In this document: piece after piece, positions 1 to 35,488 of the stretch
Layout: every line of letters starts with the position of its first letter
How positions within the stretch are numbered: position 1 is the first letter of the stretch
DNA from: Singulisphaera sp. GP187
Lineage (GTDB): Bacteria > Planctomycetota > Phycisphaerae > Phycisphaerales > SM1A02
Length of the DNA: 35,488 nucleotides
Assembly: GCA_945871445.1 (NCBI GenBank)
Contig: CAMBWI010000022.1
Location: 1-35,488 of the forward strand
Direction of reading: 5' to 3'
Translations under genes and position numbers: made by a program
The notes under the pieces: model-generated
Seen by the model: only the letters and a program-made list of their open reading frames with translations
Told to the model about the DNA's origin: nothing
Database searches by the model: none

Positions 1-1599
1 CAGCAAAATATGACAGGCGAAGAGCGCCCAGTTGTTTCAATTGGGAAGCTCATGAACCTCAGTCAAGACCGAGAGCTTCAGCAAAAAAACTTAAAAGATC
101 GAGATTCGACGCGTGTCGTAATCACAAAACTCGTTACGGGTTTCGACACGCCCGAAGTCGCCGCTCAATCTGCTGATGGATTTGCGCAGAAGCTCGATGA
201 TGCGAGAATGAATGACACCCTTCCTGAGAATGCGCTTCAGGATGTGGAAAAATATTTAAAGCTCTCTGAAGAGGTAAAGAATAGTGCGCTCGACATTGCC
301 GAACGATCAGATGAATTACGAACGCAATTGAACAACAAACTGGTCTTCCTCGGTTGGACCGCAACAGGCGCACTGGCAGATTTCGTCCCGACACCATATA
401 GCCCTAAAACTCCAGGCGTTTTCGTACACGCTGTTTCTGCGAATATGGTTTTGAACAATCAGTCTCGCTTCATTGCTCCAGACTGGATTCAGCCAATCGC
501 AATCTTGTTGTTCGGTGGTATGGCTTCTCTCTGCGCTTGTCGGCTTGCGACAGGATGGAGTGCGTTCAGTACGCTCCTTCTTGTCGCAATTTGGCTCTGG
601 TCGGCAGGGCGCTTCGCCTTCAATGACTTGTATTTGATTATGCCGCTTGTTGGACCAGCGGTTGCACCTGTCGTGTCTTGGGCAACAGGTACCGCCACGA
701 TGCAGATCTTGACTTCGCGCGATCGTGCTCGCATCACGCGACAGTTTTCGGCGCGTGTTTCGCCGCAGTTGGTTGCAAGATTGGCGAACAATCCTGATGC
801 GCTGACGATGGGCGGTCAAGAACGAGAAATCACTGTGATGTTTGGAGATCTTGCTGGATTTACTACGATTGCAGAACAGCTTGGTGGTCCAGGAGTGGTG
901 CGAACACTCAACCTATATCTCGGCCGCTTGTCTGATGAACTTGTCAGTCGCGATGCGTATGTCAATAAGTTCTTGGGCGATGGTTTTATGGCTTTCTGGT
1001 CCGCATTCGGCGACGAACCGAATCAAGAATCGCGCGCCGCAGAAAGCGCCGTTGCATGTCAAGCTGCGATGAAGGAATTGGCGCAGAATTCTGAATTCGG
1101 ATCGCCAAAGATTTCGGTACGGCTTGGTATCGCAACTGGAAAGGCCGTCGTCGGAGATTGCGGTGCGCCACCGAAACTGAACGACTACACGGCGATCGGC
1201 GATGTCGTAAATCTTGCTGCGCGTTTGGAAAGTGCGAACAAGCAGTTTGGCACTGGCATCCTGCTCGATGGTGCAACGTATCGAGGAATCATGGCGCAGG
1301 GTGGAAATTCATTGATCAAAATTCGAGCGCTTGGATCAATTATCGTCGTTGGCCAGTCGAAGCCAATTGAAATCTTCGAAGTCCTCGGCCTTGATGCAGA
1401 TGATTCGTGGATCGCAGCAACGGAACATGCCGTCGCGTTTTTTCGAGCGCAAAAAATAGAGGAATCCGCCGCCGCTTGGAAAGAATTCGAGAAGAACTTT
1501 GGAGAGTCAAAAGTTTCCAAGATGTACTTCGAAGCGATTGAATTGATTCAAGTAGGCAACGAAATTTCAGATGGAGTTTTGCGCCTGCGAACGAAGTGA
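1..1599 (+). CDS. CHASE2-domain class III adenylate cyclase, 5'-truncated by window edge
   Basis: Makes cAMP from ATP as a membrane-bound signalling enzyme. The frame is open to base 1, and the first ATG (10) lies inside a domain, so the true start is upstream of the window. Numbering from that ATG: residues 110-150 are the end of an extracytoplasmic CHASE2 sensor (VFLGWTATG, then TPYSPKTPGVFVHA), three membrane segments follow at about 161-180, 182-204 and 208-228, and the cyclase domain runs from about 270 to 450. Metal-binding aspartates are D280 (FGDLAGFT) and D324 (FLGDGF). Adenine-selecting K320 and D392 (NDYTAIGD) and the transition-state pair N401 and R405 are present, so the enzyme looks active and ATP-specific. 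About 70 residues follow the catalytic domain. It converges on the GAF-SpoIIE gene with only 33 nt between stops. Confidence 0.9.
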   Translation, partial: QQNMTGEERPVVSIGKLMNLSQDRELQQKNLKDRDSTRVVITKLVTGFDTPEVAAQSADGFAQKLDDARMNDTLPENALQDVEKYLKLSEEVKNSALDIAERSDELRTQLNNKLVFLGWTATGALADFVPTPYSPKTPGVFVHAVSANMVLNNQSRFIAPDWIQPIAILLFGGMASLCACRLATGWSAFSTLLLVAIWLWSAGRFAFNDLYLIMPLVGPAVAPVVSWATGTATMQILTSRDRARITRQFSARVSPQLVARLANNPDALTMGGQEREITVMFGDLAGFTTIAEQLGGPGVVRTLNLYLGRLSDELVSRDAYVNKFLGDGFMAFWSAFGDEPNQESRAAESAVACQAAMKELAQNSEFGSPKISVRLGIATGKAVVGDCGAPPKLNDYTAIGDVVNLAARLESANKQFGTGILLDGATYRGIMAQGGNSLIKIRALGSIIVVGQSKPIEIFEVLGLDADDSWIAATEHAVAFFRAQKIEESAAAWKEFEKNFGESKVSKMYFEAIELIQVGNEISDGVLRLRTK

Positions 1600-1632
1600 G
1601 TGAAAGAAAGTGTCGATTCAGTCAAATCAGTT

Positions 1633-2961
1633 CTAGAACAACCGCTTGACAATGATCGCCGTTCGATCATCGTCCGTAGCCTTGGCTTGCGCAAACAAGA
1701 GAGCGCAGCGATCAAGTTCCTTGCGGATCTCATCCGCAGACTTGTCCTTCATTCTGCGAATCACTTCAAAAACGCATTGTTCGCTCCATAATGTTTGCGC
1801 AGGCGACATCGCCTCGTAATAACCATCGGTGATCAAGATCAACATGTCGCCAGCTTCCAGTTTGACTTGACGAGTTTCGTCGTACGAAAAACCTGGCATG
1901 AAGATTCCAAATGGAGGCGCATCGCTTTCGATTTCTTCGAAATGATCTTTCTCCCGCCGATAGACATACACAGGGCCTTGTCCTGCGCTGAAGCATTCGA
2001 TGCTCGACGTCGCAAGATCAAGAATCCCAAGCCAGCCAGTTACAAAGCGACCAGAGGGGAGATCCTCACTCAATTGAGTATTCATCTCTCGTGCGATACG
2101 GCCAACTTTCTGCCCAAGGCGCGCAGAGATGCGAAGCATTCCTCGAGCCTGCATCGATGAGAGCGCGGGACCAACCCCATGACCAGTTGCGTCCGCAAGA
2201 AAGAAGAAGACTTTGTCGGCTGCTTCGTCAAAGTTTGCAATGGTGTTCTCGCGCATTCCAAAGACATCGAATGCATCACCGCCGCATTCTTCCGCTGGAG
2301 TACTGAATGCAGCGATGTCAAACGCAGGGTGTGCCGGTAAAAACTTTGGAAAGGAACTCTCTTGAATTTCTTTTGCGACCGACATTTCATTTTGCAATTT
2401 CACTTTGTCCAATCGATCTTGAATCAGATGAGCACGTCGAAGTGCAATACCAGCTTGCGATGCGATTCCAGAGCCAAGTTGTTCGTCGGAAAGATCGAAA
2501 ACTCCTTTGGAAGTGTTGAGCACTTGGGCCACTCCCACTAAATCGCCAGCATGGTCAACGAGAGGAATTGCCAAGATCGATTTCGTGCGATATCCCGTTC
2601 GCTTGTCCACATCGCGATTAAATCGTTCGTCTGCGTAGGCGTCTGGAATATTGATGATCTCTCGATTTGTCGCGCATGCGCCAGCAATCCCTGCTGTCGA
2701 TGGGAAACGAATCTCTCCGCTGCTCGATCCAGCAACTCCGTGTGCAACGTGAATCACCAGTTCATTTGTCTTCTCATCAAAAATGAAGACCGTTGCGCGA
2801 TCAGCATCGAGAAGATCTCGCAATGCATCGATGATCACTCCCAGTACCGCCAACAAATCGGAAGATTCCCCGAGCCGTTTTGATATATCCAGTAGTTTTT
2901 CGAGCGCACCGATATGGTGCGCCTTGGAGATTGTTGGATCTTGGTTCTTAGGAAAAGTCAC
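1633..2961 (-). CDS. GAF domain - SpoIIE/RsbU-type PP2C serine phosphatase
   Basis: Predicted soluble phosphatase (442 aa) that dephosphorylates a serine/threonine phosphoprotein, in known relatives usually an anti-sigma-factor antagonist. A GAF sensor domain covers about residues 35-180 (DADRATVFIFDE, GIAGACATNREIINIPDAY). A helical linker with AKEIQESSFPK, typical of RsbU proteins, leads into a SpoIIE/PP2C domain to the end. Acidic metal-binding motifs are present: EECGGDAFD, FFLADATGHGVGPAL, LILITDGYYEA and DDDRTAIIVKR. No transmembrane segment is evident. The start is GTG (2961) with a poor ribosome site; it lies 6 nt after the FG-GAP gene, so co-transcription is likely. No STAS-domain antagonist or sigma factor is in the window, so the substrate is unknown. 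Confidence 0.88.
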   Translation of the reverse strand: MTFPKNQDPTISKAHHIGALEKLLDISKRLGESSDLLAVLGVIIDALRDLLDADRATVFIFDEKTNELVIHVAHGVAGSSSGEIRFPSTAGIAGACATNREIINIPDAYADERFNRDVDKRTGYRTKSILAIPLVDHAGDLVGVAQVLNTSKGVFDLSDEQLGSGIASQAGIALRRAHLIQDRLDKVKLQNEMSVAKEIQESSFPKFLPAHPAFDIAAFSTPAEECGGDAFDVFGMRENTIANFDEAADKVFFFLADATGHGVGPALSSMQARGMLRISARLGQKVGRIAREMNTQLSEDLPSGRFVTGWLGILDLATSSIECFSAGQGPVYVYRREKDHFEEIESDAPPFGIFMPGFSYDETRQVKLEAGDMLILITDGYYEAMSPAQTLWSEQCVFEVIRRMKDKSADEIRKELDRCALLFAQAKATDDDRTAIIVKRLF

Positions 2962-2967
2962 TCTGGA

Positions 2968-5361
2968 TTATTTCTTTTCGGTCGGTGGAGTCGTTGCCGC
3001 CGCCGCTGCTGCAGAAGCCTTGGTCATTTGTGGATAGAGCAGAATCCGGTCGTGACACATCAAGATGAGATCGTTTGCTCCATCACCACTGACATCTTGA
3101 ATGATCGCTTGGCTTGGCTCAAATTCACGAGGTTCGCCGCCAGAAAAGAGTCGACTTTCGAAGACTCGGAAACTGACCGCAGGAAGGAGAGTGTGCGATT
3201 GACTTATGCCAATCACATCGAGCATCTGCTTCCCCGCATCGAGGACGACCAAGTCAGTCATTCCATCTTGGTTCAGATCACCAACACCGAGTTCGTGTGG
3301 AACGCGACCAAGATCATCGGTGCGCCAAGACGAAAGCTCTTCAAGTTTCTCTCGACTTCCGCTGAATCGCATAACGCCGAAGCCATCATTGCCAACGAGA
3401 AGCAATCCTTGATCTTTTCCACCAGTAAATGGGCCCGCGGCGAGTGAGTTGAACTTGAATCCTTTCACATCGAATTCATCAGCTTGCTTCCACTTTTTTG
3501 CCATTGCATCTCGAGTGAAGATGATGACTTTTCCATTTTCGCTGTCACCGGCTGCGATTCGATCGCCTTGTCGAGTGATCGAACTAAACTTGGTGTCGCC
3601 GCGAGGTGCGTTGATCTGTTCGACAACTTGCCAGCCGAGTTTGGCGTCGAATCGAAGTGCGCGAACAAAGTTTCGGTCTGCGACGAGCAATTCTGGGCGA
3701 CCATCACCGTCAATATCAGTCGTCGTAGTGTTCTGCGCATTCGCCGCCTGTGCGAGTCCAAACTGCGCCATATCTTTACTTTCGAAAGTTTTGAATGTCG
3801 GCGGTGCACCTTTGACGTCGCCTTCCTTAGGCGTTTCGTGGCGAAGCATGGTCATCGGTTTGTCGGGAGTGAAGAGAAGAAGGTCTGTCAGCGAATCTTG
3901 ATCCGCATCGAGAGCGAGAATCGTGTCAGGCGCGCGGCTGAGTGCTCCCAGAGGAATGGTCACTTTGTCGGTTGTTGAACCATCAGCTGGTTGCAATTCG
4001 ATTGAATAGTTTCGTCCATCTTTTCCGATGATTGCCACCCAATTCCGTCCATCAATATTGACCAGCCCAAGTGCAACCGGAACATTCCCGCCAGTCAGCG
4101 GCATCGTCTGAGGAAAATCCAGCCCGTCGTTGCTGAACGAAGTGCGTCCAACAACGCCTTCCTTCTCGCTGCTTAAAAAAACCTCGGCCTTTGAGTTGCC
4201 ATCAACATCCCCAGCAACGATGAAATCAAGATCGCTGTAGGCAGGTGAATTCTGCATTCCTACAAATCCGCGTCCCGGAACTTGCTGAAAAATAGAGACA
4301 GCATTCGCTTCGGTGTTTGTCGCCATCAAATCAGGAAGGCCATCTCCATTGATATCTGCAATCGCCGTATCTCTTTTTCGATTTCCAGTGTCGGTGAATG
4401 CCCAAGTCTGAAGACTTGCCTCGCGATCGCCGCCTTCAGTGATTGGTTCGTTTGCCACTTTCAGCAGCACCACTCGCCGAGATGGCTTTTCAACTACAGC
4501 AAGCCCAGCACCTTTATTGCCTGGAAGTTGAACAATGTCTGCGTCCCGTAGGGGCGGCATTTCAAATCGAGTTTGTGCGCCCAGCGCAGAAACACCATTC
4601 TTCTTCGATCCAAACCAGGCACGCAGAGGCGCAGAATCGTCAGGGAGAATTCCCACGAGATCATTCGAGCCATCGCCATCAAGATCGTTGGCAATGATTG
4701 CAACCACATTTCCATTTCCAGCGGAGAGTTCTATCGGAGTTCCTAAATCAGAACCAGTGAATGGCCAGATTTGAATGCGTCCATTTGCGATTCCGACAAG
4801 TTCTGGTTTGTCGTCTCCAATGAGATTCATAATCATCAGAGCATCTCGACTTGAATTGAGATTCTTGATCGTGTGTTTTCGGACAACTTCGAAAACACCG
4901 GGCGTTACTTGGCGCATAAAGACAATCTTTCCGCTGCTCGCTGAATAGATCAAATCCATTCGCTTATCCCCGTCAAAATCAAATGGAAGAACTGTGCCGA
5001 CTGCGTCTGAAACGGGAACTTCTACGCGTCGAAAACGCCAATGCTGCGGAATTTCGTTGATGCTCGATGTTGGTGGGACTTCATCGGTGGGCTTTGCACC
5101 AACCTTCTGATAGAGCAAGTCGATGCGACTATTGCGATTATTAATTGCAATGAGATCGCTCTTGCCGTCGCCGTCAAGATCAGCGGATGAAAGTGGACCT
5201 CCACCTCTGTCAACCTTGATCGCATCGACGCCATCGAATCCAAAGTGATCCGAAATTCGGTTGCCACTCGGTGCTGGAGTTTGCGCTGAGGCAATGTCGG
5301 TTGCCAAGAGGAGTGCGGAACCGAAGAGTAAGGGCGCACAATATGAAAAAGTATTTTGCAT
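2968..5361 (-). CDS. Secreted FG-GAP/VCBS-repeat protein
   Basis: Predicted exported beta-propeller-like protein of 797 aa. The ATG at 5361 is chosen over an in-frame ATG at 5409 because it gives a clean signal peptide (MQNTFSYCAPLLFGSALLLA..ASAQ) and has AGGA 8 nt upstream; the longer form would also run into the neighbouring divergent start. At least nine calcium-binding-loop repeats are visible between residues about 61 and 765, for example DLDGDGKSDL, DFDGDKRMDL, DLDGDGSNDL, DINGDGLPDL, DIDGDGRPEL, DLNQDGMTDL and DVSGDGANDL. The tail is alanine-rich and ends TPPTEKK. There is no enzymatic domain. Such repeats are known from integrin-like and surface-binding proteins; the ligand is unknown. 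It is followed by the GAF-SpoIIE gene and divergent from the HtrA-like protease. Confidence 0.85.
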   Translation of the reverse strand: MQNTFSYCAPLLFGSALLLATDIASAQTPAPSGNRISDHFGFDGVDAIKVDRGGGPLSSADLDGDGKSDLIAINNRNSRIDLLYQKVGAKPTDEVPPTSSINEIPQHWRFRRVEVPVSDAVGTVLPFDFDGDKRMDLIYSASSGKIVFMRQVTPGVFEVVRKHTIKNLNSSRDALMIMNLIGDDKPELVGIANGRIQIWPFTGSDLGTPIELSAGNGNVVAIIANDLDGDGSNDLVGILPDDSAPLRAWFGSKKNGVSALGAQTRFEMPPLRDADIVQLPGNKGAGLAVVEKPSRRVVLLKVANEPITEGGDREASLQTWAFTDTGNRKRDTAIADINGDGLPDLMATNTEANAVSIFQQVPGRGFVGMQNSPAYSDLDFIVAGDVDGNSKAEVFLSSEKEGVVGRTSFSNDGLDFPQTMPLTGGNVPVALGLVNIDGRNWVAIIGKDGRNYSIELQPADGSTTDKVTIPLGALSRAPDTILALDADQDSLTDLLLFTPDKPMTMLRHETPKEGDVKGAPPTFKTFESKDMAQFGLAQAANAQNTTTTDIDGDGRPELLVADRNFVRALRFDAKLGWQVVEQINAPRGDTKFSSITRQGDRIAAGDSENGKVIIFTRDAMAKKWKQADEFDVKGFKFNSLAAGPFTGGKDQGLLLVGNDGFGVMRFSGSREKLEELSSWRTDDLGRVPHELGVGDLNQDGMTDLVVLDAGKQMLDVIGISQSHTLLPAVSFRVFESRLFSGGEPREFEPSQAIIQDVSGDGANDLILMCHDRILLYPQMTKASAAAAAATTPPTEKK

Positions 5362-5388
5362 GAGTATTCCTAGAAGGGGGTTGCAAGT

Positions 5389-5394
5389 TATAGT
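5389..5394 (+). promoter_or_regulatory. Possible -10 element for the HtrA-like protease gene
   Basis: TATAGT lies 29 nt before the chosen start and would give a leader of roughly 23 nt containing the GGAG ribosome site. No good -35 hexamer sits 16-18 nt upstream (ATTCCT at 5366-5371), so this is weak. The same 62-nt gap must also hold the promoter of the divergent FG-GAP gene. Confidence 0.3.
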
Positions 5395-5423
5395 AACGCT
5401 TCCCACCAATGGAGACCCAAACT

Positions 5424-6407
5424 ATGTCCAAGGCAATTTCAATCACCCTTTGCGCTCTTGTGTTCTGCTCTATTTTCGCTTTTGCAGACGATGTCAAATC
5501 GCCATCGCCTGCGGATGTTGTCATCTTGAAAAGTGGACGACGCATCGAAGGCGATGTCGTCAAGCGAAGCGACCGTCGCGTGTGGCTTGATGTTGGACCA
5601 GATGTACTGGTCTTTGATATGACGGATGTTGCGGAAGTTCAGAATGCCGAAGGTGTCTCGCAGATCAAGCGAACCGAAGATTCGCTTTTTTCGACTGCCG
5701 AAAATCTGCCAGAACTTTCGCCGCGCGAACACGCCAAGATCATTGGCCCAGCGGTCATCAAAGTTTCAACTCCCGCTGGGCTCGGTTCTGGAGTGATCAT
5801 TAGTCCGGAGGGATATGCGATCACGAATGCGCATGTTGTGCAGGGCGAAACAAATTTGCGAACCACGATTTGGTTGCCGCAGACAGATGGAACTCTCAAG
5901 CGAATGGAAATCGAAGATGTCGAACTGATCGCAGTGAATAATCAACTCGATCTTGCATTGATCAAAATCAAGCACCCTGATGGCAAGCCATTCTGTTCTG
6001 CACCAGTGATTTTGCAAGACGGTTTAGAAATCGGACAACCAGTTTTCGCAATCGGCAATCCACTTGGACTTGAACGAACTATGACTCAAGGCGTTGTCTC
6101 GACCACTTCGCGAAACTTTGATGGCTTGACGTACATCCAGACAGATACTGCGATTAATCCTGGCAATTCTGGTGGTCCGCTGTTCAATACTCGTGGCGAA
6201 GTTGTCGGCATCACGAATATGGGAATCCGTGGCGGAGAATCTCTCGGATTTGCAATTCCTGCTCGATATTTAAAGGATTTTGTTCGCAATCGCGAGGCGT
6301 TCGCATATGACCGAAACAACCCAAATTCGGGCAATAATTATTTGAAGCCACCTCCACGGAAGGACTTTAACGCACCTCCACAGGTGAAGGACGCAAGCGG
6401 CGGTTGA
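5424..6407 (+). CDS. Secreted trypsin-like (HtrA/DegP-type) serine protease without PDZ domain
   Basis: Predicted periplasmic S1C-family protease, 327 aa. The start at 5424 is preferred over ATG 5409: it has GGAG 9 nt upstream and begins the signal peptide (MSKAISITLCALVFCSIFAFADD). Residues about 30-80 form a small beta-rich N-terminal unit (VVILKSGRRIEGDVVKR) before the protease. The catalytic triad is visible: H137 (TNAHVV), D176 (LDLALI) and S249 (NPGNSGGPLF). The typical HtrA C-terminal PDZ domain is absent; the protein ends about 50 residues after the protease core in a Pro/Asn-rich tail. It is divergent from the FG-GAP gene, and the next gene follows 36 nt downstream on the same strand. 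DegP-like quality control is a family-based inference. Confidence 0.87.
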   Translation: MSKAISITLCALVFCSIFAFADDVKSPSPADVVILKSGRRIEGDVVKRSDRRVWLDVGPDVLVFDMTDVAEVQNAEGVSQIKRTEDSLFSTAENLPELSPREHAKIIGPAVIKVSTPAGLGSGVIISPEGYAITNAHVVQGETNLRTTIWLPQTDGTLKRMEIEDVELIAVNNQLDLALIKIKHPDGKPFCSAPVILQDGLEIGQPVFAIGNPLGLERTMTQGVVSTTSRNFDGLTYIQTDTAINPGNSGGPLFNTRGEVVGITNMGIRGGESLGFAIPARYLKDFVRNREAFAYDRNNPNSGNNYLKPPPRKDFNAPPQVKDASGG

Positions 6408-6443
6408 TTCTTGTTCTGTAGTAAAACTGACGGAGCCTCGATT

Positions 6444-8261
6444 ATGAAACAAACTTCTATTCAATATTCGTTTTTCTCATTCGCACTTCTCTGCGCTCCA
6501 GTTGCTTTCTGCGCAGCTGATGAAGTCAAGTTCGAATCGATGGCACCGAAGGGGAGTGCATTGATCATTTCTGCGAAGGATGTCAACGCAACAATGGAGC
6601 GCTTTCAGCAATCTCCTATTGGAGAGATCATGAAGGCTCCTGAAATTGCATCTCTTATGGCTGAGGCAAATAAAGAAGCAGCGCTGAAGCGTTCAGAATC
6701 ACTTCAGGATCTTGGAGTTGATGCAGATGAAGTCCCGTGGCCAGGACCGATTGGTGCCTCATTCTTCGTCGAGAGAAATGAAGAGTTGGATGCGCTCGAA
6801 CTTGGATTGTTGGTGTGGGCTGACTATGGCCCTCGCGCAGATCTTGCAGGGAAAATTTTTGACGCAGTGATTCGCGACAGGGAAAAAGATTTTGGCAAAC
6901 CATTCGAGCAAATCGAAATTGAAGGCGGAGTGAAGGCAACACGCATTCTCTTACCGAATGACGATGAAGAACTCGATCCACAAAATCCACAACCCCCAAG
7001 TCGCCGTCGTCCGCGAGGAATGGACGCACTTGGTCAAATCACTGCGTTACCAGAGGCGATGTTTTACATTCGCGTTGGCTCGCAGTTTTTCGCGGCAAGC
7101 AGTATCCCAACGCTTGAAGACGCAATGGCATCTGCAAATGGGAAACCAACTCCGTGCGTTGCCGAGACGGAAGATTGGAGAGGAGTTTCGGCGATGATTG
7201 GCGACCAAGATGTTTCAGTTGTTTTCTTAACCGCGCCTATTCAGGGACTTCTCGCACCCGTTTTCGCAGGCCCGATGGCATCTGCACAAGTTGCGACCAA
7301 GGAAATGTTTGGTGATATTCGCGGTTGGGCGATCACGATGAATGGAAAGAATGAGCAGGCGATCTTCGATGTTGCTGTGTCGGCATACATTCCCGGAGCC
7401 AAGGTTGGTTTGATGGACATACTTTCAGACGCATCGCCTGTCTTGCCACCGCCGACACTCTTGGGCGACGATGCAGTGATCTATCAGAGACTGAATGTGC
7501 GATTCAGTTCAATCATGGCGATGATCGAGGATGTTGTCGCATCTTTGCCTGAGAATGAAGCAGATGCAATCTCACCAATGCTCCAACAGTATGGCCCTGG
7601 GATGACGAAGGCATTCGCAAGCATTGGTCCAGAGGTGTTTACCGTTGGACGCAAGGCTCCTGAAGGTGAGGAGGGGATGCGAAGTTTTACGGCAATTCGT
7701 TGCGGGGATGAAAAAGTAACCAATGCATTGTTGGCAACCATGCTGCCATCGATGGGGATGATGCCAAGAGATTTTCAAGGGCAGATTCTTTATGGCGGTG
7801 AAGGTCTTGGATCGGAGATTGGTCTTGGTGGTGGAGCATTGGTTATGGGTGCAAATGAAGCCGTTGAGCAAGCTCTTCGATCTGCAAACGATCCTTCTGT
7901 GAAATCCCTTGGGGAAAATGCTTTGTATCGCAAATGTCTTGCATCAATTGCGCCGGGCGAGATTGTTGGTTGGGGCTATATGGATCTGCCTGTATTTCTC
8001 GATCAAAATCGCAAGGATATATTGGCTTTAGATGAGAGGTTTGAAATGGATCCTGATGATGGTGATGCTGAAGATGAAGGCAGTTCTATAAATGTGATTG
8101 TTCCGACGCAATTCGATGAATCGATGAAGCCTGCGCTCGAGAAAATTGATCTCGCAATGTTGAATCGCTATTTCGGTCCACTGGTTTGGGATATTCGCAG
8201 TCAAGCGAAAGGCTTGCAGATGCGCGCTGTGTGGTTGAAAACTGTTGAAGCGGTGAAATAA
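6444..8261 (+). CDS. Large secreted protein of unknown function
   Basis: A 605-residue exported protein I do not recognise. The start at 6444 is chosen over the in-frame 6411 because GGAG lies 8 nt upstream and it begins directly with a signal peptide (MKQTSIQYSFFSFALLCAPVAFC). The mature part opens with a strand-helix stretch, APKGSALIISAKDVNATMERF, of a kind seen in large planctomycete secreted proteins annotated only as domains of unknown function (DUF3352-like); that likeness is an impression. A proline/arginine-rich insertion (about residue 185-200) and an acidic loop near residue 545 (DPDDGDAEDEG) look disordered. No catalytic motif, repeats or C-terminal anchor were seen. It follows the protease by 36 nt and may be co-transcribed with it. 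Confidence 0.75.
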   Translation: MKQTSIQYSFFSFALLCAPVAFCAADEVKFESMAPKGSALIISAKDVNATMERFQQSPIGEIMKAPEIASLMAEANKEAALKRSESLQDLGVDADEVPWPGPIGASFFVERNEELDALELGLLVWADYGPRADLAGKIFDAVIRDREKDFGKPFEQIEIEGGVKATRILLPNDDEELDPQNPQPPSRRRPRGMDALGQITALPEAMFYIRVGSQFFAASSIPTLEDAMASANGKPTPCVAETEDWRGVSAMIGDQDVSVVFLTAPIQGLLAPVFAGPMASAQVATKEMFGDIRGWAITMNGKNEQAIFDVAVSAYIPGAKVGLMDILSDASPVLPPPTLLGDDAVIYQRLNVRFSSIMAMIEDVVASLPENEADAISPMLQQYGPGMTKAFASIGPEVFTVGRKAPEGEEGMRSFTAIRCGDEKVTNALLATMLPSMGMMPRDFQGQILYGGEGLGSEIGLGGGALVMGANEAVEQALRSANDPSVKSLGENALYRKCLASIAPGEIVGWGYMDLPVFLDQNRKDILALDERFEMDPDDGDAEDEGSSINVIVPTQFDESMKPALEKIDLAMLNRYFGPLVWDIRSQAKGLQMRAVWLKTVEAVK

Positions 8262-8276
8262 AGTCATCGAGCGACG

Positions 8277-8367
8277 GAAACAGCGGCCGAAACAGCGGCC
8301 GAAACAGCGGCAGAAACAGCGGCGAAACAGCGGCCGAAACAGCGGCAGAAACAGCGGCGAAACAGCG
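8277..8367. repeat. Tandem array of GAAACAGCG units (8 copies)
   Basis: Eight exact copies of the nonamer GAAACAGCG, at 8277, 8289, 8301, 8313, 8324, 8336, 8348 and 8359, are separated by 2- or 3-nt spacers (GCC, GCC, GCA, GC, GCC, GCA, GC). The period is therefore 12 or 11 bp, close to one helical turn. The array is introduced by GCGACG, as is the second array downstream. The mixed period argues against a coding origin. Confidence 0.92.
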
Positions 8368-8391
8368 GCAGAATCGGACAGCACATTGAGA

Positions 8392-8519
8392 CAGCCGTGG
8401 AAAGTCCTCTCGGGGCTCAAACAGTCCTCGGCGACCGACACGATCCATTCAATCGACGCTCGAGAGCAAGTTCAGTCGGCCGCCTGCGGAACTCGCCCGA
8501 GAGAACTTTCCAGCGGCTG
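8392..8519. repeat. Long imperfect inverted repeat / stem-loop
   Basis: The arm 8392-8414 (CAGCCGTGGAAAG..TCGGG) is complementary to 8496-8519 with one C/A mismatch (8406/8504) and one bulged G (8513), giving 22 base pairs. Inside it, 8430-8439 (GGCGACCGAC) pairs with 8475-8484 (GTCGGCCGCC), 9 of 10. The whole folds as a roughly 128-nt branched or interrupted hairpin between the two GAAACAGCG arrays. No T-run follows on either strand, so it is not a standard intrinsic terminator, although it could still act as an mRNA 3'-end barrier. Confidence 0.85.
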
Positions 8520-8541
8520 ACACGGTGAGTGATGTGCGACG

Positions 8542-8574
8542 GAAACAGCGACGGAAACAGCGGCAGAAACAGCG
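8542..8574. repeat. Second GAAACAGCG array (3 copies)
   Basis: Three exact copies at 8542, 8554 and 8566 are separated by ACG and GCA, again introduced by GCGACG. They have the same orientation as the larger array on the other side of the inverted repeat, so the arrays are direct, not inverted, flanks. Confidence 0.9.
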
Positions 8575-8622
8575 GCCGTTGACTCAGTTTTGTAGGTCAA
8601 TACAAAAGAAAACGCTGCGTTT

Positions 8623-10713
8623 TTACTTCTTTCTGCCCCTTCGCGCTTTCGATCCAGGTGAACCTGGTGGTGTTGATCGTTTCGGCGCTTCATCAGGGGA
8701 ATCATCGCTCACTTCGACCAAATGCTGAGTGAGCGCACGAACTCGAGCAAGTTCGTCACGCAACTTTGCCGCACGCTCGAATTGCAATTCTGTAGCGGCT
8801 TCAAGCATTTCCGTTTCAAGTTCATCGGCAAGTTGCTCGCGTGGAATTTCACGTGGCGGTGATCGTTTGGAGTGACTGCGTCGATCGGATGCAACTTGAT
8901 CTTCGAGCGCGCGACGATTTTCTTTGATGATCGTGCGCGGCGTGATTCCATGTGCAACGTTGTGTGCCAACTGCTTTTCGCGGCGGCGATTGACTTCGTC
9001 AATCGCTCGTTGCATTTCAGGTGTCACCTTGTCCGCATAAAGAATGCAGCGCGATTCTGCATTTCGCGCAGCTCGACCCATCGTCTGGATGAGGCTTGAT
9101 TCACTGCGCAGAAATCCTTGACGATCAGCGTCCAAGATCGCCACCAACGCCACTTCAGGAAGATCGAGCCCTTCGCGCAAAAGATTGACGCCTACCAAGA
9201 CGTCAAAAAGTCCCTCACGCAGATCGCGCAAAATTTCCAACCGTTCAAGCGTCTCAATGTCACTATGCAAATATCGAACACGAACTCCTTGTTCATGCAT
9301 GAAATTAGTCAATTCTTCGCAGAGTCGCTTGGTCAATGCTGTCACGAGCGTTCGTTGCTTTTTCTGCGCGAGAGGTCGAATTTGCTCAAGAAGATCTGGA
9401 ATCTGCCCACGCGCGCCGCGAACTTCCACTGGCGGATCGACCAAACCCGTCGGGCGAATGATTTGCTCCGCAATAATTCCTTCAGACTTTTCCAATTCAA
9501 ACGCTGCGGGAGTTGCGCTGACAAAGATGCACTGAGGAATGATTCCTTCCCATTCTGCAAATGTCAGTGGTCGATTATCAAGCGCGCTCGGCAAACGAAA
9601 ACCATGTTCAATTAATGTCTCTTTGCGTCGCCGATCGCCGAAGTACATCCCACGAATTTGCGGAACTGCGACATGGCTCTCATCAACGAAGATCAACCAA
9701 TCATCTGGCGTGCGACCAGGGATTCGTCTGAAATAGTCAAGCAAGCAATAACTTCTCGATCCTGCAGCACGGCCTTCCATATGGCGGGAATAATTTTCAA
9801 TCCCAGGGCAGACTCCAGTCTCGGTGAGCATCTCAAGATCCCATCTTGTTCGGCCGAGTAGTCGCTGAGCCTCAAGCAGTTTTCCCTCTGATTGCAGCGC
9901 CAAAACTTGCTCGTTCATTTCTGTGCGGATGGACGCAACTGCTCGAGTCATCTGATCCTCCGGCATCATGTAATGCACAGCTGGAAAGACGAAAACACGT
10001 TCATCCGTGCCAAGAATTTCACCCGTCAGCGAATCGAAGCGCTCAATCCGTTCGACGTTATCCCCAAAGAATTCGAATCGAATCGCATACTTTTCATATG
10101 CAGGCCAAACTTCAATGCATTCACCTCGTACTCGATAACAACCGCGCTCTGGAGCAACATCGTTGCGTCGATATTGCATCGCATACAAAGACATTAGAAA
10201 TCCGCGACGATCCATCGGCTCTCCGCGTGTGACAAGCGTGGTCTTGTTGGCGTATTCCTCTGGCGAACCCAATCCATAAATACAAGAAACGCTTGCGATG
10301 ACAATCGTGTCGGATCGATGCAACAACTGACTCGTCGCAGCCAATCGCAGACGGTCGAGATCCGCATTGCGCGAAGCATCTTTCTCGATAAAAATATCTC
10401 GCTGAGGAATGTACGCCTCTGGTTGGTAATAGTCGTAGTACGAGACGAAGTAAGAGACTGCATTGTCAGGAAAAAGCGCCTTGATCTCTTCGTATAACTG
10501 AGCAGCAAGCGTTTTATTGTGACTCATGATCAGCGCAGGTCGCTGAGTTTGCGCGATGACATTTGCCATCGTGAAAGTTTTTCCAGTTCCCGTCGCACCC
10601 ATGAGAGTTTGAAAGCGTCGTCCATCGCGCAGCCCGTCGCAGAGTTGAGTGATCGCCCGCGGTTGATCGCCCGCAGGTTCGTAAGGTGATTTCAGTCGGA
10701 AGGGGATATGCAT
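8623..10713 (-). CDS. uvrB: Excinuclease ABC subunit UvrB
   Basis: DNA damage-verifying helicase-like subunit of nucleotide excision repair; it acts with UvrA and UvrC, neither of which is in the window. At 696 aa it has the normal length. It begins FRLKSPYEPAGDQPRAI, a UvrB hallmark. Walker A GATGTGKT is at about 39-46, the tyrosine-rich beta-hairpin (SYYDYYQPEAYIP) near 92-104, then DESHV (motif II), SATP (motif III), REGLDLPEV and QTMGRAARN (motif VI). The C-terminal UVR domain (LADELETEMLEAATELQFERAAKLRDE; quoted in parts: ELETEMLEAA, FERAAKLRDE) binds UvrC. A basic, proline-rich tail ending GSKARRGRKK follows. The start at 10713 matches the family; its upstream purine run GAAGAA is a weak ribosome site. 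Confidence 0.98.
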   Translation of the reverse strand: MHIPFRLKSPYEPAGDQPRAITQLCDGLRDGRRFQTLMGATGTGKTFTMANVIAQTQRPALIMSHNKTLAAQLYEEIKALFPDNAVSYFVSYYDYYQPEAYIPQRDIFIEKDASRNADLDRLRLAATSQLLHRSDTIVIASVSCIYGLGSPEEYANKTTLVTRGEPMDRRGFLMSLYAMQYRRNDVAPERGCYRVRGECIEVWPAYEKYAIRFEFFGDNVERIERFDSLTGEILGTDERVFVFPAVHYMMPEDQMTRAVASIRTEMNEQVLALQSEGKLLEAQRLLGRTRWDLEMLTETGVCPGIENYSRHMEGRAAGSRSYCLLDYFRRIPGRTPDDWLIFVDESHVAVPQIRGMYFGDRRRKETLIEHGFRLPSALDNRPLTFAEWEGIIPQCIFVSATPAAFELEKSEGIIAEQIIRPTGLVDPPVEVRGARGQIPDLLEQIRPLAQKKQRTLVTALTKRLCEELTNFMHEQGVRVRYLHSDIETLERLEILRDLREGLFDVLVGVNLLREGLDLPEVALVAILDADRQGFLRSESSLIQTMGRAARNAESRCILYADKVTPEMQRAIDEVNRRREKQLAHNVAHGITPRTIIKENRRALEDQVASDRRSHSKRSPPREIPREQLADELETEMLEAATELQFERAAKLRDELARVRALTQHLVEVSDDSPDEAPKRSTPPGSPGSKARRGRKK

Positions 10714-10746
10714 AAGTGAACTACGAATTCTTCTTGCAGTGAAAGC

Positions 10747-13347
10747 CTAGCCCTTTGCTCCGCCAAGAAGTTCCCGCGGAGAACGCCGAGTCAAGCTGCG
10801 AACCGCTGGAGCTGCGGCGAGGATTGCAGCGACTGAAGCGGCGACAAACCCGCCAAGAACGACATCGATGGGTATTTTCAGCGAGAGTTCAAGGCCTGCC
10901 ATATCGCGATAACACCGAGTTCCCATCCACGCCAAATAAATTCCAAAAACACTGCCAGTGATTCCCGCAGTGATGCCGATCAGCAGCGATTCGCTCAGGA
11001 TCAGCCTGCTGACCAGCCCGCGACTTGCTCCGACAGCTTCCAGAACTCCCAATTCGAATGATCGAGTTGCAATTCCGGCCGCAATCACTCCGCCTGCTGC
11101 CAGAGATGCCAATGTCATCGCACCAAGTGCAACGAATGTGCTGACTGTCAACATAACTCCTCCGATGCGAAGAATCTCCTTTCGTATCGCCCGACCGCTC
11201 GCAAAGACCGCGCCCGGAGATGCGGCTTCGACTGCATTTGCAAGTTGCTCTTCATCAATTGTCGTCACATCTTCTGCAATTCCCATCTGTACAAGAAATG
11301 CCTCGCGTGTACCAAAGTATTTTGAGACGCCACTAAAATCCATAAAGACGCAACTCACTGCGTGTTCCATATACATACTTTGAATGCCGAAGAATTGTGT
11401 GGCAACATCCAACCCCGCCGCACCGACAACTCCAACGACTTCGAATGAGTGATGATCTGACTCGCTTCCAAGTTCGATCCAAGTTCCAGGTCCGATTCCG
11501 CGAGCAGTCAAAAATTCTTCTGCGACAAGAATCGCATCGCCATCACGCAATCGCTTGGCCGCATATGTTGGATCTCCTTTGATCCATTCCAATCGATTCA
11601 TTTGAAGAAACGGCTCAGAATCGAATCCGATACAAACCACATTTGGTGTTGAGAGTCCATCCAATCCCAGAACTTGTTGACCAATGATTTTCAGCGGGAG
11701 ATATCCAACCGCAGCAGCGGAGGTCACTCCAGAAAGTGATCGCAATCGATTCGTTTCCGCAGCGGAGAATCCAGTTGATTTAAAGACAAATGCATCGCCA
11801 AATCGAATGCGTTCGCTGATGTCATTGAGTATCGCACTACCGTTGGTCCATGTACTGACCAGTACCGATACGCCCACCATCAATGCACCAGCGACGAGTC
11901 CAAATCTCCATGGATTCGAAGCAAGTGATCCAGACAAGAGCCCTTTGGGAATGCGCAGAAAACTTTCCATCAAAGGAGAAAGAACTCGGCCCACGATCCA
12001 TAGAGTCGGAACCGACAATACGAAAAACGCAATGTGCAATAAAGGAAGACCTCCCAAGACATACCCCCAGAATCGCGACTCTTGATCTGGAATTGTGAGT
12101 AATGCAAGCTGAATTGCAATGCAGCCGATTCCGCACACACCTGCGATCCAGATACCTCTCACTGATGCAGCACTCAAGTGCGTACCAAGTGCGCGAAGAA
12201 CTGAAACTCGTGATGCTTTCCATGCTGGCCACATCGCACCAATGATTCCTGCTGCAGTCGAGCCGACTATCGCGAGTGCAATTCCAGTCCACGACACCGA
12301 GAGTCCAGCAGGCAACATTTCTCGGTAATACTCCGTCGCAATCCAAATCGTCGCAATTCCCAGCGGAATTCCAGCAGCGCCAGAGAGCAGGCAAAGAGAA
12401 GCGCCTGCGAGCAATTGTCCGCAAAAGAGTTGCGCGCGAGAAGCGCCAATGCAACGTGCCATCGCAAACATCCGTTGTTGCTCGCCAATTGCAGTGGTCA
12501 TAGCAGTTGCAACGATGAATGAGCAACAGAGGAAACCCAGCATCGTTGCAACAGCGAGCGCAATCTCACTTCCGCGCTCGGGTCGATCAAGTCCGCTTGT
12601 CGCAAGTTCTATGTTTTCTAGCCTCAAGGGCAGTGCAATCTTTGGAGCATTCGTTTTCACCCACTCATTCGTATCTACACCTTTTTTCAGAACAATCGAG
12701 ATGACTGAAACGTCACCGTCTCTATCGTTTACAGCCGAAAGCACTTGTCGAGAAAGATGACCCTTTGGCCGTTGAAGTGCGCCGAGTGTTGGTCGTTCCA
12801 TCACTCCAGTCACAGTCAGTTGCAAAGAATCGCCAAAGTAAATGACGGATAAAACAGTTCCAGGTTGGGCTTTTAACAGTCCCGCGGCAAGAGGATCAAT
12901 CCCGATTTCGCTTTCAGATTCTGGCGCACGTCCAACGGTGTATTTGGTTTGATCGAACGCACGATCGAGGGCAAGATCAGTTCCGCGGCACTGCAGAGTT
13001 GCACGCAATTCGCCCCCTTGCGAATCAACCGCGCCATCTGCACGCCGAACCGAAATCGAACCACTCAGCCTTCCCGCAGCAGCGACGATTTCTGGCAACG
13101 TACGAACAAGTTCAATTTCACTCGCATCAAATTCTGCTCCATGTTGGTGCACAACTCGCGCATCTGCTTCGCCGATCAATGTGCCTATGCGCGCTTCGAT
13201 ATTCACCAGCGCAGTTGTGAACGCGCAACTGATCGTGACCACAAGGGTCGACGCAAGTGCGACGGACACTCCGACGAGAATCGTGCGGCTAGGCCGTCCG
13301 AGCAAGCTCAGACGAGCGATGTGCCAACTGGGAGGGATCGAGTCCAT
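10747..13347 (-). CDS. FtsX/MacB-type ABC transporter permease
   Basis: Inner-membrane permease (about 866 aa) of a type VII-like ABC system; relatives extrude lipoproteins or drive extracytoplasmic work rather than transport small solutes. It begins [20 protein letters not shown], the usual pre-TM1 segment, and has about ten hydrophobic segments in two FtsX-like halves. These include TM clusters around residues 270-370 and 740-860, with large extracytoplasmic parts between. The ATG at 13347 is preferred; a TTG at 13356 is in frame but only 3 nt from the GGAG. The gene begins 59 nt inside the end of the ATPase gene, in another frame, and lies 33 nt from uvrB. The pairing with the ATPase is clear; the substrate is not. 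Confidence 0.87.
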   Translation of the reverse strand: MDSIPPSWHIARLSLLGRPSRTILVGVSVALASTLVVTISCAFTTALVNIEARIGTLIGEADARVVHQHGAEFDASEIELVRTLPEIVAAAGRLSGSISVRRADGAVDSQGGELRATLQCRGTDLALDRAFDQTKYTVGRAPESESEIGIDPLAAGLLKAQPGTVLSVIYFGDSLQLTVTGVMERPTLGALQRPKGHLSRQVLSAVNDRDGDVSVISIVLKKGVDTNEWVKTNAPKIALPLRLENIELATSGLDRPERGSEIALAVATMLGFLCCSFIVATAMTTAIGEQQRMFAMARCIGASRAQLFCGQLLAGASLCLLSGAAGIPLGIATIWIATEYYREMLPAGLSVSWTGIALAIVGSTAAGIIGAMWPAWKASRVSVLRALGTHLSAASVRGIWIAGVCGIGCIAIQLALLTIPDQESRFWGYVLGGLPLLHIAFFVLSVPTLWIVGRVLSPLMESFLRIPKGLLSGSLASNPWRFGLVAGALMVGVSVLVSTWTNGSAILNDISERIRFGDAFVFKSTGFSAAETNRLRSLSGVTSAAAVGYLPLKIIGQQVLGLDGLSTPNVVCIGFDSEPFLQMNRLEWIKGDPTYAAKRLRDGDAILVAEEFLTARGIGPGTWIELGSESDHHSFEVVGVVGAAGLDVATQFFGIQSMYMEHAVSCVFMDFSGVSKYFGTREAFLVQMGIAEDVTTIDEEQLANAVEAASPGAVFASGRAIRKEILRIGGVMLTVSTFVALGAMTLASLAAGGVIAAGIATRSFELGVLEAVGASRGLVSRLILSESLLIGITAGITGSVFGIYLAWMGTRCYRDMAGLELSLKIPIDVVLGGFVAASVAAILAAAPAVRSLTRRSPRELLGGAKG

Positions 13348-14128
13348 GGCTTTCAAATTCTCCGGCGACGCGGCCGTCTTTCAAAATGAATGTTCGCTGA
13401 CAATGAGAGGCGGCGATCGCCTCATGAGTCACCATCAATACGATCATTTTCCGCTGTGCTGCAGTCTCTTCTAGCAATCGCCAGAGTGCGGCACTGCTGG
13501 TCGAGTCCAGATTTCCTGTTGGCTCATCAGCAAGAATGACAGGGGGTGCGAAAAACAATGCGCGAGCGATCGCAACACGCTGTTGTTCGCCGCCAGAGAG
13601 AGCTTCTGGCCTGTGATGGAGCCTGTCGCTCAATCCAAGTTCGCCAAGTATTTCTCGACCTCGCGCTTCAAGTTCCTTCGTCGGTCGTCCATCAAGAACT
13701 CCAGGCAGAATTGTGTTTGCAAGCGCATCGAGCGTTGGCAATAAATTGTATTGCTGAAAAATCACGCCGATCTCTCGTCGGCGATACTTCACAAGTTCAC
13801 TTTCTTTCATTGAATGAACAGCAGAACCACCAACAATAATTTCGCCCGTATCTGGGCGATCCAATCCTGCCAACAAATGCAGCAGAGTGCTCTTGCCACT
13901 TCCAGAACGCCCCATCACTGCATAAAAGCCAGGTTCTTGAATTTCTAGTTCAACTCCTCGGAGCGCTTCGACGACACGACCGCTGGATTTCAATTCAGAT
14001 TTCGATGACGATTTCCCTGCCGTTTTACTCGCAGAAACAGAACCTTCAACTGAGTAGGTCTTTCGCACTCCACGAATAGAAATCGCCGCGTCAGCCAACG
14101 GGGTGCTTTGCGTCATAGGTGGATGCAT
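13289..14128 (-). CDS. ABC transporter ATP-binding protein, LolD/MacB family
   Basis: Cytoplasmic ATPase (279 aa) energising the overlapping FtsX-type permease. Walker A GRSGSGKS is at about 73-80, followed by the Q-loop [12 protein letters not shown], signature [16 protein letters not shown], Walker [14 protein letters not shown] and H-loop VTHE. LolD/MacB traits such as the FQQ..LLP motif and TGNLDS are clear. Odd: between the first strand (VRKTYSVEG) and the next conserved segment ([10 protein letters not shown]) there is a Ser/Lys-rich insertion of about 20 residues. The start at 14128 lies 38 nt inside gcvH; a second ATG at 14116 is possible. The order gcvH-ATPase-permease suggests one transcript, although no functional link to glycine cleavage is known. 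Confidence 0.92.
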
Positions 14129-14474
14129 CCATCAAACCGCCAAGTTTTCCAGCATCCGCAGCGTGCATCTTGACCAACCATCCTTTGCCAAATGGATCGC
14201 TATTGACAAGTGAAGGATCCTTCACCACTTCGGTGTTCACTTCGACGATCGATCCAGAAAGCACGCTATAGATATCGCTCGTGGTCTTGACACTTTCGAC
14301 TTCCCCCAAGCTTGCTCCAGATTCGATTGTTGTTCCAGTTGGTTTCATCTGAACATAGGTGACATCTGTCAGTTCATTCGCAGCGAATTGAGTGATTCCG
14401 ACCACGATGGTCTCTCCTTCGACTCGAAACCATTCGTGCGACTCGGTGAATTTGCAGTTTGCAGGACTTGCCAT
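14091..14474 (-). CDS. gcvH: Glycine cleavage system H protein
   Basis: Lipoyl carrier that shuttles the aminomethyl group between the P, T and L proteins of glycine cleavage; 127 aa, normal length. The lipoylation site is in GEVESVKTTSDIYS (the lysine after ESV), and the C-terminal segment GWLVKM is typical. AGGAG lies 6 nt upstream of the ATG at 14474. gcvT and gcvP are not adjacent, which is unusual but common enough in organisms with scattered gcv genes; the H protein can also serve as a lipoate donor. Its 3' end overlaps the ABC ATPase start by 38 nt. Confidence 0.97.
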   Translation of the reverse strand: MASPANCKFTESHEWFRVEGETIVVGITQFAANELTDVTYVQMKPTGTTIESGASLGEVESVKTTSDIYSVLSGSIVEVNTEVVKDPSLVNSDPFGKGWLVKMHAADAGKLGGLMDASTYDAKHPVG

Positions 14475-14493
14475 GTCTTTCTCCTAATATGGG

Positions 14494-14513
14494 GGTGGCG
14501 GATCATAGCCACC
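14494..14513. promoter_or_regulatory. Small inverted repeat in the gcvH / TIM-barrel divergent gap
   Basis: GGTGGC (14494-14499) and GCCACC (14508-14513) form a 6-bp inverted repeat with an 8-nt centre, 19 nt upstream of the gcvH start, within the 77-nt divergent intergenic region. It could be an operator or a 5'-leader hairpin; the short arms make chance possible. Confidence 0.3.
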
Positions 14514-14551
14514 TGTTATCCTCTGCGTGTCGACTTGCTTGAGTTTCAATT

Positions 14552-15343
14552 ATGAGTAACCAGATTCTTTTATCCCTCTCAGGCTCATGCCTCCTTCAGC
14601 CCATTCCTCGAAAGGGGACGAAGTTGAATTTGTTGGATATGCCTCAATTTGTGGCGGAAGAATTGGAACTTCGCGGATTGAATCTGCCAGTGGAAATGAT
14701 TCGCGGTCAAAATGCCACAACGCTAGAAAAATTGCGCGATCAGGCAGATCGTGTTCACTGTCCGTGCTTGATTCTGTATCAAGACGAACCGCTTGATTTT
14801 CACGGCAATCCAGAAGCTGCGACCGCTTCACTCAAAACTCTCGGGCGAGCGGCGAAAATGCTTGGGTGTAGCGAATTGGCTGTGCGAGTCAATTGCCCAC
14901 GCGAAAGCATTCTGTCTGTATCCGCGGCAATGAAAAGTGCAGTCGCTGTGATTCAGCAATTTGAAGTTAACCTGTTGATTCGACCTTCGGTGAATCCTGT
15001 CGATTCTCCAGAAGTCATTATGGATCTGGTCAAAGGCATTGGCGGATTTCATATCAGCGCTATGCCGAGTTTTGCAAATGCGCACGCAACTGGAAACGGC
15101 ATCGAAACATTGCGAAAACTTGCGCCATATTCAGCTGCAATTGAAGTCACCATCGCAGGATTCAACAAAGAAGGCATACACATTGGCTTGAATCTCGAGG
15201 AGTACATTGAATCACTTTTGAATTTGGGTTATCTCAACAAACTTTCGATTGACTGGTGCGGAACAACCAATTGGGTTCAAGGAATTCAAAAGGCTCGTGA
15301 ACGATTGATGGAGTTGATGGGACGAGAGGATCCTGTCGCATGA
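14552..15343 (+). CDS. Xylose isomerase-like TIM-barrel protein (sugar phosphate isomerase/epimerase family)
   Basis: Cytoplasmic 263-residue TIM-barrel protein. The pattern of short hydrophobic strands followed by helices fits the AP-endonuclease-2/xylose-isomerase-like fold: VHCPCLILYQD, ELAVRVNCPRES, QFEVNLLIRPS, GIGGFHISAMPSFANA, AAIEVTIAGFN and KLSIDWCGTTN. Possible metal ligands are scattered Glu, His and Asp residues in these strands, but I cannot place a full Glu-Asp-His-Glu set, so the activity is uncertain. No good ribosome site precedes the ATG. The stop overlaps the cmk start (ATGA at 15340), so the two are translationally coupled. The substrate is unknown. Confidence 0.7.
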   Translation: MSNQILLSLSGSCLLQPIPRKGTKLNLLDMPQFVAEELELRGLNLPVEMIRGQNATTLEKLRDQADRVHCPCLILYQDEPLDFHGNPEAATASLKTLGRAAKMLGCSELAVRVNCPRESILSVSAAMKSAVAVIQQFEVNLLIRPSVNPVDSPEVIMDLVKGIGGFHISAMPSFANAHATGNGIETLRKLAPYSAAIEVTIAGFNKEGIHIGLNLEEYIESLLNLGYLNKLSIDWCGTTNWVQGIQKARERLMELMGREDPVA

Positions 15344-16053
15344 TGCCGCCGATCATCGTCACAATCGATGGTCCCGCAGGCACTGGCAAGTCTTCTGCCG
15401 CATCGCATTTGGCAGACCGGCTTGGATTTGACATGTTGGATACAGGTGCGATGTATCGCGCTGTCGCTTTACTTGCAGTGGAACAACAGATTGATCCGCA
15501 TCATGAATCTGCCCTTGCTGTTGCGATGGATCGTGCGACTTTGCAAGTGGATTTTTCTTCTCGTCCTCCAACCATTTTCTTGGACAAGCGAGATGTGCGC
15601 GATCGCATACGCGACTCAGATGTCACGAGCATCGTTTCGCTTGTCGCATCGCATCATGAAGTTCGTGTGCGACTTGTGAATGCTCAAAGGCAAGTGGCAT
15701 TGCAGCATGAACGATTGGTGACGGAAGGCAGAGATCAGGGAAGTGTGGTTTTCCCAAATGCAACTGTTCGTGTTTGGCTCGATGCCCGCCCCGAAGTTCG
15801 CGCATTTCGTCGCACCGAAGAATTGCGTGCGCGCGGACAACTCGTGGATGAAAAGCGCGTGCTTGCTGAGATCATCGAACGAGATGCTTCCGATCGTGGT
15901 CGATCTGAAGGTCCATTGCAACAACCAATCGGTTCTGTATCGATTGATACCAGCGAACTTTCATTCCAAGAAGTCGTGCAAGAACTTGAACGTCTGGTCC
16001 GCGCCAAATTGCACAATTCAAATGTCGGCTGTGGTTGCGGGGGCCGTGCGTGA
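15340..16053 (+). CDS. cmk: Cytidylate kinase
   Basis: Phosphorylates CMP and dCMP with ATP in pyrimidine nucleotide salvage. It has 237 aa, normal for the family. The P-loop is DGPAGTGKSSAASHLA near the start, then LDTGAMYRAVALLA, the CMP-binding EGRDQGSVVFPNA (most relatives have GRDIGTVVFP) and the lid region RRTEELRARGQ with SDRGRSEGPL. The ATG at 15340 overlaps the previous stop; a second ATG directly follows. The final ten residues contain a cysteine-glycine patch (VGCGCGGRA) just where plsC begins. The cmk-plsC order is common in planctomycetes and clostridia. Confidence 0.96.
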   Translation: MMPPIIVTIDGPAGTGKSSAASHLADRLGFDMLDTGAMYRAVALLAVEQQIDPHHESALAVAMDRATLQVDFSSRPPTIFLDKRDVRDRIRDSDVTSIVSLVASHHEVRVRLVNAQRQVALQHERLVTEGRDQGSVVFPNATVRVWLDARPEVRAFRRTEELRARGQLVDEKRVLAEIIERDASDRGRSEGPLQQPIGSVSIDTSELSFQEVVQELERLVRAKLHNSNVGCGCGGRA

Positions 16054-16781
16054 GAAACTCCTTCGCCCACCGGCGCCGGGCGCCGGGCGCGGGCTTTGCG
16101 AAGACAGCATTCTGGGATGCGTGTTCGCAAGTCTGCCAAAGCGCATTGTCTTGGCGATATCGTTTTCGAGTCGAAGGTGCGCATCATGTTCCTCGTCACG
16201 GGCCTGTCATTTTTATCGCAAATCACCAGTCATATTTGGATCCAATGATTCACGGCCTTGCGGTCGGTGATCGAGTTGCACGACCAATGGCAAAAGAAGA
16301 ACTTTTTCGCAATCCCATTTTCGGTGCGCTTCTCAGAGCTCTCAACTGCATTTCAGTTCGTTCGGATGGTGGAAATCGCGATGCCGTGCGGACAGCGCTC
16401 GAAGAACTTGCTGCAGGACGTGCAATCATGATCTATCCCGAAGGCTCTCGATCTCCCGATGGGTCGGTGAAAGAATTTCGTCGAGGTGTTGAATTGCTCG
16501 CGCGAAAATCTGGCGCTCCGATCGTGCCAATGGCAATCGACGGTGCCTTCGATGTCTGGCCGACGGGATCGAAAATACCGCGTTTTCAAGGGCGAATTTG
16601 GGCGACGATTGGTCCCGTCATTTCGCCAACAGAATCTGCAAAACTATTCGCCGATGCCCCCGCAGGTCTGGAAGAAATTCGCAGACAAATCATAGAACTC
16701 ATGTGCCAGTGTCGAATGCGCCTTCGCAATCATTCTGGAGGGGTATACCCAGCGATTGGACCTGCAGATGAACAAGCCTGA
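16050..16781 (+). CDS. plsC: 1-acyl-sn-glycerol-3-phosphate acyltransferase (PlsC family)
   Basis: Membrane-associated enzyme acylating lysophosphatidic acid to phosphatidic acid in phospholipid synthesis; about 243 aa. The catalytic HX4D motif is in IANHQSYLDP, the glycerol-phosphate-binding motif in IYPEGSRSPDG, and IVPMAIDGAFD is a further conserved block. The GTG at 16050 overlaps the cmk stop as GTGA; a TTG at 16035 is also in frame but less likely. The first 35 codons cross a very GC-rich stretch (16067-16095, repeated GCGCCGG) coding for an arginine/glycine-rich, poorly conserved N-terminus. The 3' end overlaps the following gene by 14 nt. Confidence 0.93.
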   Translation: MRNSFAHRRRAPGAGFAKTAFWDACSQVCQSALSWRYRFRVEGAHHVPRHGPVIFIANHQSYLDPMIHGLAVGDRVARPMAKEELFRNPIFGALLRALNCISVRSDGGNRDAVRTALEELAAGRAIMIYPEGSRSPDGSVKEFRRGVELLARKSGAPIVPMAIDGAFDVWPTGSKIPRFQGRIWATIGPVISPTESAKLFADAPAGLEEIRRQIIELMCQCRMRLRNHSGGVYPAIGPADEQA

Positions 16782-18018
16782 ATCCGATTCACAAGAGAGT
16801 TCTTCTCGATTGCCAGCCTGCTCTGCGCGCGAAGCAGCTGTTGCTGTTGCACGATTGATCATCGAGCGTGGATTTATCGCATACCTCGCAGGAGGGTGCG
16901 TACGCGACGAAATTCTCGGGCTTTCACCAACAGATTTTGACATCGCCACAAGCGCTCCGCCAGATGAAATCATCAAGATTTTTCGGGGCGTTCGCGGAGT
17001 CGGCGAGGCATTTGGTGTGATGTTGGTTCATTGGAAAGGGCGCATAATCGAAGTCGCAACTTTCCGAAGCGACGGCGAGTATCACGACGGTCGTCGTCCA
17101 AGTGACGTTCGATTTGCAAATGCAAACGAGGATGCGCAACGTCGCGATTTCACTATCAACGGTCTTTTTCGCCATCCACTGACTGGCGAGGTTGTGGATT
17201 TCGTCGATGGTCAAAAAGATTTATCCAATCGAATTCTTCGTGCGATCGGTGATCCATCGGCTCGGTTGCGCGAAGATCGCTTGCGTACTTTGCGAGCAGT
17301 ACGCTTTGCTGCACGATTTGAAATGACGGTAGATTCTGCGACAGAACAGGCAATTTGCGATGCCGCTCGCGATTTATGCGGTGTCAGTCGAGAGCGAATT
17401 GGAGGCGAATTCCGGAGAATGTTTTCGCATCCAACACGCTTGCGAGCAGTCCAACTCATCGAACAATGGGGACTTGATGCGCCTGCGCTGAACGAATCGA
17501 ATTCGATCGGATCGTGCGCACGTATTGCTGGTTTGCCTCGTGAAGTTTCATTCGCAACTGTTTTGGCTGCATGGAGACTTGATCGAGCAACTCGCTCTCC
17601 AGATCATACATCACAGGTATGGAGAGAATCGCTCAATCTATCTGGGATTGAATCCAAGGAGATGATGGAGATTCTTGAGATCGTCTCCACCCTTGGCTCG
17701 CAGTGGGACAATTTGCCAAAGTCTGCCCGCAAACGCCTTGCATCGCGAAGTGCATTTTCTTCCGCTTTGAAAGTTTTGTTTGGAGTGGCGCCCGACAGGG
17801 TCCGTGGCATTCAGAAAACTGTCGAACACCTGGCAAATGAAAGTGGCGGCTTAGCTCCACAACCATTGGTGAGCGGATCCGACTTGATCGCATTGGGCTT
17901 CGAGCCCGGTCCTCGATTCAAAGTGCTTCTGGACCGAACCTATGACTGTCAATTGGAGGGTGAAATCACCTCCAAAGAACAAGCGATCGCATTTGCACAT
18001 CAAGAATGGAAGCGGTGA
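16768..18018 (+). CDS. CCA-adding / poly(A) polymerase family nucleotidyltransferase
   Basis: Class II nucleotidyltransferase adding CCA (or A residues) to RNA 3' ends. Motifs in order: LAGGCVRDEILG with the metal-binding TDFDIATSA, RRDFTINGLFRHPLTGEVVDFVDG (quoted in parts: RRDFTINGL, VVDFVDGQKDL), LREDRLRTLRAVRFAARF and the RNA-binding ERIGGEFRRMF. The remaining 170 residues are helical and divergent. The ATG at 16768 gives 416 aa and overlaps plsC by 14 nt; a TTG at 16756 is nearer to a GGAGG and cannot be excluded. CCA-adding versus poly(A)-adding cannot be decided by eye. The gene ends the 14552-18018 run; a 94-nt gap with a promoter follows. Confidence 0.9.
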   Translation: MNKPESDSQESSSRLPACSAREAAVAVARLIIERGFIAYLAGGCVRDEILGLSPTDFDIATSAPPDEIIKIFRGVRGVGEAFGVMLVHWKGRIIEVATFRSDGEYHDGRRPSDVRFANANEDAQRRDFTINGLFRHPLTGEVVDFVDGQKDLSNRILRAIGDPSARLREDRLRTLRAVRFAARFEMTVDSATEQAICDAARDLCGVSRERIGGEFRRMFSHPTRLRAVQLIEQWGLDAPALNESNSIGSCARIAGLPREVSFATVLAAWRLDRATRSPDHTSQVWRESLNLSGIESKEMMEILEIVSTLGSQWDNLPKSARKRLASRSAFSSALKVLFGVAPDRVRGIQKTVEHLANESGGLAPQPLVSGSDLIALGFEPGPRFKVLLDRTYDCQLEGEITSKEQAIAFAHQEWKR

Positions 18019-18077
18019 ACCGCATTTTCAGTTTAAGGAATCTTGACACAGCCTATTAGGCAGATCTTTAACAACAG

Positions 18078-18106
18078 TTGTTTCAAGAGAAGTTTCAGTC
18101 TATAAT
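18078..18106 (+). promoter_or_regulatory. Sigma-70-type promoter, predicting a leaderless mRNA
   Basis: TTGTTT (18078-18083), a 17-nt spacer and a perfect TATAAT (18101-18106) precede the ATG at 18113 by only 6 nt. A transcript beginning 6-8 nt after the -10 element would start at or next to the ATG. There is no Shine-Dalgarno sequence in CCTGAG. A TTGACA at 18043 has no good -10 partner. Confidence 0.72.
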
Positions 18107-18112
18107 CCTGAG

Positions 18113-19405
18113 ATGAACTTTCAGCCTATTCTTTTGACAATTCTTGCTGGCTCGATCGCTCTTTTGGACATGAGTGCTTTGGCTCAGTCGAAGCCGGCAA
18201 CCCCGCCAGCAAAGACTCCAGCGAAGGCTGTCTCCGCGAAAGAGACTGCGAAGAAGCCCGCAACAAAAGATGCTGCTTTAGTTGTTGCTCCAGTCATCGA
18301 AACAGAAAAATCAAAGAGCGTCTATATCGTTCCGATGGGAATAGAAGACAAAGGCCAATTTGGTCTTGATATTCATCCGCAGGTTTACGAACAAATTGCC
18401 AAGGACATTACAGAAAAGCGTCCCGACATTGTTGTCTTTATACTGAACTCAGCTGACCTTAGTAGTGTCAGATACCTAGGAGATGATCCAAGAAAGTTTG
18501 GTCTTTTTGATGACGACGGGATTCGTAAGATGACACGGGATCTCAAGGAAGTCATTGAAAAAGTTGGGGCAGAATCGATCATGATTGTTCGAGATGCTGT
18601 TGGATACAGCGTACTTCTTGGATTATCTTGGCCAAACATGTACATGACGGATTCTGCTCGGTTGATGGGACTCGAACGAATTCAGGAACGAACAAAGGTT
18701 GAGGATCCTGAGGTTTACGCAAAGTTTCGAGAAGCAATGATCGGAATTTGCAACGGGTTCCTGATTTCTGGGGGGTATGACCCAAACATCGGAATGGCCA
18801 TGATGCGGGAAGATAAGATGTTGAGCGCAACTTTTAAGGGGCGCGAGATCGTTTGGTCTGACGATGCAAAGGGGACTTGGGTTGTCGATGGCAGCAAAGA
18901 AAAAATTACAGCCCATTTTAATTCTGAAATGGCAGAAGATCTTGGGCTCTCAGATGGGACTGTCTCCGATGATGGCGCAACGATGATCGAAGATCTTATG
19001 TACTTGCGAGGCACTCGAAACTACGAACGCTTGCCCCAAGACGGCGAAATCCTTGTTCGCCAATACATCGATGGATGGAGAAAAGGTCTCGAAGATTGCG
19101 TAAAATCCTATACCAAGTATCAAGAAGCTCTTGGTGAGGCGCAAGGTAAAGACGAGAAAAAGAATCTCTCGAAAGCCAAGGGAATTTTAGAAAAGGTCCT
19201 TTCAATCGTCAAGAAATATCCAGCAGTTGCAATAAGGCTCAATCAGCAATTTGGAATATCCAGTTTGGAAATCGAGACGGAATTGCTCACATTGCAAGAT
19301 CGAATTCGCGGGTTGGGAAAGTCGACTGCGCCACCATCTGGGGGTGGAGGTAAGGGTGGAGGCGGAGGATTAGGTGTAGGTTCAAATATCACAGATAGTC
19401 AATGA
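18113..19405 (+). CDS. Secreted ClpP-fold (NfeD/SppA-like) protein, catalytic serine apparently lost
   Basis: A 430-residue exported protein. It has a signal peptide (MNFQPILLTILAGSIALLDMSALAQ), a Pro/Ala/Lys-rich linker to about residue 66, a ClpP/crotonase-like domain (about 68-290), a helical C-terminal part and a glycine-rich tail (SGGGGKGGGGGLG). It resembles the next gene in order of strands and in phrases such as NMYM, FNSEMAEDLGLSDGT and its partner's SAEHSGFSDGT. Where the partner has the nucleophile ISGGAF, this protein reads DAVGYS, with Gly164 at the serine position; Lys204 may match the general base. It may therefore be a non-catalytic subunit. The start is supported by the signal peptide and the promoter 6 nt upstream. 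The next gene begins 19 nt downstream. Confidence 0.78.
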   Translation: MNFQPILLTILAGSIALLDMSALAQSKPATPPAKTPAKAVSAKETAKKPATKDAALVVAPVIETEKSKSVYIVPMGIEDKGQFGLDIHPQVYEQIAKDITEKRPDIVVFILNSADLSSVRYLGDDPRKFGLFDDDGIRKMTRDLKEVIEKVGAESIMIVRDAVGYSVLLGLSWPNMYMTDSARLMGLERIQERTKVEDPEVYAKFREAMIGICNGFLISGGYDPNIGMAMMREDKMLSATFKGREIVWSDDAKGTWVVDGSKEKITAHFNSEMAEDLGLSDGTVSDDGATMIEDLMYLRGTRNYERLPQDGEILVRQYIDGWRKGLEDCVKSYTKYQEALGEAQGKDEKKNLSKAKGILEKVLSIVKKYPAVAIRLNQQFGISSLEIETELLTLQDRIRGLGKSTAPPSGGGGKGGGGGLGVGSNITDSQ

Positions 19406-19424
19406 TTTTTTTGGGACATTCACT

Positions 19425-20564
19425 ATGAAACATTTTACTTTTCGCTCTGTCAAAATCATTTGCATCTCGTGCATTCTTGTATCTGCACAATCACAAGCCT
19501 TCGCACAGTCTGTTACGCCGAAAACTTCTCCTGCGAAAGACACAGCAAAGCCTGAAGGCAAGACTTCTGCAACTGCCTCTACAACTGCTTCTACAACTGC
19601 TTCTACAATTGTCAATCCTGTTGAGAAAAAGAAAAGGCAAGTTTTCGTTCTCCCCCTTGACGGCATGGTTGGAATCGGTTTGCGTCACGATGAGATGGAG
19701 CAAGTCGAAAAAATTGCAGACTCGTTTGGACCCGGTCAAGTAATCATCCTTCGAATAAACTCAAATGGTGGACTTGTAATCGAAGGAGATTGGATTGGCG
19801 CAAGTCTGACGCGGATCAAGGCGAAGCATCGATTGGTTGCATGGATTGAAAAAGCGATTTCTGGCGGTGCGTTTACTGGACTTTTCTGCGATGAAATGTA
19901 TTTCATGCCCGAGGCAGCATTGGGTTCCATCACGATGCTCAGCGGAGCAACCCGCCAAGAAATTAGTGAGGTTCGTGAAGATTGGAAAGCACGCGTTGCA
20001 GAGGCGTGTGCTGCAGGAGACCGAGATCCATTAATCGGACCTGCGATGGTCCACTCAGAGATGGAATTGTCGTACGAAAAAGTTGGAGATAAAGTGACTT
20101 TTTATCCAGACGCAAAGCACACTTATGTTTTAAGCCGAAAGGGCGAGAATCTCGATTTCAGCGCACAATCCGCAGAGCATTCAGGCTTTTCAGATGGAAC
20201 GGCTGCAACGGAGAAGGACTTGTTCTTAGAACTTGGCGTGGATGACCCAACAAAGTTCGAAGTCAATCCTGCAGGCAAACAAATCGCTGAGAAGTGGCAA
20301 AAAACAATTAGTAGTTGCAAGCAAGAGGTTCCACTCTTGCTTCAAAAGCGTGATATTGAAGGGCGTAGCCAAGGAGGTGTTCCTTTCCTACAGGCACGAA
20401 TCAGAAACACGCAAAAAATCGTTGATTGGTTTAAGAAGTGCCCTCCAGAAATGAAGTACGACTTACAAATCGGCGAAGAAGCAATCGAACAACTCAAGGA
20501 TGAGATCGTTCAGATGCGCAAGCAGATCAAGGAAATGCAGGCTGCTGGGCAGCCTGGAGCTTGA
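19425..20564 (+). CDS. Secreted ClpP-fold serine protease, NfeD/SppA-like
   Basis: Predicted exported or membrane-adjacent protease, 379 aa. A signal peptide (MKHFTFRSVKIICISCILVS..AFAQ) is followed by a threonine/serine linker containing TAST repeats. The ClpP-like domain covers about 70-270. Ser146 in IEKAISGGAFTGL aligns with the nucleophile of NfeD proteases, and Lys188 in VREDWKARVAEA lies 42 residues on, close to the Ser97-Lys138 spacing of Pyrococcus 1510-N. RINSNGGLVIEG fits the oxyanion-side strand. The C-terminus is a charged helix (IEQLKDEIVQMRKQIKEMQ). It has no NfeD membrane or OB domain. It is probably co-transcribed with the preceding paralogue and ends 13 nt from the convergent permease gene. 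Confidence 0.82.
   Translation: MKHFTFRSVKIICISCILVSAQSQAFAQSVTPKTSPAKDTAKPEGKTSATASTTASTTASTIVNPVEKKKRQVFVLPLDGMVGIGLRHDEMEQVEKIADSFGPGQVIILRINSNGGLVIEGDWIGASLTRIKAKHRLVAWIEKAISGGAFTGLFCDEMYFMPEAALGSITMLSGATRQEISEVREDWKARVAEACAAGDRDPLIGPAMVHSEMELSYEKVGDKVTFYPDAKHTYVLSRKGENLDFSAQSAEHSGFSDGTAATEKDLFLELGVDDPTKFEVNPAGKQIAEKWQKTISSCKQEVPLLLQKRDIEGRSQGGVPFLQARIRNTQKIVDWFKKCPPEMKYDLQIGEEAIEQLKDEIVQMRKQIKEMQAAGQPGA
19571..19606 (+). repeat. 12-bp tandem repeat inside the NfeD-like protease gene
   Basis: Three copies of AACTGCTTCTAC (the first with one C/T difference) encode the linker repeat TAST. The 12-bp period keeps the frame, so copy number could vary without disrupting the protein. Confidence 0.85.
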
Positions 20565-20577
20565 CAACTCGATTGTT

Positions 20578-21615
20578 CTATCCAACTTCCCTACGTTGAA
20601 ACATCGCGGCAGCCAAAGCAAGAGCTGCGATGGTCATAACAACTGCGTATGGAACGACAAGAGAAATATAATTCATTGGAATTGACTGTCCCTGATTCAC
20701 AGCATCAACCACCCAGAAAACTTGGAAATTTGGCAGGACTGCATATCCGATCTTGCACCCCCAGAGTGCAAGATGATCCATATTCAATGATCCGCCTTCT
20801 GCAGCTTCACGCACGGAAATCAATTGCTCAAGAGTCAAGATTTTTCGAGCAAAGATCCAATCCGATAGTAATCCAAGCACCAAAATCGAAAGAGTGATTC
20901 CCATCGTCAAGACTTGCCCCAATCGAGTACTGACTGCAACTGCAATCGCAGAAAGAATGCTGAGCGAAAGAAACATAAGCAGAATCGCGACGATCAATTC
21001 AAAGCGGAACTCGCTCGAAACGCTGATCGAGGACCAATCGAAATCAAAGAACATACTGAGAACGTACGCAATCAACAGAAGCGGTCCGCCGAGCAATGCA
21101 GTAATTGAAGCGAATGATTTCCCATAGAAAAAATTGCACCATGCCGCAGTGCCGATCGTCAACAGAACGGCAATTGCCCCGAAAACAATGCATGGCCATC
21201 GAAATGAAGTTTTTGCGGTTTGCATTACTCCGTGCACTTCGACGAGTAGGAATGTCGCGGCGGGAACGATGGTCGTTGCGAGCAATGCGAGTGTTACACC
21301 AAGGTATTTTCCTAGGATAAAGGTCGTTCGAGGGACTGGTTTGGAGATCACGAGAAGGACTGTTTTGTTGGATATTTCTTGGTCGACAACCCTTGTCGCA
21401 AGAAAGGAGGCGAGGATCGCCCCAGACATAAAAACCGTTGACAGACCTATGTCTATGTACATCCGTTGATCATCAGACATGGTGAATGCAGAAAGCGGAT
21501 TCGAAATTACAACTAGAATTACGGATGCGATCAGAATGACCAAACTAATCGGCTGTCGAACACACTCGAAGAAAGTGTTCCGAATAAATGCGAAAAGTTG
21601 TTCGATGAATACCAT
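20578..21615 (-). CDS. ABC-2-type transporter permease
   Basis: Inner-membrane protein of about 345 aa with six or more hydrophobic segments: SLVILIASVILVVIS, VFMSGAILASFLATRVV, YLGVTLALLATTIVPAATFLL, WPCIVFGAIAVLLTIGTA, LIVAILLMFLSLSILSAIAVAV, and a last one, YAVVMTIAALALAAAMF. DQEISNKTVLLVISKPVPRT followed by FILGKYLG is the coupling-helix signature of ABC-2 permeases such as NatB/YhaP types. An ATG at 21615 is preferred to TTG 21627; neither has a good ribosome site. There is no ATPase gene next to it on its strand; the closest is at 26309 in the divergent operon, whose own permease has a similar ILTKPVSRFQYLFGKL segment. Confidence 0.85.
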   Translation of the reverse strand: MVFIEQLFAFIRNTFFECVRQPISLVILIASVILVVISNPLSAFTMSDDQRMYIDIGLSTVFMSGAILASFLATRVVDQEISNKTVLLVISKPVPRTTFILGKYLGVTLALLATTIVPAATFLLVEVHGVMQTAKTSFRWPCIVFGAIAVLLTIGTAAWCNFFYGKSFASITALLGGPLLLIAYVLSMFFDFDWSSISVSSEFRFELIVAILLMFLSLSILSAIAVAVSTRLGQVLTMGITLSILVLGLLSDWIFARKILTLEQLISVREAAEGGSLNMDHLALWGCKIGYAVLPNFQVFWVVDAVNQGQSIPMNYISLVVPYAVVMTIAALALAAAMFQRREVG

Positions 21616-21791
21616 AGAATTATTCAAGCATTGTACGCCGATTCTCGTTCAGTTAGTAGGAACATTATGAGTATCTATGCGCAGTCAAATTGGAAGCAGT
21701 CTAACTGACTTTCTGGCTGATATCCGATTTCGAAAATTGCTACGACGAAACCTGAACCAAGACATCAAATCTACCGTATCCTATTTACGAT

Positions 21792-23897
21792 ATGACTCGA
21801 GATCAATTCATATACCAACAAGCAGCTCGCGTTTCTAGTTTTGGACTTGCGATCCAGTTTTTTCTTGGAATCTTTCTTCTTGTTTTTGCACGAGTCGTTG
21901 GCGATTCCACGCTGATAATCGCCTCGCTCTATGTGCTTTCGGGAGTCGTGATTTGGGTCTCTTTAATAGTGCTCTTTCATCAGCACCGTCTTGAACGAAT
22001 TGAAGCGATCGAAAATGATGAGATAACCCAACAAAGAACGACTGCAATTGGCGCATTTGATGGTGAGCGAGAACTCAGTCAAGCATCAGCTCGGCGCTTG
22101 GCATTTATGTATCAGTGGTTGATGCCGATCATAAGTTTGGTCATGGTGATCCTTCTTGCAATGATCGGGTATTTCACCTTGGTCTGGTTGGCAAGGCTTG
22201 ACGACACTACTGGAAATTCTGTGATTTTTGGAGTTGGATTGAATCTCGGGTGGCAACTTGCGATTTGTGCAGCGCTTTCACTTGTCACTTTCATTTTCTC
22301 CAGATTCGTCGCTGGAATGTCTCAACAACCTGCATGGCAGAATTTGCGTGGTGGAGCAGGAGCTATGGTTGGCAATGCTCTTGTGCTTCTCGCCGTCGCA
22401 GCTGGAATCGTCTTTCAGGTCTTCAGAAAACCTGCGGTTCTTGAAGGAGTGGCGTACGGAATTGGGCTATTTTCTGCTGTGATTGCAGGAGAAATCCTTC
22501 TCAATCTGATTTTAAATATCTATCGACCTCGACGACGGACAGAAGTATCTCGTCCAGCCTTTGATTCGAAACTGCTTGGGTTAGCAGCTGCACCTGATTC
22601 CATCGTTCGCAGCATAAACGAAGCGGTCAATTATCAATTTGGATTCGATATCACTAGTTCTTGGGGTTATAAGTTACTCCTAAGAAGTACTCTTCGCCTT
22701 TCATTGCTCGGATTTGCGATATTAATTCTGATGTCGATGGTCGTCGTTGTTCAGCCAGGAGAACAGGCGGTTCGATTGCGGGGCGGGCGCGTGATAGGTG
22801 AAGTCACACAGGGTTCTATGGTGTTCAAATGGCCGTGGCCTTTCGAATCAATTGAACGATTGGATGTTGGTCAGATTCGAACTCTTGTGTTGGGACCAAA
22901 GCTTCATCCCACCTCGAAAATAAATCTTTGGCCAATCGAAGGCGAGCCTGATTCATCTCGTCTCAATTTCATTGTCTTAGCGAATTCTGAGTCAATTGTT
23001 CCAGCGTTAATGCCGCCGCCAGAAAGTACCGAAGCGGCGACTGTTTCTGCCCAATTCGCTCTTGTTGATGCCGATCTCGTCCTTGAGTACAGAGTCAAAG
23101 CGGATGGATTGCTCGACTATCTCAATTTCTCCGGTGATACACGGTCGCGTCGGACTGCTCTGGATATGCGAGAACTTGCGCTCAGAGCTATTGCAATGAG
23201 AGAAGTGCGGCAATTACTTTCTACAAAAACGATTGATCAAGTGCTTTCTCCGACGGGTGATTCCCTCGTCCTTCAGTTAAAAGCTCGGATTCAGGAATCA
23301 TTCGACCGAAGCCGAAGTGGTGTGGAAGTTGTCGGGATTCTTGTTCCAGTTCTGCGACCTCCTTCGAGCCAGTCCGCAGGTATGTTCGAAGAACTTTCGA
23401 TTGACATTCAAAATGCTCGAAAAGTAGTCGATGAAGCGAACCGAATGGTGAACACAACAATGTCCACCTTGGTTGGTAGCCCAGATGCTGGAACACGAGT
23501 TGTGAGTGATATTCGCGAACTCCAGTTGATCGAGCAGAAAAATGGGAAAGACTCGCCAGACGCGCGAGTAAAACGAGCAAGTATTGAAAAGTTAATTGTT
23601 GATGCTCGGGCTCAAGCTGCAAGTGTTATTGGTGCTGCCCATGCCAAACGCTGGGATATGTTGATGAGAGCACGCTCAACGACGAGTGAAGTCCTCGGTC
23701 AGGCTCCTTCGTATCGTGCCGCCCCAGAGATTTATCGCGAGCGTGCGATTATGTCTGTCCTCTCTCGCGCCCTCGCTTCCGTGCGAATCAAATATGTTTT
23801 AGCAGTCGATCCGTCACGAATTGACTTTGACGTTCAAATGGAACAACCAGAACCTGGGTTGAACCTAGGTGATTACATTGAAAAGAAGGAACAATAA
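21792..23897 (+). CDS. Polytopic membrane SPFH (Band 7) protein, HflK-like
   Basis: First gene of the eight-gene run; 701 aa. About six transmembrane segments fill residues 14-242 (for example 14-34, 40-62, 108-132, 142-170, 190-211, 217-242). A cytoplasmic stretch and one more segment (301-322, GFAILILMSMVVVV) follow. The SPFH domain starts directly after this (VQPGEQAVRLRGGRVIGEV, WPWPFESIERLDV) and a helical region ends the protein. HflK normally has one membrane segment, so the N-terminal half is an addition. SPFH proteins form oligomeric rings or cages in membranes and can control proteases such as FtsH; no ftsH is in the window. No Shine-Dalgarno site or clear promoter was found. The stop overlaps the next start by 1 nt. 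Confidence 0.85.
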   Translation: MTRDQFIYQQAARVSSFGLAIQFFLGIFLLVFARVVGDSTLIIASLYVLSGVVIWVSLIVLFHQHRLERIEAIENDEITQQRTTAIGAFDGERELSQASARRLAFMYQWLMPIISLVMVILLAMIGYFTLVWLARLDDTTGNSVIFGVGLNLGWQLAICAALSLVTFIFSRFVAGMSQQPAWQNLRGGAGAMVGNALVLLAVAAGIVFQVFRKPAVLEGVAYGIGLFSAVIAGEILLNLILNIYRPRRRTEVSRPAFDSKLLGLAAAPDSIVRSINEAVNYQFGFDITSSWGYKLLLRSTLRLSLLGFAILILMSMVVVVQPGEQAVRLRGGRVIGEVTQGSMVFKWPWPFESIERLDVGQIRTLVLGPKLHPTSKINLWPIEGEPDSSRLNFIVLANSESIVPALMPPPESTEAATVSAQFALVDADLVLEYRVKADGLLDYLNFSGDTRSRRTALDMRELALRAIAMREVRQLLSTKTIDQVLSPTGDSLVLQLKARIQESFDRSRSGVEVVGILVPVLRPPSSQSAGMFEELSIDIQNARKVVDEANRMVNTTMSTLVGSPDAGTRVVSDIRELQLIEQKNGKDSPDARVKRASIEKLIVDARAQAASVIGAAHAKRWDMLMRARSTTSEVLGQAPSYRAAPEIYRERAIMSVLSRALASVRIKYVLAVDPSRIDFDVQMEQPEPGLNLGDYIEKKEQ

Positions 23898-24853
23898 TGA
23901 TTCGTAAAATCCCCATCATAATTGCTTCAGTTATCGTCCTCGTACTCGTCTTGTTTAATACCACTTATACCGTGAATTTTCACGAGATTGCGGTTCTAAC
24001 GCGTTTTGGAAAACCTGCTGGCGTGCAGCGTGACCCTGGTCTTCATTTGAAGGCTCCGTTGTTCATTGATCAAGTGACCAAGCTCGATGCTCGATTGCAG
24101 TTCATTGAGAGTCCGTTAGAGACAGTGCTCACAAAGGATGGTCAGCAGGTGTTGGTTCAGGCATACTTGCTTTGGCGAGTTGAAGATTCGGGAGATGCGC
24201 CACTTCAATTCTTCATTTCCTATGGAAACCTTGAGGCCGCAGGTAAGGAACTCGAAACACAGTTGCAGGGGGCGGTTCGCTCGGTTGGCGGATATAATTT
24301 TAGTGATCTGATAGGGCAAGGCAGCAAAATTGCTGAAGCCGAGAGTGCTATTTTGAATGACCTTCGATCTACGAAGCTTGCAGGGATCGACCCTGTCAGT
24401 GTGGGTATTTCTCAGATTGTGCTTCCACCGAAGACTACTGTTGCTGTCTTGCGACGAATGGCTGCGGTTCAAGAAACCTTGGCAAATCTGGAAGAAGCGA
24501 AGGGTAACTCTGAGGCAGAGGCGATTAAGAGTTTGGCGGCAAGTTCCGCGGACACGATCCGTAATTTTGCTGCGCAGTGGGCATCAGAAATTGAGTCGCT
24601 TGGAAATGAAGAAGCCACGCGTTACTACCAACTGATGAAGCAAGAAGCTGATCTTGCAATTTTCCTAACTTGGCTCGATACGCTGAAGGCTTCTCTCTCT
24701 GGAAGCACGACATTTGTGACTGACTTGAATCGAGCTCCATTCCACTTGCTTGATCTTTCAGCTCCAAGTGGTTCGACTGGTATCCCGCAACCTAAGAAAC
24801 CATATGTGGTTGAAGCCCCTCAAGATGGGGCCACTGGTAAGGGAGCGCCTTGA
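23897..24853 (+). CDS. SPFH (Band 7) protein, HflC-like
   Basis: 318 aa with one N-terminal membrane segment (IPIIIASVIVLVLVLFNTTY) and an SPFH domain: VNFHEIAVLTRFGKP, DPGLHLKAPLFIDQVTKLDAR (in parts: GLHLKAPLFIDQV), LTKDGQQVLVQAYLLWRV and GISQIVLPPKTTVAVLRRM. A glutamate/alanine-rich helix region (EAKGNSEAEAIKSLAAS) follows. Length and order match HflC, which pairs with HflK to form a membrane cage around FtsH. The start overlaps the previous stop (TAATGA) and the stop overlaps the next start (TGATG), implying coordinated stoichiometry of the three SPFH proteins. Confidence 0.88.
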   Translation: MIRKIPIIIASVIVLVLVLFNTTYTVNFHEIAVLTRFGKPAGVQRDPGLHLKAPLFIDQVTKLDARLQFIESPLETVLTKDGQQVLVQAYLLWRVEDSGDAPLQFFISYGNLEAAGKELETQLQGAVRSVGGYNFSDLIGQGSKIAEAESAILNDLRSTKLAGIDPVSVGISQIVLPPKTTVAVLRRMAAVQETLANLEEAKGNSEAEAIKSLAASSADTIRNFAAQWASEIESLGNEEATRYYQLMKQEADLAIFLTWLDTLKASLSGSTTFVTDLNRAPFHLLDLSAPSGSTGIPQPKKPYVVEAPQDGATGKGAP

Positions 24854-26295
24854 TGACGAGTAAGAATCCAAATCCGCCTTCCAAGTTGCCAAACGATGAG
24901 AAGGAGGATTCGTCGCATACAGTTCGAATTGGCAAGAGCGCTACGCTTGATGTGGGTTCGACTGGAAATGATCGAGCCCTCATGCGTGAGGCGATGGATC
25001 CTGCAAATGAGAGTCTTGGAGAAGCTCTTCGGCTTTCATATCGATTACTTCAATTCGCAATCGCCGGACTTATCTTGACTTTTTTCTTTTCTGGTTTCCA
25101 ATCGATTCCGGAAGGAGTGACAGGAATTCGAACGATTTTTGGAAAAGTAGCGGGGGATCCTGGTGATGAAGTTATCTCGCCTGGGCTTCAGCCATTTTGG
25201 CCATACCCAATTGGTGAATTCAACACTATGCAACAGCGCCAAAACATTGAGATTCGAAATATGTTTTGGCCTTTTCGCGCACAAAAAGATATCACGCTTG
25301 AAGCTGCAACAGAAGCATCCGCTACGAGCGAACCGTTGCGCCCAGGACGAGATGGTTCAGTGATTACTGCTGATGGAGATTTGGCGCATTTGCAACTGTC
25401 AGTTGATTATTCAATTGTTGACCCAGTGTCAATGCTGACTCAGCTTGCTTCAGAGAAGACAGATGCTCTTGTGAGATCAGTACTCGGTCGAGCGGTCGTT
25501 CAGACTGTGGCTGTCTATACCCTTGCGGAACTTCTTGAACAGCGTGAAACTCCTGCGCTCGATATTCGGCAGCGAATGCAAAAGTTCCTAGATGAATTGC
25601 AAGTCGGAATTCAGATTGGATCTGTCGTCATTCTCGAGCGAACAGCACCACTTTCAGTTCGTGGATCACTTCAACGTGTTCAAACCGCTCGCGAGGACAT
25701 GAAGACGAATTTAGAGCGCGCACGACAAGATGCGAGTGCAAAACTTGTCGGCGCTGCTGGTCCAAATTATCTTGTGATTTTAGATATGATTCATGAATAT
25801 GAGTTACTTCTGACTGCAGGGGATGTAGCAGGTTCAGACAAAATGCTTCGAAGTATTGGTCAACGCTTTGAGCAGCCAGATATTGGTGGCCATGCATCTC
25901 GCATCATTATGCAAGCAAAAGCCTCACAGGACAATATTTCTGCAATACTCTCAAAAGACGCTCGTCGGCTGATGAGCCTTGAACAAAGTTACAAGGAAAA
26001 TCCCAAGCAACTGATTCAGCAATTGTGGCTTGATGCAGTTCGACAAGCGATGGATCAAAATGAAGTCGAAGTTTTTTCCGTTCCAAACGAGTTGGAGCGT
26101 TACGTTATTCGAGTCAAGAGTTCTCCAACGGTCATGCAAACAAGGCGTGATGCCGAGCTTGCCCGCAAGAAGATGGCGGCTGCAATGATCAAAGGGGATC
26201 TTCCATCGTTTGAATTGGGAAGTAGGCAAATTATGATCGATGCCCCTGGTCGACGTCTTGATAAATCTGGCGACAAAGGATTTGGGCGAGATTAA
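24853..26295 (+). CDS. SPFH (Band 7) protein, HflK-like, single-span
   Basis: 480 aa. The N-terminal 60 residues are polar (PNPPSKLPNDEKEDSSH) and cytoplasmic, as in HflK. One membrane segment at about 63-82 (RLLQFAIAGLILTFFFSGF) is followed by the SPFH domain (SIPEGVTGIRTIFGKV, SPGLQPFWPYPIGEF, VITADGDLAHLQLSVDY). A long helical part contains REDMKTNLERARQDASAKL and other Ala/Gln/Arg heptads. The end, beyond VIRVKSSPTVMQTRRDAELARKK (in parts), is basic. The ATG at 24853 is chosen over TTG 24850 because it overlaps the previous stop. With two neighbours this gives three non-identical SPFH proteins in one operon. Confidence 0.87.
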   Translation: MTSKNPNPPSKLPNDEKEDSSHTVRIGKSATLDVGSTGNDRALMREAMDPANESLGEALRLSYRLLQFAIAGLILTFFFSGFQSIPEGVTGIRTIFGKVAGDPGDEVISPGLQPFWPYPIGEFNTMQQRQNIEIRNMFWPFRAQKDITLEAATEASATSEPLRPGRDGSVITADGDLAHLQLSVDYSIVDPVSMLTQLASEKTDALVRSVLGRAVVQTVAVYTLAELLEQRETPALDIRQRMQKFLDELQVGIQIGSVVILERTAPLSVRGSLQRVQTAREDMKTNLERARQDASAKLVGAAGPNYLVILDMIHEYELLLTAGDVAGSDKMLRSIGQRFEQPDIGGHASRIIMQAKASQDNISAILSKDARRLMSLEQSYKENPKQLIQQLWLDAVRQAMDQNEVEVFSVPNELERYVIRVKSSPTVMQTRRDAELARKKMAAAMIKGDLPSFELGSRQIMIDAPGRRLDKSGDKGFGRD

Positions 26296-26308
26296 ATCGG
26301 AGTGAGAT

Positions 26309-27517
26309 ATGACCACAGTAAAACAATCAGAGTCAACTCGACCTGTGGTTGAATCCCAAGGCCTAGTAAAGGTTTTTGGAGATTTTTGGATGCGATCGAA
26401 GGCTCGTGCAGTTGATGGCATTGACTTCGAAATTCGACCAAATGAAATTTTCGGTTTGCTCGGTCCAAATGGATCAGGTAAGAGCACGACAATAAAATTA
26501 ATCCTTGGTCTTTTGCGAAAGAGCAAAGGTCGTTTGACGGTCTTTGGTAGGGATCCTGCGGATGTATCTATCAAAAGAAGAATCGGTTACTTGCCCGAAG
26601 AATCTTATATGTATCGATTTCTCAACCCGAAGGAGACATTGGATTATTTCGGAAAACTCTTTGGAATTTCACGCCAAATTCGTCAAAAGCGTACGGATGA
26701 GTTACTTGAAATGGTTGGGTTGGAAGGTGCTACCAATCGAGCGGTTGGAGAGTTTTCCAAGGGTATGGCTCGACGGCTTGGAATTGCTCAGGCACTCATC
26801 AATGATCCAGAATTCCTGATACTTGACGAACCAACTTCAGGACTTGATCCAATCGGAACGCGGCAAGTGAAAGATCTTTTACTAGAGCTTCGCCGCCGTG
26901 GGAAAACTATTCTTCTGTCCTCTCATCTCTTGGCTGATGTCGAGGATGTTTGTGATCGAATGGTCATTCTTTATGGTGGGAAGATTCGGGCATCTGGTAC
27001 CGCGGAGCAGTTGCTCTGTGATACGCATCGAACAACAATTAATGTGCCTCGCCTTCGTCCTGAGACAATCGTGAAGATTGATGAACTCCTTCATAGAGAA
27101 GAAGGCATTGCGATCGGAAGCGTAGATTCGCCACGCCAAAAACTTGAAGAGCTCTTCATTCAAATCGTTGAAAGTGCAAGGGCAGAACAAACTTCAACGA
27201 GTGGTGCAAAGCATGGAGGCAAAACGGCTGCATTTCTCCTAGGCAAGGAAGATGATGAATCAGGTTCTGCATTCATCGATGAATTGCAAGCCCCAATCTC
27301 AGCAACACCGATTGCGCCAGTTCAGAAGGCAGCATCGATTCCTACCAAAGCAAATGAAAGCGATGCAATTTTCAAAGAACTGTTATCTCCCAAATCCACT
27401 CCTGAAGTCACTTCTGCGCCCAAAGTGATTCCACCTGATACAGGCAATGTTGGCAAGTCGGTTGACACATCAGTCATTGATGATCTCATCGACGGTCGTT
27501 CGGAGAAGAAGGCGTGA
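26309..27517 (+). CDS. ABC transporter ATP-binding protein with long C-terminal tail
   Basis: 402 aa ATPase. Walker A GPNGSGKST at about 52-60, signature FSKGMARRLGIAQAL near 149, Walker B LILDEPTSGLD at about 170-180, H-loop LSSH near 206; the SKGM form of the signature is typical of ABC-2 exporters. The nucleotide-binding domain ends near residue 240. A small accessory segment (ETIVKIDELLHREEGIAIG) and about 110 residues of Pro/Ser/Thr- and acid-rich, probably disordered sequence follow, ending DDLIDGRSEKKA. GGAG lies 9 nt before the ATG, 13 nt after the third SPFH gene. The stop overlaps the permease GTG (GTGA). It likely powers that permease and possibly the divergent one at 20578. Confidence 0.92.
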   Translation: MTTVKQSESTRPVVESQGLVKVFGDFWMRSKARAVDGIDFEIRPNEIFGLLGPNGSGKSTTIKLILGLLRKSKGRLTVFGRDPADVSIKRRIGYLPEESYMYRFLNPKETLDYFGKLFGISRQIRQKRTDELLEMVGLEGATNRAVGEFSKGMARRLGIAQALINDPEFLILDEPTSGLDPIGTRQVKDLLLELRRRGKTILLSSHLLADVEDVCDRMVILYGGKIRASGTAEQLLCDTHRTTINVPRLRPETIVKIDELLHREEGIAIGSVDSPRQKLEELFIQIVESARAEQTSTSGAKHGGKTAAFLLGKEDDESGSAFIDELQAPISATPIAPVQKAASIPTKANESDAIFKELLSPKSTPEVTSAPKVIPPDTGNVGKSVDTSVIDDLIDGRSEKKA

Positions 27518-29550
27518 TTCAAATTCGGCAATGGCACGAGCGCTTGCAAGTTTGGCAATCTGCCCCCAAAAATCGGGTGATATTGACGGTTCTTTTTGTT
27601 TTGTGCAGTCTTGCTTCATTTGGTCCACTTTGTTGGTCTTCGTACAAGTACGCAGAACTCTGTTCGAAAATTTCGGCGGTACTTTCTGAAGCAAATATTG
27701 AAGAGCGCAATCAAGTTGCAATGCAATTGATGGAGCGTGGCACCGTGACTGTTGAGGGAGTTGAAATTGGAGGCCCTCGTGTTCAAGTTGTCGCAGATCA
27801 AATGTTTGCTCGTGGTGGTTTGATTTTTGATCTTGATTTTACATCGTCGTTCATCGCATCTTCGGTATCGCCTGGTTGGGCTCCTGCAAACATTATCGAA
27901 CGTCCATTTTTGGTTGCGGGTATCGCCTTTGTCGCAATGTCCCTTGCCGTGCTGGCAGTATGGTTAGGAAATGCGATCGCCTTAGTCACCTTGATTCTTT
28001 TGACTGGTGGTCTCATGGGAATTTTTTGGTCCACATCACAACTCGACCTTGTGCTTGCTACTGCAGGGACCGGATTCTTGATCTTTATATTTCTTCTGCT
28101 GTCGCGCATCGCCCAATCGCTTCTTGCATCTCCAAATCAAATTTGTGCCATCGCAAGCGGACTTCTACTGGAAGCAATGCGCCAGCGAATCTCGATTGGT
28201 TTTATCGGTGCTCTTCTCGTTGTCCTTCCATTGATTCCAATCTCTATTGATAATCGTGATCCCCTTCGCTATCAAATACAGACATTCATATCCCGAGGAT
28301 CAGGGCTTGTTTTCTTAGTTGCCGCCTGCCTCACACTTTTTCTTTCGTGTTCTACGGTCGCATTCGAGATTCGAGATCGTCAGATCTGGAATATTTTGAC
28401 GAAGCCAGTTTCCCGCTTCCAATATTTGTTTGGAAAACTCGTTGGAATTTCGGTCCTCAATGGAATCATCTTGATCGTTGGGGGCTTCGCTATTTTTGTA
28501 TATGTCCAATTGATAAATACTCGTGCGCCAGTTGACAATCAGGATGCTGCTGCGGTGCGAAACCAAGTTCTCGTTGCAAGAGAAGTCGCACTTCCTAAGT
28601 ACGAGTTCATTGATCAGGTAAAACTTCGTGAAATTGTGGATGGAACGATTCAGAACGATTCAATTTTGCGTTCTGAAATTGCGGATGGGATCAAGTCCGA
28701 AGTCGAAGTTATCCGCCAGATACGCATTCAAAAAACGGCGGAGTTTATGTCGGCTCAGAGACTAATTGATGGAGGTGCGAGCCGAGTTTTCCATTTTTCT
28801 GGACTCGAAGAGGCTCGGCGAGCTTCTGCGCAGCCGGTATTGCGCTACTGCTTTCACACTGGCCGTGATAGTTCGCATGAACTTTATCCGGTGCTGTTGC
28901 AATTCGGAGGTTTGCCTCCCGTCCAAGTGAACTATGTTCCTGTGCTGAGTAATGTGGTGCCAATTCCAGTCAAAGCTATCAATGAAGATGGCACACTCGA
29001 CGTGACGATTATCAATGGTGGAATCACACGTGATGGTCAATTTTATCCAACAGAAGGTTCGTTCAATTTTGATGCCGATGGGCTCGAGGTCCTCCATCGC
29101 GTGGGGGGATTTGAGGCAAATTTATTCCGCGCAATTCTGATTGATTGGGCAAAACTGATTTTTATCGCTGCTCTGGGTGTGAGTTCCGCAAGCATCATGT
29201 CCTTTCCTGTTGCGGTGTTGATTTCTTGCACAATTTTTGTCGTTGGTTCAATGTCAACATATCTTGCTATCTCACTCGAAAATTATTACATAACGAATGA
29301 TGCAAACTTCTTTGTGCAATCAATGCAATACACGATCCGGTTCATCGTCGAAGTCGTTTGGTGGATTCTTTCTCCTTATTCATCTTCAGGAAGTTCTACG
29401 GAACTTGTTCAAGGACGTTTGATTTCGTGGCGTTCTGTATTCGGGTCCGTCGCACAGGTTGGAGTTTGTTGGAGCATGTTGGTTTTCACTCTTGCATTGC
29501 TTGCCTTTAGGAAAAAGGAAATTGCAATTTATAGTGGCGGAGATGCCTGA
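27514..29550 (+). CDS. ABC transporter permease with large extracytoplasmic loop
   Basis: 678 aa, starting at GTG 27514 inside the ATPase stop. TM1 lies at about 21-40, then a 90-residue exported segment, then six or so hydrophobic segments between about 130 and 335. EIRDRQIWNILTKPVSRFQY marks the cytoplasmic coupling region, as in ABC-2 permeases. Residues about 336-545 form a polar extracytoplasmic domain (with FHFSGLEEARRASAQPVLRY and PVLLQFGGLPPVQVNYVPVL in parts). Three or four membrane segments close the protein. The topology, with the big loop before the last segments, suggests it works on something in the periplasm or envelope. The substrate is unknown. The stop is 3 nt before the next start. 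Confidence 0.85.
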   Translation: MIQIRQWHERLQVWQSAPKNRVILTVLFVLCSLASFGPLCWSSYKYAELCSKISAVLSEANIEERNQVAMQLMERGTVTVEGVEIGGPRVQVVADQMFARGGLIFDLDFTSSFIASSVSPGWAPANIIERPFLVAGIAFVAMSLAVLAVWLGNAIALVTLILLTGGLMGIFWSTSQLDLVLATAGTGFLIFIFLLLSRIAQSLLASPNQICAIASGLLLEAMRQRISIGFIGALLVVLPLIPISIDNRDPLRYQIQTFISRGSGLVFLVAACLTLFLSCSTVAFEIRDRQIWNILTKPVSRFQYLFGKLVGISVLNGIILIVGGFAIFVYVQLINTRAPVDNQDAAAVRNQVLVAREVALPKYEFIDQVKLREIVDGTIQNDSILRSEIADGIKSEVEVIRQIRIQKTAEFMSAQRLIDGGASRVFHFSGLEEARRASAQPVLRYCFHTGRDSSHELYPVLLQFGGLPPVQVNYVPVLSNVVPIPVKAINEDGTLDVTIINGGITRDGQFYPTEGSFNFDADGLEVLHRVGGFEANLFRAILIDWAKLIFIAALGVSSASIMSFPVAVLISCTIFVVGSMSTYLAISLENYYITNDANFFVQSMQYTIRFIVEVVWWILSPYSSSGSSTELVQGRLISWRSVFGSVAQVGVCWSMLVFTLALLAFRKKEIAIYSGGDA

Positions 29551-29553
29551 GTT

Positions 29554-31509
29554 ATGCGTGATCGTCTGATCCAACTTCTTTGCCTGTTTATCGCCGTCAT
29601 TGCCATCACTGGGGGTGGGATGTTGTTGCCCAATATCTTGAGAGTCAGTGACGAAAAAAGTTTGCGCTATACCGATGTGTCGATCGATGGTGCGCCCCCA
29701 ATCGTCGCACTCGGAACGGCTATTGGCGCTTTGAGAGGCCTTATCGTTGATTATCTCTGGATCAAAACGAATATGAATAAGCAAAAAGGCCTTCATTATG
29801 AAGCGATGGCCGATGCTTCACTTATCACAAAGCTTCAGCCTCGTTTTGGAGATGTTTGGGCATTTCAAGGCCACAATATGGCTTACAACATTTCAGTTTT
29901 GACGGACACTCCGCGCGAACGATGGGATTGGGTATGCGCCGGAATTGATCTTGTCCGTGATGAAGGACTTCGTTACAACCCAAATGATTTAATCTTGCAT
30001 AAAGAACTCGCATTTTATTTCGCTCACAAGATTGATGGCGTTTCGGACGATGCCCACTTGTATTACAAACGGGAGTTTGCCCGCGACTGGCAATTTCTCT
30101 TAGGGATTCCACCTGGCTCTCAAGCAGATCGAATCGCATGGATTGGCGCGATTAAAGATGCCCCCGAATCGCTTGAAGAATTGATTATTCAGAATCCAAA
30201 TGTGCAGAAACTTGTTGATCAACTCAAGGAAAGTCTCGAAGGATTTGACGCGAAATTTCATTTCCAGCTCGATGGAAAATTCTTAAGAAACCTTGGTCGA
30301 TGGAAATCGGTTCAGATGAGTCGTTATGCAAAGTTACTTGGTCTTGAGGCAACATTTCGAAAGAACGACCTTGTCTATTTGGCGTTGGATACTGTGTTGA
30401 AGAGTGATGAGCTGAAAGAGACTCTCGAGCCGTTCCTGCTGTTCTTGCGCAAAAAAGTCCTACGAGAAGAGTTCAACATGGACGCGAATCTCATGTGGGA
30501 AATAACGCGTGACTTCGGTCCATTTGACTGGAGACATCCGCAATCGCATGCATTTTATTGGGCTCGTAAAGGCGCAACAACAGCCGAAAAACGATTTGCA
30601 AACGTTGAAGAGATTTACAAGATTTTGAATAACGATCGGACGAATATTCAAGCAATGCAGGCACTGTCGCGGACTGGCCTCATGAGCTTCGATCCATTCA
30701 GTAGTGATAATCCAAGTCGCCTGAGCGATCCGCGCTGGATCAAAGCGATCGATAAATACTTTGGCGTCCTCTACCGAAAACACTATGGAACAAGAGGCGG
30801 GGGAGGAGACTCATTTTGCGATTTTTACAAAAATTTTATGGCTCAAGCCGTTCGAGAGTTGTATCGGTTTGGTGACTATGAAGGTGCCCAGTCGATTCTG
30901 TCAAATCTCGACCGTTTGTTCGGTCGTGGAGGTCTCATCCCGAACAACGAATATGAAGCACCACTCGAAATTTTTGTCCTGAACACAACATATGGTCAAT
31001 ACGAGGACGCTCCAGATGTTGCTCGAAGCGATGTTTACGCAGCTTTACAGCATGGTTTTCGCGAAGGATTACTTATGGATCGTCGAAAGATTCTTGAAGA
31101 TGCTGTGAAGTTCGCAGGAGATCTCACGAGTTATTTTCAGGGGAGCCAATATTCCGACTTTGTGAACAAGTTTGGTGAGCGAAGAATGGCTGATCTCATC
31201 GGTGATCTTAGATCTAGTATTCGAGATGTTTTCGCAAATGTATTGGTTGATGCTTCTCAACCACTTGTTGATCGACTGACGATTTACAATCGCGCAAGTG
31301 AATCTGAACGGCGTATTGTGTATGACCTCGTCAAAGAGCAACTCCAAGCAGAGTTTGAACTCGACCCACTTTCGAATGTTGCAAACTTTGCAATGCTCCT
31401 CCCAGAACCTCCCGATATGGGAGCGTATCGTGAAGCTGTTGCCGCCGAAGCCGCAAAGCGTGAAGCTGAAGTCGAAAATTCGAAACGATCAACTTCCGAA
31501 ATGAAATGA
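29554..31509 (+). CDS. Membrane-anchored protein of unknown function, tetratricopeptide-like
   Basis: 651 aa. One N-terminal membrane segment (RLIQLLCLFIAVIAITGGGMLL) is followed by a second hydrophobic stretch (PPIVALGTAIGALRGLIVDYLW). Then comes a conserved-looking block, YEAMADASLITKLQPRFGDVW and FQGHNMAYNISV, reminiscent of tetratricopeptide helices. I associate this block with large uncharacterised planctomycete proteins encoded beside ABC-2 exporters; that is recollection, not a search result. The rest is helical with no catalytic motif; the tail is rich in Ala, Glu and Lys. It lies 3 nt after the permease and overlaps the FAH-family gene (ATGA), so it may be a fixed partner of the transporter. 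Confidence 0.75.
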   Translation: MRDRLIQLLCLFIAVIAITGGGMLLPNILRVSDEKSLRYTDVSIDGAPPIVALGTAIGALRGLIVDYLWIKTNMNKQKGLHYEAMADASLITKLQPRFGDVWAFQGHNMAYNISVLTDTPRERWDWVCAGIDLVRDEGLRYNPNDLILHKELAFYFAHKIDGVSDDAHLYYKREFARDWQFLLGIPPGSQADRIAWIGAIKDAPESLEELIIQNPNVQKLVDQLKESLEGFDAKFHFQLDGKFLRNLGRWKSVQMSRYAKLLGLEATFRKNDLVYLALDTVLKSDELKETLEPFLLFLRKKVLREEFNMDANLMWEITRDFGPFDWRHPQSHAFYWARKGATTAEKRFANVEEIYKILNNDRTNIQAMQALSRTGLMSFDPFSSDNPSRLSDPRWIKAIDKYFGVLYRKHYGTRGGGGDSFCDFYKNFMAQAVRELYRFGDYEGAQSILSNLDRLFGRGGLIPNNEYEAPLEIFVLNTTYGQYEDAPDVARSDVYAALQHGFREGLLMDRRKILEDAVKFAGDLTSYFQGSQYSDFVNKFGERRMADLIGDLRSSIRDVFANVLVDASQPLVDRLTIYNRASESERRIVYDLVKEQLQAEFELDPLSNVANFAMLLPEPPDMGAYREAVAAEAAKREAEVENSKRSTSEMK

Positions 31510-32192
31510 TGACTTCGCAAATTGAGCCTTCTGCTTTCTTCCCGCCAGCAATCTTGGCCATCGGTCGAAACTACGCGGATCATGCCAAGGAAATGGGTGG
31601 AACCGTTCCGACGCAACCGATTATTTTCTTCAAGAATCCTGGTTGTGTGATTGCAGATGGCGCGTCGATCATCATTCCTGCAATCTGCCGCGAAGGTGGT
31701 CCACAAGTTGATTTCGAAGGAGAATTAGCGGTGATTCTTGGCGCGAATTGCCGTGAAGTTTCCCAATCGGACGCACTGGGAATGGTTGAGGGATACGCAG
31801 TTGCAAATGATGTCAGCGCAAGGTGGTGGCAAAATCAAGGAGCGGGCGGGCAATTCAGTCGAGGCAAAAGTTTTGACACATTTTGTCCACTCAGCAAAAT
31901 CATTTCCGCAAAAAAAATAAAGGACCCACAAAATCTTCGAATTCAAACTCGAGTTTCTGGAGAACTCATGCAGGATTCATCAACTTCCAACATGATCTTC
32001 TCTGTTGCCAAGTTGATCAGTGATCTTTCACGCGGCATGACGCTCTTGAAAGGAACAGTCATTCTTACGGGCTCTCCTCCCGGCGTCGGGCACGCGCGAA
32101 AACCTCCCCGATATTTGCAACATGGTGATGTCGTTGAAATTTCCATTGAATCTGTCGGCATGTTGTCAAATCCTGTGATCGAAGAGCCGTGA
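31506..32192 (+). CDS. Fumarylacetoacetate hydrolase (FAH) family protein
   Basis: 228 aa soluble enzyme of the FAH fold, whose members act on 2-oxo acids (acylpyruvate hydrolases, oxaloacetate decarboxylases and isomerases). Family blocks: [34 protein letters not shown] (two metal-binding glutamates), [10 protein letters not shown] (metal-binding aspartate), [10 protein letters not shown] and [20 protein letters not shown] followed by [12 protein letters not shown]. Length suits a YcgM/FAHD1-like single-domain hydrolase; the precise substrate cannot be told. It overlaps the preceding stop (ATGA) and the next start (GTGA). Its presence in a membrane-protein operon looks coincidental, but the couplings on both sides are tight. 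Confidence 0.9.
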
Positions 32193-32431
32193 CATCGCCT
32201 GCGCCTGCGAGCCCAACTTTTATCGCACGGTTTTGTATCTCTCTCATTCGCCTTTATCAAATCGTTTTTTCGCCAATCTTTGGAGGGCGATGCCGATTTC
32301 ATCCATCATGTTCGATCTATGCAACCGAAGCATTCTTACGTCACGGAACATTGAGCGGGGGGTGGCTCACACTTCGTAGACTTGCAAGATGTCATCCTTG
32401 GGGTGGATGTGGCCACGATCCTGTGCCATAA
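32189..32431 (+). CDS. yidD: Membrane protein insertion efficiency factor YidD
   Basis: 80 aa, the usual YidD length. Signature residues are all present: [20 protein letters not shown] (in parts: [16 protein letters not shown]), [26 protein letters not shown] and the end GGCGHDPVP. YidD is a small, membrane-associated helper of YidC-mediated membrane-protein insertion. The GTG start overlaps the FAH-gene stop. In most bacteria yidD lies between rnpA and yidC on one strand; here it faces rnpA, with 13 nt between the two stops, and no yidC is present. Confidence 0.95.
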
Positions 32432-32444
32432 ACGTACGAACCAT

Positions 32445-32822
32445 TCATTCGCTGCGTGGATCGTTCAACTTCAGTTGTATTGCAAGTCGCTTCGATTCTT
32501 CTACGATCGCATGCTTGTAATCCGCAAGTGGTCGATCTGGGTGAGCTCTTGCGGAGACAACAAAGTCCATACCCACTGGCAAATCCTTTCGAATCAAACG
32601 AAATGCCTCTCGAATCATTCGCTTGACTCGAACGCGTCGAACCGCTTTTCCAACCCGTGTCCCTATCGAAAGTCCAAGTCGAGTTCGTCCAAGTTCATTC
32701 GTCGCTGCGTGAAGAATGATCCATCCGAGATCACGTCGGGCTTTGCGTGCAAACACCTTCGCAAATTCGGTCGCGGAGGAAATCCGAAAAGATTGTCCGC
32801 TTCGATGTGGTCTGGGATTCAT
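32445..32822 (-). CDS. rnpA: Ribonuclease P protein component
   Basis: 125 aa basic protein subunit of RNase P, which trims the 5' ends of precursor tRNAs. The RNR motif region reads KAVRRVRVKRMIREAFRLIR, preceded by GRTRLGLSIGTRVG, both diagnostic; the N-terminal FRISSATEFAKVFA also fits. The ATG at 32822 overlaps the stop of the CLC gene by 4 nt, which is an unusual partner: rnpA commonly follows rpmH. No rpmH is visible in the window. Confidence 0.95.
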   Translation of the reverse strand: MNPRPHRSGQSFRISSATEFAKVFARKARRDLGWIILHAATNELGRTRLGLSIGTRVGKAVRRVRVKRMIREAFRLIRKDLPVGMDFVVSARAHPDRPLADYKHAIVEESKRLAIQLKLNDPRSE

Positions 32823-34651
32823 CGCTCTTCCTCGACGCTGTTATAAACAGCCATTATTTGACTGCGACTGATCAGTCCGATGGGCTTTCGAGAAGTCGAA
32901 TCAATGACAGGAAGCGCCTGTGTTTCGTGTCGCGCAAATCTATGAAGCGCAGTATCGAGCGTGTCATCGGATTCCAGTGGAGCAAAGTCTGTTCGTTCCA
33001 GTTCCGCAACAGTCAACAGTCGTAGCGCATCTCGATATACAAGAGCGGAGCGCAGATCACTGCCGCAGACGAATCCGTGATATCTCCCAGCATCATCGAC
33101 GACAGGAAAATCATGAACAGAATTTCGCTCGCCCAATTCGATCAACTGTTCTGCGGAATCAATTGTGCGCACGGGGACCGAAACCAATAGAGAAAGGTCG
33201 CGAATTAATGTGCTGCGCAAAATGGAATGATCTGCGACGGAAGTCAGTCGTATGTTGAATGCGGCAAGTTCTGCAGTGTAAATACTGTTGGGATAGACCA
33301 ATCGCGCAGCGACAGTCGCAATGACTGCAGCAAGCAGAAGCGGTAAGAGAATTGCATACGAGTGAGTCAGTTCATAGACAAGGAACGCCCCTGCAAGCGG
33401 AGCGTGCGCACCAGCTGCAACGAATGCACCCATTCCAACCAGAACTCCATGCGTGGGGGAGATGTCTGGAAGCGCAGGCACAAGAACAGTCAATGCGCTG
33501 TATGCCGCTCCAAGAATCGCACCAAGAACAAGGCCAGGTGCGAAGAGTCCACCTGCTCCACCAGAACCAAGCGTGAAGGCGGTGGCGATTGCCTTGAGAA
33601 CTGCAAGCAAAGCAAGTGAGCCAAAGAGTATGAGTGCGCTGGTTTCTGTTCCCATTGGCTCGCGCAGCAGGCTATCGATCAGGCTATATCCATTGCCATA
33701 AAATGGCGGTAACTCACCTGCATTCATACCGATATTTGCCATTGGTGATTGTTGGTGATGAAGCAGAGTCCAAGCAGCACCGCAGGCAACAAGTAGCGCT
33801 GCGCCGATGAGTGGTTTGATCAGTGATGGAACGCGCAAATGGTTGAAGGCAAGATGCGCGGATTTCATACCGACTGCGAAACCTGCTGCGCAAAGTCCAG
33901 TGATGATTCCCAACAATGCATACTGAGGAGTTTGCGCTAAGAGCATCGGAGTTTGATCGAGGTGAATCAGTGCGATGCCGAAAATCGGATCTGGAGATTG
34001 CAATATCGACTGCGCAGTCGCAGCCGCTGTTACAGAAGCAATCACAATGGGGGTAAATGTTCGTGCAGTGAAATCTCGAAGAATGACTTCAAGCACAAAG
34101 AACACACCAGCAATCGGAGCACCGAAGACAGCTGAAAGTCCAGCCGCCGCTCCGCAACCAAGAAGCGTCGTTCTTCGCCCTGCGTCAAGTTCTAACCACG
34201 ATGCGAAGGATGAACCAATCGAAGCGCCGATTGCAACGATTGGTCCTTCAGGTCCTGCGGAACCACCAGAACTAATTGTTGCCGTCGATCCAATCCATTG
34301 CCGCGGTGCGAGGCTGAGAGGCAAGACAGATTTCTGTCGATGTACTGCGAGCATGACACGCGAGACGCCGTGCCCCTTGAATGAACTTGGGAAGATTCGA
34401 AAGGTGATGACCGTGATCGCTGCTCCAGCAAGCGGCATTGCAATCGCTAGCCAAAATTGAGTCGTTCCTTGTGATGAAAACTGACCCAGTTGCTGCAGCA
34501 ACCAATTCATAGATCCAATAAAAACCAAAGCAAGCGCCCCGACGGATATCCCGCACAGCGCCGCAAGAATCAGCATGTGCCAATCTTGCCCAAGTCGAAG
34601 GGCATTCCCCGTGCGGAGGAAAAAGTGGCGAATTGACGGACTCGATTTCAT
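32819..34651 (-). CDS. CLC-family chloride channel/transporter with C-terminal CBS domains
   Basis: About 610 aa integral membrane protein. The selectivity-filter motifs are GHGV at 93-96 (in place of GSGIP), SGGSAGPEGP with external gating Glu135, and GSGGAGGLFAPGLVLG. Roughly ten helices to residue about 440 are followed by two CBS domains (RDLSLLVSVPVRTID..FPVVDDAGRYHGFV and FAPLESDDTLDTAL..LPVIDSTSRKPIGL, in parts) that may bind adenine nucleotides. At the place of the internal proton glutamate of ClC-ec1 (FIIEEM) the sequence is FVLEVI, so Val189 replaces it. The ATG at 34651 is preferred to TTG 34693, which would overlap the rpoZ promoter. It overlaps rnpA by 4 nt. Confidence 0.93.
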   Translation of the reverse strand: MKSSPSIRHFFLRTGNALRLGQDWHMLILAALCGISVGALALVFIGSMNWLLQQLGQFSSQGTTQFWLAIAMPLAGAAITVITFRIFPSSFKGHGVSRVMLAVHRQKSVLPLSLAPRQWIGSTATISSGGSAGPEGPIVAIGASIGSSFASWLELDAGRRTTLLGCGAAAGLSAVFGAPIAGVFFVLEVILRDFTARTFTPIVIASVTAAATAQSILQSPDPIFGIALIHLDQTPMLLAQTPQYALLGIITGLCAAGFAVGMKSAHLAFNHLRVPSLIKPLIGAALLVACGAAWTLLHHQQSPMANIGMNAGELPPFYGNGYSLIDSLLREPMGTETSALILFGSLALLAVLKAIATAFTLGSGGAGGLFAPGLVLGAILGAAYSALTVLVPALPDISPTHGVLVGMGAFVAAGAHAPLAGAFLVYELTHSYAILLPLLLAAVIATVAARLVYPNSIYTAELAAFNIRLTSVADHSILRSTLIRDLSLLVSVPVRTIDSAEQLIELGERNSVHDFPVVDDAGRYHGFVCGSDLRSALVYRDALRLLTVAELERTDFAPLESDDTLDTALHRFARHETQALPVIDSTSRKPIGLISRSQIMAVYNSVEEER

Positions 34652-34677
34652 TGCTCGTGGGAAGTCTGGTTTCTGAT

Positions 34678-34706
34678 TTGCTCTGAACGCCAAAGGGCGC
34701 TATACT
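34678..34706 (+). promoter_or_regulatory. Sigma-70-type promoter of rpoZ
   Basis: TTGCTC (34678-34683), a 17-nt spacer, and TATACT (34701-34706), followed by a leader of roughly 20 nt with GGAG 8 nt before the ATG at 34735. The spacer contains a small palindrome CGCC-AAAG-GGCG that could be an operator. The divergent CLC gene begins upstream. Confidence 0.75.
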
Positions 34707-34734
34707 AATGGGCTAACCATTTGGAGCCCACACT

Positions 34735-34962
34735 ATGAACGAAGCATTAAAAAGCGATGATATTGTTGAAAAGGTTGGTGGTCGTTTCAAGTTTACTGCG
34801 CTGATTCAGCGTCGCATTGCTGAACTCATCAATGGCGCTCGCCCTCTCGTTGAACGCGACGGTCGAAGCGATTTCGAGGTCGTTATCGAAGAAATCGCAA
34901 CTGACAAAATCACGATTGACTGGGAAAAATCTGGGATTGTGAAGTCGTATCCGACGAAATAA
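34735..34962 (+). CDS. rpoZ: DNA-directed RNA polymerase subunit omega
   Basis: 75 aa, short for omega (about 90 in Escherichia coli). The core VEKVGGRFKFTALIQRRIAELINGA (in parts: EKVGGRFKFTALIQRR, IAELINGARPL) matches the omega helix that wraps the beta-prime subunit C-terminus. The C-terminal half, EVVIEEIATDKITIDW, is a compact strand-rich end of a kind seen in small omega variants. It is monocistronic: promoter 29 nt upstream, hairpin terminator about 45 nt downstream. Confidence 0.88.
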   Translation: MNEALKSDDIVEKVGGRFKFTALIQRRIAELINGARPLVERDGRSDFEVVIEEIATDKITIDWEKSGIVKSYPTK

Positions 34963-35005
34963 GCGAGTTTCTGCTTCAAACTTCCGCAAAATCAAATTTT
35001 TTTTT

Positions 35006-35037
35006 AAAATCAAGGTCAAATTGACCTTGATTTTTTT
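35006..35037 (+). terminator. Intrinsic terminator after rpoZ
   Basis: The stem TCAAGGTCA / TGACCTTGA (35010-35018 and 35022-35030), loop AAT, extends by A/T pairs to about 13 bp and is followed by seven Ts (35031-35037). It is oriented for the rpoZ transcript. Confidence 0.92.
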
Positions 35038-35105
35038 GCATTCATTCACTCTTGTGGTATTTTTCATTTGATTTCAATTCGCTACTCAACCCTAGGAGAC
35101 AATCT

Positions 35106-35488
35106 ATGAAGACTCATTTGATCACTGCTGTTTCGGTCACTTTGGCGGTTGGGGTGCTGTCTTCGCTTGGGGCAACTTCCGATCGAGCAACAACTCTTGA
35201 CGAAATGTCGATTGCTGCTGGAAGGCAATGGCCGATCTTGTCGGCGTACCGCGACATTCCATCGATGAAGATCATCCTCCAAGGCAAAGCGCAGGATGAG
35301 GGTGGAATCGCTGGATCATGTCCTTCGGCAACTGTGGCGCATACAGATGCAAACTTCGGCGGGGGTTCATTCATTGTGCAAGCGGGATTTGCAGAAACCG
35401 AAGCTGCCGCTGCTTCTTATGTACTTCCAGCTGCAGCTTTTCCCCTGCGTCTTGATATGACCGAGATGATTTTCGCGACAAGTAATGC
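35106..35488 (+). CDS. Secreted protein, unknown function, 3'-truncated by window edge
   Basis: The frame is open from ATG 35106 to the window end (127 codons). AGGAGA lies 6 nt upstream. The N-terminus is a signal peptide (MKTHLITAVSVTLAVGVLSS) and the mature part begins after a likely cleavage near LGATS. DEMSIAAGRQWPILSAYRDI follows; I recognise no domain. The cleaved protein appears to have a beta-rich segment (FGGGSFIVQAGFAE). Nothing can be said about its function. Confidence 0.75.
   Translation, partial: MKTHLITAVSVTLAVGVLSSLGATSDRATTLDEMSIAAGRQWPILSAYRDIPSMKIILQGKAQDEGGIAGSCPSATVAHTDANFGGGSFIVQAGFAETEAAAASYVLPAAAFPLRLDMTEMIFATSN

What the first reader, a model, noticed from the sequence alone, without database searches (positions are those of the whole stretch)
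21792..31509. Operon of three distinct SPFH proteins joined to an ABC exporter and an unknown membrane protein
Six genes with overlaps or gaps of 13 nt or less encode a polytopic SPFH protein, HflC-like and HflK-like SPFH proteins, an ABC ATPase with a long tail, a permease with a large exported loop and a 651-residue membrane protein. HflK/HflC cages are known with two subunits and FtsH. Three subunits, one with about seven membrane segments, plus a transporter suggest a different assembly, possibly an SPFH enclosure around an exporter.
Basis: partly seen in the sequence, partly recalled or inferred. Interest (0 to 1): 0.72.

Follow-up and report, generated by a model that had tools for sequence, protein, structure and literature searches.

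The report
SPFH trio joined to membrane pumps
In a lineage of planctomycete bacteria, three cage-type membrane proteins are encoded in one conserved operon with an ABC pump, and in many relatives also with a metal-type P-type pump, which suggests an undescribed assembly in which a protein cage is built around membrane pumps rather than around a protease.

Summary
The six-gene operon is real and conserved: S1 (7-TM SPFH), S2 (HflC-type), S3 (HflK-type), ABC ATPase, ABC-2 permease, and U (TM-anchored alpha-solenoid). A divergent second ABC-2 permease (PERM2) belongs to it. Full order is present in 41 of 47 order loci and 59 of 80 named loci; nearly all misses are contig-limited, one (G057) is a true separation.

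Phylum-wide it is two modules. ATP-permease-U also occurs without SPFH genes (19 of 20 stretches). S1-S2-S3 is linked to a P1B, metal-type ATPase: within 8 kb of 37 of 55 listed full-type S1 places. In the window's genome this ATPase lies on another contig; in its family it keeps catalytic motifs but has CPG instead of CPC (7 of 7 rows).

S1's six-TM half is predicted to fold like CDF zinc transporters; sequence support is weak. In G097 and G224 the equivalent protein is a genuine CDF-SPFH fusion, probably parallel.

Best reading: an HflK/C-like cage around ATP-driven pumps. Linkage is shown; cage, docking and substrate are inferred. No account found in the literature searched.

The parts
20578..21627 (-). 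PERM2, ABC-2 type permease, 349 aa, divergent from S1
   Evidence: ABC2_membrane_2 E 5.1e-6, under cut-off; present in 38 of 47 order loci and 58 of 80 named loci; co-oriented just upstream of S1 in 11 stretches from other families
21792..23897 (+). S1, polytopic SPFH protein, 701 aa: 6-TM domain with CDF-like predicted fold, then TM7, then an HflK-side SPFH domain and coiled coil
   Evidence: Band_7 E 3e-7; profile hits HflK chains E 6.5e-27; AF2 pLDDT 78, pTM 0.50; Foldseek HflK/C E 1.6e-10, ZnT3 prob 1.00 at E 0.04; main S1 clade 100/100
23897..24853 (+). S2, HflC-type SPFH protein, 318 aa, one TM
   Evidence: TIGR01932 hflC E 1.9e-29, under equivalog cut-off; groups with HflC in the tree
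24850..26295 (+). S3, HflK-type SPFH protein, 481 aa, one TM
   Evidence: TIGR01933 hflK E 4.8e-21, under cut-off; main S3 clade 99/95 on the HflK side
26309..27517 (+). ATP, ABC ATPase, 402 aa with about 150-residue C-terminal tail
   Evidence: ABC_tran E 1.8e-30 over residues 36-177; DrrA/GldA-type matches end near residue 250
27514..29550 (+). PERM, ABC-2 type permease, 678 aa with soluble stretch between about residues 327 and 559
   Evidence: ABC2_membrane_4 E 9.2e-6, under cut-off; 8 hydrophobic segments; no solved relative by profile at E 1
29554..31509 (+). U, TM-anchored alpha-solenoid, 651 aa, probable ABC partner
   Evidence: No Pfam/NCBIfam family; AF2 pLDDT 85 nearly all-helical; weak TPR-type fold matches, best E 2.4e-3; profile match in 198 of 294 phylum genomes, often only its N-terminal part
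31506..32192 (+). FAA-hydrolase family gene overlapping U by 4 nt; probably a local passenger
   Evidence: FAA_hydrolase E 1.2e-66; next to U mainly in the own family

Best explanation
The operon encodes a three-subunit HflK/C-type SPFH assembly dedicated to ATP-driven membrane pumps instead of (or besides) FtsH. S2 (HflC side) and S1 plus S3 (HflK side) would form the periplasmic ring or cage. The extra six-TM domain of S1, predicted to fold like a cation-diffusion-facilitator, would put a membrane floor inside the ring and dock pumps. The pumps are a P1B-type ATPase, encoded in the same cluster in many other lineages and elsewhere in this genome, and an ABC-2 exporter made of PERM and PERM2 driven by ATP, with U as its periplasmic alpha-solenoid partner. 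The ancestral or parallel form was probably a divalent-metal transport assembly. In the window's own family both the CDF-like and the P1B metal sites are degenerate while the ATPase motifs are intact, so the present substrate may not be a soft metal. SHOWN: gene order and conservation, two modules, SPFH relationships, P1B linkage and motif loss. INFERRED: physical assembly, periplasmic side (by analogy with HflK/C and from arginine-rich predicted cytoplasmic loops read by eye), docking role of the six-TM domain, heterodimer of PERM and PERM2, substrate.
For: Order loci: full S1-S2-S3-ATP-PERM-U order in 41 of 47; named loci 59 of 80. Phylum sample: 55 listed full-type S1 places in 53 of 294 genomes; P1B within 8 kb at 37 of 55, U within 12 kb at 38 of 55, both at 28 (from listed rows). 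Of 44 genomes with a listed P1B of 800 bits or more, 40 have a full-type S1. In a further set of 20 stretches, 16 have S1, S2, S3 and P1B together and none has a PERM or U gene. In families f4-f6 the strong P1B lies within 4 kb of S1 in 11 of 17 genomes, and in five genera of the own family it lies 22-25 kb upstream on the same contig. SPFH-linked P1Bs plus the relocated copies fall in one clade (SH-aLRT 100, quick tree; 62 of 77 rows: 44 linked, 13 relocated, 5 that I had picked as paralogs). Nine of nine linked P1Bs scanned are above the heavy-metal P-type ATPase cut-off. The S1 model matches HflK/C and, among the 50 rows shown, the only other families at probability 0.9 or more are SPFH/vault types and CDF transporters. 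In G097 and G224 the S1-position protein has a true CDF domain (E 5.2e-26 and 1.3e-20; PF01545 E 3.9e-34 in G097) with HxxxD motifs. S2 branches with HflC, S1 and S3 with HflK. Canonical HflKC coexist with the trio in G041 and G182. FtsH is encoded in 30 of 31 genomes, never inside the operon.
Against: No direct evidence of contact between any two of these proteins. The modules can separate: G163 (one contig: trio, P1B and an ATP gene 850 kb from U), G057 (trio and triad on different large contigs), G109 (S3 not found in 8 kb after S2), G091/G211 (S1 without trio or triad in about 20 kb). The P1B is not in the window; in f2 it is 0.3-3.3 Mb away on the same contig in three genomes, and G051 (f4) has it 418 kb away. 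The CDF link of the window's own S1 is weak by sequence: CDF HMM E 3.4, hhalign probability 3.5% though best of 8 comparisons, Pfam Cation_efflux in 1 of 27 S1 relatives at E 0.055, Foldseek E 0.04-0.6 despite prob near 1. The S1 profile search of solved-chain sequences listed no CDF chain at E 1; its TM part matched NPC1-like 1 at E 0.05. In the SPFH tree the G097/G224 S1 proteins do not fall in the main S1 clade, and G224's P1B is outside the linked P1B clade, so their metal function cannot simply be transferred. pTM of the S1 model is only 0.50. In three f2 genomes ftsH lies 27-29 kb from the operon on the same contig.
Confidence: 0.5

Rival explanations
1. Genomic neighbours only: the SPFH/P1B module and the ABC/U module are separate envelope machines that share a promoter in some lineages because both are needed together (e.g. 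under envelope stress), with no physical complex.
For: The modules exist apart: ATP, an ABC-2 permease and U without SPFH in 19 of 20 stretches fetched; separations in G163 and G057. PERM2 plus the triad occurs without SPFH in G304, G313, G172, G265. Sixteen of 20 other stretches hold S1-S2-S3-P1B without PERM or U.
Against: Order and tight spacing are kept in all six families seen of the order, with permease identity down to 24-31%, and U is near at 38 of 55 listed full-type S1 places of the phylum.
Confidence: 0.3
2. The trio is simply this lineage's HflKC: it regulates FtsH, and the pumps are clients or passengers.
For: In the genus few SPFH matches lie outside the operon, and the three outside ones put in the tree (G007, G016, G005) fall on long branches outside the HflC and HflK clades. 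FtsH is encoded in 30 of 31 genomes, and 27-29 kb from the operon in G037, G042 and G046. S2 groups with HflC, S1 and S3 with HflK.
Against: The main S1 and S3 clades are apart from canonical HflK, and canonical HflK-HflC pairs coexist with the trio in G041 and G182. All three are under the HflK/HflC equivalog cut-offs. ftsH is never inside the operon in the 31 genomes searched, whereas P1B is beside S1 at 37 of 55 places.
Confidence: 0.25
3. A working divalent-metal efflux or metal-loading machine, also in the window's organism, with CDF-like S1 and the P1B ATPase as metal carriers and the ABC exporter moving a ligand or client.
For: P1B heavy-metal family with CPC in 29 of 45 linked rows; G224 combines an intact CDF-SPFH, HflC, HflK and an ordinary Zn-type P1B.
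Against: In the relocated copies of f1-f4, 0 of 13 P1Bs keep CPC (CPG, CPS or VPA instead) and window S1 lacks the HxxxD pair. No Rfam family, so no metal riboswitch, reaches its gathering score in the window.
Confidence: 0.3

Closest known systems
E. coli HflK-HflC cage with FtsH
   Same: SPFH domain after an N-terminal TM, HflK side and HflC side, S1 model matches HflK/C structures
   Different: Three subunit types instead of two, one with six additional TM segments; in the operon with ABC (and often P-type) pumps, not with ftsH; scores under the equivalog cut-offs
NfeD-SPFH operons (stomatin/flotillin type, SPFH1/2/5 of the 2009 survey PMC2636767; one section and passages read)
   Same: Conserved SPFH operons; an NfeD1b-like protease gene (19425-20564) lies two genes upstream of S1 here
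   Different: Different SPFH subfamilies; the word ABC has 0 occurrences in that paper's main text
P1B heavy-metal ATPases (ZntA/CadA/CopA families)
   Same: Nine of nine linked ATPases pass the TIGR01525 cut-off, and also those of the cadmium (TIGR01512) and, narrowly, copper (TIGR01511) families, so these models do not settle the subtype
   Different: Nearly all fall in a clade of their own, mostly with a TM8 His motif instead of the ADMGAS type seen in ordinary paralogs, and a variable third residue of CPC
CDF/ZnT cation diffusion facilitators
   Same: Foldseek probability 0.92-1.00 for the S1 model with ZnT1/3/4/7, SLC30A10, YiiP; true CDF domain in G097/G224
   Different: Window S1 has no significant sequence match and no HxxxD pair
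ABC-2 exporters (DrrAB/NatAB/NosFY type; names other than DrrA recalled)
   Same: ATPase resembles DrrA/GldA families, under their cut-offs; ABC-2 permeases
   Different: Two dissimilar permeases near one ATPase, large soluble insertion in PERM, dedicated alpha-solenoid partner U

Membership tests
HflK/HflC (FtsH modulators) | SPFH (Band_7) domain after N-terminal TM | tested here: met
   Band_7 above cut-off in S1, S2, S3; TM segments
HflK/HflC (FtsH modulators) | Score above NCBIfam equivalog cut-off | tested here: not met
   S1 50.9 and S3 75.4 vs 159.4 (TIGR01933); S2 102.5 vs 134.4 (TIGR01932)
HflK/HflC (FtsH modulators) | Phylogenetic place with HflK or HflC | tested here: inconclusive
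   S2 on the HflC side; S1 and S3 on the HflK side but mostly as own clades apart from canonical HflK
HflK/HflC (FtsH modulators) | Two-gene hflK-hflC pair | tested here: not met
   Three SPFH genes, conserved
HflK/HflC (FtsH modulators) | Binds FtsH | not testable with these tools
   FtsH encoded outside the operon in 30 of 31 genomes
CDF transporter (for S1 residues 1-300) | Significant PF01545 or CDF profile match | tested here: not met
   None for window S1 (E 3.4); met in G097 and G224
CDF transporter (for S1 residues 1-300) | Six-TM CDF fold | tested here: inconclusive
   Foldseek prob 1.00 for ZnT3 but E 0.04; aligned range not given by the tool
CDF transporter (for S1 residues 1-300) | HxxxD metal-site motif in TM2/TM5 (motif recalled) | tested here: not met
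   Absent in window S1 and in the other relatives shown, present in G097 and G224
ABC-2 type exporter | ABC ATPase plus ABC-2 membrane domain | tested here: inconclusive
   ABC_tran E 1.8e-30 met; ABC2_membrane families E 9.2e-6 and 5.1e-6, both just under curated cut-off
P1B metal ATPase (partner outside the window) | Family cut-off and phosphorylation motif | tested here: met
   9 of 9 scanned over TIGR01525 cut-off; DKTGT in every row listed
P1B metal ATPase (partner outside the window) | CPC-type metal motif in TM6 | tested here: not met
   In the window's genome and family CPG; f2 CPS or VPA; 29 of 45 linked rows elsewhere have CPC

The most novel reading that the evidence does not exclude
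An SPFH pump enclosure: a three-subunit HflK/C-type cage whose own subunit carries a transporter-fold membrane domain and which houses a P-type ATPase and an ABC exporter, so that substrate moved by one pump is held in a walled periplasmic compartment and handed to the next. The parallel CDF-SPFH + HflC + HflK sets in G097 and G224 (with a P1B in G224) suggest that bacteria evolved such caged transporters at least twice.
Probability: 0.35. Interest if true: 0.85.

Novelty: new variant of a known kind. Interest (0 to 1): 0.62.

Why it matters
What SPFH cages enclose besides FtsH is largely open. Here genome conservation itself names candidate clients (a P1B ATPase and an ABC-2 exporter), and one cage subunit carries a transporter-like domain in cis. 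That makes the idea that an SPFH ring walls off a transporter directly testable by co-complex prediction and pull-down in cultured planctomycetes.

Tried and rejected
Co-complex prediction: not available (single proteins only). VIA-align: library not on the machine. Solved relatives of PERM and U by profile: none for PERM, none convincing for U. CDF origin of window S1 by hhalign against eight profiles: best of eight but 3.5%, so not claimed as membership. Gene neighbourhood of the relocated P1B in f1: two of the conserved neighbours look like housekeeping genes by eye (EF-G, RibD), no further clue. Metal riboswitch: none in the window; in eight relatives only a tRNA and a c-di-AMP aptamer on the strand opposite to the P1B. 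Literature: seven searches listed no paper whose title or abstract start describes this operon or an SPFH-P-type ATPase cluster. Of those papers I saw listings only, except one section and passages of PMC2636767, abstract and outline of PMC12005517 and passages of PMC13220708. Most subscription-journal papers are not in that library, and no search went outside the phylum for S1 or P1B.

The 47 order loci count G022 twice (its U is split over two contigs). In one search rows under 450 residues were dropped; rows outside 150-480 residues would have been dropped (99 were used).
Full report
Observation. S1, S2 and S3 carry Band_7 above the curated cut-off; ATP is an ABC ATPase; PERM and the divergent PERM2 are ABC-2 permeases by matches just under cut-off; U has no family at E 0.1. 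Hydropathy gives S1 seven segments. U is modelled with good confidence (pLDDT 85) as a long N-terminal helix plus an alpha-solenoid; its fold matches are weak and TPR-like, best E 2.4e-3.

Conservation in the own order. U was found in 58 of 61 genomes, the own one included. In 46 fetched stretches plus the window the order S1-S2-S3-ATP-PERM-U is present in 41 of 47. Five of the six misses have under 4.7 kb of sequence upstream of U; the sixth, G057, has 11.4 kb and no trio there, and its trio lies on another contig. In 80 named records the full order is present in 59; 20 of the 21 others hold under 5.7 kb upstream of U, and the remaining one (L112) has all six genes, with overlapping long ORFs disturbing the sort. 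Permease identity to the window falls to 24-31% in the other families, so the order is not simple recency.

Two modules in the phylum. The U profile matches 198 of 294 genomes drawn from the phylum, but outside the class often only over its N-terminal part. Of 20 stretches fetched for such weaker hits, 19 have an ABC ATPase, an ABC-2 permease and U together without SPFH genes in the stretch; four of these also have PERM2. The S1 profile finds a full-type S1 (200 bits or more) at 55 listed places in 53 of the 294 genomes. In many of these a gene of about 650 residues sits between S3 and ATP or just upstream of S1. It is a heavy-metal-type P1B ATPase: 9 of 9 scanned pass the TIGR01525 cut-off. 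From listed rows, a P1B lies within 8 kb of 37 of 55 full-type S1 places, U within 12 kb of 38, both at 28, neither at 8. Of the eight, G115 and G200 are on contigs under 10 kb, and G041's S1 is split over two contig ends, with the P1B beside its N-terminal piece and ATP after S3. G109 has S2 after S1 but no S3 in the following 8 kb, and G091/G211 have S1 alone in about 20 kb. G219 and G266 were not looked at. Forty of 44 genomes with a listed P1B of 800 bits or more have a full-type S1. A further 37 weaker S1-type places have a P1B within 8 kb in 17. Of 20 stretches fetched mainly from these, 16 show S1, S2, S3 and P1B together, and none a PERM or U gene, the stretches being 4-13 kb long. So trio plus P1B is one widespread module and ATP-permease-U another, joined in the Phycisphaerae and several other lineages. 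Against a tight unit, G163 keeps trio, P1B and an ATP gene 850 kb from U on one contig.

The missing pump of the window. All 61 genomes have some P1B match; 56 of 61 have one of 600 bits or more. In families f4-f6 this copy lies within 4 kb of S1 in 11 of 17 genomes (G039, G043, G055, G059, G040, G044, G048, G056, G060, G041, G049). In five other genera of the own family (G024, G031, G033, G034, G035) it lies 22-25 kb upstream on the same contig. In the window's genome it is on contig C46. In f2 it is 0.3-3.3 Mb away in three genomes. In a quick tree of 77 P1Bs the linked copies and the 13 relocated ones (f1-f4) fall in one clade (SH-aLRT 100; 62 rows, 5 of them rows I had picked as paralogs), outside the ordinary types. 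The exception is G224, whose linked P1B is an ordinary Zn-type (subtype names recalled). The phosphorylation motif DKTGT is intact in every row listed. The TM6 motif is CPC in 29 of 45 linked rows, otherwise CPG 5, CPS 4, CPT 3, CPV 2, CPL 1, TPC 1. In the 13 relocated rows it is never CPC: CPG in all 7 rows of f1. Loss of a metal ligand with intact ATPase chemistry points to a changed substrate or role in the own lineage.

S1 and the CDF question. The AF2 model of S1 (pLDDT 78, pTM 0.50) matches HflK/C (E 1.6e-10), erlins, stomatin, prohibitin and, weakly, the vault protein. Among the 50 rows shown of 525, the only other families at probability 0.9 or more are CDF transporters: ZnT3 at 1.00 with E 0.04, ZnT4, ZnT1, ZnT7, SLC30A10 and YiiP. 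By sequence this is not confirmed for the window: Pfam none, 1 of 27 relatives at E 0.055, hhalign 3.5% but best of eight, CDF HMM E 3.4, and no CDF chain in the profile search of solved sequences, where the TM part matched NPC1-like 1 at E 0.05. In G097 and G224 the protein in the S1 position has a clear CDF domain (E 5.2e-26, 1.3e-20) with HxxxD motifs. Yet in the SPFH tree these two fall with their own S3 near canonical HflK, not in the S1 clade, which reads best as a parallel fusion. I therefore say 'CDF-like predicted fold', not 'CDF member'.

SPFH relationships. Among 99 SPFH domains S2 groups with E. coli and planctomycete HflC; S1 (23 of 25 rows, 100/100) and S3 (23 of 25, 99/95) are separate clades on the HflK side, apart from canonical HflK. 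G041 and G182 carry a canonical HflK-HflC pair as well as the trio. FtsH is encoded in 30 of 31 genomes (two matches in G047, one in each of the others), never inside the operon, though 27-29 kb from it in G037, G042 and G046. The trio is best seen as a further kind of HflK/C-type assembly rather than the FtsH pair renamed.

Mechanism. HflK/C forms a cage around FtsH (passage of PMC13220708 seen); that HflK/C face the periplasm is stated in PMC2636767. By analogy, and because S1's predicted cytoplasmic loops are rich in arginine (by eye), the three SPFH domains should lie in the periplasm. The model that best fits the evidence is a ring whose S1 subunits bring six-TM domains into the enclosed membrane patch and hold ATP-driven pumps there: P1B in many lineages, and the ABC-2 exporter with its U partner where the modules are joined. 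The enclosure, the docking and the substrate are inference.

Literature. Seven full-text searches listed no description. The 2009 survey of prokaryotic SPFH operons (PMC2636767, one section and passages seen) discusses NfeD partners, and the word ABC does not occur in its main text.

On re-reading the calls I corrected the following: not all f4-f6 genomes have the P1B beside the operon, ftsH is 27-29 kb away in three f2 genomes, G109 is not contig-limited, and the absence of a CDF chain is now told.

Noticed in passing
window 19425-20564 (+) and 18113-19405 (+): NfeD1b-type ClpP-like protease gene (NfeD1b_N E 1e-17) preceded by a 430-aa protein without family, two genes upstream of S1; the pair is conserved beside the operon in the genus and some of the family. 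NfeD1b proteins are partners of other SPFH proteins (PMC2636767).
   Followed up: partly
G097 (L277:3974-5779 -) and G224 (L296:3921-5585 +): Genuine CDF cation-efflux domain fused to an HflK-like SPFH domain, followed by HflC-like and HflK-like genes; in G224 also an ordinary Zn-type P1B ATPase.
   Followed up: partly
G291 C235 (L170): A second S1-S2-S3 trio with a P1B match 0.4 kb from S1, in a genome that also has the complete operon with P1B on C49.
   Followed up: no
L228 (G044) 8361-8522 +: c-di-AMP riboswitch aptamer (Rfam RF00379, 64 bits) just upstream of, but on the strand opposite to, the P1B ATPase gene.
   Followed up: no
G001, G004, G010, G013, G016, G017, G018: In the genus the relocated P1B ATPase lies roughly 32-35 kb from ftsH on the same contig in at least these genomes.
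   Followed up: no
window 10-1599 (+): CHASE2 plus adenylate/guanylate cyclase protein at the window edge.
   Followed up: no
window 10747-14128 (-): A separate FtsX-like permease with an ABC ATPase beside it, apparently unrelated to the operon.
   Followed up: no
U family, phylum-wide: The N-terminal part of U (ITKLQPRF...WAFHAWNMAYNISV motif) is a conserved, unnamed domain next to an ABC ATPase and ABC-2 permease in many Planctomycetota.
   Followed up: partly
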